Source: Roseiflexus sp.
GTDB lineage: Bacteria; Chloroflexota; Chloroflexia; Chloroflexales; Roseiflexaceae
Direction of reading: 5' to 3'
Length of the DNA: 40,932 nt
Assembly (NCBI GenBank): GCA_025062325.1
Contig: JANXAL010000010.1
Location: forward strand, 1-40,932
A program made the translations under genes and the position numbers. Shown piece after piece: positions 1 to 40,932 of the stretch. The notes beneath the pieces were generated by a model that saw only the letters and a list, made by a program, of their open reading frames with translations, made no database searches and was not told the DNA's origin. How positions within the stretch are numbered: position 1 is the stretch's first letter; every line of letters starts with the position of its first letter.

Positions 1-1
1 C

Positions 2-988
2 TTCATCTCGAAGCACCAGGGGCGCATTCGCATCATGAAAGAGAAAGAACGCCTGGCGGAAGTGCCGATCATGCACCTGGAGCAGATCCTGATTTGCAGC
101 GATGGCGTTGGTCTGAGCAGCGACGTAGTGCGCGCCTGCGCCGAGGAGGGCATTCCCATTCACTTCCTCAATGGCGATCACGGCGGCGACTACGGCACCC
201 TGATGCACAGCGGCATCACCGGTATGGCGCTCACCCGCCGCGCACAGTTGCGCGCTGGCGACGACGAGCGCGGGCTGCTTCTGGCGCAGGCGTTCGCCAG
301 CGGCAAAATCCAGAGCCAGGCGAACATGCTGCGCTACGCTGCCAAGTATCGCAAAGAGAGCGACCCGGACCTGTACACTGACCTGATGCGCGCTGCGACC
401 GAAATCCTCGACGCCCTCCCGCCGCTGCGCGCCGTGCGCGGCGTCCTCACCGACGAAACCCGCGCCGCGCTGATGGGTCTCGAGGGGGTTGCCAGCGCGC
501 GCTACTGGGCAGCCGTCGCACGCATCATCCCCGACGACCTCGGCTGGCCTGGACGCGAAACGCGTGGCGCGCGCGACCGCTTCAACCAAGCGCTCAACTA
601 CGGCTATGGCGTCCTCCAGTCGCAGGTGCGCACCGCCCTGATCCTCGCCGGGCTGGACCCCAACGCTGGCTTCCTGCACGCCGACCGACCGGGCAAACCG
701 AGCCTGACGCTCGACCTGATCGAAGAGTTTCGCCAGGCAGTCGTCGACCGCACCCTGATCGGGCTGGTCAACCGCCAGTTCGAGATCGTTCAGCGCGACG
801 ACGGCTTGCTTGATGACGACACGCGCAAGCGCATCGCCGAGACAATCCTCAAGCGAATGGACAGCGCCGAGCCATACGAAGGCAAACGGCAGCCGCTGCG
901 CCACATTCTCCAGAGCCAGGCGCGCCACATCGCCACCTTCGTGCGCGGCGAACGCCCGACCTACGAACCGTTCGTGATGGGGTGGTGA
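2..988 (+). CDS. cas1: CRISPR-associated endonuclease Cas1 (5' end outside window)
   Basis: Integrase of the CRISPR adaptation complex: with Cas2 it inserts new spacers at the leader end of the array. The frame is open from base 2, reading FISKHQGRIRIMKEKERLAE, which is the usual strand-rich Cas1 N-terminal part, so the true start lies before the window and the ATG at 35 is internal. Counting from that ATG, the metal-binding residues are visible as E150 (GLEGVASARY), H215 (AGFLHADRPG) and D227/E230 (LTLDLIEEFR), in the usual order and spacing of the alpha-helical C-terminal domain. About 328 residues are visible, close to family length, so only a few N-terminal residues are missing. It is followed after 4 bases by cas2. 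Family assignment is secure; the CRISPR subtype cannot be told from this window. Confidence 0.96.
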   Translation, partial: FISKHQGRIRIMKEKERLAEVPIMHLEQILICSDGVGLSSDVVRACAEEGIPIHFLNGDHGGDYGTLMHSGITGMALTRRAQLRAGDDERGLLLAQAFASGKIQSQANMLRYAAKYRKESDPDLYTDLMRAATEILDALPPLRAVRGVLTDETRAALMGLEGVASARYWAAVARIIPDDLGWPGRETRGARDRFNQALNYGYGVLQSQVRTALILAGLDPNAGFLHADRPGKPSLTLDLIEEFRQAVVDRTLIGLVNRQFEIVQRDDGLLDDDTRKRIAETILKRMDSAEPYEGKRQPLRHILQSQARHIATFVRGERPTYEPFVMGW

Positions 989-992
989 CGCC

Positions 993-1250
993 ATGCGCTG
1001 CCTGCTGATCTACGACATCCCCGACGACCGGGTGCGGCAGAAGATCGCCGACGCCTGTCTCGACTACGGCTTACAGCGCATTCAGTACAGCGCCTTCAGC
1101 GGCAACCTCAGCCGCACCCACCAGCGCGAACTGATGACCGAAGTGAAGCGGCGACTGGGTAACAACGCTGGCAATATCCAGCTTTTCACCTTCCCGGACG
1201 ACATCTGGAACGCGCGGCGCGTCATCGACCAGGGAGGAAGCGATGATTGA
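993..1250 (+). CDS. cas2: CRISPR-associated protein Cas2
   Basis: Small ferredoxin-fold protein that dimerises and bridges two Cas1 dimers in the spacer-integration complex. The 85-residue length is typical. The N-terminus MRCLLIYDIPDDRVRQKIAD shows the family beta-1 strand and the conserved Asp (D8), followed by the GLQRIQYSAFSGNL stretch usual in Cas2. The start ATG lies 4 bases after the cas1 stop, and the stop overlaps the cas4 start by 8 bases, so the three genes are translationally coupled. Confidence 0.96.
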   Translation: MRCLLIYDIPDDRVRQKIADACLDYGLQRIQYSAFSGNLSRTHQRELMTEVKRRLGNNAGNIQLFTFPDDIWNARRVIDQGGSDD

Positions 1251-1839
1251 CGAAACCTTTGAAGTGACCGACCTGCGACAGTGGGCATACTGCCCGCGCG
1301 TCGTCTACTACCAGCACTGCCTGCCCGACATCCGACCAATGACCAACTTGATGATCGCCGGGATGGAAGAGCACCGAGCAGAAAGCGGGCGCGAAGAGCG
1401 GCGTTCGCTCCGCACCTACGGGCTGAAACAGGGCGAACGATTCTTCGACGTACAGTTGCGCTCAGAAGCGCTTGGGCTGCGCGGGCGCGTCGATCTGGTC
1501 ATCGCCATTCCCGACCGGCGCCACGCAACCGAGGCGATTGTGGTGGAATATAAAAGCACCGAAGGCAAAGCCGCCCCACACGTCAAACTGCAACTCACCG
1601 CCTACGCGCTTATGATCGAAGAAGCGTGGGGCATCCCGGTCAAACGCGGCTTCATCTACCACATGCCGGAGCGCAAAGCCGAAGCAGTGACGATCAGCGC
1701 CGCGCTGCGGGAGCGTGTGCGCGCGGCAGTCGCCGACATCCGCGAAACCGTTGACCGCGAACGCATGCCCGCGCCGCCTGCCTCGCGCCGCCAATGCGCC
1801 GTCTGCGAATTTCGCCGCTTCTGCAACGATGTTGTGTAA
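1243..1839 (+). CDS. cas4: CRISPR-associated exonuclease Cas4
   Basis: RecB-family nuclease with a 4Fe-4S cluster, which in type I systems trims pre-spacers and helps to select the PAM side. Seen here in 198 residues: first cluster Cys C17 (WAYCPR); nuclease core with D84 (GRVDLVI), E102 and K104 (VVEYKS) and Q117 (QLTAYALMIEE); last three cluster Cys C185, C188 and C194 (CAVCEFRRFC). All key residues are present. It overlaps cas2 by 8 bases (1243-1250) and is last in the order cas1-cas2-cas4; in many systems cas4 comes before cas1. No CRISPR repeat follows within the next kilobases. Confidence 0.95.
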   Translation: MIDETFEVTDLRQWAYCPRVVYYQHCLPDIRPMTNLMIAGMEEHRAESGREERRSLRTYGLKQGERFFDVQLRSEALGLRGRVDLVIAIPDRRHATEAIVVEYKSTEGKAAPHVKLQLTAYALMIEEAWGIPVKRGFIYHMPERKAEAVTISAALRERVRAAVADIRETVDRERMPAPPASRRQCAVCEFRRFCNDVV

Positions 1840-1857
1840 AAAAATATAAGGTCAGGG

Positions 1858-2667
1858 GTGATGAAACGTTTCTTCAAGCGAACCCTCGGGCTGTTGCTCA
1901 TCAGCGCCGGGATTGCAGGACTGATCATCAGCCTGGCAGGGCTATTCATCGGATTGCCAGCACTCAGTGCAGCGGAAGAGGCGTTACTCAGGCGCACTGG
2001 AGATCTTGACCAGGCGCTGATCGCTGCTGCCGACGGATTGACCGTCGCCGATGCATCGCTTTCCAGCGCAACCGAAACGATCAACGCTGTCGAAACGACC
2101 GTCCGAAGTTCCAGGCAGGCTCTCAGCGATACATTGCCAGCGATCAACCGTATCGGTACGCTAGTCGGCGTCGAAATCCCGCGCACCATTCGCTCAACGC
2201 AGCGAACACTGGCATCGGCGCGCGAAACAGCCCGCGTCGCCGACGCTGTGCTTGGGGCGATCAGCCGGATCGGGCTGCTCGACGCCAACACCTATAATCC
2301 GGATATACCGCTCAACCAGGCAATCCAGCAGGTATCCGACAGCCTTGATCCTCTGCCCGCCTCTCTAATCGACGCACGTGATCGGTTGATCGTCACCAGC
2401 GCTAATCTCCGTCAGATCGGCGCGAACACCGAGGCGGTCGCCGATGGCGTAGCGGAGATCAACGCCAGTTTCCGTGACGCGCGCCAGGTGATCAATCGCT
2501 ACCAGGCGCTGGTGACCGATCTGAGAGCTGATCTAGCAGCGCTGCGTGCAGCGCTGCCTGTCTGGTTTAGCATAGCACGGATAGTGCTAGCGATCCTGTC
2601 GGTCTGGTTCGCCCTGGTACAGATCGTCCTCTTTGCGCAAGGCCTGACGATGCTGCGCCAGCTCTAG
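1858..2667 (+). CDS. Two-TM membrane protein with long coiled-coil middle
   Basis: Not recognised as a named family. An N-terminal membrane segment (about residues 8-32, LLLISAGIAGLIISLAGLFI) is followed by roughly 190 hydrophilic residues rich in Ala, Thr, Ser and heptad-like Leu/Val/Ile, then a C-terminal membrane segment (about 240-263). This arrangement suggests a coiled-coil rod held by two membrane anchors, as in methyl-accepting or structural membrane proteins, but no signalling domain is present. The start is GTG at 1858 or ATG at 1861; the G-rich AGGGGTG just before overlaps both. It begins 18 bases after cas4 on the same strand and could be read through from the cas operon, though nothing links it to CRISPR function. 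Confidence 0.8.
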   Translation: MMKRFFKRTLGLLLISAGIAGLIISLAGLFIGLPALSAAEEALLRRTGDLDQALIAAADGLTVADASLSSATETINAVETTVRSSRQALSDTLPAINRIGTLVGVEIPRTIRSTQRTLASARETARVADAVLGAISRIGLLDANTYNPDIPLNQAIQQVSDSLDPLPASLIDARDRLIVTSANLRQIGANTEAVADGVAEINASFRDARQVINRYQALVTDLRADLAALRAALPVWFSIARIVLAILSVWFALVQIVLFAQGLTMLRQL

Positions 2668-2677
2668 ACCCAGTCTC

Positions 2678-2708
2678 GCGCCTGCGCCATCAGTCATGAC
2701 GCAGGCGC
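2678..2708. terminator. Hairpin between convergent genes
   Basis: GCGCCTGCG at 2678-2686 pairs perfectly with CGCAGGCGC at 2700-2708 around a 13-base loop. It sits between the converging genes ending at 2667 (+) and 2717 (-), where a bidirectional transcription end is expected. No T-run follows, so this is inferred from position and structure only. Confidence 0.45.
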
Positions 2709-2716
2709 CGGTATGG

Positions 2717-2995
2717 CTAAGGCTCCTTCCATATATCCTCATCATCAAGATCGAGGTCGGTCAGCAGTTCCCGCGCTTCGTCTGCCAGCGCTGCTGGAAC
2801 GTACACCTTCACGATACTGAGAGGACCCTGAAGCAAACCGTAGATCCCGGCAACAGCTTCACCCATCAAATGCGCCGGTACTCCCGCATCTTCCAGGTAC
2901 GAACGGATCATCTGCGCGCGGATCATCCCTTCAACTACTGCAACACACACCGGACCGACGCCATCGCCGTCACCGCCAGTGCATTCTCCGCTCAT
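2717..2995 (-). CDS. DUF2007-like putative signal-transducing protein
   Basis: About 92 residues from the ATG at 2995. The segment CVAVVEGMIRAQMIRSYLED, then GIYGLLQGPLSIVKVYVPA and a Leu/Asp-rich end (LLTDLDLDDED), matches the pattern of the DUF2007 'putative signal transducing protein' family: a small alpha/beta fold in which a strand reads a change of source followed by an 'L.n.aGI.a.l' helix. The molecular role of this family is not established. The frame is open further upstream to 3070, but those codons are poor in family features; the internal ATG gives the usual family length. It converges with the coiled-coil gene. Confidence 0.7.
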   Translation of the reverse strand: MSGECTGGDGDGVGPVCVAVVEGMIRAQMIRSYLEDAGVPAHLMGEAVAGIYGLLQGPLSIVKVYVPAALADEARELLTDLDLDDEDIWKEP

Positions 2996-3115
2996 CTCTC
3001 GCTGCCTGGCCACCCGCCAGCGTAGCATATAATTGTTTATGCCCGATATTGGCACAGTACGCAGCATCATTGGTGCAATCCCCCCGAACGTTACGGAGCA
3101 AGAAAGCGCGATTGC

Positions 3116-3560
3116 GTGATACTAACGCTCCCAATCTTCGATGGTCATAATGATACACTATTCAGTCTCTATACTGCAGAGCACGATGACACATTCTTCG
3201 CATCGGCCAATGGCCACCTCGATCTGGTAAGTGCCCAAGCTGGCGGTTTCGCCGGCGGATTCTTCGCCATCTTCCCTACTTCTCCAGATGTACTCCCCGA
3301 TGATGGCAGACTCCCCGACCCGTTGCCACATCCACATGCACTGCAAACAGGACTGGGCGCGACGGCGCTTCTCTTCCGCATCAAATCCAATCCGCCGGGC
3401 AGATATGCGTTGTGCGCACCGTCGGCGACATTGAGCGCGGCCTCCGAACCAATGCCTTGAGCGTCATCTTAGTGGACGATGAGCCATCGCTGCGTAAACT
3501 GGCGCACGAGAACCGGTTCCACATTTTGCAAAAAACGCGGCAGGCGCGATTCATCGAACC
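3116..3560 (+). pseudogene. Decayed membrane dipeptidase (peptidase M19)
   Basis: The first frame (GTG at 3116) reads LPIFDGHNDTLFSLYTA and GGFAGGFFAIF, the N-terminal part of renal-dipeptidase-like M19 enzymes; HND carries the first zinc ligands. Near 3381-3395 the homology moves to another frame, which reads AGQICVVRTVGDIERGLRTN and ALSVIL. It then jumps directly to a C-terminal-like piece, LRKLAHENRFHILQKTRQ. Families of this type are about 350-400 residues long, so most of the catalytic barrel is missing. One frameshift and one large internal deletion make this a pseudogene. Family call is from recognised sequence pattern; the exact frameshift base is not resolvable by eye. Confidence 0.75.
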
Positions 3561-3609
3561 TTCACCAAGGTGCGGAAAAATTAGGAAGGGGAGAATAAAG
3601 ATGAGATAG

Positions 3610-3737
3610 GGCAGGAAAAAGGTTTGAAGGTTGAAGCGCTGAAGAGCGAAGGTTAGTAAAGTTGAAGGTTGAAGGTTCGAGGGTTAGAAGGTTGCGAGAT
3701 CAGAGGGTTGAAGACCAAAAGAATCCCTAAACCGCAC
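3610..3737. repeat. Degenerate GAAGGTTGAAGGTT low-complexity stretch
   Basis: A purine-rich stretch built from imperfect copies of GAAGGTTGAAGGTT / GAGGGTTAGAAGG, with no coding pattern. It leads into a CCCTAACCCCTAACCCCT tract that touches the start codon of the next gene. Confidence 0.6.
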
Positions 3738-3740
3738 CGT

Positions 3741-3763
3741 CTAACCCTTAACCCCTAACCCCT
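3741..3763. repeat. Telomere-like CCCTAA tract touching a start codon
   Basis: CTAACCCTTAACCCC then TAACCCCT runs straight into the ATG at 3764, in the place where a ribosome binding site would be expected. The opposite strand has four G-runs separated by TTA, a pattern able to form a G-quadruplex. Similar tracts occur at 14889, 16971, 29053, 29250 and 32921. Confidence 0.8.
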
Positions 3764-4480
3764 ATGAAAGCTCTCATCCTCGCAGCTGGCGCAGGAACGC
3801 GCCTTCGCCCGCTCACTGATACATGCCCTAAACCGATGCTACCGGTCGCCGGACGCCCGCTCCTGGAATGGACGCTGGAGTGGTTGAAACGATATGGCGT
3901 CACCGAAGCGGCGCTCAACCTTCACCACCTGCCGGACGTGGTGCGCGGCGGACTGGGAGACGGTTCCCGTTTTGGAATGCGATTGCGCTACGCAGTCGAA
4001 GAAGAACTGCGCGGCACTGCGGGCGCACTCCATAACTTTCCTGGTTTCTTCGATCAGACGTTTCTCGTGATCTACGGCGATTTGCTTCTCGACATCGACC
4101 TCGATGATCTGATTCGGTTTCATCATCAGCAGGGCGCCGTCATGACTCTGGCGCTCAAACGCACCGAAACGCCGCACTCCCAGGGCATGCTTGACATCGA
4201 TGCAACCGGTCGGGTGACGCGCTTCGTCGAAAAACCGACAGTCTGGGATGGTGGTGATACGGCAAATGCTGGCGTCTACGTTTGTGAACCAGACGTTATC
4301 TCCTGGACGCCGCCTGGCGTCAGCGATTTCGGTCACGACATTATTCCGGCGTTACTGCGCGCTGGCGCACCGGTGTATGGTCGTCCTTTGCGAGGCTACC
4401 TGCTCGACATCGGAACCCCGGCGGCGTATGCACAGGCGCAGCAGGAGTGGCAGAGACGTCGGGAAGATCGGCGAGATTGA
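3764..4480 (+). CDS. Sugar-1-phosphate nucleotidyltransferase
   Basis: Transfers NMP to a sugar-1-phosphate to make a nucleotide sugar for surface polysaccharide or lipopolysaccharide-like products. The 238 residues show the whole catalytic domain: signature GAGTRLRPLT (residues 9-18), K23 in CPKPMLPVAG, VIYGDLLLDID with the metal-binding Asp, FVEKP and a late NAGVYV. There is no C-terminal left-handed beta-helix, so it is a short, single-domain member; glucose-1-phosphate thymidylyl-, mannose-1-phosphate guanylyl- or MurNAc-1-phosphate uridylyl-transfer are all possible. No Shine-Dalgarno sequence precedes the ATG; a CCCCTAACCCCT tract touches it. No sugar-pathway genes are next to it. Confidence 0.9.
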   Translation: MKALILAAGAGTRLRPLTDTCPKPMLPVAGRPLLEWTLEWLKRYGVTEAALNLHHLPDVVRGGLGDGSRFGMRLRYAVEEELRGTAGALHNFPGFFDQTFLVIYGDLLLDIDLDDLIRFHHQQGAVMTLALKRTETPHSQGMLDIDATGRVTRFVEKPTVWDGGDTANAGVYVCEPDVISWTPPGVSDFGHDIIPALLRAGAPVYGRPLRGYLLDIGTPAAYAQAQQEWQRRREDRRD

Positions 4481-4542
4481 AGAGAGGAAGGTTACAGGTG
4501 AGAAGGTAGATACGTGTAGGGGCGTTGCAGGTTCAAATGTAG

Positions 4543-4780
4543 TAGCGACGTTGCATCGCAACGTCGCTGCACATCGCATCGCAACGTCGCTGCACATCGC
4601 ATCGCAACGTCGCTGCACATCGCATCGCAACGTCGCTGCACATCGCATCGCAACGTCGCTGCACATCGCATCGCAACGTCGCTGCACGTTGCATCGCAAC
4701 GTCGCTGCACGTTGCATCGCAACGTCGCTGCACATCGCATCGCAACGTCGCTGCACGTTGCATCGCAACGTCGCCGCCCA
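4543..4780. repeat. 23-bp tandem repeat array, about ten copies
   Basis: The core ACGTCGCTGC recurs at 4561, 4584, 4607, 4630, 4653, 4676, 4699, 4722, 4745 and, degenerate, 4768: exactly 23 bases each time. The unit is GCAACGTCGCTGCAC followed by ATCGCATC (type a) or by GTTGCATC (type b). The copies run a-a-a-a-a-b-b-a-b. Type b contains the palindrome CGTTGCATCGCAACG, and the left border GTAGCGACGTTGC is an inverted copy of the core. There are no spacers, so it is not CRISPR. A 23-bp unit changes frame at every copy and has no stop in several frames, which creates false open frames. Confidence 0.95.
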
Positions 4781-4863
4781 TTCCACCGCAAGCCGCTGCT
4801 ATCGGCAATGACAAGTTGAAGTCGCCAATTGCACGTTGCATAAAAGTTGACAGGAGTTGTCCA

Positions 4864-5032
4864 TAGGGGCATCGCGCCGCAATGCCGGGGTTGCACGCGC
4901 GAAGGTAATGTTGAAAGTGTGTCGAGCGCCATGATCACCGCCCGCGGGCGCGCAGCGTCAATCCCGCATGGTCAGCCATCGCTTGCATCCACACACTGCC
5001 ACGCTGCGGAGGCTTGCCATCGGATGCCCCTA
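4864..5032. mobile_element. Candidate small element with inverted ends
   Basis: TAGGGGCATC at 4864-4873 is exactly inverted as GATGCCCCTA at 5023-5032, 169 bases end to end. The interior has no gene. No convincing target duplication is seen next to the ends, so this is a proposal based on the perfect 10-bp inverted pair and on the size. Confidence 0.3.
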
Positions 5033-5075
5033 GTCTAGTGTTATGGGTTACTCCTGCCAATACCAAAGGTTTTTA

Positions 5076-5229
5076 AGTGACAAGTTTTATCGCATCGCCC
5101 GTTTCCAGGCATCAGGACACCCTCTCCCCCTTCTCCCCTAGTGGGAGAAGGGGGCCGGGGGATGAGGGAACAAAGGGCGACAGGCCGCAGCAAACCTCCA
5201 TCGCACCCAAAAACTCTACCTTCGTGAGG
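5076..5229 (+). mobile_element. Dispersed palindromic (MITE-like) repeat, copy A, divergent
   Basis: Shares with copies B (25384) and C (29073) the GGCATCAGGAC segment, the core palindrome CCCCCTTCTCCC (5126-5137) / GGGAGAAGGGGG (5143-5154), then GGGGGATGAGGG, AAAGGGCG, CAGGCCGCAGCAAA and CGCACCCAAAAACTCTAC. The right end resembles that of B, but the left inverted end is degraded, suggesting an old copy. Confidence 0.7.
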
Positions 5230-5281
5230 GAAAGGAGCCGGAGGGAGTGAGGAAGAGATCAGACGTCGAGACCGAAAAATA

Positions 5282-5315
5282 TGCTTGCATTTCAAAAAAC
5301 CTGCCCCTGCAAGCA
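5282..5315 (-). terminator. Hairpin downstream of the glycoside hydrolase
   Basis: TGCTTGCA (5282-5289) pairs with TGCAAGCA (5308-5315) across an 18-base loop that on the minus strand holds a TTTTTT run. It lies 46 bases beyond the stop of the minus-strand gene. The T-run is in the loop rather than after the stem, so the terminator call is weak. Confidence 0.3.
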
Positions 5316-5361
5316 GGATGCTCGTTGTGGGCGCCTGCAAGGGCGTGTTGAATGGAAACAG

Positions 5362-6852
5362 CTACGGCGTGACAAATTCCACATACTGCGGCAATTCATT
5401 GACTGCGCGCGGAATCAAGCCATCGCGGTTCTCGTCGGAGCAATAGTACGTCGCTGGGGTCGGGAGGTTCAACTGGTCAGTGCAGATGGCGGTCACGCCA
5501 GGCGGAACCTGGAGATTGTACAGCACTGGAAAGTCGGTGCGCGGCACCCAGAGCACATACAGACGATTCCGACCCTTCTCAAACGTGAGCACCTGCACAC
5601 GACTGATCTGCTCTGGCGCCGGTTCGACTAGCGGCGGACCAACATAGTGCGCCCCTGAGAGCAACCGCGCCGAGTTGCGAAAGGCGTAGAACGACGGGCG
5701 AGGCGCTAGTCCGTCATCTGTTTCGTCGATCAGGTGGCTATGCAGGAAGCCCTCACCACGGAATGATACCGGATACCAGAAGGCGCCCAGCAGGTTGAGT
5801 GCAATCGCCTGCGCGTAGATCCGTGCGGCATAGTTCGCCTGGCGGCGTAAGAAATTAGGAGGACAGTTTGACGGCGCGGTGCATGTTGCCGCAATTTCAG
5901 TCGCCACCATCGGTTTTGCACGCAGCCCGTGATCATCGAGCAGGCGTCGCAATCGCCAGTACTTGAACAACAGGCGATCGCCAGCCCCCCATTCACCATA
6001 GGCATGGAAACTAAGCGCATCGAATGAGTTGGCCGCACCGGCCGCCAGCATACCGCGCACAAACCCCAGTGTGTCCGTGTCGTCGGGCCAGCGATGCATC
6101 AATGCGCCGCCCCACACCTGAGCATTCGGATTGCCTGCTTTGACCGCCGGATATACTGCGCGCAGCACCTGACCATAGTAGTCACCGCCATAATATGGCG
6201 CCTCGTAGGTTGCCCAGCACCCAAATCCCTCGTTGCCGATCACTTCGTCCGGTCGAAAATCAGGCTCATTCCAAATCTCCCAGTAGTCGACCCGCAGATC
6301 GCCGCCGGAGAAGCGCTGCGCTGCGGCACGCATAAATGCGGCAAAATCAGCAATTGCGTCCGGGCGCGGTGCACTACAGAGCTTCCCCGGGATGCTCTGC
6401 GCCCACGAAGGCGACCATTGCACAACCAGAGTCGGCTCGATGCCTGCAGCGCGCAGGCGACGCACGTTGCGTTCAACATCGGCAATCGCCTCCCAGCGAT
6501 ACCCGCCGCCACGCACCGGCTCAACCAGCGCCCACAGTACATCACCAGCGCGTGACCAGCGCGGACTCGCCTCAACCACCAGCGGTATCACCGAATCTGG
6601 TGCATAGGTGCGCACATCGAAACCAAAGGGATTGGGAGGGACAGGTGTGCCAATGAACGGCAGATACACACGGTGCGTCGCCTGAATGCCGATGTCCGCT
6701 TCCGATGTTGCCGACGTTTCTAAGGAGACTTCATCAGCCGTGCGGTTGCCAGGGAGACCAGGAAACGGCTCCTGCCATGCCGCTGCAGGAATAGCCGGAG
6801 TCAGCGCATAGAGCAGGACAATAGCAATGAAGAAGCGGCGAAGACGTGTCAT
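5362..6852 (-). CDS. Secreted glycoside hydrolase, GH5/GH39-like TIM barrel
   Basis: About 496 residues from the ATG at 6852 (a TTG at 6867 is possible). An N-terminal Arg pair and the hydrophobic run FFIAIVLLYALTPAIPAAAW form a signal peptide, so the enzyme is exported. The barrel shows VVQWSPSWAQ, then DYWEIWNEPD with the likely acid/base Glu (about E196), FDALSFHAYG, and PMVATEIAATC with the likely nucleophile Glu (about E319). Two catalytic Glu after strands 4 and 7 are the clan GH-A arrangement; WNEPD is typical of GH39-like and related glycan hydrolases. A Cys-containing C-terminal strand region follows. Substrate is not evident. It stands alone, opposite in strand to both neighbours. 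Confidence 0.85.
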   Translation of the reverse strand: MTRLRRFFIAIVLLYALTPAIPAAAWQEPFPGLPGNRTADEVSLETSATSEADIGIQATHRVYLPFIGTPVPPNPFGFDVRTYAPDSVIPLVVEASPRWSRAGDVLWALVEPVRGGGYRWEAIADVERNVRRLRAAGIEPTLVVQWSPSWAQSIPGKLCSAPRPDAIADFAAFMRAAAQRFSGGDLRVDYWEIWNEPDFRPDEVIGNEGFGCWATYEAPYYGGDYYGQVLRAVYPAVKAGNPNAQVWGGALMHRWPDDTDTLGFVRGMLAAGAANSFDALSFHAYGEWGAGDRLLFKYWRLRRLLDDHGLRAKPMVATEIAATCTAPSNCPPNFLRRQANYAARIYAQAIALNLLGAFWYPVSFRGEGFLHSHLIDETDDGLAPRPSFYAFRNSARLLSGAHYVGPPLVEPAPEQISRVQVLTFEKGRNRLYVLWVPRTDFPVLYNLQVPPGVTAICTDQLNLPTPATYYCSDENRDGLIPRAVNELPQYVEFVTP

Positions 6853-7046
6853 GAAAGCGCTGCGCAATGTTCCCCGTTTCCGTGCGCATTATACACCATC
6901 TCTCTCATTGAAACAGACAAAGTATTCATACGATTTGATAACAATTCTGTGACAATCAACTAAATTTGCACCCGTATCGTCTCCCTGACGCAGCGCGTTG
7001 TAACTCCCAGGCGTATGCTGAGAATAGGGCGAGGGGAGGCGTTCCA

Positions 7047-8462
7047 ATGACGGAATACATCGAAAATCGCACCTTCGACGAGATCAGGATTGGCGATTGC
7101 GCATCGCTGACCCGCACCCTGACCAAATCCGACATCGAGTTGTTTGCAGTGATGTCCGGCGATGTCAATCCTGCGCATCTCGATGAGGAGTATGCCCGCA
7201 GCGACATTTTCCACAAGATCATTGCCCACGGAATGTGGGGCGGAGCGCTGATCTCGACCGTTCTCGGCACGATGCTCCCCGGTCCCGGCACTATCTATCT
7301 CAGCCAGACTCTGCGCTTCCGCCGTCCAGTCGCCGTCGGCGATACCATCACGGTAACCGTGACAGTCACTGCGAAAGACCCGGAGAAGCGCCGGGTGACG
7401 CTCGACTGTCAGTGCACCAATCAGAATGGCGAAGTCGTTATCAGCGGGAACGCCGAGGTGCTCGCGCCTGCCGAGAAAGTCAAACGTCCGCGCGTCAGTC
7501 TGCCCGAAGTGTTGCTGCATAAACCCGGCGCCAACTACGAGGCGATCATCAGGCGCGCCTCAACCCTTGGACCAGTGCGCGCCGCAGTTGTGTTCCCCTC
7601 TGAGCCGATTGCGCTCCACGGCATCGTTGAAGCCACTCAGGCAAACCTGATCGATCCGATCATTGTCGGACCCGAAGCGCCGCTGCGTCGGGTGGCGGAA
7701 ACGCTCGGCATCAACCTCGACGCCTTCCGCCTCGAACCGACGATCGATGGCCGCGCTGCAGCGGCGCGTGCGGTCGCAATGGCGCGCGCCGGAGAGGTGG
7801 AAACCATCGTTGATCCTGGCGTACGCTACTACGGACTTTTGCATGAATTGGTTGCCCATGATACCGGCATCGCCGACCACCGGCGCATGAGCCATGTCTA
7901 CGCCATGGACGTGCCCAACTACCCGCGCCTCCTCTTTATCACCGACGCGGGTATGAATACGAACCCGACCCTGGAAGAGAAGCGAGCGATTGTGCAGAAC
8001 GCTATCGACTTGGCGCTGGCGCTCGGCATCGAACAACCGAAAGTCGCCATTCTTGCCGCTGTCGAGACGATCAGTCCAAAACTGCGCTCGACGCTCGATG
8101 CGGCAGCGTTGTGCAAGATGGTTGACCGCCGGCAGATTGTCGGCGGGATTGTGGATGGACCGCTCACCTTCGAGAACGCCGTCTCGCCCGAAGCAGCGCG
8201 CCGGGCGAAACTGACCTCGCCAGTCGCCGGTCAGGCGGACATTCTCGTCGCACCGGACCTGGAAGCTGGCACGATGCTGGTGCAGCAACTGGATCGCCTG
8301 GCGCACGCACAATCCGCCGGTATCATCGTCGGCGGGCGCGTGCCGGTGGCGCTCCCTGAACCGAGTGGCAATCCGCAGAGCGTTCTGGCAGCATGCGCAA
8401 TGGCAGTGCTGGTCGCGCGCAACAGCACAGAACGACGGGAGGAAGCGATGCTGACAAGATAG
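7047..8462 (+). CDS. MaoC-like enoyl-CoA hydratase / phosphate acyltransferase fusion
   Basis: The 471-residue protein joins two enzymes. Residues about 1-145 are a hot-dog MaoC hydratase with SGDVNPAHLDEEYA (catalytic D39 and H44) and IIAHGMWGGALIS. Residues about 160-471 are a phosphate acetyl/butyryltransferase (PVRAAVVFPSEP, LIDPIIVGPE, DAGMNTNPTLEEKRAIVQNA, GQADILVAPDLEAGTML). Such bifunctional enoyl-CoA hydratase/phosphotransacylase proteins are known. The first half would hydrate a crotonyl-CoA-like substrate and the second would interchange acyl-CoA and acyl phosphate. The start at 7047 is set by a strong GAGGGGAGG eight bases upstream; the earlier open frame from 6966 has no family match. 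No acetate or butyrate kinase gene is next to it. Confidence 0.92.
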   Translation: MTEYIENRTFDEIRIGDCASLTRTLTKSDIELFAVMSGDVNPAHLDEEYARSDIFHKIIAHGMWGGALISTVLGTMLPGPGTIYLSQTLRFRRPVAVGDTITVTVTVTAKDPEKRRVTLDCQCTNQNGEVVISGNAEVLAPAEKVKRPRVSLPEVLLHKPGANYEAIIRRASTLGPVRAAVVFPSEPIALHGIVEATQANLIDPIIVGPEAPLRRVAETLGINLDAFRLEPTIDGRAAAARAVAMARAGEVETIVDPGVRYYGLLHELVAHDTGIADHRRMSHVYAMDVPNYPRLLFITDAGMNTNPTLEEKRAIVQNAIDLALALGIEQPKVAILAAVETISPKLRSTLDAAALCKMVDRRQIVGGIVDGPLTFENAVSPEAARRAKLTSPVAGQADILVAPDLEAGTMLVQQLDRLAHAQSAGIIVGGRVPVALPEPSGNPQSVLAACAMAVLVARNSTERREEAMLTR

Positions 8463-8490
8463 CGGCGCCTTATCGCTTCATCGCTCAAGC

Positions 8491-8847
8491 TTAGATGCCC
8501 TGCTGTCGTTCAGGCATCCAGGCGCTCAACGCGGCATGCACTAGCCAGGGAACCATCGCAAGCAACAGAAAAACGATTAACAGCGGATAGAACGTGACGT
8601 AGAGCATGATCGGCGGCAGCGAAAAGGGCAACGCAATCAGGATAGCGCGTAAACGACCAAGCGCCACCGCCGGACCGATCAGCAGCGCGGTCGAAATCAC
8701 AATCCACATCTCTGTTTCGCTGAGAATCTCAGCGTGCATTAGCCCTGGGGGCCAAAGCGCATCACCTGCCAGCAACCGGCGACCAAAGAATGCGATCAGA
8801 CCGGCAATCAACACGAGATACCCGCGCGCGACACGATGCGTAAACAT
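8491..8847 (-). CDS. Small integral membrane protein, unknown
   Basis: A 118-residue protein with about four hydrophobic segments (about residues 8-25, 46-66, 72-88 and 87-108: VLIAGLIAFFG, MWIVISTALLIGPAVAL, LIALPFSLPPIMLYVTF, LLIVFLLLAMVPWLVHAAL). No motif is recognised. The ATG at 8847 has GAAGG a short way upstream. It converges with the MaoC-Pta gene (28 bases between stops) and diverges from the MFS gene. Function unknown. Confidence 0.7.
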   Translation of the reverse strand: MFTHRVARGYLVLIAGLIAFFGRRLLAGDALWPPGLMHAEILSETEMWIVISTALLIGPAVALGRLRAILIALPFSLPPIMLYVTFYPLLIVFLLLAMVPWLVHAALSAWMPERQQGI

Positions 8848-8937
8848 GGACCTTCGCCCTTTCTATCTATCTGCCGATCAACCAGGACGACGCCTCCTCC
8901 TCGCAGCCTCTCACATTCAACGTTCAACGGTTTCGCC

Positions 8938-8996
8938 TTCCCCCAACCGTTCCGCGCCTCGCACCTCTCGCCTCGCACCTCTCGCCTCAACGATGA
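8938..8996. repeat. CCTCGCACCTCTCG direct repeats
   Basis: CGCCTCGCACCTCTCGCCTCG is followed by a second copy of CACCTCTCGCCTC. This is the reverse-strand form of the GAGGCGAGAGG blocks seen at 14580, 25142, 29340 and 32670, here in the gap between two divergent genes. A short AACGTTCAACGG motif precedes it. Confidence 0.55.
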
Positions 8997-9040
8997 TATA
9001 ATACCACCCTCAAACCGCTCCTTGATCAGTCGTGGTCGCC

Positions 9041-10321
9041 ATGCCCGTCCTATCCCAGCGTGACCGACATTCTCGGCCGGCAGACATCCATAAACAAAAT
9101 GTACGGAGCGTCCTGATCGATGGCATTGGCGTCGGCATTGTCACTGGCGTTTCGACTTTCCTCGGCGTCTTCCTGACCCGCCTTGGCGCCTCTCCCTTCC
9201 TGGTTGGTCTGCTCACATCGCTCCCAGCGCTCACCGGAATGATCCTGTCGATCCCGCTGGGACGCTTTCTTGAGCGACAGCGCAACATGGCCCCATGGTA
9301 TTCCTGGCCCCGCGCAATTGTGCAAGGATCGTTCGTACTGATAGGGCTGATCCCCTTCTTCCTGAGTCCGGAGATGACCGCCTATGCAATCATCGTTATC
9401 TGGGCGCTGGTTACGATCCCGCAGGCAATTGTCAATATCACATTCACCGTTGTCATGGGCGCAGTGGCGGGGCCACGTCAGCGCCAATATCTGATGAGTC
9501 GGCGCTGGTCGATCCTCGGCGCCACAACAGCGATCACGGTAGCGGCGATTGGTGCATTTCTCGACCATGTTACATTTCCGCTGAACTATCAGATTGTCTT
9601 TATGGCTTCATTTGTAGGGGGAGCGCTCAGTTTTGTCTTTTCGCGCCGCCTGACCATTCCCGACAATCCGCTATCCCGGAAGGAAGTCGCACAGCAGTCT
9701 CTGGGAGAATACCTCACCGATGTGCTGTCTGTGTTACGCGAATCGACACCGTTCAGCCGATTCGTTATTAGCGCATTTGTGTTTAACTTGGGCATGATGA
9801 TGGCGCTGCCCCTCTTCCCGCTCTACTGGGTGCGTCAGCTCAGCGCTTCGGACTTCTGGATCGGACTGATCAACATGACCAATAACGGCGTGCTGCTGAT
9901 CGCTTACTTCATCTGGACGGCGCTTACCCGGCGCAAGGGAAATGTGCTGGTGTTGCGCATTTGCACATTTGGACTGGCGCTCTACCCGCTGCTAACGGCG
10001 CTAACGCCACGGGTCGAGCCGCTGGTCGTCTACGCGGCGCTGGCTGGCATCTTCGGTGCGGGATTGAATTTGGTGCTGTTCGACATTTCGCTGGCGACAA
10101 CATTGCCCGAGCGAACGGCGTCGTACATCGCACTCTACCAGTTGACGACCCATATCGCAACCCTGGCAGCGCCGCTGGTCGGCACACTGTTCGCGGATCT
10201 CTTCGGCTACACGCCAGCGCTGCTGACCAGCGCGGCGCTCCGCCTGGTCGGCGCTGTTCTTTTCGTCTGGTTAGAGGTTGGCGTTGCTACAGAACATCCC
10301 CGCGCTGTGCAGGTGGCATAG
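9041..10321 (+). CDS. Major facilitator superfamily transporter
   Basis: About 426 residues with some twelve hydrophobic segments. The first half has GIGVGIVTGVSTFLGVFLTR and an MFS loop 2-3 region (LTGMILSIPLGRFLERQRN); a long central loop (ADNPLSRKEVA region) separates the halves. An inner-membrane proton- or solute-coupled permease is expected, but its substrate cannot be told. The ATG at 9041 is preferred to a GTG at 9032; neither has a clear ribosome binding site. The stop is two bases from the ATG of the next gene, so the two are probably co-transcribed. Confidence 0.88.
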   Translation: MPVLSQRDRHSRPADIHKQNVRSVLIDGIGVGIVTGVSTFLGVFLTRLGASPFLVGLLTSLPALTGMILSIPLGRFLERQRNMAPWYSWPRAIVQGSFVLIGLIPFFLSPEMTAYAIIVIWALVTIPQAIVNITFTVVMGAVAGPRQRQYLMSRRWSILGATTAITVAAIGAFLDHVTFPLNYQIVFMASFVGGALSFVFSRRLTIPDNPLSRKEVAQQSLGEYLTDVLSVLRESTPFSRFVISAFVFNLGMMMALPLFPLYWVRQLSASDFWIGLINMTNNGVLLIAYFIWTALTRRKGNVLVLRICTFGLALYPLLTALTPRVEPLVVYAALAGIFGAGLNLVLFDISLATTLPERTASYIALYQLTTHIATLAAPLVGTLFADLFGYTPALLTSAALRLVGAVLFVWLEVGVATEHPRAVQVA

Positions 10322-10323
10322 TT

Positions 10324-10914
10324 ATGGCGGATCAGCGTGTGATTACCATCGACGGTGTGACCCTAACGGTCATCGTTACGCGCAAAGCGGTCAAACATAT
10401 CAACGCCCGCTTGCGCGCTACAACCCTCTCCGTTAGCGCACCCTATCTGGTCAATGACGCAGACCTCGAGAACGCAATCTCGACTCTGGCGCGCCGCTTG
10501 ATTCGGCGCATCCACAAGCAGCAGGTCAACTGCGAGGAAGATGCTCTAGCGCTAGTGCAGCGGGTCGCCGCTCGCTTTCCCGAACCGCCGCTCGTTGCCC
10601 ACGCTGAGTTTGCGTTGACCGAAGGGCGCTGGGGCAGCTACAGCGTTGCGACGCGCACCATACGCCTGCATGCGGTACTGCGGCACATGCCGCGCTGGGT
10701 GCTCGAGGCAGTTGTAGCCCACGAGATCGCCCACGCGGTGCATCCTAACCATTCACCCGCGTTCTGGCGCTTGCTCCGGAGCGTCTGCCCCGATACCGAC
10801 CGTGCACAGGCATTTCTCGAGGCAGTAACCTGGATGGCGCGCACGTGGCACAACCTGTCGCCAGTCGAACGCACGCTGCTGGCGGGGATGTGCAATGAGA
10901 CCCACGAGGCCTGA
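10324..10914 (+). CDS. YgjP/SprT-like metallopeptidase-type protein (DUF45)
   Basis: The 196-residue protein has the zinc-peptidase signature VVAHEIAHAVHPNHSPAFWRL: H133, E134 and H137 of HEIAH, with a third ligand H143 in the PNHSPAFW extension typical of the M48-related DUF45 family. The segment GRWGSYSVATRTIRLHAVLR before it is also family-typical ('wGS...i.ln..L'). Substrate is unknown; in other bacteria members are found with DNA restriction or repair genes, but no such gene is nearby here. The start at 10324 lies just 2 bases after the MFS stop. The same frame is open far upstream inside the MFS gene, but that part has no coding character. Confidence 0.85.
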   Translation: MADQRVITIDGVTLTVIVTRKAVKHINARLRATTLSVSAPYLVNDADLENAISTLARRLIRRIHKQQVNCEEDALALVQRVAARFPEPPLVAHAEFALTEGRWGSYSVATRTIRLHAVLRHMPRWVLEAVVAHEIAHAVHPNHSPAFWRLLRSVCPDTDRAQAFLEAVTWMARTWHNLSPVERTLLAGMCNETHEA

Positions 10915-10926
10915 CGTCACGCCCCT

Positions 10927-10955
10927 TTGACATGAATCGCTGGCTATGCTAGAAT
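10927..10955 (+). promoter_or_regulatory. Promoter of tRNA-Cys
   Basis: A perfect -35 TTGACA (10927-10932), a 17-base spacer and -10 TAGAAT (10950-10955), ending 10 bases before the tRNA. It matches the layout of the tRNA-His promoter at 19759. Confidence 0.85.
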
Positions 10956-10963
10956 CGAAGCAG

Positions 10964-11040
<77 letters not shown>

Positions 11041-11229
11041 TATCCGGTATAGCCCTGGCATTCGCCAGCATATATGCGGTCCGCTAGTTATCTACAACGC
11101 GCGTTGCTTAGCCACTAGCGCGCAAGGGTGGCGACACTGCATCAGCAGGCGTGATTGTCCTGCAACTTGCCCGGTCGTCCCTACTACTCACAATATTTCA
11201 GAAAGCTACGAGGCTCGAACACCGATGGC

Positions 11230-11269
11230 GTACAAGATCGCACCCCCGTGTGATCAGTGCGATCTGTAC
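11230..11269. repeat. Long inverted repeat in gene-free region
   Basis: GTACA-a-GATCGCAC (11230-11243) pairs with GTGCGATCTGTAC (11257-11269): 13 pairs, one bulged A and a 13-base loop. It has no T-run. It may be an RNA hairpin or a protein-binding palindrome. Confidence 0.6.
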
Positions 11270-11654
11270 CTATTTGACATTCACATGACCGTGACCGCCA
11301 CGAGGAGTCCAAGCGATGACCGGAGCAAGTGAAGTGCCTGCTGCACATGAAGCGCGGCAACAGTTGAGGCGCTCTTCCGGCCAACGGTAGGACCGCCTGC
11401 TCCATGGGCGACGACCCTTGGATAGCTTTGGTTTGCAGAGGGGAGCGCTTTTCTGAGGGTGCGTCAGCACTACAGCGTCTCTATCATCCATGCCTTCCCG
11501 ACGCAACGTACCATGGAGAGAGATATTTTATTGCAGAATATCATCGAATTGTGAATAGACTGTCACAAGATTGTTCACACCAGGGGCCATGATCCCTGCT
11601 ATCATGGAAACGGGTTCGCCGAGAAGCGACCTGCATGTCAGTGGCATATCACCT

Positions 11655-11679
11655 GTCGTGGTACTGGCTCTACCACGAC
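11655..11679. repeat. Perfect 9-bp hairpin upstream of the hypothetical gene
   Basis: GTCGTGGTA (11655-11663) and TACCACGAC (11671-11679) pair perfectly around CTGGCTC. It lies 87 bases before the start of the next gene, so it could be a leader hairpin or an operator. Confidence 0.5.
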
Positions 11680-11765
11680 CCATAAGGGCGGATGTCGTCT
11701 CGCAACGGTGCGTACACTGACAATCGCGCACAGGCGCGACCGCTCCTGGAAAGGACGCATCGGCT

Positions 11766-12203
11766 ATGGGAATGCCCATCGATATCGACCTGGACGCGCT
11801 GGACGTTTCGGAACTCGAACGTCTGCGCGATGCGATCAATCGCCGTATTTTGCGGAAGCGGCGCACCAAGGGATTGACGCTGCCGGAGTTGCTGCGTCTC
11901 TTCGAAGAAACGAAAGCCGTGCTCGCCGAGCATCACCGCGAATGGCGCTCGCTCGAACGCTGGCAGTGGATGGATGGCGAGATCAAATTCTGGCTTAATC
12001 CGGTCGACCAGGAGTCCTATCGCGCAGGATGGTACTCGATTGACGATCTGATTGCCTGGGTATACAACGAAGGTCCAATCGTCATCCGTCGAGAGGAGGA
12101 CGAAGACGACGAACTCGATGATGAATGGAACGCGCGTGATAACCGCGATAATGTGACGATCCACTGGTTGCCCGACAGTGAAACGCACACGATGTCGCGC
12201 TGA
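11766..12203 (+). CDS. Hypothetical acidic protein
   Basis: A 145-residue soluble protein with no recognised family. The N-terminal third looks helical and amphipathic (DLDALDVSELERLRDAINRR, then KGLTLPELLRLFEETKAVLA). The middle has WRSLERWQWMDGEIKFWLNP and a Trp/Tyr-rich AGWYSIDDLIAWVYNEGPIV, and the end is strongly acidic (REEDEDDELDDEWN). The coding pattern is good. ATG at 11766 is chosen because GGAAAGGA lies 10 bases upstream; ATG at 11772 is an alternative. It converges with the zinc-ribbon gene; 9 bases separate the two stops. Confidence 0.75.
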   Translation: MGMPIDIDLDALDVSELERLRDAINRRILRKRRTKGLTLPELLRLFEETKAVLAEHHREWRSLERWQWMDGEIKFWLNPVDQESYRAGWYSIDDLIAWVYNEGPIVIRREEDEDDELDDEWNARDNRDNVTIHWLPDSETHTMSR

Positions 12204-12212
12204 TTGACCGCT

Positions 12213-12683
12213 TTACCCCGCCCGCAGGCCGCAGTTCGGGCAAAACACGGCGGTCTGCGGCATCTGAAAACCGCACGAGGCGCAAGTCTTGCCGCCCGCA
12301 ACCGGTTGTGGCGGTGGCGGTGTGGGTGGTAGCGAACGTGGCGGCTCGACACTCACGGGGACGTGCTGAGTCCGGGGAGCGGAGGTCGGCTCAGTAAATG
12401 CTAATCCCTGGACGTGGCGTAGCTCCTCTTCTTTCAATGTCAGACGTGCCTGTAACGCTTCAATCTCGCGCAGCAGCGCCGCTAGCGTCGGCGACTGAAT
12501 CGCGCCAGCCTTGAGCAGTTCGATTGCTCGATCGCCGCACTCCAGTCGCTTGGCATCAAGCTGACGGCGAAGATGACTGATCTCACCCTGAATGGCAGTC
12601 ACCCGCTGAAACTTCTCCGCCTCGAAGCGGGCGCGATCAACCCCCTCGGCAATTTTTCGGCTCAGTTCATCAAGAAAACCCAT
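12213..12683 (-). CDS. Coiled-coil protein with C-terminal zinc ribbon
   Basis: A 156-residue cytoplasmic protein. Residues about 1-95 are strongly helical and heptad-like (FLDELSRKIAEGVDRARFEA, then LLREIEALQARLTLKEEEL). A Pro-rich linker (LPPTPPPPQP) leads to a double-CXXC zinc ribbon, CASCGFQMPQTAVFCPNCG. The same ribbon type occurs in three nearby proteins (kinase, 16234 membrane protein, ABC fusion), suggesting a shared partner. The start ATG at 12683 has an AGGGGGTGGG run just upstream. The function of such proteins is not established. Confidence 0.8.
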   Translation of the reverse strand: MGFLDELSRKIAEGVDRARFEAEKFQRVTAIQGEISHLRRQLDAKRLECGDRAIELLKAGAIQSPTLAALLREIEALQARLTLKEEELRHVQGLAFTEPTSAPRTQHVPVSVEPPRSLPPTPPPPQPVAGGKTCASCGFQMPQTAVFCPNCGLRAG

Positions 12684-12731
12684 AACCCACCCCCTGGTTT
12701 TCCTGTATCATAGAAGAGCGTATCGTTGACG

Positions 12732-12746
12732 ATTTATTTAATAAAT
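12732..12746. promoter_or_regulatory. AT-rich palindrome between divergent genes
   Basis: ATTTATT-T-AATAAAT is a perfect 7-1-7 palindrome in otherwise GC-rich DNA. It lies between the divergent genes at 12683 (-) and 12750 (+), three bases before the plus-strand ATG. An operator or an AT-rich promoter part is inferred. Confidence 0.35.
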
Positions 12747-12749
12747 CTC

Positions 12750-12935
12750 ATGTCTGATCAACCTGAACGACGCGTGACGCGCGGGTGTATTGGCATCGTC
12801 ATCGTTGCATTGAGCGCACTCTTCGTGCATGCGTGGCAGACTGGCTGGAGCGTCGCGACAATCGCGCTGATTGCGGTGCTGATTGCGGCAATAGTTGCTG
12901 CCATTGCCATCAACATTGTTGAACGCAAGCATTGA
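12750..12935 (+). CDS. Small two-TM membrane protein
   Basis: A 61-residue protein from the ATG at 12750 (MSDQPERRVTRGCIGIVIVA). Two hydrophobic stretches (about residues 13-27 and 33-56: GIVIVALSALFVHAW and VATIALIAVLIAAIVAAIAI) indicate a membrane hairpin with charged ends. The frame is open to a TTG at 12726, but that reaches through an AT-rich palindrome and is unlikely. Divergent from the zinc-ribbon gene. No family is recognised. Confidence 0.6.
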   Translation: MSDQPERRVTRGCIGIVIVALSALFVHAWQTGWSVATIALIAVLIAAIVAAIAINIVERKH

Positions 12936-13003
12936 GCGTTCTCCAGACCTGCAATCCGCCCGCCTCCGGGTGTTCCGCGACCTGCCTGTGAACTCTGGCG
13001 CGG

Positions 13004-14476
13004 CTACGGCGTGGCTGGCACGAGAATAAACCCGGTGATTGAGGCGCGATACTTGACTCCGCTTGCATCTTCGGCGATCTTCTGCGGTTCACCACCGACA
13101 TATGAGAGCGGCACGCTAGTATTGATTCGCGCCTGCGGTCCAAACCGTTCCTGAACAGCGCGCGTATATGCAAGGACGAACGCCTGCTCGACATCGCTGC
13201 CATGTTGAACAACCACTTCAATATTTTCAACCGTAAACTGTTGCTGGATCAGGCGCTGCGGCGTCGGTGTCGCCAACGCCGGAATACTCTGTATGGCGCG
13301 CGCAGCAAGATCAGGAAATGCCAGCGCCACGGTCGCCGCCAGCAGTGCGATGACCACAAAGATGAAAAGCGCCGTACCAAGCCTTGAAGATCGGCGCGCT
13401 TTTGGAGGCGCTCCCGGTTTCTGCACGGGCGCAGTCGCCGGAGCGGACGATGGCGCCGCCTGGGGCGCTCGAATGGTCGGCGGCGCTGCGGATTGAGGCG
13501 CGGCAGGAGGAGTTGATGACGAAACTGGTTGAGGTGCGGCTGGCGCAGCGACCTGGGCTGATGTCGGGAGCGCTTGAGTCGCCGGGACGACGCGCACCTG
13601 TGCGGGCGCATGGTCAGGCAAGAGCGCTCGGCGAAACTCCGCCACACTCCGGTAGCGTTCCTCCGGCTTCATCTTCAACGCCTTCATAATTGCATCAGAC
13701 GTGCGCTTGGAGACGTTCGGGCGCAAAGCGTAGACCGGCGGGAATGAAAAGGGCGGCTCATCGCGCGGGTCGCGTCCGGTGAGCATATGATGCAGGGTCG
13801 CGCCAAGCGAAAAGATATCCGACTCAGGCGTGGCAATGCCCTGATACTGCTCAGGCGGGGCGTAGCCGGGGGTGCCGATCTGTGTGCCGCGCTGCAACGG
13901 CTGAAACACCTTCGCAATGCCGAAGTCAATCAATTTCACATTGTCGTCCGGCTCGATCATGATATTCGAGGGCTTGATGTCGCGGAAGATAATCGGCGGG
14001 TTCTGCCGATGGAGATATTCCAGCACGTCGCAGATCTGATCCGCCCACCGCAACGCGCGCTCTTCAGGGATGAACCGTTCACGCCGAATGATGTCTTCTA
14101 GATCAGACCCGTGCACGAAGTCCATCGCCAAATAGTGACACCCCTCGTCTTTAAAGTCGGCGTAGACGCGAGGGATGCGCGGATGCCGCAGTTGCTCCAG
14201 GATCTTTGCCTCCGCCTCGAAGCGCGCTACTGCCTCGTCACGTTCACGCGGGTCAGTGAAGCGGTCCAGCATCTGCTTGATTGCATAGATGCGACCATTA
14301 TCATCAATCGCCTCGAAAACCGCCCCCTGCCCGCCTTCCTTAATCACGCGCGTGATGTAATAGCGTGGACCAGCGTTGTTCAGGATGACATCGTGACCAC
14401 AATGCTGACAGAACCGGGCGCGCCGGAGATTCGGCTTGTGGCATTTAGGGCAAAGAATCTGCTGGACATTGGTCAT
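13004..14476 (-). CDS. Membrane-anchored Ser/Thr protein kinase with N-terminal zinc ribbon
   Basis: A 490-residue receptor-type kinase. Residues 9-26 form a zinc ribbon (CPKC...FCQHCG). The kinase domain (about 40-290) has glycine loop KEGGQGAVFE, ATP-binding K67 (YAIKQ), catalytic loop FRDIKPSN (D166, N171), DFG at 184-186 and APPE at the APE site. HRD is FRD here; all other key residues are present. A Pro/Ala-rich linker (about 290-365) leads to one TM helix (367-388) and an outside domain of about 100 residues. The start at 14476 puts the ribbon first, as in related kinases; the open frame extends upstream through repeats with no match. A natural partner is the double-FHA protein at 16989-19700. 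Confidence 0.92.
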   Translation of the reverse strand: MTNVQQILCPKCHKPNLRRARFCQHCGHDVILNNAGPRYYITRVIKEGGQGAVFEAIDDNGRIYAIKQMLDRFTDPRERDEAVARFEAEAKILEQLRHPRIPRVYADFKDEGCHYLAMDFVHGSDLEDIIRRERFIPEERALRWADQICDVLEYLHRQNPPIIFRDIKPSNIMIEPDDNVKLIDFGIAKVFQPLQRGTQIGTPGYAPPEQYQGIATPESDIFSLGATLHHMLTGRDPRDEPPFSFPPVYALRPNVSKRTSDAIMKALKMKPEERYRSVAEFRRALLPDHAPAQVRVVPATQALPTSAQVAAPAAPQPVSSSTPPAAPQSAAPPTIRAPQAAPSSAPATAPVQKPGAPPKARRSSRLGTALFIFVVIALLAATVALAFPDLAARAIQSIPALATPTPQRLIQQQFTVENIEVVVQHGSDVEQAFVLAYTRAVQERFGPQARINTSVPLSYVGGEPQKIAEDASGVKYRASITGFILVPATP

Positions 14477-14900
14477 ATGCAGACCTGTGACGTGCGCACC
14501 AGGCATCACAAGCGTTTCCCTGGTAGGGTAGCACACCTGCGCGGAAACGGCAACTATTGCCCTCTCAGGTATTACGCGCCAGAGACGCCTAGAGTTGCGG
14601 ACGCGGTGAGAGGAGCGAGGCCAGCGACACGAGATGAGAGGCAGAAGGTAAGAGGTGCCAGGCAAGAGACAAGAGGCGCCAGGCAAGAGGCGCGCATACG
14701 CTCGTGCGTGTCTCTTCGCTGATCCGCTCCCCCGTTCGCTGACGGGCGAAAGAGGCATAGGCAAGAGGCTTGGGGCAAGAGGCGTGCATGCGCTCATTCG
14801 TTTCCATTCGCTTATTCGCTTCCCCATTCGCTGACCGCTTCATTCGCTTATCCGCTTCCCCATTCGCTGACAGCGCAGCGGTGCACATAACCCCTACCCC
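14477..14900. repeat. Low-complexity GAGGCAAGAGGC / TTCGCTTCCCC blocks
   Basis: No gene is seen. About 14630-14700 and 14750-14790 hold imperfect GAGGCGCCAGGCAAGAGGC units. About 14710-14875 holds TTCGCTTATCCGCTTCCCCA-type units with GCTGACCG between them. The same two-block design recurs at 29280-29660 (reversed) and 32670-32860. The end at 14889 is a CCCCTACCCCTTACCCCTTAA tract. Confidence 0.75.
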
Positions 14901-14911
14901 TTACCCCTTAA
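14889..14911. repeat. G-rich tract supplying a stop codon
   Basis: On the minus strand the tract reads TTAAGGGGTAAGGGGTAGGG. It supplies the last two sense codons (AAG GGG) and the TAA stop of the methyltransferase gene. It is related to the TTAGGGG tracts at 3741, 16971, 29053 and 32921. Confidence 0.8.
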
Positions 14912-16121
14912 TATCAAGCACCGCCAGCGACTCCAGATGCGGCGTTTGCGGAAACATGTCATAGCCCTGCAACGATGCCAGTCGATACCCCGATAGCAGC
15001 GCGTGGATGTCGTCACGTTGCGTCAGCGGGTTGCACGAGACGTACACGATCCGACGCGGGCGCAACCGCAGCAGCTCGCGGCAGACCTCAGGACCCAGGC
15101 CGGTGCGCGGCGGATCGGCGACTACCACATCAAATGCGCCGATTGCCTGCGCGCGAAGCGCATCGACAACATTCGATTCGACCACAATAATATGATCGTG
15201 CCCGGCGCGTGCGCTGTTGTCACGCGCCAGACGCGCACTCTCGCCAACCAACTCAACGCAGACAATCCGATCTGCACAATCGGCGACATGGAGCGCGATT
15301 GTGCCAACTCCGCTGTACAAATCAGCAATGACGCCGGCGTGTCCGCCTGCGGCGACGGCGTTGCGCACAGCATCAAGCAGCGGCATCAACAACCAGACGT
15401 TGTTCTGGAAGAAGGAATTCGGACCGATTTCGAGCGTGTGTGCGCCAACGCGCATTGGCAACGTGGCACGACCCCAGTGATACGCCGATTCGCCAAACGA
15501 CACGTCGGTGCGAGTCGCGTTGATCAGCCAGTGGACACTAAGCACACCTGGAAGTTTAAGCGCTGCTAGCGCCACGCGCTCCACCTTTTCGGCGACGACC
15601 TCTTTCTCTTCAGGAGCGGTGGTGACCAGCGCCAGCAACAGTTCATCGTCAGGGCTGCGCCGTACAACAACATACCGCAGAAAGCCGGTGTGAGTTCGCA
15701 AATCATAGTCAGGCAACCCTAACGCCACGGCATGCTCGTAGATGAAGCGCGCAGCGGCGAAGGCATGCGCTGGCATAAGATGACACTCACGCAGATCAAC
15801 GATATAGTTGAATCTGCCGCTGCGTCGCAGACCAAAGCGTTCCTTGCTTGCGACAAAATCCATGCGCGTGCGGTAGGCAAACGGGTTCGGCGAGGCGACG
15901 ACATCGAGCGCATCGTTGAGGCTGTCCGGCAGATCATTGCTCCAGAGGCTGCGGAGCGCTGCACGTTTCGCTGCTACCTGGGCTGGATAGGCGCGATCCT
16001 GAAACACACATCCGCCGCACTGTCCCAGCGGCGGCGCATGTGAACAGCGCGGCGCAACCGGCTCGCCTGCCTGCACCGCCTCGATGATCTGCTGACGAAA
16101 GCGTTTGTTCGAGATAGTCAT
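14901..16121 (-). CDS. 23S rRNA (uracil-5-)-methyltransferase, RumA/TrmA family
   Basis: SAM-dependent m5U methyltransferase acting on RNA. The 406-residue protein begins with the Cys cluster of the RumA type (C26, C35, C38 in CSHAPPLGQCGGCVF), which with a later Cys holds a 4Fe-4S cluster. Then come IGPNSFFQNN, SAM site DLYSGVGTIALHVA, ADPPRTGLG, and YVSCNP with the catalytic Cys. No N-terminal TRAM domain is present, so it is a short member. Modified base (U747, U1939 or a tRNA U54) cannot be told. The last codons and stop lie in a TTAAGGGG tract. It diverges from the zinc-ribbon membrane gene at 16234. Confidence 0.92.
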   Translation of the reverse strand: MTISNKRFRQQIIEAVQAGEPVAPRCSHAPPLGQCGGCVFQDRAYPAQVAAKRAALRSLWSNDLPDSLNDALDVVASPNPFAYRTRMDFVASKERFGLRRSGRFNYIVDLRECHLMPAHAFAAARFIYEHAVALGLPDYDLRTHTGFLRYVVVRRSPDDELLLALVTTAPEEKEVVAEKVERVALAALKLPGVLSVHWLINATRTDVSFGESAYHWGRATLPMRVGAHTLEIGPNSFFQNNVWLLMPLLDAVRNAVAAGGHAGVIADLYSGVGTIALHVADCADRIVCVELVGESARLARDNSARAGHDHIIVVESNVVDALRAQAIGAFDVVVADPPRTGLGPEVCRELLRLRPRRIVYVSCNPLTQRDDIHALLSGYRLASLQGYDMFPQTPHLESLAVLDIKG

Positions 16122-16233
16122 GAGAACTCACAAAAGAGAACGCTCGCAACTTTATCCAATCCGGGAGCGTATTATAGCAAGAGACAGGGTTCAGAACACA
16201 TCTGCGCGTCGCGCGCCTGGAGGGGATCCCGCG

Positions 16234-16716
16234 ATGACTGACACAACTGCTGTCTGCCAACGCTGCAACGCCAGTATTCCGGCTGATGCGCATTTTTGCA
16301 TCGAATGCGGCGCGCCGATGAACAACCCGTTCGTTGAACAGGCGCCTGCTACCGGACCGACAGTTCAATTGCCGGCACGTCCTCCCGCTTCGGCGCCAGT
16401 TCCGGCGCCTGCGCCGCAACCACAAGCGCCGCCGCAGACGGAGTGGTACGACGACCTTATGATTCCGCTGCTGTTGATCACCGGCGCAGTAGCAATGGTC
16501 ACGCTGCCGCGATTCGTGGTATTCATTATGATCGCCATCGGCGTCGTCGGACTGTTGCTCACTGTTCTGCGCAACATCGCTGCGCGTCGAATAATTGCAG
16601 CAGCGGCCCTGGCGGTCGCCATCGGATTTTTCTTCAGCCGCAGACTGTTCTGGGCGCCGCTCATTATTGCGCTGATTGCCGTATCGTTGATCAAGAAGCG
16701 CAAGCGAGGCTCCTAG
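16234..16716 (+). CDS. Zinc-ribbon membrane protein
   Basis: A 160-residue protein: N-terminal zinc ribbon CQRCNASIPADAHFCIECG, a Pro/Ala-rich linker (residues about 45-70) and about three to four hydrophobic segments (LMIPLLLITGAVAMVTL, FVVFIMIAIGVVGLLLTVL, IIAAAALAVAIGFFF, LFWAPLIIALIAVSLI), ending KKRKRGS. The ATG at 16234 is preceded by TGGAGGGG; the upstream open frame from 16105 belongs to the divergent gene's leader. The ribbon in front of a membrane part mirrors the kinase and ABC proteins nearby. No enzymatic motif; role unknown. Confidence 0.82.
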   Translation: MTDTTAVCQRCNASIPADAHFCIECGAPMNNPFVEQAPATGPTVQLPARPPASAPVPAPAPQPQAPPQTEWYDDLMIPLLLITGAVAMVTLPRFVVFIMIAIGVVGLLLTVLRNIAARRIIAAAALAVAIGFFFSRRLFWAPLIIALIAVSLIKKRKRGS

Positions 16717-16810
16717 TAGGCAAACCGCCGTATGCCCTTTTATGTAAACTGGTTATCCGCACCAGCAGAATGAGTCCGCTCAACCCGTGCTGCCGAGCCG
16801 CGCGTCCTTT

Positions 16811-16896
16811 GCGCTGCGGGCTAAAACCCTTGCTCAGGACGTAGAAGCCTCCACGGGGGCTTTCACGATCTCAGCCAGGGCTTTAGCCCGCAGCGC
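16811..16896. repeat. 86-bp palindromic element (20-bp arms)
   Basis: GCGCTGCGGGCTAAAACCCT (16811-16830) and AGGGCTTTAGCCCGCAGCGC (16877-16896) are inverted copies with 19 of 20 bases paired. A second, smaller inverted pair (AAGCCTCC / GGGGGCTT) sits in the loop. The whole would fold as a long, two-stage stem in DNA or RNA. It looks like a REP- or MITE-like intergenic element; it could also end transcription of both converging genes. Confidence 0.75.
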
Positions 16897-16970
16897 CCAG
16901 GAATACCGAACTATTTTCTTCATTAGTACGCGCCCCCGACATACGCGCACCGCTCCAGATTCTCAATAAT

Positions 16971-16990
16971 CCTAACCCTAACCACCCCCT
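16971..16990. repeat. CCTAACCCTAACC tract overlapping a stop codon
   Basis: The tract CCTAACCCTAACCACCCCCT gives, on the minus strand, the TAG stop of the FHA-ABC gene and the G-rich bases after it. It is another member of the telomere-like family in this window. Confidence 0.75.
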
Positions 16991-19700
16991 ACCTCTGACG
17001 ATCGCGCTGATAGAGTTGCCAGGCAGTCAGCGCCAGGCAAACGACCATGTAGCCCAAGAGGATCCCCCAACGCGAGAGCAGGTGGGTCGGCGTAAAGGTA
17101 TACTCCGCCGGCGGATTGGGCAGGCGCAGCATTCCTGGTTGTAGCGGCAGATCGTTAATATTGACCGACGTGCCGTAGGCGTCCATCGCCCAGCGGCTAA
17201 TCGTTAGCCAGGAGAGGACGCGCTGTACGGTGATGCCATCTCCAAGGCTAAAAATCACCCCCGCAAAAATGATCTGCGGGATAAGCGCCAGCGGCACCAG
17301 CGAAATCGCCCGATCCGGCGTCGCCGCAAACGCGGAGATGGCCAGTCCCATAGCCAGCCCCGCCAGCGACGTCAGCACGGCAGTAATGAACAACTCCAGT
17401 TGAATCGGCAGCATGACCCCCTGTGCAGGAAACCGCACCTTCAGACCGACCAGCGCCAGCAGCACAGCGCTCTGGATAATGACCAGCAGCAACAGGACTA
17501 CCACCTTTGACAGCACATACGGCGCAATGCGCAGATTTGCCAGACGCTCACGGCGATAGATCGGCGCTTCTTTAGCGATCTCGCGCGCAGCATTGATAAT
17601 GCCGAACCAGACGCCAACCGTCGCCAGCATAAACAGCACCTTCTTGGCTTCGTTGGCAAAGGCGTTCTCGCCAACGATCGCATCAGCCTTAGCGACCAGC
17701 ATCAACAGCAAACCGATGATCGGCGCTTGGAGAAGCAGGATCGCTAGATTTCGCTTATCCTGAAGGATCAGATCGAAATACCGGCGCACCAGGATGCTGA
17801 ATTGTCGCAATGACGAGACGCCAGGGCGCTTAGCCGCGCCGCCTCCCTCAGCGCTGCCCGACACCGGTCCGGCTGGGGCTTCCGCCAGTCGCCCGGCTAC
17901 ATACGTGGCATACTGCGGTGAGACGCGAAACTTCATTTCCCACAACTCAGCAAGCGTTGGAACTGTCGGTTTACTGTTGCCCGACGTCTGCTGGACATGA
18001 TGTTGCCATGCCGCATACTCTGCCTGAAGGTCGCGCTGCACGATCGCCCATCGTTCGGGATCGTTAGGATCCGCCAATCCGTCGATACGGGTGTAGATGT
18101 CGGCAAAATCGCCGCTCGACACGCCAAAGAAGTTGAGCGCCTCGGCTGGCGGACCAAAGAAGACCATGCGCCCATCGGACATAAACGCAACGTGATCGCA
18201 GACGTTGATATTGGCAGTTGCGTGGGTCACTAGAACAATCGTTCGTCCGCTGTCCGCCAGGCGACGCAGCGTGTACATCATCTTTTTTTCGAGACCGGGA
18301 TCAAGACCGGAGGTAGGTTCGTCCAGGAAGAAGAGCGACGGATCTGCCAGCAGTTCGGCGCCGATGCTGACCCGTTTGCGCTGTCCGCCCGACAGATTCT
18401 CGATCAGTTTCTCGCGGTGCGGCGTCATTTCGACATCTTCGAGTACGCGATCAATGCGCTGGCGAATTTCCGATGGCGCTGTATCGGCAGGCAGGCGCAG
18501 TTCAGCAGCGTATGCCAAGGCGCGTTCAACAGGCAAACTGCGATGGAGAATGTCGTCCTGCGGGACGTAGCCAAGGACGGACCGGTAGGCGTCGAAGTTG
18601 CGGTAATAATCGTCGCCATTGACCAGGACGCTCCCGTGGGTCGCCGGGACGAAGCCGGAGAGAGCGTTGAGGAGCGTGCTTTTGCCGGTGCCGCTGCCAC
18701 CGACAAGCGCTACAAATTCACGCGGCGCAATCGAGAGCGAGACATCCTTCAGGATCATCCGGGTCTTGCCGCCGCGCGAGACTTCACGCCACAGATTGCG
18801 CGCATCGATGCGCAGCGCACCGCGTTGATCGTACTGGTCAAGGCTTTCGCCGGTGTACACCAGTTTGAACGCGCCGATCTGGATAATGTCACCTTTGACC
18901 AGCGTGTGCTCGGTAATGCGTCGCCCGTTAACGAACGTGCCGTTGGTGCTCCCAATGTCACGCAACACATGCTTCCCGTTTACACGGTCAATAACAGCGT
19001 GCTTGCGCGATACCTGCGGGTTGTCGAGCAGAATCTCGCATCCTTCGCGTCCAATCGTGATCTGCGGATCGGTCGGATCAAGCCGGTATCTGCGTGCGAC
19101 CTCCGCTGCCCGCTGGACCTTCGGCGCCTGCGGGTTGCGATAGGTCAGCGTGACGAAATTACCGGTCGCCGGGTCGCCGATCCGCAATACGTCGCTGTCC
19201 GCCAGCACGTGGGGCGCATTGGCAGGGAGACGCTTCCCCTCGAAGAGCAACCCGTTGGTGCTGCCAATATCAACAATCCGGTGCGCGACGCCGTGCGGCT
19301 CGATGCGCGCGTGGCGTCCAGACACAAAGCGCGAGGTAATGACAATATCGTTATCGGGTGCACGCCCGATGGAGAGCGGCCGTTGACCGAGCGCGACCTC
19401 AAAGGTGCGTCCCACATCCTGAACTATCAGCATTGGTCCAGCGACTGACGATCCGCCCTGGAGCGACCCGGCGCCAATTATCGTTGTGGCAGGGGCGCTA
19501 CCAGGCGCGGCAACCGGTGTTCCCTGTCCTGATAGCGCTGATGTTCCTGGGACGCCTCCGTGAGTAGCTGAGGAACCAGCAGATGATGCGAGCGCTGTGG
19601 GGATGGGAGTATCCTGCGGTTTCCCGCAGCGCGTACAGAACTTTGCACCGGGTCGGCTCAACAGCGCGCCACAGTGAATGCAGGTTGCAGGCTGTGACAC
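16989..19700 (-). CDS. Zinc-ribbon / double FHA / ABC-2 transporter fusion
   Basis: A 903-residue ABCG-type half transporter fused to signalling domains. Order: zinc ribbon (residues 7-25, CIHC...CTRC); linker; FHA 1 (about 90-185, GRAPDND, RHARIE, STNG); FHA 2 (about 205-290, GREG, SRKHAV, STNGT); ATPase with Walker A GGSGTGKST (about 334-342), signature LSGGQRKR (about 436) and Walker B FFLDEPTSGLD (about 457-467); six or so membrane segments (about 640-900). FHA domains bind phosphothreonine, so activity or assembly is probably controlled by a Ser/Thr kinase such as that at 13004-14476. The GTG start at 19700 is chosen because AGGAGG lies 6 bases upstream; the frame is open to 19742. Substrate unknown. 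Confidence 0.94.
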   Translation of the reverse strand: MSQPATCIHCGALLSRPGAKFCTRCGKPQDTPIPTALASSAGSSATHGGVPGTSALSGQGTPVAAPGSAPATTIIGAGSLQGGSSVAGPMLIVQDVGRTFEVALGQRPLSIGRAPDNDIVITSRFVSGRHARIEPHGVAHRIVDIGSTNGLLFEGKRLPANAPHVLADSDVLRIGDPATGNFVTLTYRNPQAPKVQRAAEVARRYRLDPTDPQITIGREGCEILLDNPQVSRKHAVIDRVNGKHVLRDIGSTNGTFVNGRRITEHTLVKGDIIQIGAFKLVYTGESLDQYDQRGALRIDARNLWREVSRGGKTRMILKDVSLSIAPREFVALVGGSGTGKSTLLNALSGFVPATHGSVLVNGDDYYRNFDAYRSVLGYVPQDDILHRSLPVERALAYAAELRLPADTAPSEIRQRIDRVLEDVEMTPHREKLIENLSGGQRKRVSIGAELLADPSLFFLDEPTSGLDPGLEKKMMYTLRRLADSGRTIVLVTHATANINVCDHVAFMSDGRMVFFGPPAEALNFFGVSSGDFADIYTRIDGLADPNDPERWAIVQRDLQAEYAAWQHHVQQTSGNSKPTVPTLAELWEMKFRVSPQYATYVAGRLAEAPAGPVSGSAEGGGAAKRPGVSSLRQFSILVRRYFDLILQDKRNLAILLLQAPIIGLLLMLVAKADAIVGENAFANEAKKVLFMLATVGVWFGIINAAREIAKEAPIYRRERLANLRIAPYVLSKVVVLLLLVIIQSAVLLALVGLKVRFPAQGVMLPIQLELFITAVLTSLAGLAMGLAISAFAATPDRAISLVPLALIPQIIFAGVIFSLGDGITVQRVLSWLTISRWAMDAYGTSVNINDLPLQPGMLRLPNPPAEYTFTPTHLLSRWGILLGYMVVCLALTAWQLYQRDRQR

Positions 19701-19758
19701 AATCACCCTCCTGTCGGTGAACACGCGAGTCGATTGTAGCATGATCTGTAAACGCCGT

Positions 19759-19787
19759 TTGACGCCTTCTGGACGCTATGCTATACT
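19759..19787 (+). promoter_or_regulatory. Promoter of tRNA-His
   Basis: The -35 TTGACG (19759-19764), a 17-base spacer and -10 TATACT (19782-19787), ending 11 bases before the tRNA. The same spacing is found before tRNA-Cys. Confidence 0.85.
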
Positions 19788-19798
19788 AAAGCCGAAGC

Positions 19799-19874
19799 GG
19801 TGCCTGTAGCTCAATGGCAGAGCGCCTGACTGTGGCTCAGGAGGTTGTGGGTTCGAGACCCATCAGGCACCCCA
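19799..19874 (+). tRNA. tRNA-His (anticodon GTG)
   Basis: The acceptor GTGCCTG (19800-19806) pairs with CAGGCAC (19864-19870). The extra G at 19799 (G-1) faces C73 at 19871, the histidine identity pair. The anticodon stem CCTGA/TCAGG encloses CTGTGGC, so the anticodon is GTG. The T arm is GTGGGTTCGAGACCCAT, and CCA is encoded at 19872-19874. A terminator follows at 19890. Confidence 0.97.
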
Positions 19875-19889
19875 CTTTATGTGCGCCCC

Positions 19890-19912
19890 AGCCTCGTTAA
19901 AGAGGCTTTTTT
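19890..19912 (+). terminator. Rho-independent terminator after tRNA-His
   Basis: AGCCTC (19890-19895), loop GTTAAA, GAGGCT (19902-19907), followed by TTTTT (19908-19912). It is a classic short stem plus T-run, 16 bases after the encoded CCA. Confidence 0.85.
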
Positions 19913-19914
19913 GC

Positions 19915-20180
19915 TTAAAGGCCGATCCGCTGAGTTCCTGGAATGGCAGCATCTGGCCCCGCGACAATTCGCTCGTCACGCGGGACTGGCGCGCAGCGGG
20001 TTCCGCAACGAAGCCAAATCTGCGCATTGGCGAGCGGCGTGTGCTCATCCAGGCGACGCACACCGGCATCGAGATGGTGTCGAACGGCAGGGTCGATATT
20101 CGCATCGAAGGCCTGACGACCGGACGGCGCCGGATGTGCTGCGTTCCGAGAGCGTGGCCAGCGTCTCCTCTGCCTGAACA
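19915..20180 (+). pseudogene. Coding-like remnant, family unknown
   Basis: There is no gene between the terminator and 20295, but one plus frame (in phase with 19879) has GC-rich third positions and reads like protein: SSWNGSIWPRDNSLVTRDWR, LRIGERRVLIQATHTGIEMV, NGRVDIRIEGLTTG. It has no start with a ribosome binding site, and it runs on into unlikely sequence before a stop at 20248-20250. It may be the inner part of a gene that has lost both ends. No family is recognised; the rest of the gap to 20294 shows nothing. Confidence 0.3.
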
Positions 20181-20294
20181 GCATAAGGGCAAGTCTCAGA
20201 TCCGCCCTTACGCTTTCCCGCATTGCACTGGGCCGTTCCTGCGGTTCTGACCCGTTTAACTGTATGCTAAGACGCAGATTGCTCCGGTGACCGC

Positions 20295-21593
20295 TTAAGG
20301 CTGTGCACACTCCATCGCTCGCCGTTGCATCGAAGCGGCAGTTTCTGCGGTAGTGCGCCTGCCAAGCAGAAATGGCGGCAGGTCAACCTCGATGGCATCC
20401 CAGGCGCAACGGACGGAGCGGGTCGGCGGGATGCCCGGCGCGCGGCTAGCATACGCGGCGGCCGCCGCCAAAGCCGGATCGTCGGTGACTGCGGGGTCGT
20501 TCAGCGCGGCGATAGATGCCGGGAGCATACCGAGATCACGCGCAATGCGCGATTGCCACGCCGGTTCGCGCAGGGTCGCCGCCAGCGCTTCCGCCTGCGC
20601 CAGCCGTTGACCTTCGAGCGCAACGCCGTACATCAGGTAGACGCCAGTGAGCGGCGCGGTCGCCGGTGTGCCGCGATTCGTCAGCGGCAGCGGCGCAATC
20701 CCCAACTCGAGGGTATCGGTCAATCCACGGTAGCTGTCCAGCGCCCAATCGCCATCGATCGCCAGCGCCGCTTTGCCGCGCCGAAACAATTGTGCGCCTT
20801 CGTCGTAGGTTGAGGGGAGCGTTGGTCCGAATCGTCGCACAGTGCGCAGCAGTTCAAGCGCAGCGACAACTGGCTGAGCGTCGAGGGCGGGCATCCCGTT
20901 GGCATCAAGCAATGCTCCTCCTGTTATGTCAAGCCAGAGTGCAAACCAGCGCGCCTCGGTCCATCCGGCCACCAGTCCGACCCTTCCGCTGCCGGTATTG
21001 GCGCGCGCAGTAGCGATCAGCGCATCGACGGTATGCGGCGGATTCTCCACAAGCTTCCTGTTGTAGAGCAGCAGCATGAACCCCCGTGCGCCGACCGGTG
21101 CGCCCCACTGTCGATCATCAGCGGTCGCGCCGGTAATAACGGCGGATAGCGTGTCATCGGGAGGCGTCGGACGCACTGCCTGAATCAGCCCCATCGTGCG
21201 TAGAATCGCCAGGTCGTTGCCATCGCCCCAGATGACGTCTGGCGGTGGTCGCCCGTCGATCTGATCGACGCGCAGGCGAGCGATCATGGCGTCGGGAGTG
21301 CTGCTACGGATGCGGATCGGCACGCCTGCTGCAGCGGCAGCATCAGCTAACAGCAGTGTGAGGGCATCGCGGCGCGCTTCGTCGCCAGCGGCCCATACGG
21401 TCAGCGGTTCTGGCACAGGCGTGGGCGTGGGGGATGGAGTCGCTGTCGGCGCGACGGTCGGCGAAGGAAGCGGCGCTAACGCGGCGGCAGGTAGCGCGGC
21501 CGGCTCAGGGGCTGGCGTCAACGGCACAGCTTCGGGTTGACCGCAGGCTGCCAGAATAAGGATGAGCATGAGAACACGCCCATACAGCGTCAT
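20295..21593 (-). CDS. Extracellular solute-binding lipoprotein (sugar ABC type)
   Basis: A 432-residue binding protein of the family-1 (maltose-binding-like) type. Lipoprotein signal LILAAC with C17; then a Pro/Ala/Thr linker (PSPTVAPTATPSPTPTPVPE) that stands the domain off the membrane. The domain begins LTVWAAGDEARRDALTLLLA and shows PPDVIWGDGNDLAIL, APVGARGFMLLLYNRKLVE, and GKAALAIDGDWALDSYRGL. The start ATG at 21593 overlaps the stop of the preceding gene (ATGA), so it is translated by coupling; no separate ribosome binding site is seen. No permease or ATPase genes are present in this operon, so partner subunits must lie elsewhere. The fucosidase upstream suggests a glycan-derived ligand, as inference only. 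Confidence 0.88.
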   Translation of the reverse strand: MTLYGRVLMLILILAACGQPEAVPLTPAPEPAALPAAALAPLPSPTVAPTATPSPTPTPVPEPLTVWAAGDEARRDALTLLLADAAAAAGVPIRIRSSTPDAMIARLRVDQIDGRPPPDVIWGDGNDLAILRTMGLIQAVRPTPPDDTLSAVITGATADDRQWGAPVGARGFMLLLYNRKLVENPPHTVDALIATARANTGSGRVGLVAGWTEARWFALWLDITGGALLDANGMPALDAQPVVAALELLRTVRRFGPTLPSTYDEGAQLFRRGKAALAIDGDWALDSYRGLTDTLELGIAPLPLTNRGTPATAPLTGVYLMYGVALEGQRLAQAEALAATLREPAWQSRIARDLGMLPASIAALNDPAVTDDPALAAAAAYASRAPGIPPTRSVRCAWDAIEVDLPPFLLGRRTTAETAASMQRRAMECAQP

Positions 21594-21967
21594 GGTTGCA
21601 GTATTTCCCGGAAAGATTGGCGCACAGGCGCACAGGCGCAACGTGTTTTACGAATGGCAGTCACGCCGCTTTCTCTGCCGTCTGAAACCAGCAGTGCGCC
21701 TCTTTTCAGGAGGTGTGCGCAACATGTCGGCACACTCGCAGCATCGAACGCTAGCGGCGCGTGGCCAGCGATCAGCAACGCCTCCAGCAGCGCCGCACGT
21801 GCACGCGCCGTGTAGCGTTTGCCGGAAAAATTCGCCCTTGTGAGTTCCCTGTCGCCCGGTCTGCTTGCGCTGCTGACGACGCGCCTGCCCAGATTGGCAA
21901 CCAGTGCGAGCATTTTTGCGCTATCCTCGTTAATGCCCAGCACATACCCGGCGCTCGTCGCATTCAT
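21590..21967 (-). CDS. Small hypothetical protein coupled by ATGA on both sides
   Basis: A 125-residue protein with no recognised family. Its ATG overlaps the fucosidase stop (ATGA at 21967-21964), and its own stop overlaps the start of the binding protein (21593-21590). That double overlap argues it is truly translated. It has an Ala/Arg-rich middle (YTARARAALLEALLIAGHAP), several Cys (TCCAH, CACAP) and no membrane segment or signal. Reduced or decayed family members cannot be excluded. Confidence 0.55.
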   Translation of the reverse strand: MNATSAGYVLGINEDSAKMLALVANLGRRVVSSASRPGDRELTRANFSGKRYTARARAALLEALLIAGHAPLAFDAASVPTCCAHLLKRGALLVSDGRESGVTAIRKTRCACAPVRQSFREILQP

Positions 21968-23256
21968 CGAAGGAACAACTCCACGACCGGCACCGTCACT
22001 CTGGGCTTGACCGTGGGCAATTCCAGGATCAGCGCATCAGCGTCGGTTCTGGCGACGCTCCATTCCGTGCGTGTTCCTGGCTCGAGCACTCGCACCTCGC
22101 TGGCGTCGTTGAGCAATTGCGCATACTCCACCCGGCCCGCTAAGCCATCGAGGTAAAGGTGACGGAAGGGCCAAGAAAAGATGTGAAGGTAGAGACGTTT
22201 CCCATTCTGGGTAAATCGACAGTCGGTCGGGGCAGTGAACTCACTCTGCGTACAGCCGTAGATCGAACGGCTGTGCAGACGCATCCAGTCGGCATAGACC
22301 TTGAGCGCCGCCAGCGTCCGGTCGTCGAGCGTTCCGCGCGCCGTCGGACTGACGCCCACCAACAGGTTGCCGCCGCACGCCACAGAGCTGATCAGCATCT
22401 GAATCAGTTGTTCAGGGCTTTTCCAGGTCGTGTCATCGCGGTGGTAGCCCCACGAGCCGCTGAGGGTCTGACACGTCTCCCACACGACCGGTTCGCCATC
22501 AACGTGAACCCACTCACGCGGCTGAGTCTGCTCTAGCGTATGGACATCGGCAAACTCGGTGGGCAGATCGAGGCGATTATTGACAATAATATCGGGCGCC
22601 AGGTCACGCACCAGGCGCAGCAACGCTTCGCTCTCCCAATCGGCGCGCCCTTTGCCGGGCAGTCCATTGTATTCGCGATCAGGATAGGAGAAATCGAACC
22701 GGATGAGGTCCACCGGTCCGTAGCCGGTCAGCAACTCGCGCACCTGGCTGCGCATATATGCAGCATAGCGACGCATATCACGTCTAGCGTTCAGTTGAGC
22801 GACATTCGGATGATCGCGCAGCGGATGGAAAATATCGATCAAGAAATCGGGATGATGCCAGTCGATAAGCGAATAGGAGAACCCGATGCGCAACCCCTCG
22901 GCACGGAACGCTTCAACGAACGACTTTAGCAGATCACGTTTTGCGGGAGTATTTGGCGCCTTGTAATTGGTGTACTGCGAATCCCAGAGGCAGAACCCGT
23001 CGTGGTGCTTGGTCGTAACGACTACGTACTTCATCCCGGCCTCACGCGCAGCGCGCGCCCAAAGGCGCGGATCGTACAGGTCGGGATCGAAATGATTGAA
23101 ATAGCGCTGGTAGGTTTCATCGTCGATCTTCTCGCGGCTCTTGGCCCATGCATCGCGCGCTGCGAGCGCATACAACCCCCAGTGAATGAATATACCAAAG
23201 CGATCATGCACGAACCAGGACGTATCGCCGCGTGTTGGCGCTGGTGTGAGCATCAT
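21964..23256 (-). CDS. Alpha-L-fucosidase, GH29
   Basis: A retaining exo-glycosidase removing terminal L-fucose. About 430 residues: RFGIFIHWGLYALAARDAWA (residues 19-38), VVVTTKHHDGFCLWDSQYT (78-96) and IRFDFSYPDREYN (185-197) with the probable nucleophile D188, then VWETCQTLSGSWGY and GGNLLVGVSPTARG. These blocks follow the GH29 order. No signal peptide is present, so it acts in the cytoplasm on imported sugars. Two ATGs follow each other (23256, 23253); the AGGAG upstream suits the second better. Third in a minus-strand run with the dehydrogenase (34 bases upstream) and two ATGA-coupled genes downstream. Confidence 0.93.
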   Translation of the reverse strand: MMLTPAPTRGDTSWFVHDRFGIFIHWGLYALAARDAWAKSREKIDDETYQRYFNHFDPDLYDPRLWARAAREAGMKYVVVTTKHHDGFCLWDSQYTNYKAPNTPAKRDLLKSFVEAFRAEGLRIGFSYSLIDWHHPDFLIDIFHPLRDHPNVAQLNARRDMRRYAAYMRSQVRELLTGYGPVDLIRFDFSYPDREYNGLPGKGRADWESEALLRLVRDLAPDIIVNNRLDLPTEFADVHTLEQTQPREWVHVDGEPVVWETCQTLSGSWGYHRDDTTWKSPEQLIQMLISSVACGGNLLVGVSPTARGTLDDRTLAALKVYADWMRLHSRSIYGCTQSEFTAPTDCRFTQNGKRLYLHIFSWPFRHLYLDGLAGRVEYAQLLNDASEVRVLEPGTRTEWSVARTDADALILELPTVKPRVTVPVVELFLR

Positions 23257-23290
23257 CGTCTCCTGTGCGGTTGAATTGAATGGAGCAACG

Positions 23291-24247
23291 TTAGTACCCT
23301 GCTTCCTTATCCACTACGTTGAGCAGCGGTTCACCCTTCAGATAGCGGCGCAGGTTCTCAAAGAACAGATTGATGATGCGGTCGCGGGTGCGCGGCGACG
23401 AGTAGGAAATATGCGGCGTAATCCAGACATTGGGCGCCTTCCAGAGCGGATGGTCAGGGGGCAACGGCTCGACCGGCAGCGCATCGAGCGCTGCACCAGC
23501 GATACGTCCGTTGTGCAGCGCTTCCAGGAGTGCATCAGTATCGACAATTTGTCCGCGTGCAATGTTGATCAGGTACGCGCTCGACTTCATGCGCCGGAAG
23601 GCGTCGGCGTCGAACATCCCGCGCGTGGCGGCGGTCAGCGGTGTAGCGATGACGACATAATCAGCCTGCGGGAGGAGGTCACGCCAGCCGTGCGCGCCAA
23701 CCATGAGATCGACCCCATCAGTCGGTTGGGGATGGCGGCGACTAGCGAGGATTCGCATGCCGAAGGCACGCGCCCGTTTTGCGACTTCAGCGCCGATATT
23801 GCCGTAGCCGATGATCAGCAGGGTGCGCTCAAACAATTCGTCGCATGGAATATCTTCGCCGCGATCCCACTCTTCAGGCGCCAGCGCCTTGAGGTCGAAG
23901 GCGCGCTTGACGTGGTTGAGCATATACATGAGGACAAACTCGGCAATGGGGATAGCGTGCGCCCCTGCCGAGTTTGTCAACACAATATCACGTTCAAGGA
24001 TCTCAGGAATGAGGAGGTGCTCAACGCCCGCGCTCGGCGTATGGATCCAGTGCAACTTCGGCGCTGCCGCCAGAACGCGGCGCAGCGCACTGACCGGCGT
24101 CCACCAGCGGAGCATGACAGTCACATCGCTGACGTCCTCCTCCGGCTCTCCGGTATTGTCGAAGCGGATTACCTCCAGGTCCGGCGCCATCTCCGCCAGG
24201 CGTGGTTCAATCAGAGGCGCAAGGGCCTGCGGAATGAGCAATCTCAT
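23291..24247 (-). CDS. D-isomer-specific 2-hydroxyacid dehydrogenase
   Basis: An NAD(P)-dependent oxidoreductase acting on a D-2-hydroxy acid or phosphoglycerate-like substrate. In 318 residues: NAD loop LLIIGYGNIGAEVAKRAR (about 143-160), INIARGQIVDTDALLEAL with catalytic R231, LPVEPLPPDHPLW with E260, and ITPHIS with H279. All three catalytic residues are present. Substrate is not decided by sequence; the length excludes the ACT-domain SerA type. ATG at 24247 is chosen (GAGGTG upstream) over GTG at 24253. 34 bases separate it from the fucosidase gene downstream and 31 from the UPF0173 gene upstream. Confidence 0.92.
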   Translation of the reverse strand: MRLLIPQALAPLIEPRLAEMAPDLEVIRFDNTGEPEEDVSDVTVMLRWWTPVSALRRVLAAAPKLHWIHTPSAGVEHLLIPEILERDIVLTNSAGAHAIPIAEFVLMYMLNHVKRAFDLKALAPEEWDRGEDIPCDELFERTLLIIGYGNIGAEVAKRARAFGMRILASRRHPQPTDGVDLMVGAHGWRDLLPQADYVVIATPLTAATRGMFDADAFRRMKSSAYLINIARGQIVDTDALLEALHNGRIAGAALDALPVEPLPPDHPLWKAPNVWITPHISYSSPRTRDRIINLFFENLRRYLKGEPLLNVVDKEAGY

Positions 24248-24278
24248 GCACACCTCGCAGAAAAGCGACTGTCGCCCG

Positions 24279-25013
24279 TCAACTGACCGACTCGCCCGGT
24301 TTCAGGTCGATGACGGTTACCTCCACGCCGAAGGCGTTGCACTGCTCGCGGAGTTGGTCGGGCGTCCCACGCAGCACTGGGAAGGTGCCGTAGTGCTCTG
24401 GGATGGCAAATTTCGGTCGGATTAGCTTCAGCGCATACGCGGCCTGCATCGGGTCCATGGTAAAGTGATCACCAATCGGCAGAATGACCAGCTCAGGATG
24501 ATACAGATCGCCGATGATCTGCATATCCATTGTCACAGCGGTATCGCCCGTGTGATAGATTGTGAACCCGTTTTCCATCCGCAGCACATATCCTGCCTCA
24601 CAGCCCATTGGCACAATCACGCCATTGTCGGTGAAGGTGCTGCTGTGGGTTGCATGGGTCATCGTGGCGCGGATGCCTGCTACTTCGACCGTGCCGCCTT
24701 TGTTGAAGCCGACCAGCCGGTCCTGACTGACCCCTTTTGATGCAATCCAGCTCGTAATGTCGAACTGCCCGACAATCGTAGCGCTGGTATCATTGGCGAG
24801 CGTCAGGATGTCGGCAATGTGGTCAAAGTGCCCATGGGTCAGGAAAATGGCATCGAGCCCTTCGCTGCGCACCCGCTGCTTCCATTCTTCAGGACAGGAG
24901 GGATTGCCGTCCACCCAGGCGTCGATCAGAATCTTCTTCCCTCCAGGGGTCTGGATATGGAACGTCCCGTGTCCGAGCCAGCTGATCGTCGTGTCACGAC
25001 CAATCGTTGCCAT
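24279..25013 (-). CDS. UPF0173 metal-dependent hydrolase (metallo-beta-lactamase fold)
   Basis: A 244-residue cytoplasmic hydrolase. ISWLGHGTFHIQTPGGKKIL and IDAWVDGNP open the fold; the metal site is LTHGHFDHIAD (residues 58-68). Later MTHATHSS, IYHTGDTAVTMDMQIIG and AIPEHYGTFPVL supply further ligands. This matches the UPF0173/YtkL group, whose natural substrate is not established. The start at 25013 has AAAGGAGGAG upstream; the frame is open to 25055 without support. It is the first gene of the run to 20295. Confidence 0.93.
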   Translation of the reverse strand: MATIGRDTTISWLGHGTFHIQTPGGKKILIDAWVDGNPSCPEEWKQRVRSEGLDAIFLTHGHFDHIADILTLANDTSATIVGQFDITSWIASKGVSQDRLVGFNKGGTVEVAGIRATMTHATHSSTFTDNGVIVPMGCEAGYVLRMENGFTIYHTGDTAVTMDMQIIGDLYHPELVILPIGDHFTMDPMQAAYALKLIRPKFAIPEHYGTFPVLRGTPDQLREQCNAFGVEVTVIDLKPGESVS

Positions 25014-25383
25014 TGCACTCCTCCTTTCCACATACGAGGGTAACCTGGGGCGCATCTGAGACGATATATCCCGTCTGTGTCGCTATGCGGCGACTGGCGT
25101 GGCTCTGAGATTGCGGCGTCTGGCGGAAGTTAGTATAGCACAGGTTGAGATGAGGCGAGAGGCAAGAGGCGAGAGGCGAGAGGCAAGAGGCAGGGGGCGA
25201 GAGGCGGGAGCGGGAAGCAGGGAGGGCGAGAGGCGGGAGCGACAGGCGAGAGGCGCGAGGCAGGAGGGGTGGCGGGTTGAAGGTGCGAACGTTGAAGGTA
25301 GGGCGCGCCCCCCACGCTCCCTGTGCGCCCGCACAAGCGTGCCAACGACAGGCACGGGCGCGCCGCGGGCGCGCCCCCTCGCC
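25014..25383. repeat. Gene-free stretch with GAGGCAAGAGGC low-complexity block
   Basis: From 25142 to about 25275 the sequence is made of imperfect GAGGCGAGAGGCAAGAGGC units, then AGGTGCGAACGTTGAAGG and a GC-rich GGGCGCGCCC run. No coding pattern is seen. It is the same unit type as at 14630, 29340 and 32670. Confidence 0.75.
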
Positions 25384-25557
25384 CACAGGTGTAGATTTTT
25401 CTGGCTAGCCCTTCCATTGCATTGCCTGTTTCAGGCATCAGGACGCCCTAACTCCCCCTTCTCCCACAAGGGGAGAAGGGGGTAGGGGGGATGAGGGGAA
25501 AAAGGGCGTCAGGACGCAGCAAATTCGCTTCGCACCCCAAAAAGCCTACACTTGAGA
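25384..25557 (+). mobile_element. Dispersed palindromic (MITE-like) repeat, copy B
   Basis: About 174 bases with imperfect inverted ends: left CACAGGTGTAGATTTTTC, right (inverted) CTCAAGTGTAGGCTTTTT. The core palindrome is CCCCCTTCTCCC (25454-25465) and GGGGAGAAGGGGG (25470-25482), followed by GGGGGGATGAGGGG and AAAGGGCGTCAGGACGCAGC. Copy C (29073-29247) matches nearly throughout, in the opposite orientation. It encodes no protein. A HicB-like fragment follows at once on the right. Confidence 0.82.
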
Positions 25558-25569
25558 GGGTGGGAGAAA

Positions 25570-25716
25570 GTGAGCGAAGAAGACATGATCCAGGAAGCGT
25601 TACACAATGCAAGCGACGCTCTGCAGGCTCTTCTGGAGGGTTGGGCAGCGCTGGGGCGACCAATACCCGCCGTTTTACAGCCCTCTCCTCCGAATGCGCC
25701 CATTAGGTCAGGATGA
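25570..25716 (+). pseudogene. HicB-like antitoxin C-terminal fragment
   Basis: From GTG 25570 (or ATG 25585) a frame of 43-48 codons reads MIQEALHNASDALQALLEGW then AALGRPIPAVLQP. This resembles the end of HicB/UPF0150 antitoxins ('leeAlanareALelyLe...dG.piP'). The N-terminal strand part is missing, and the preceding bases belong to repeat copy B, which ends near 25557, so the gene seems cut by it. No HicA toxin is seen. Confidence 0.45.
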
Positions 25717-25857
25717 GCGCATCACGGGCATTCTGGCGCCAGCCGGGCATTGATAGGGATGAGTTCCACAAGCGATAGCGGAACGAAGGTACAAAGTGAA
25801 AGAGTGCAAGGCGCAAACGTTGAACGTTCAACGCTGAACGTTCAACGTCCAAACCCC
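25717..25857. repeat. AACGTTGAACGTTCAACG tandem palindromes
   Basis: At about 25818-25852 the sequence AACGTTGAACGTTCAACG is followed by CTGAACGTTCAACGTCC: overlapping inverted and direct copies of GAACGTTC. Similar motifs lie at 8918 and 25286. No gene is seen. Confidence 0.6.
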
Positions 25858-26517
25858 TCACGCTGCCATCAACGCTTCGCGCAACTTGCCGACGACCATG
25901 CTCTCCGGTGCAGCGCCTTCGATGTGCACGACATCGTCGATAACCGTGCGCGGCACGCCCATCACCTCGTAGCGCTCGCCAAGGTCGGGGAACTCGGTGA
26001 CCTCGACGACATCGGCGGTGATCAGCGGGCTGGCATACGCCAGGCGGTGCGCCAGCACTCCGGCGCGCGGACAGTAGGGACACCCAGGCGTGACAAAGAC
26101 CTGCAGGTGCATCGGTTTCTTTAATTCGTTCAGGAATCGGCGTGTCGCCGGTTGCAGCTCCACCGTGTCGCTGCCAACCATCCGCAGCGCTTCGAGCAGG
26201 GTCACGAACTCATAGCCGCTCGGAATGCCGTAGAAACGCACACCGTAGTTCTGCGCCTCTTCGCCGCCAAGGATGACGATGGCTGGCGCCTTATCGACGC
26301 CAAGTTCGGCTGCGCGCGCAGCGTCTGCCTGCAAATCATATTTCTCCACCCGCAGCAATGGGTGAATGCCCGCAACTTCCTCGACTAACTCACCAGTGAG
26401 ATCGCATAGCTCACAGTTCTCTTTGCTGCTGAAAAATGCCATTGTCACCGGTCGCTTCAGTCCTTCGTCGAGTTGCTCGCGGACAATTTTCCGGTCCTTA
26501 TCGTTCAAGAGCGCCAT
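25858..26517 (-). CDS. Double-CXXC glutaredoxin/thioredoxin-like protein (PDO type)
   Basis: A 219-residue protein with two thioredoxin folds in tandem. The first has FFSSKENCELCDL (C35, C38); the second has FVTPGCPYCPRAG (C146, C149) and the cis-Pro block MGVPRTVID. Two folds and two CXXC sites are the design of protein disulfide oxidoreductases known from thermophiles, which keep or form disulfides in cytoplasmic proteins or act as glutaredoxin-like reductants. No signal peptide. ATG at 26517 has AAGGAGG nine bases upstream. It is 68 bases behind the PIG-L gene on the same strand. Confidence 0.9.
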   Translation of the reverse strand: MALLNDKDRKIVREQLDEGLKRPVTMAFFSSKENCELCDLTGELVEEVAGIHPLLRVEKYDLQADAARAAELGVDKAPAIVILGGEEAQNYGVRFYGIPSGYEFVTLLEALRMVGSDTVELQPATRRFLNELKKPMHLQVFVTPGCPYCPRAGVLAHRLAYASPLITADVVEVTEFPDLGERYEVMGVPRTVIDDVVHIEGAAPESMVVGKLREALMAA

Positions 26518-26585
26518 TGAGCTTTCCTCCTTTGTGCGTGCGGTTATTCTGCCAATACGATGTGTGGAGCGCGGCAAACGTTACA

Positions 26586-27311
26586 TCACCCATGCAACGC
26601 AGGCAGGAAGACTGTCGGACTGCGCACCAGCAGCGGACTCTGGCTCTTGAATGCTTCGGCATACGCCACGCCAAAAAGCCGCCCGATGTAGGCATCCTCC
26701 GCTTCGTACAGGGTCAATAGCCGGTCGTGCCCCTCTTCGACCCTGAAGATTGAGCCATACTCCGCCAGAGCAGCGCGTTTGCGGTCGTAAGTGGCGCTGA
26801 CATCCACAGCAAAGGCGAAGTCGCGGCCCCATGGCGGCTCCATCTTGCAATGTGGATAGAACAGACGCTCGACTGCCCAGGGTTGCGTGTCGCCGAGCGC
26901 CTCCCCGCCCGGCACACGATCCCAGTGATCGAGGCGCGCATAGAACACCGCAGCGCTCACTAGGCTGCCAACAGCCGCATGATCCGGGTGGACGCATGCG
27001 TCGGTCGTGGCAAAAACGAGTGCGGGACGATGGATGCGGATCAGGCGGGCGACTTCGAGACGCAGATGGAGCGTGTCGGTGATCATGCGATCCTGACCGT
27101 CGAGAAACAGCCGATCGGCGCCCAGACGCGCCGCTGCGCGCCGCGCTTGTTCGGCACGCACCCCCGGCGCTGCAAAGTCGCTCGGCTCGCCATCACACAG
27201 ATCGACGAGCAACACCCGTTTCCCCTCTTCTGTCAGGAGCGCGATTGTGCCGCCCATCTGCACTTCGGCATCATCAGGGTGCGCAGAGATGACCATGACA
27301 TCGTATGGCAT
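26586..27311 (-). CDS. PIG-L family N-deacetylase (LmbE-like)
   Basis: A zinc-dependent deacetylase of 241 residues. VISAHPDDAEVQMGGTIALL (residues 7-26) holds the first His/Asp ligands and the catalytic Asp; CVHPDHAAVG (about 106-115) holds the last His. The GlcNAc-Ins and BshB bacillithiol enzymes belong here, as do many of unknown substrate. No mycothiol or bacillithiol genes are near. The thioredoxin-like gene downstream makes a low-molecular-weight thiol role tempting but unproven. The ATG has AAAGGAG upstream. Confidence 0.92.
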   Translation of the reverse strand: MPYDVMVISAHPDDAEVQMGGTIALLTEEGKRVLLVDLCDGEPSDFAAPGVRAEQARRAAARLGADRLFLDGQDRMITDTLHLRLEVARLIRIHRPALVFATTDACVHPDHAAVGSLVSAAVFYARLDHWDRVPGGEALGDTQPWAVERLFYPHCKMEPPWGRDFAFAVDVSATYDRKRAALAEYGSIFRVEEGHDRLLTLYEAEDAYIGRLFGVAYAEAFKSQSPLLVRSPTVFLPALHG

Positions 27312-27370
27312 GGTTCGCTCCTTTCTGGCAAGAGGACCGATCTGGTTACGGATAAGATGCAGGCGGGCGG

Positions 27371-27399
27371 TTCATCGTTACGTGTACCGATGGTATAAT
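27371..27399 (+). promoter_or_regulatory. Probable promoter with perfect -10 TATAAT
   Basis: TATAAT at 27394-27399 with TTCATC at 27371-27376, spacer 17. The -10 is perfect and the -35 is poor. It would drive the decayed frame and the MFS gene behind it. Confidence 0.5.
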
Positions 27400-27810
27400 T
27401 GCTCCTCCTATCTGGCGAGGCGGCAAGCAAGAGCGGCGCTGGTTGTGGCGCTGGCGCACCTGCATGGTGCGACGAGCCTGCACGATGAGAACGGCAAACT
27501 GGCTCATGGTGTGCTGGATACGCGCCGCAGTCTGGCGCTGGACCGCGATTTGATTGACCGGATCGAACCGGACCTGGCGCGTGTGCTGTTCGATGATTTC
27601 GTCCGCGAAGCGCGCGAGCGGCTTAACCCTTAGCAATTGCACTGACTGGCGCTCAACCAGCTCGACGCTGCGATTGCCGCTGGCGAACGCCCTGAGGCGC
27701 ACCTGCGCTATCGCGCACTGATCAAAGGACTTGGCATTACTGCCGAGATGGTCGAACCCTTCCGGCATGCTCTTGTGTTGAAGAATGAGCTGAACATCTT
27801 CCCGCAACAC
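27400..27810 (+). pseudogene. Broken gene fused in frame before an MFS gene
   Basis: One frame reads like protein from about 27415 (QARAALVVALAHLHGATSLH, GVLDTRRSLALDRDLIDRIE, LARVLFDDFVREARERLNP). It is broken by TAG at 27631 and TGA at 27643, then continues in the same frame (LNQLDAAIAAGERPEAHLRY, RALIKGLGITAEMVEPFRHA, LVLKNELNIFPQH) straight into the MFS ATG at 27811. No start with a ribosome binding site is seen. Family is not recognised. Two close stops in an otherwise good frame indicate a pseudogene, or two small genes. Confidence 0.5.
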
Positions 27811-29052
27811 ATGACCGTTACACCGTCGCAGCGCAGCACGTTTGCCGCAAAGACATTCGCGGCGTTACGGTATCGCAACTATCGTCTCTGGTTCTTCGGG
27901 CAGATGGTGTCGCTCTTTGGCTCGTGGATGCAAACCACTGCCCAGGGATTTTTGGTCTTCCAGTTGACCGGTTCGCCCGCATATCTGGGATATGTAGGGT
28001 TTGCCACTGGCGTTCCCACCTGGGCACTGACCCTCTACGGCGGCGTGGTCGCTGATCGTGTGCCGCGCCGCACGCTCCTGATGATCACGCAAACGGCGCA
28101 GATGGCGCTAGCGTTCATACTGGCGGCGCTTGTATTCACCGGCGTCGTGCAGCCCTGGCATATTGTCGCGCTCTCGTTCCTGTTGGGGGTAGCCAACGCC
28201 TTTGATGCGCCAGCGCGTCTGGCATTCGTGCGCGAGCTGGTAGACAAAGAGGACTTGACCAACGGCATTGCCCTAAATGCGACCATGTTCAATTTGGCGA
28301 CGACTACCGGACCGGCGATAGCCGGGGTGACCTACAATCTGGTGGGACCGGCATGGTGCTTCATGCTCAACGGCATCTCATTCCTGGCGGTGATCGGCGC
28401 ACTCTGGCGCATGCGGATTGCGCCGAAACCGGCGGCGCCGCGCAGCGCTTCAGCGTGGCGCGACCTGCGCGAAGGGCTGAGTTACATCCTGCACGAACCA
28501 GTGGTGCGCACGTTGATTGCGCTGGTAGGGGTAACGAGTTGCTTCGGCATCTCGTTTGCGACGCTCTTTCCGGCATGGGCGGTGCGCATTCTGGGAGGTG
28601 ATGCAACGACGACCGGCCTCCTGCAATCAGCGCGCGGCTTGGGAGCGCTCCTAGGCGCGTTGTTGATTGCGTCGCTCGGGCGCTTTCAGTTCAAAGGGCG
28701 CCTGCTGACCATTGGCTCATTTGCATTTCCGACGCTGCTCATTCTGCTGACCTTCACGAACTGGCTGCCGTTGACTCTGGCAATTCTGGTGGCTTCCGGG
28801 CTGGCAGTGATCCTGATTATGAATCTGGCGAATGCTCTGGTGCAGACGCTGGCGCCGGATGCGCTGCGTGGTCGGGTCATGGCAGTCTACAGTATGGTCT
28901 TTTTCGGAATGATGCCAGTTGGCGCATTGTGGATCGGGTTGATTGCCGAGCATGCGGGCGAACCGACGGCGGTGATCAGCGGAGCACTGGCAGTGCTCTG
29001 CGCTGCAGCACTGATCTTTGTCGCTATGCCGCAGATACGGGCGTTGCCGTGA
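27811..29052 (+). CDS. MFS exporter, MFS_3/enterobactin-exporter-like
   Basis: 413 residues with about twelve membrane segments. FAALRYRNYRLWFFGQMVSL and GSWMQTTAQGFLVFQLTGSP are the N-terminal signature of the EntS/MFS_3 group. ADRVPRRTLLMITQ is the loop 2-3 motif; NAFDAPARLAFVRELVDKED and NGIALNATMFNLATTTGPAI are also typical. Likely an efflux permease for a small molecule. ATG at 27811 has no ribosome binding site; the upstream decayed frame runs into it without a stop, so translation may start elsewhere. A GGTAGGGGTTAGGGG tract touches the stop. Confidence 0.9.
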   Translation: MTVTPSQRSTFAAKTFAALRYRNYRLWFFGQMVSLFGSWMQTTAQGFLVFQLTGSPAYLGYVGFATGVPTWALTLYGGVVADRVPRRTLLMITQTAQMALAFILAALVFTGVVQPWHIVALSFLLGVANAFDAPARLAFVRELVDKEDLTNGIALNATMFNLATTTGPAIAGVTYNLVGPAWCFMLNGISFLAVIGALWRMRIAPKPAAPRSASAWRDLREGLSYILHEPVVRTLIALVGVTSCFGISFATLFPAWAVRILGGDATTTGLLQSARGLGALLGALLIASLGRFQFKGRLLTIGSFAFPTLLILLTFTNWLPLTLAILVASGLAVILIMNLANALVQTLAPDALRGRVMAVYSMVFFGMMPVGALWIGLIAEHAGEPTAVISGALAVLCAAALIFVAMPQIRALP

Positions 29053-29070
29053 GGTAGGGGTTAGGGGTTG
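29053..29070. repeat. TTAGGGG tract touching a stop codon
   Basis: GGTAGGGGTTAGGGGTTG starts at the base after the TGA stop of the MFS gene. A sister tract, CTAGGGGTTGGGGGTTAGGG, lies at 29250 just beyond repeat copy C. Confidence 0.8.
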
Positions 29071-29072
29071 AT

Positions 29073-29247
29073 CTCAAGTGGAGTCTTTTTGGCGTGCGAA
29101 ACGGCTTTGCCGTATCCTGACGCCCTTTCTCCCCTCATCCCCCCTTACCCCCTTCTCCCACAAGGGGAGAAGGGGGAGTTTGCGCGTCCCAACGCTCCGA
29201 GCGGATAATGCAACATAAGGGCTCGCCGGAAAAATCTGCACCTGTGA
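29073..29247 (-). mobile_element. Dispersed palindromic (MITE-like) repeat, copy C
   Basis: Reverse orientation of copy B. Ends: CTCAAGTGGAGTCTTTTT on the left and GAAAAATCTGCACCTGTGAG on the right. The core palindrome is CCCCCTTCTCCC (29148-29159) and GGGGAGAAGGGGG (29164-29176). Shared inner blocks include CCTGACGCCCTTTCTCCCCT. Both sides are flanked by TTAGGGG tracts. Confidence 0.82.
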
Positions 29248-29670
29248 GGCTAGGGGTTGGGGGTTAGGGGTCGGGAATAGGGAAGCGAATAAGCGAATGA
29301 ACCAGTCAACGAATAGGGAAGCGAATAAACGAAGGCGCGCCTTTTGCCTCGTACCTCTCGCCTCTCGCCTGTTTCGCCTGTCAACGAATGGAGCAGCGAA
29401 GAAGCGAATGCGCGCTTCTTGCCCTGTACCTCTTGCCTCACGCCGCTTGCGCCTGTCAACGAATGGGGTAGCGAAGAAGCGAATGAACCGGTCAGTGAAT
29501 CGGGAAGCGGATGAGCGAATGCGCGCCCTTTGACCCGTGCCTTTTGCCCCCTGCCTCTTGCCTCTCGCCTTATACCTCTTGTCTTATACCTCTTGTCTTA
29601 TACCTCTTGCCTTATACCTCTTGCCTCGCACCTCTTGCCTCGCACCTCGCACCTCGCGCCTCTCATCCCT
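29248..29670. repeat. Low-complexity blocks, reversed orientation
   Basis: GGGAAGCGAATAAGCGAATG units with TCAACGAATGG, then CCTCTCGCCTCTCGCC and CCTCTTGTCTTATACCTCTTG units (the last at 13-16 bp spacing, about 29565-29650). This is the reverse complement of the design at 14630-14875 and 32670-32860. No gene; open frames here are artefacts of the repeats. Confidence 0.8.
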
Positions 29671-29792
29671 TAAATGACAAAACTGTAATGTCACTCTGGC
29701 AACATTGGTACTATGATCGGGGTGGGCGCATTCCTCCCAGCATCACTGCCACGCCGCCTCGTTGTCGCCTCAATTTGGAAGGAGGGACCGTC

Positions 29793-30584
29793 ATGAGACC
29801 CCTTACTCGCATGGTCCTGTTCCTGCTCGTGGTAGTCGCACTCACGATGTTTGCGCCGACTGCCCCCGCACAGGCAGCCACGACCGCTTCATCGCCCCGG
29901 ATTACGTATGTCGCCCTTGGTGACTCGCTCGGCTTTGGTCTGTGGGATTTCAGTCGCGGCGGGTATGTCTATCGCTACGCGGCGATGCTCGCCGCTGACA
30001 CCGGCGCCACGGTTTCGTTGATCAACCTCAGCGTTCCAGGATGGACCAGCAGCGATCTGCTAAAGGCGTTGCGCACAAGCTGGACGTTTCGCCTGTCGGT
30101 CGCTTCAGCGCAGGTGGTGACGTGGGACATTGGCGGGAATGACCTGCTGCGCGCCCGCGACCGGTATATTGCCGGCACGTGCGGCGGCACGGCTTGTCTG
30201 GAGGAAGCGGTAGCGACATTCGAGACCAATTGGAAAGCCATTGTGTGGGAGATTGTCAGGCTGCGCGGCGGCCGCCCGACGGTCTACCGCACGATGGACC
30301 TGTACTACCCGTTCGTTGCGCAGGATGCCGCCAGCGAACGCCTGCCGGTGTTGCTGCCCTATCTCAGGGAGGCAAACGCCATCATTAACTCGACGGGATG
30401 CGGCGTCGAGACGGCGCAGGTCTATCAGGCGTTCAATGGCAGTTACACCGATCCTCTCCAGCCATCGCAGTACCTTTCGTTCGACGGCTACCATCCAAAT
30501 TCGGCGGGACATGCTGTGATTGCAAGGCAGCTCCGCACGTTGGGGTATGAGCCAGCAGTAGCAACGCCGGTCATGTGCCCGTAA
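29793..30584 (+). CDS. Secreted SGNH/GDSL hydrolase
   Basis: A 263-residue exported esterase/lipase-like enzyme. Signal peptide about residues 1-29 (MRPLTRMVLFLLVVVALTMF, cleavage near AQAA). Block I is VALGDSLGFG with S45; GGND (114-117) is block III; the last block DGYHPNSAGH gives D231 and H234. So the Ser-Asp-His triad and oxyanion Gly and Asn are all present. Substrate may be an acylated glycan, lipid or ester; not decided. The start at 29793 has GGAAGGAGGG just upstream; the frame is open into low-complexity sequence further up, which is not coding. Confidence 0.92.
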   Translation: MRPLTRMVLFLLVVVALTMFAPTAPAQAATTASSPRITYVALGDSLGFGLWDFSRGGYVYRYAAMLAADTGATVSLINLSVPGWTSSDLLKALRTSWTFRLSVASAQVVTWDIGGNDLLRARDRYIAGTCGGTACLEEAVATFETNWKAIVWEIVRLRGGRPTVYRTMDLYYPFVAQDAASERLPVLLPYLREANAIINSTGCGVETAQVYQAFNGSYTDPLQPSQYLSFDGYHPNSAGHAVIARQLRTLGYEPAVATPVMCP

Positions 30585-30760
30585 ATTGATAAACTCACGT
30601 GGCAGCGCGTTTTTTTGGGTTCTGCCAGAGCCTGTGGCAGCATGGCGCTCTCGATAAAGGCGGTGATGCGGCGGCAAAGCCGCTGCACTGCCAAAGAAGA
30701 CAATATCGCTCTACCAAAGGCAGAAAGAGCCTTCGTATAGCTTGTCTTGTCAATTGACAA

Positions 30761-30823
30761 TTCTCCCCGGCTATGCTACTTTGCTATCGTGTCTTCTCGC
30801 ATTCTGACGATAGCCGGGGAGAA
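30761..30823 (+). promoter_or_regulatory. Leader hairpin covering a ribosome binding site
   Basis: TTCTCCCCGGCTAT (30761-30774) pairs perfectly with ATAGCCGGGGAGAA (30810-30823). The right arm contains GGGGAGAA, the only ribosome binding site for the ATG at 30826. A competing stem, GCTATCGT (30783-30790) with ACGATAGC (30807-30814), overlaps the right arm. Two exclusive folds over a start are typical of translational control; the gene behind is now a pseudogene. Confidence 0.6.
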
Positions 30824-30825
30824 CG

Positions 30826-31330
30826 ATGGCCACCCTCACACTCAACGGCGGCGCACTGGTGTGCACCCGCCCTCGGCCTTGTTGGCCGCAGTGGGACGCA
30901 CGCGAAAGGCCATGGGTTCTTAATGTGCTGCGCAGTGATGACTGGAGCGGGTTCGCGCCGGTCGTTGCAGAGTTTGAACGCGCATTCGCGCAATGTCACG
31001 GCGCTGCTTTCGGCACTGCCACAGTCAACGGTGCGCAAGCGCTGGTCGCCGCACTCACAGCGGCGAGCATTAGTTCTGGCGATGAGGTGACTGTTCCCCT
31101 ACCTCTTACATCGCCACAGCATCAGCGATGCGGCTGGTTGGCGCCACCCCGGTGTTCGTCCATATCCGAGACAAACACACGCCGATTCGATACGGCAGCG
31201 GTTGAAGGCGTTCAGCCTCGACCGGCAATCCCTTCCCTCTCTACTGGCATGCCTTGCCCAGTCCGGCATTCGCACGCGCCAGAGCGTCCTCGAATGTTGG
31301 GCAGGCATAGTGCAAGGCGATTTGGCTGCC
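30826..31330 (+). pseudogene. Decayed DegT/DnrJ/EryC1 aminotransferase
   Basis: From ATG 30826 the frame reads like the N-terminal part of PLP-dependent sugar aminotransferases: WPQWDARERPWVLNVLRSDD, APVVAEFERAFAQCHGAAFG and ATVNGAQALVAALTAASIS, then GDEVTVP. Near 31095 the match shifts to another frame (IATASAMRLVGATPVFVHIR). It returns to the first frame near 31185 (RFDTAAVEGVQPRPAIPS) and then fades after about 31260. At least two frameshifts and loss of the last two thirds, including the PLP lysine, make it non-functional. A strong ribosome binding site and a leader hairpin remain. Confidence 0.72.
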
Positions 31331-31408
31331 GCAAAGGCGCGAAGATGCCGGATCGCACTGATTGCACACCTGTACACCTTTGCGCCTTTGGGTTAACTTT
31401 TTCGAGAA

Positions 31409-32665
31409 ATGCTGCAAGGATCTGCAATCACCGGAATGAACTGCGCTATGTGGCTTCCTCCTGATCAGTACCCAAAACTGCGCGCCATCGATATTCGCCA
31501 GATCGTGCACGATGGTCAGCCATCGTTGCTGTTGCGCGATCCGCTCCAGATTTCGGACCGCTTCCTGGTGATTTCCCAGGGACTTGGTCCGGCATTGCTC
31601 TTCTGCGATGGAAAGCACCATCGCGTGACGATCGCGGGGAAACTGCGTTCGATGCTTGGCATGCCGGTTGACGTTGCGCTGATCAATCGCCTGGTCGATG
31701 CGCTCGATGAAGCGTTCCTGCTCGACAATCTGCGCTTCAGGGCGGAACACGCGCGGGCGCTTGCCCGCTATCGCGCAGCGCCGTTTCGCCCGCCAGCGCT
31801 GGCAGGGCAGTCATACCCGGCAGATGCCGCAGAACTCCGGCGGTTGCTTGATGGCTTCGTCGCAGCGGTCGGTCCGGTCGCACCAGCGCCGCCAACCGGT
31901 CGCGGCATCCTCAGCCCGCACATCGACTACGCTCGCGGCGGTCGGGTGTATGCGCAGGTCTGGCAGCGCGCAGCGGAGATGGCGCGTGCGGCTGAGGTCG
32001 TCATTCTGATCGGCACTGATCATTACAGCCCCGAACCAGTGACGCTGACGCGCCAGAAGTATGCAACGCCTTTTGGCGTTTTGCCGACTGACGCGGCAGT
32101 CGTCGATGAACTGGCGGCGGCGATCGGCGAAGATGCCGCCTTCGCTGGCGAGCTGTACCACCGTGTTGAACACTCGCTTGAACTGGTGACAGTGTGGTTG
32201 CAATACATTCGCGGGGACGTTCCCTGTCCGGTCATTCCAATCCTGGTAGGATCGTTCGCACGCTACATGGACGGCAGCGATCCGGCGACCGATCCGCGAC
32301 TCGAGGCGCTGATTTCGACATTGCGTCGAGTTGTCGCTTCCCGGCGCGCGCTGGTGGTGATCTCCGGCGATATGTCGCATGTCGGCCCGGCATTCGGCGG
32401 CGCGCCGCTGAGCGATGCCGATAAAGAAGCGTTGCGTCGCTCCGACGATCTGGTGATCGACCGCATGCGCGCCGGCGACGCCGCCGGGTTCTTCCGTGTC
32501 GTCGCCGACACCGGTGACCGCCAGAATATCTGCGGGCTGCCGCCGACGTACCTGGCGCTACGCCTGATGGACGCCGTCGAGGGTGAGTTAGTCGGGTATG
32601 CGCAGTGCCCGGCGGACGACGAGGGAACATCAGTAGTATCGATCTGCGGGATGGTGTTTGGGTGA
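31409..32665 (+). CDS. Memo-family protein (AmmeMemoRadiSam system protein B)
   Basis: Up to 418 residues. The C-terminal part (about 125-418) is the Memo domain: PPALAGQSYPADAAELRRLL, GILSPHIDYARGG with H171, ILIGTDHYSPEP with H205, and VVISGDMSHVGPAFGG. Memo resembles extradiol dioxygenases and lies in an uncharacterised system with AMMECR1 and a radical SAM protein; neither partner is in this window. The first about 120 residues (LRAIDIRQIVHDGQPSLLLR, DPLQISDRFLVISQG) are an extra domain of unknown role. The start is not certain: ATG 31409, 31436 or 31448, none with a strong ribosome binding site. The stop lies in a GAGGCAGGAGG repeat. Confidence 0.85.
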   Translation: MLQGSAITGMNCAMWLPPDQYPKLRAIDIRQIVHDGQPSLLLRDPLQISDRFLVISQGLGPALLFCDGKHHRVTIAGKLRSMLGMPVDVALINRLVDALDEAFLLDNLRFRAEHARALARYRAAPFRPPALAGQSYPADAAELRRLLDGFVAAVGPVAPAPPTGRGILSPHIDYARGGRVYAQVWQRAAEMARAAEVVILIGTDHYSPEPVTLTRQKYATPFGVLPTDAAVVDELAAAIGEDAAFAGELYHRVEHSLELVTVWLQYIRGDVPCPVIPILVGSFARYMDGSDPATDPRLEALISTLRRVVASRRALVVISGDMSHVGPAFGGAPLSDADKEALRRSDDLVIDRMRAGDAAGFFRVVADTGDRQNICGLPPTYLALRLMDAVEGELVGYAQCPADDEGTSVVSICGMVFG

Positions 32666-32920
32666 GAGGCAGGAGGCGTGAGGCAGGAGGCGTGAGGCAA
32701 GAGACAAGAGGCGAGCGGCACGAGGCGTGAGCGGGAAGGCGCGAGCAAGGGGCGCGCATTCGTTTATCCGCTGCCCTATTCGTTGACCAGTTCATTCATT
32801 TATTCGCTGCCCCATTCGTTGACCGGCGAAACAGGTATGAGGCAAGAGATGAGGGGTTCCAGAAAGCAAGTGAAAGGCGGCGTGTGCAACGGCAGGAAGA
32901 ATGAACGTGATAAGGTTATG
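32666..32920. repeat. Two-block low-complexity repeat
   Basis: GAGGCAGGAGGCGTGAGGC units (to about 32750) are followed by GGCGCGCATTCG and then TTCGTTTATCCGCTGCCC, TATTCGTTGACCAG and TTCGCTGCCCCATTCGTTG units. Same order as at 14630-14875. The stop codon TGA of the Memo gene touches the first unit. No gene is seen up to 32974. Confidence 0.8.
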
Positions 32921-32960
32921 CTAACCCATAACCCCTAACCCCTATCCCCTATCCCCTATC
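32921..32960. repeat. CCCCTAACCCC / CCCCTATCCCCT tract before a start
   Basis: CTAACCCATAACCCCTAACC followed by CCTATCCCCTATCCCCTATC. It lies 14 bases before the ATG of the SH3 lipoprotein, whose ribosome binding site (ACAGGAG) sits between. Confidence 0.8.
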
Positions 32961-32974
32961 GTCAGACAGGAGTC

Positions 32975-33745
32975 ATGCGCAACACATGGCACATCACATG
33001 GATCATTGCCCTCCTTCTGGCACTCGCAGGATGTGGCGGCATACCGCTGCCCGGCATCGGCGGCGCGCCGACGGCAGTTGAGCAACCGACGCCTCCCCCC
33101 AATACCGACACACCGACTCCTCCTCCGACCAATACCGCTGCGCCGCAGCTTTCGCCTGAGACGACGCCGACTGTCGCAACAACATCGGTTGCTGCGGCGC
33201 CTTCGCTCACAACGCCAGCGCCTGAGCCGACAACTGTGACGCCGACGCCTGTGCCGACTGCAACCGCAGCCACGCCAACCGACACTCCTGGACCGACGGA
33301 AGAGCCGCTGTACCTGCAACCGTCGCCAATCCCCGGCCTGCCAACCGCGCCGCCGCCGACCAACACGCCAACTCCAAGTGCAACGCCGACCCCGACGCCT
33401 GTGGCTTCACCGACGCCGGACGCCAGCATACCGCCAACGCCGACGCCAACCCCCACCTATCCGCCCGTGCCGATTGTGTCGTCGTTACGCGGAACAGTGG
33501 CAAATCCCGGCAATGTGCGCGCCGATCCGAATGTGAGAGCAACCCCCATCGACCGCGTGAATCAAGGTGAAGAAGTGCAACTGCTGGGACGAAGCGCCAA
33601 TGGCCGCTGGTACCTAGTGCTGACTGTCCGCGGCGTGACTGGCTGGGTTAGCGCCACGCTTCTGAATGTGCCGCCGGAGACCGCAGCGCTGGTGCCGGTC
33701 AACCCCGACATTGCTCTGCCGACGCCGCCCGGCGGCACACCGTAG
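32975..33745 (+). CDS. Lipoprotein with Pro/Thr linker and SH3-like domain
   Basis: 256 residues. Signal ending LALAGC with lipid-bearing C20; then about 140 residues of Thr/Pro-rich linker (TPTPPPTNTAAP, PTPTPVASPTPD) and a C-terminal bacterial SH3 domain (about 168-232: RGTVANPGNVRADPNVRATP, DRVNQGEEVQLLGRSANGRW, VRGVTGWVSATLL). SH3b domains of this kind bind cell-wall or surface glycans. The ATG has ACAGGAG upstream. The long linker is like those of the lipoproteins at 20295 and 38718. Confidence 0.87.
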   Translation: MRNTWHITWIIALLLALAGCGGIPLPGIGGAPTAVEQPTPPPNTDTPTPPPTNTAAPQLSPETTPTVATTSVAAAPSLTTPAPEPTTVTPTPVPTATAATPTDTPGPTEEPLYLQPSPIPGLPTAPPPTNTPTPSATPTPTPVASPTPDASIPPTPTPTPTYPPVPIVSSLRGTVANPGNVRADPNVRATPIDRVNQGEEVQLLGRSANGRWYLVLTVRGVTGWVSATLLNVPPETAALVPVNPDIALPTPPGGTP

Positions 33746-33764
33746 AAGGACTTCCTAGACAGCA

Positions 33765-35234
33765 TCACGTCGTTATCGCCAGTTCCGGGCGAACTGTCTC
33801 ATATTTTTTGGCGTAGTCGCTCATTCCCTGGGGCGCAATATCGACGACATTGGCGTACCCCAGGCGTTTCAGCAGACTGGCGACGGCGCTGGCGCGGGTT
33901 CCGCTCTCACAAACAATAACGATAGTGCGGTCGGCGGGCAGTTCGCGCCATCGCTGCCTGATCTCACTGAGTGCAATCAGGCGCACGTCGGCGGTATCGC
34001 CGGGGATCACGCCTTTCTCCCATTCAAACGGCTCGCGCACGTCTAGAATGACTGCCTCGCGGGTGAGGGCGTAGCGATGAAGCGCCTCCAGATCGCCAAT
34101 CGCGATCCGCTCAACCGGCAGGCCGCTTATCAGCCAGGCATCAACTGGCTCCTGGACATACCCGGCGACGGTAAATCCTTCTGCGCTGAACAGGTGCGCG
34201 GTTTCCTGCGCCAGCAGCGGAACGTCACTGATAAACATCAGCGGCGTATCGGCGCCAAGCAGCATCCTGGCGCGCTCTACCATATTACTCTTGTTGAACG
34301 TAATGTTGATCGCGCCAGCCGGATGACCAGCAGCAAACGCCAGCGCTGGTCGCAGATCGATCAGGATCGCGCCGCTCTGCATCGCGTCATACGCCTGCTG
34401 AACGGAGAGTGCTGGCATATCGGCGCGCAGGTGGCGGCGGTGGTGGATTACCGGGCGAGTCGCTTCGGCGGGAAGCGGCAGAACGCCGCGATTCGTATTG
34501 CGGTGGATGAGCACTGACTCGACCGCTTCACGCGGCACAACACCGCTGAGTTCAGCAAATTCCTGCGCGTTGCGCGCCTGTAACATCCAATTGAAGCGTC
34601 GCTCGAACCCGATGGTGCTGATCGGCTTGCCGCTCATCTGCTTGCCGCCGCACGCCGAACCGCCGTAGTGCGCCGGATAGATTTCGCAGTAATCCGGCAG
34701 TTCCAGCAGTCGCTGAAGGCTGTTGAACATCACCTCGGGTCCGGTCAGCGGCAGGTTGACCAGATCGGTGCGCGCCACATCATTAACAAAGAGCGAGTCG
34801 CCGGTCAGGACCATCCAGGGCTGATCGGAGCGCGGCGTGTCGATGACGGCATACGCCATGTGCTCCGGCGTGTGTCCGGGAGTATGGATCGCCCGCAAAA
34901 TAATGTTGCCGATCCGAATCTCATCGCCGTCGCGCACGCGCGTATGCGGGTAGTGAACCGACGCGCCGGTGATCTCGTTCTCGATATCATCCCGACTCGG
35001 CGCATAGATCGTTGCGCCGGTCAACGCTGCCAGCGCCCGCCCGGTTGAGAAATAGTCAGCATGAAAGTGGGTCTCAACAATCGCGGTAATGCGCAACCCT
35101 TTGTCGGCAGCCGCCATCAGATACTCCTCAGGCGGCAGACCCGGATCAACCACGGCGCTCTCACCGGTTTGCACGCATCCAATCAGGTACGATGCCGCTG
35201 AAACCGCCTCATTGAGGAATTGACGAAAGATCAT
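33765..35234 (-). CDS. Persulfide dioxygenase-like MBL hydrolase fused to two rhodanese domains
   Basis: 489 residues in three parts. MBL domain (about 1-245): ETHFHADYFSTG with H56, H58, D60; HTPGHTPEH with H121; LTGDSLF with D146; PAHYGGS. This fits ETHE1-like persulfide dioxygenases, which turn glutathione or protein persulfide into sulfite using one iron. The last His of the common HxHxDH is Tyr (Y61). Rhodanese 1 (about 275-375) has Ser in place of the catalytic Cys (FISDVP). Rhodanese 2 (about 385-480) has C442 (IVCESGTRAS) and would make thiosulfate from sulfite and persulfide. Starts 18 bases after the sulfide:quinone oxidoreductase, with AGGAGG upstream. Third gene of the sulfide operon. 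Confidence 0.92.
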   Translation of the reverse strand: MIFRQFLNEAVSAASYLIGCVQTGESAVVDPGLPPEEYLMAAADKGLRITAIVETHFHADYFSTGRALAALTGATIYAPSRDDIENEITGASVHYPHTRVRDGDEIRIGNIILRAIHTPGHTPEHMAYAVIDTPRSDQPWMVLTGDSLFVNDVARTDLVNLPLTGPEVMFNSLQRLLELPDYCEIYPAHYGGSACGGKQMSGKPISTIGFERRFNWMLQARNAQEFAELSGVVPREAVESVLIHRNTNRGVLPLPAEATRPVIHHRRHLRADMPALSVQQAYDAMQSGAILIDLRPALAFAAGHPAGAINITFNKSNMVERARMLLGADTPLMFISDVPLLAQETAHLFSAEGFTVAGYVQEPVDAWLISGLPVERIAIGDLEALHRYALTREAVILDVREPFEWEKGVIPGDTADVRLIALSEIRQRWRELPADRTIVIVCESGTRASAVASLLKRLGYANVVDIAPQGMSDYAKKYETVRPELAITT

Positions 35235-35252
35235 GACATCCTCCTTGACACC

Positions 35253-36443
35253 CTACATGCGTCCGCGCAGCATGCCGTTCCAATACATCGCAGGCAGGCC
35301 ATAGGCCTTCAGTGCATACATGCTATAGCGCTCGCGCGATTGATCGAAGGGGAACGACTCCTTCGGCGTCAACTGGTAGTCGAACTCCGCCAGGATCAGG
35401 CTGCCATAGCCGGTCACCAGCGGGCAGGACGTGTACCCGTCATACACGGCCTCGAGCGGTCGTCCTTCCATCGCGGCAACAAGGTTTTCCACTACAACCG
35501 GCGCCTGCTTGCGGATAGCCGCGCCGGTTTTCGACGTCGGCAGGTTGCTGCAGTCGCCAAGGGCGAACACATTCGGATAGCGCACGTGCTGCAACGAGAA
35601 TTGATCGACCTCCACCCACCCGGTCGAAGCCGCCAGCTTGCTCTGCTTGATGACATCCGGGCTGCTCATCGGCGGCGTGACGTGGATCATATCATAGCGG
35701 ACCGTGACTCGTTCGCCGCTGACGAGGTTCTGGAAGACCGCCTCCTTCTGGCGATGGTTGATCTCGACCAGTTCATGCTGGAAGTGCGCTTCGATCCCTT
35801 TGCGCCGGTACACATTCGTCAGAGCGTCAGCATATTTTTTGACCGAGAAGATAGTGGCAGAGCCGGAGAAGAACTTGATGGTCGACCTATCGCGCACACC
35901 GGCGCGGCGGAAGTAATCGTCCGCAAGATAGGCGATCTTCTGCGGCGCGCCGCCGCACTTAATCGGCGTCGAGGGTTGCGTAAACACTGCCACGCCGCCC
36001 TTGAACGAACGGATATTCTCCCACGTGCGATCAACTGTGTCATACGAATAGTTGCTGCACACGCCGTTGCGTTCCGCCAGCGCTTCGCGCAGCCCTTTCA
36101 CTTTGTCCCAGTCAATCTGAATGCCGAGCGCCACCACCAGATACTCGTAGGTGAGCGAATCGCCATTCCTGAGCACGACCCGATTCTGGTCCGGTTCAAA
36201 GGCGCTGACATACTCCTGAATCCAGGTCACGCCAGGGGGAATGAAATCCGCCTCATTGCGCACTGACTCCTCCTTAGGGAAGACGCCGCCGCCGACCAGG
36301 GTCCAGAGCGGCTGGTAGAAGTGGCGGTCGCTCGGTTCGATCAGGGCGATCCGGGACGGGTCGAGAGATTTGACCAGATGAGCGGCGACCGTCAGCCCCG
36401 CCGTGCCGCCGCCAGCAATCACGACAGGATAATGATGCTGCAT
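35253..36443 (-). CDS. sqr: Sulfide:quinone oxidoreductase
   Basis: FAD flavoprotein at the inner face of the membrane that oxidises sulfide and passes electrons to quinone, releasing persulfide or polysulfide. 396 residues: FAD loop VVIAGGGTAGLTVAAHL (residues 7-23), HFYQPLWTLVGGG (41-53), IKCGGAPQKIAYLAD with redox C163, FALGDCSNLPTSKTGAAIRK (293-312) and TSCPLVTGYG with redox C340. C129 (GVCSNYSY) is also present. The spacing and the GGG-T-AG loop suit the type II (human SQOR-like) group. GGAGG precedes the ATG. It lies between a DUF1641 gene (11 bases) and the dioxygenase-rhodanese (18 bases). Confidence 0.95.
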   Translation of the reverse strand: MQHHYPVVIAGGGTAGLTVAAHLVKSLDPSRIALIEPSDRHFYQPLWTLVGGGVFPKEESVRNEADFIPPGVTWIQEYVSAFEPDQNRVVLRNGDSLTYEYLVVALGIQIDWDKVKGLREALAERNGVCSNYSYDTVDRTWENIRSFKGGVAVFTQPSTPIKCGGAPQKIAYLADDYFRRAGVRDRSTIKFFSGSATIFSVKKYADALTNVYRRKGIEAHFQHELVEINHRQKEAVFQNLVSGERVTVRYDMIHVTPPMSSPDVIKQSKLAASTGWVEVDQFSLQHVRYPNVFALGDCSNLPTSKTGAAIRKQAPVVVENLVAAMEGRPLEAVYDGYTSCPLVTGYGSLILAEFDYQLTPKESFPFDQSRERYSMYALKAYGLPAMYWNGMLRGRM

Positions 36444-36454
36444 CGTTGCCTCCT

Positions 36455-37135
36455 TCAGGCGCTAGTTCTACACCGGCTGCCGAACGATTTTGCAAATGCG
36501 AGGAAAAATCCGAGAGCGCGCTGCACGTCGGGATCGCCCAGGGCGCGCAGCAACCCAAACGCCGAAACGGGTCGAACGGTGCAGGCGCTGTCTGCCAGCG
36601 ATTGAGCAGCATTGCTGATCACCGCAACCGCCGAGTCTTCGAGGACGTTGGAGTCGATCAACGCCTTCGCTGCCTTCAATCCTCTGCGCCCCAGATGTTC
36701 GATGTCCACGCCTGCCTCACGCAGACGCATCACCAGGTCATCGCCGGTGTCCACCAGGGTCGCAACCACTCCCGGCGCCTGCTGAACTAATGCGCTGAGC
36801 GTGGGCAGCATCTTGAGCAGTGCATGGAGCGCCTCCATGGACTGCGGCGCCGTCAGTTCGGCGAGGAGACGCAGCGACTCCTTCGCCCGCTCGTCGACGT
36901 CGATGCCGGATTGTTTCAGGTCATGCATCCATCCATCGATCGTGTCGGTCATCATCGCCGCTATGGGCAATCCCTGCTGAACGAGCGCCTCATAGCGGTC
37001 GAGACGCTGTTCTATCCGCTCCAGCCTGGCGAGAATGAGCGCCAGCATCTCGGTCTTGCCATCGCCGTTCGCTGGAAGGCTGCCGTTGCCCGGCGGAGCT
37101 GTCGCGCCTGTCATTGGGGATGTCAGGGTCGTCAT
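36455..37135 (-). CDS. DUF1641 protein of sulfide operon
   Basis: 226 residues, mostly helical. Residues 30-50 (LALILARLERIEQRLDRYEA) form a coiled coil. The rest (LPTLSALVQQAPGVVATLVD, GRRGLKAAKALIDSNVLED, GLLRALGDPDVQRALGFFLA) is the Leu/Ala-rich DUF1641 pattern. Genes of this family are often next to sulfide:quinone oxidoreductase or formate-dehydrogenase-like genes; a direct biochemical role is not established. Here it comes first in the operon, 11 bases before sqr, with AAGGAG upstream of its ATG. It may be a membrane-facing helper for SQR, as inference. Confidence 0.85.
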   Translation of the reverse strand: MTTLTSPMTGATAPPGNGSLPANGDGKTEMLALILARLERIEQRLDRYEALVQQGLPIAAMMTDTIDGWMHDLKQSGIDVDERAKESLRLLAELTAPQSMEALHALLKMLPTLSALVQQAPGVVATLVDTGDDLVMRLREAGVDIEHLGRRGLKAAKALIDSNVLEDSAVAVISNAAQSLADSACTVRPVSAFGLLRALGDPDVQRALGFFLAFAKSFGSRCRTSA

Positions 37136-37480
37136 CGTTCGTGTGCTCCTTCGCGTGATTGACGGACCATCACCGCTTCAACTGCGCCATGGCGCGGTGC
37201 GCCAGCAGCGCCATAGTCGCTCGCATCCGCTGCTCCCGGCGTCTCCTGGCGCATACAGCGCGAGCGATCCCCGCTGCAGCGCAACCGCGTGGATGGCATG
37301 GACAGCGACGGAACCGGGTTGCTGCCGCTCGACAGTCGAGGATCGCTCTGGCAGATCGTTGGTCCATGGCTCTGTGTGCGCGGCGGGATTGTGGTGAAAG
37401 ACAGCACGAAGAATATACCGGAATCTCCCGTTCTCTGGTATACTCTCTTTGATATCGCTGCTATAACCTGAAGTTATGCC
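37136..37480. promoter_or_regulatory. Divergent control region of sulfide operon and LysR gene
   Basis: No gene in 345 bases. On the plus strand a -10-like TATACT is at 37439-37444. TATACC (37414-37419) and GGTATA (37437-37442) are inverted around 17 bases. ATAAC-CTGAA-GTTAT (37463-37477) fits the LysR box T-N11-A. LysR proteins usually control a divergent operon from such a site. Confidence 0.6.
37463..37477. promoter_or_regulatory. LysR-type operator candidate
   Basis: ATAAC-N5-GTTAT, a perfect 5-bp inverted pair ending 3 bases before the LysR ATG. The position suggests autorepression. Confidence 0.55.
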
Positions 37481-38443
37481 ATGCTGACCCTGCACAAGCT
37501 TGAACTGTTCGTCTATGTGGCGCAGGCAGGCAGCATCAGCAAGGCTGCCGACCATTTTCTGACGTCGCAGCCGAACGTAAGCCAGCACATTCAGGACCTG
37601 GAAGCTGAGTTTGGCGAGCAGTTGCTGATCCGTAAGCATCGTGGAATCGAGTTGACGCCCGCCGGAGAAACGCTCCTCCAGTATGCGCAGGAGATCATCA
37701 AATTAGCGGCGGAGGCAAAACTGGCAATCACCAATGTGTCCCGCCTGAGGGCAGGCAATCTGGCGCTTGCGGCAACGCCTGGGGTCGGCATTTATGTGTT
37801 GCCGGAGTGCGTCGAACGTTTCCGCATCCGCTATCCGCAATTCACCATCTCGATCAAGACGAGCACCACATCCGAGGTCATCGACCTGGTCGCCGATAGG
37901 CGGTGCGACGTGGGTTTTATCGAGGGAGAGTTGAACGGCATCCGCCCGCCGCCGCGACTGGGCGTGCTGATCCTGGACAATGTGCAGCAATTTGTGGTGG
38001 TCAGCCAGGCGCACCCGTGGTGGAACGCAACGTCACTGAGCATTCGGGCGCTCGATGACCAGCCGGTGATCCTGCGACAGATCGGCAGCCAGAGTCGCGC
38101 CTGGCTCGACCGGATTCTGAAGGATCAGAACGTCCGTCTCCGGTATGTGGGTGAGTTCGACAACCCTGAGACGATCAAGCGCGCGTTGCTGGCAGGCGGC
38201 GCCTTTGCCATCCTGCCTGCCTATGTGGTGCGTCACGAAGTGGACCTGGGGGTGTTGCGCCTGCTGCCGGTGAACGATTGCGACCTGCAGCGTCAGCTGA
38301 AATTGATCTGGAACAAGGAATGGCCCCTCTCGCCAATCGCCTATGCGTTTTTGCAGCACCTGGCGCAAGAATATCCGGCTATTCGCTCCCTGCTGGACTC
38401 TTCTGGTCGCCGTATGGTGAGGGCTAAACCATCCGCGCGCTAG
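37481..38443 (+). CDS. LysR-family transcriptional regulator
   Basis: 320 residues. N-terminal winged helix (1-60): LHKLELFVYVAQAGSISKAA, HFLTSQPNVSQHIQDLEAEF and GEQLLIRKHRGIELTPAGE. The effector domain (about 90-300) is of the CysB/CysL type (ATPGVGIYVLPECVERFRIR, DVGFIEGEL, AGGAFAILPAYVVRHEV). It is divergent from the sulfide operon, with a LysR-type box between them, so it most likely senses a sulfur metabolite and controls DUF1641-sqr-dioxygenase. No ribosome binding site is clear before the ATG. Confidence 0.93.
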   Translation: MLTLHKLELFVYVAQAGSISKAADHFLTSQPNVSQHIQDLEAEFGEQLLIRKHRGIELTPAGETLLQYAQEIIKLAAEAKLAITNVSRLRAGNLALAATPGVGIYVLPECVERFRIRYPQFTISIKTSTTSEVIDLVADRRCDVGFIEGELNGIRPPPRLGVLILDNVQQFVVVSQAHPWWNATSLSIRALDDQPVILRQIGSQSRAWLDRILKDQNVRLRYVGEFDNPETIKRALLAGGAFAILPAYVVRHEVDLGVLRLLPVNDCDLQRQLKLIWNKEWPLSPIAYAFLQHLAQEYPAIRSLLDSSGRRMVRAKPSAR

Positions 38444-38447
38444 GCGC

Positions 38448-38463
38448 CTGCCGCTTCCGGCAG
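38448..38463 (+). terminator. Short hairpin after the LysR gene
   Basis: CTGCCG-CTTC-CGGCAG, a perfect 6-bp stem with a stable UUCG-like small loop, 5 bases after the LysR stop. No T-run. Terminator or stabilising end hairpin is inferred. Confidence 0.45.
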
Positions 38464-38509
38464 CAAATGGGCGGATCCAGCCGTTAGGCAGCAGCCCTAC
38501 GCTCAACCG

Positions 38510-38635
38510 TCAGGCTGAGCGCACAACGTTCAGGTTCACGTTGATCTTCCTGCCGGTGATGCCGGGCAGGCGCTCATATGAGTTCGGCGGGGGCTGAGTC
38601 TGTTGAAGCTCCCGCCGAACATCAGAAGCGCAACA
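38510..38635 (-). pseudogene. C-terminal gene fragment, family unknown
   Basis: One minus frame reads VRRELQQTQPPPNSYERLPG then ITGRKINVNLNVVRSA and ends at TGA 38510-38512. GC-rich third positions support an old coding use. Upstream of about 38625 the frame loses sense and no start is present. The palindrome at 38582-38620 lies inside it. Confidence 0.3.
38582..38620. repeat. 14-bp-arm palindrome
   Basis: GTTCGGCGGGGGCT (38582-38595) and AGCTCCCGCCGAAC (38607-38620) pair 13 of 14 around 11 bases. It is REP-like, between the convergent LysR and lipoprotein genes, and could end transcription from both. Confidence 0.6.
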
Positions 38636-38717
38636 GTCGCGCCAGGTTGACGGTGATTGGTCTGTTCGCTCCTGGTTCCTGGCTCTCGGTTCTCGGCTCT
38701 CGATGCCTGGTTCCTGT

Positions 38718-39662
38718 TCACGGCGTCGGCGTCAGCTGAATAAGCGACGGCGTCGGCAGAGGACGCGCGTTTGCGGGCGCAACGATCTGGATGTTACTGT
38801 TGAAATCATAGAAGCGGAACAGCATGCTCACCACGGTTGGCTCTGTCTGACCTTGCGCGACGCCGGACAGATCGATAGTCATCTTATGCAGACGGCCGTC
38901 TTCGCAAATAAAGACGCGAATTTCCGCCTGATCGATCTCGCCTGCCTCGAGCAGAGACGGCAAGTTGGCCTGCTGGCTAAAACCGCTCAGCCAGCGCACG
39001 ATGTCCTCCTTGCCACTGGCAAAGACGGAGCAACGCTGACCGTCGAGCGTCTCGAAGCCGCGAGGCGTGAAGCGAGTCGTGTCGAAGCCGCTCTGCCGCA
39101 ACGAAGCCACAATCTGCTCAGGAGAAGTCACGTCAGTTGAGGATGTCTGGGTGGCGGGGAGTTCGTACCAGGCATCGTCGGGCGCGCCGAAGAACAGCGC
39201 CGGACCGCGAATGTACGACTTGCCGTCGACGATCAGAATCTGGGCGCCTTTCGCGGGATCGCCCGATAGGAACGCGCCAAGAAAGCCGCCGATCTCTACA
39301 CGCGAGTTCTCTCCGACGACTTCGCCTTTCATGCTAAGAATTTCGCCCATGCCGTCCGGTGACACGAATGGCATGTCCGCCGCTGACGTGTTTTCGTCCG
39401 TTGGACCCTTCGCCTTGAATAAGAACTCGAAGCGGTATGAGTTCGCCTGGGTGGCGGAACGCAATCCATTCTGAACGACATCAGCGGATGCTGCAGTCGG
39501 AGGTTGTGTCGGCGCAGCGGTCGGCGTCGGCAGCGGCGTCTCCGTCGGACGAGGCGTCGGCGTCGGCGGAACAGGCGTTGGCGTCGGCGCTGCGCCAATG
39601 ATGCCGCATCCGGCGAGCGCAAATGTTAGCGCAGTGAGCAACACAAGATGCTTGATGTTCAT
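38718..39662 (-). CDS. LppX/LprG-like lipoprotein
   Basis: 314 residues. Signal FALAGC with C19; linker of PTPTPVPPTPTPRPTETPLP type (about 26-58); then a beta-rich domain (VVQNGLRSATQANSYRFEFL, MKGEVVGENSRVEIGGFLG, ILIVDGKSYIRGP, FDTTRFTPRGFETLDGQRCS, EIRVFICEDGRLHKMTIDLS). The layout resembles LppX/LprG-type lipoproteins, whose curved sheet carries lipids or aids surface export. Binding partner unknown. Four 10-bp repeats lie 53 bases upstream. C-terminal Pro/Thr residues (PTPSLIQLTPTP) are unusual. Confidence 0.8.
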   Translation of the reverse strand: MNIKHLVLLTALTFALAGCGIIGAAPTPTPVPPTPTPRPTETPLPTPTAAPTQPPTAASADVVQNGLRSATQANSYRFEFLFKAKGPTDENTSAADMPFVSPDGMGEILSMKGEVVGENSRVEIGGFLGAFLSGDPAKGAQILIVDGKSYIRGPALFFGAPDDAWYELPATQTSSTDVTSPEQIVASLRQSGFDTTRFTPRGFETLDGQRCSVFASGKEDIVRWLSGFSQQANLPSLLEAGEIDQAEIRVFICEDGRLHKMTIDLSGVAQGQTEPTVVSMLFRFYDFNSNIQIVAPANARPLPTPSLIQLTPTP

Positions 39663-39714
39663 AGAGCAGTTTCCCTCCGGGTATCACTTCTCATGAACAT
39701 AGCTGGCGATAGAA

Positions 39715-39754
39715 CACGGATTCGGACGGATCGAGACGGATGTAGACGGATCAG
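39715..39754. repeat. Four 10-bp phased repeats upstream of a lipoprotein
   Basis: CACGGATTCG, GACGGATCGA, GACGGATGTA and GACGGATCAG stand head to tail, so ACGGAT comes every 10 bases on one face of the helix. They lie 53-92 bases upstream of the minus-strand start at 39662, where a regulator could bind. Confidence 0.65.
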
Positions 39755-39834
39755 GCGATACGCGATTTATATCATGATGTTCATTTCTTCCCTCGCGTCT
39801 TCGCACTGTCACAGCAGCTTTTCAGGGCAACCCT

Positions 39835-40368
39835 CTACATATGCTGCCCGCGTCTCCGGTGCAACAACAGAAAGGCCAGCAACCCCAGCAGACCGCCGAT
39901 TTTGAGCAGTTTGAACAAGGCGTCAAGCAGCGCAAGACCGCCCATCAGCGCGATAAAGCCGCCGAACCCCATCACAACGGTTGATGGCAGCCAGATCATC
40001 CAGGAGTCGATCATCGCTGACTGCGGCGTTTGCGGATCATACAGCACCTCGACCGTATCACCGACACGGTAGGCGGGCGGGTTGCTGCCTGTGCTGTCCT
40101 CAAAGCGTATGACCTCGCCGTTCGCCGTGCGAAACTCCACCACTGCATAGAAGAGTGTGCTTCGTTCCCCATTGTTCCGGGTTTGCGTGCGAGGAACAAC
40201 TTCCACTACAGCGCCCTGCGCCTTGACCATTGCGGCGACCTGATTCTGCGTATGCGTGCGCCACAACTGCCCCAGGTACAGAACGCCCAAGCCGATCGCC
40301 AGCGCCATGAGACCCGACACGAATGCTGAAAAAGGATTCCAGTGGCGCACGTGCAGTTGCATGTCCAT
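39835..40368 (-). CDS. DUF3592 membrane protein
   Basis: 177 residues from ATG 40368. TM 1 (about 13-33, FVSGLMALAIGLGVLYLGQL), an outside domain with FYAVVEFRTANGEVIRFEDS and YRVGDTVEVLYDPQTPQSAM, then TM 2 and TM 3 (MIWLPSTVVMGFGGFIALMG, KLLKIGGLLGLLAFLLL). The strand pattern 'vveF.t..G....f......p..y.vGd.v.V.YdP..p..a.i' is that of DUF3592. Its role is not established. AAGGAGGAG lies upstream. Confidence 0.85.
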   Translation of the reverse strand: MDMQLHVRHWNPFSAFVSGLMALAIGLGVLYLGQLWRTHTQNQVAAMVKAQGAVVEVVPRTQTRNNGERSTLFYAVVEFRTANGEVIRFEDSTGSNPPAYRVGDTVEVLYDPQTPQSAMIDSWMIWLPSTVVMGFGGFIALMGGLALLDALFKLLKIGGLLGLLAFLLLHRRRGQHM

Positions 40369-40512
40369 AGGTGTGCTTGCTCCTCCTTGCGTGTGTGATC
40401 GTCCGACAGTGACAGGCAATTGCCGGAGATGAGGGAGAGACGCCGATAGTAGCGTCTCTCGACTTGTATACCGTTGCAACGAATATTGGGTTACGCCGTC
40501 TCATCAGGCGGC

Positions 40513-40932
40513 TCAGAACTCCCACCAGACCCAGTGGTACGACGTGGCGGGCGTCGGGCGCGGCGGCATCGGCTGTCCTGGTCTTGGCAGTTTGTCGTTC
40601 TCAGGATTGGCGCTGACACTGCGCGCGTAGATGTATGCAGGCCTGCCCGCATTTAACTGAAACGCTGTATTGATCCAGGCCTGCGCGATCGTTTGCTGCG
40701 CCCATGGAAACGAAAACTCGATGCCAAAGAATCGGATTGAGGGAATGCGCATGTTGTCCACCAACCGACCGCCGAATGCCACGTCTCTCATATCGCTGTT
40801 GAAGCCAAGCAGCATATGCGCACCCTGGAATGCGTTGAACCACTGGCGGATCGGTTCACTTCTAGGCTCAAAGCCCTGAACCCGCAGCGTCTGGCACGAA
40901 GCGAAACCAACCCAGCGCAACGTCTGGAAACG
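40513..40932 (-). CDS. DUF6345-like protein, C-terminal part (start outside window)
   Basis: The frame is open to the end of the window, so the N-terminal part is missing. Visible are LRWVGFASCQTLRV, then WFNAFQGAHMLLGFNSDM, GGRLVDNMR, TIAQAWINTAFQLNAGRPAY and IYARSV. This fits the DUF6345 pattern, in which 'DaCq.L' and 'fqGaHmilGf' are conserved, and the Cys and His recall caspase/gingipain-type peptidase sites. The family assignment is from pattern memory and is moderate. A TTG at 40920 is not a real start. Confidence 0.6.
   Translation of the reverse strand, partial: RFQTLRWVGFASCQTLRVQGFEPRSEPIRQWFNAFQGAHMLLGFNSDMRDVAFGGRLVDNMRIPSIRFFGIEFSFPWAQQTIAQAWINTAFQLNAGRPAYIYARSVSANPENDKLPRPGQPMPPRPTPATSYHWVWWEF

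Follow-up and report, generated by a model that had tools for sequence, protein, structure and literature searches.

The window analysed here, a stretch of 40,932 nucleotides of contig JANXAL010000010.1 from a Roseiflexus sp. genome (G000), carries a group of genes encoding a coiled-coil protein, a Ser/Thr kinase, a methyltransferase, a small membrane protein and an ABC half-transporter fused to two FHA domains, termed here the exporter (Table 1). All of these except the methyltransferase bear a zinc ribbon (ZR). A first-pass annotation of the sequence had described four ribbon proteins, among them a double-FHA ABC fusion, and six-frame ORFs together with Pfam matches confirmed them at about the coordinates where it had placed them.

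Table 1. Features of the window and of the operon at locus L059, on contig C27 of the same genome
Feature	Coordinates	Strand	Remarks
Coiled-coil protein, C-terminal four-Cys zinc ribbon, 156 aa	window 12213..12683	-	Zn_Ribbon_1 at residues 134-152
Ser/Thr kinase, N-terminal zinc ribbon, one predicted TM, short C-terminal tail, ~490 aa	window ~13004..14476	-	Pkinase 5e-44
RlmD/TrmA-like uracil-5-methyltransferase (rRNA/tRNA)	window 14901..16121	-	tRNA_U5-meth_tr 6.5e-16
Membrane protein, N-terminal zinc ribbon and hydrophobic segments, 160 aa	window 16234..16716	+	Zn_Ribbon_1 9.7e-07; convergent with exporter gene
Rearrangement junction of two ancestral neighbourhoods	window 16717..16988	.	Synteny switch; palindromic dispersed repeat 16805-16902
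Exporter: ZR-FHA-FHA-ABC ATPase-ABC2 membrane half-transporter, 917 aa ORF	window 16989..19742	-	Pfam domains
Ribbon-PP2C	L059 6585-7979		First operon gene
Ribbon-PP2C with kinase-like stretch	L059 8000-9799		Second operon gene
Ribbon-kinase with predicted TM segments	L059 9802-11178		Third operon gene
VWA protein	L059 11264-12502		Fourth operon gene
Three-ribbon coiled-coil FHA protein	L059 12524-14020		Fifth operon gene

Ribbon genes and the exporter protein

Each of the ribbons, previously read as a double CXXC, is a single four-cysteine site per protein. Pfam scores of the ORFs against Zn_Ribbon_1 (cut-off 25 bits) were 25.0 bits for the coiled-coil protein, 26.9 for the kinase, 28.8 for the membrane protein and 20.4 for the ABC protein; in a six-frame search all four cluster proteins scored above the cut-off. 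Seventeen genes exceed it genome-wide, so that ribbons are not specific to the four-protein set. When 17 ribbon genes were placed at random in 4.73 Mb, at least four fell within 7.5 kb anywhere in 0.005% of the placements. The physical clustering of the four ribbon genes is beyond chance; by descent, only three of them belong together (see below). The exporter and the kinase do not form a single simple operon, since the methyltransferase gene lies between them and the gene for the membrane protein runs the other way. The methyltransferase, which scores 179.3 bits against the rumA model (cut-off 183.55), is not part of any signalling module. A reading of the region as a defence system was also rejected: the PADLOC matches (PD-T4-6, mad6, mad3) reflect generic kinase/ATPase similarity and constitute no system.

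Pfam matches identify in the exporter two FHA domains (3.7e-37), an ABC_tran domain (5.4e-29) and an ABC2_membrane domain (2.6e-20). Its orthologues begin at residue 13, which places the likely start near 19703. In an alignment of eight divergent orthologues the ribbon cysteines C21, C24, C36 and C39 are invariant, as are R127/S141/H144/N163 in the first FHA domain and R232/S245/H248/N267 in the second, the residues expected to bind phosphothreonine. When PDB sequences were searched for FHA relatives, ABC ATPases swamped the matches. Residues 342-894, comprising the NBD and TMD, align with ABCG2, and by analogy with that family the exporter is probably a dimer of half-transporters. The segment between the FHA domains measures about 25 residues and has no conserved Ser/Thr, which argues that the phospho-ligand must be elsewhere than in the linker.

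The window kinase retains the AIK, FRDIKPSN and DFG motifs, and its ORF remains open further upstream, to 14827. Its orthologues (79-89%) occur in the genus and in G009, the same range to which clear orthologues of the 160-aa membrane protein are limited. The coiled-coil protein is present in 29 of 40 relatives, and its gene adjoins the kinase gene in G001-G004 and G006-G009, with a gap of 38 bp in G006. The exporter was not detected in G004 (99% complete), which has the kinase, coiled-coil and membrane ribbon genes, or in G006 and G008, which have the kinase and the coiled-coil protein. The G004 contig ends about 1.2 kb beyond its membrane-protein gene, and the missing exporter of that genome should be read with corresponding caution.

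A junction of two ancestral loci

Synteny divides the gene group in two. Window positions 3764-16716 match one locus in four relatives, namely the complete same-genus genome G003 (4.863-4.877 Mb), G001 (contig C124), G009 (C8) and G004 (C22). Positions 16989-25055, comprising the exporter, a solute-binding protein and the gene at 24279-25055, match another locus, on contig C154 of G001. Because synteny switches between two ancestral loci within 16717-16988, we place the junction there. It contains a 98-nt self-complementary stretch with partial matches at L067, L059 and L040. An identical junction was assembled in G002 (C499) and G005 (C124), and it is therefore not an assembly error of the window genome. 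Adjacency of exporter and kinase is limited to these two close relatives and the window's own genome, the three congeners that share the window arrangement. The two genes are 48 kb apart in G003 and lie on separate contigs in G001 and G009. A simple deletion joining the two loci was ruled out: the DNA that separates kinase and exporter in G003 is found on contig C119 of G000, which indicates a rearrangement instead.

The exporter thus came to lie beside the window kinase recently, through genome rearrangement in the window's lineage. The first-pass annotation had taken the four ribbon proteins as one module and had named a conserved neighbourhood in relatives as a check; that check, when run, failed outside G002 and G005, and the four genes receive no support as an evolutionary unit. 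Where a motif is as widespread as the ribbon is here, a chance rearrangement can mimic a functional gene cluster.

The operon linked to the exporter in relatives

The FHA-ABC gene divergently adjoins PP2C genes in 24 genomes, which belong to three families of the order (f1: G007, G010, G011; f3: G025, G028, G031, G034, G037, G139, G307; f4: G026, G029, G032, G035, G038, G147, G163, G232, G264, G272, G300, G321, G369, G397). The conserved order of the adjoining operon is ZR-PP2C, ZR-PP2C, ZR-kinase, VWA, ZR-FHA; all five genes are visible in this order in 7 of the 24 (G011, G147, G163, G264, G272, G232, G397), and f3 has a reduced set of a PP2C, a kinase without ribbon and an FHA protein. Similar arrangements occur in named records of Oscillochloris (L137/L138) and Herpetosiphonaceae (L194). 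Ribbons are carried by five of the six proteins of this ancestral neighbourhood; they are also common elsewhere, and missing from the f3 kinase. We found no description of a five-gene set with an FHA-ABC protein and ribbons in the open-access papers searched.

The window's genome retains this operon intact on contig C27 (L059:6585-14020, with gaps of 2-85 bp), and a further kinase-PP2C-VWA-FHA set is present at L068. In G003 the operon, likewise intact and compact, lies at 3.445-3.452 Mb and the exporter at 4.922 Mb, about 1.47 Mb apart. The central region of the second PP2C matched a kinase profile with an hhalign probability of 43% (E 2.4e-4, single template), which is weak evidence that it may contain a degenerate kinase domain.

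Phylogenetic analyses bear on both genes. The operon kinase of G000 groups with the kinases linked to the exporter, and a separate clade holds that of the window (100/100); the latter is a paralogue of the kinase that is linked to the exporter elsewhere. In the exporter tree, the rows without linkage (the window, G001, G003 and G009) branch from within the linked ones: their sister group is G010/G007, and G011 follows (99/96 and 99/97). Linkage of exporter and operon was therefore lost, not primitively absent. One row of this tree, L108, represents a distant paralogue whose neighbours include kinases; the part of the tree that holds the window rows is unaffected. The VWA gene, used as a marker of the operon, is present in G004 and G006, two genomes at least 99% complete in which FHA-ABC was not detected; the operon is therefore not devoted to the exporter.

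Candidate regulators and known systems

We consider it probable that the exporter, an ABCG-like half-transporter, is of the phospho-regulated Rv1747 type, and that its likely regulators are encoded by the operon on C27 rather than by the window kinase. The operon kinase would phosphorylate threonines on itself, on the ribbon-FHA protein or on another partner; the two FHA domains of the exporter would bind phosphothreonine on such partners, by which the transporter would be assembled or its export of substrate gated; and the PP2Cs would erase the phosphorylation. The VWA and ribbon-FHA proteins may act as a scaffold. The rearrangement would then have split the exporter from its operon and set it beside an unrelated locus of kinase, coiled-coil, methyltransferase and membrane-protein genes. 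About 20 kinases are encoded in the genome, and kinases of bacteria can cross-phosphorylate, both of which count against this reading.

The scheme put forward in the first-pass annotation was a different one: phosphorylation by the window kinase is read by the FHA-ABC protein, and the ribbons serve the coiled-coil and membrane proteins for docking. Such a module would be consistent with clustering beyond chance, with the intact motifs of the window kinase and with adjacency kept in three congeners. However, G001, G003 and G009 lack the adjacency, G004, G006 and G008 have partner genes without a detectable exporter, strands and the intervening methyltransferase exclude a single operon, and the window kinase is a paralogue of the linked one, so that we regard the scheme as quite improbable. 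That an FHA-ABC exporter among ribbon proteins should be under the control of a membrane Ser/Thr kinase fits the family, and this general idea is supported in kind; the partners are other ones, since the conserved neighbours are those of the operon elsewhere, and the window kinase and the exporter are probably the wrong pair, with the operon on the other contig as the candidate. Retention of the junction in three species, and the recurrence of kinase-FHA-ABC adjacency across bacteria, could instead reflect a recent co-option, with the exporter brought under the window kinase in this subclade once the rearrangement had occurred; yet the two share no transcription unit and are separated by a convergent gene, and the genome still has the original operon in intact form, so that we judge this unlikely.

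The FHA domains might also serve mainly other partners in this group, for example a ribbon-FHA-TM-ectodomain protein whose 1080-aa gene lies 153 bp upstream of the exporter in G009, in the same direction. This gene is broken by transposase-like DNA in G003 and lies in several frames in G001, and the C-terminal two thirds of its product have no match in the window. We give little credence to this possibility for a protein that is confined to a small clade and decaying there. It is also conceivable, and in our estimate unlikely, that the exporter, the two PP2Cs, the kinase and the ribbon-FHA protein form one membrane-associated phospho-switch, with the shared ribbons as an assembly or metal/redox-sensing element; export would then answer both to phosphorylation and to zinc or thiol state. 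If our preferred reading, regulation by the C27 operon, is correct, the order possesses a full set of kinase, FHA and two PP2Cs for writing, reading and erasing phosphorylation, with a genetic tie to a single exporter, and phospho-gating of ABC exporters would become testable outside mycobacteria.

Although the first-pass annotation had supposed that such a regulated export unit was undescribed, a kinase and a double-FHA ABC exporter encoded by a two-gene operon, PknF and Rv1747, have already been studied in M. tuberculosis (PMC3908365; PMC5549992). Phosphorylation by PknF promotes condensation of the Rv1747 FHA region, which has a long disordered inter-FHA linker, and the phosphatase PstP reverses it (PMC9312465); this offers a direct model of how an FHA exporter could be acted on by a kinase together with a PP2C. 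The exporter and its operon are best regarded as a variant of the known Rv1747/PknF kind. Both exporters have two N-terminal FHA domains fused to an ABC ATPase and an ABC-2 membrane domain, and in the mycobacterial case the exporter is under the control of the membrane Ser/Thr kinase encoded next to it. The window exporter, however, has a zinc ribbon ahead of its FHA domains and lacks the long disordered linker; its phospho-ligand would, in contrast to the view of Rv1747, lie outside the linker. Furthermore, no kinase belongs to its transcription unit; a convergent gene and the methyltransferase intervene in the window, and ancestrally the exporter gene had next to it, in divergent orientation, an operon of five genes that encodes two PP2Cs as well as VWA and FHA proteins.

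As kinase density peaks near FHA-ABC genes, their association with kinases recurs in Chloroflexota, Cyanobacteria and other groups, Rv1747/PknF being the studied case: at 76 further named FHA-ABC loci outside the order it was 134 per Mb within 2.5 kb and 27 per Mb at 7.5-10 kb, against a background of about 4.4 per Mb in the window's genome. The FHA-ABC proteins of cyanobacteria and other Chloroflexota share the ABC-ABC2 core, with one to three FHA domains and a kinase often within 1 kb. Unlike the window exporter, most have no ribbon on the ABC protein, and PP2C, VWA or FHA partners are seldom adjacent, with exceptions in Anaerolineae and related MAGs (for example L146, L148 and L153). Outside the order, ribbons were found on both ABC and partner at 3 loci, on the ABC alone at 2, on the partner alone at 2 and on neither at 38, a distribution that is suggestive and confounded by ancestry.

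Ribbon-bearing kinases and phosphatases are themselves already known, since NCBIfam models exist. The N-terminal four-Cys ribbon on a Ser/Thr kinase resembles that of 4Cys_prefix_kin (NF045510), and the operon PP2Cs and ribbon-FHA protein are similar to the PRK14559 phosphatase; the proteins described here fall under the model cut-offs, and several such genes stand in one operon. In TerY-type triads, a VWA protein, a PP2C and a kinase are encoded together. The VWA, PP2C and kinase genes of the L059 operon lie together likewise, a likeness offered as a lead only, and here, in contrast to the triads, the ancestral neighbour is an FHA-ABC exporter.

Kinase sets and a putative kinase remnant

The genome of the window (G000) carries additional kinase-VWA sets (table), and the one on contig C93 comprises a beta-propeller kinase, a PP2C, a VWA and a ribbon-FHA gene. 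Immediately downstream of the FHA-peptidase fusion lies a kinase gene. In the ZR-PP2C, ZR-PP2C, ZR-kinase, VWA, ZR-FHA operon, the second PP2C (L059:8000-9799) shows weak mid-protein similarity to a protein kinase C-lobe; it possibly contains a degenerate kinase domain.

Ribbon-FHA genes next to the exporter

Relatives G001, G003 and G009 carry a ribbon-FHA-TM-ectodomain gene immediately upstream of the exporter gene, broken in G001 and G003; around the exporter in the window, no such gene was seen.

Features by locus (L) or contig (C)
Feature	Genome	Position	Remarks
Kinase-VWA set	G000	L068:5494-10420 (C93)	
Kinase-VWA set	G000	C36:16094-18435	
FHA-clostripain-family peptidase (Peptidase_C11) fusion	G000	L067:5521-8754 (C64)	
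Ribbon-FHA-TM-ectodomain gene	G009	L041:1418-4660	1080 aa; immediately upstream of exporter
Ribbon-FHA-TM-ectodomain gene	G003	L039:13034-17509	interrupted by transposase-like DNA
Ribbon-FHA-TM-ectodomain gene	G001	L040:7444-10800	spread over several frames
Short dispersed repeats		L069:2118-2236, 4330-4587, 15975-16150, 18753-18910	~100-250 bp

Repeats and the left part of the window

The short repeats at L069 match dozens of sites in G000 and G001. One ORF in the window (4352-4786) is built from recurring 'AATLRCNVQRRCDAMCSDVAM'-like units, which suggests a short tandem DNA repeat there. At the left edge (2-1839), ORFs resemble by eye CRISPR adaptation genes (the end of Cas1, Cas2 and a Cas4-like gene).
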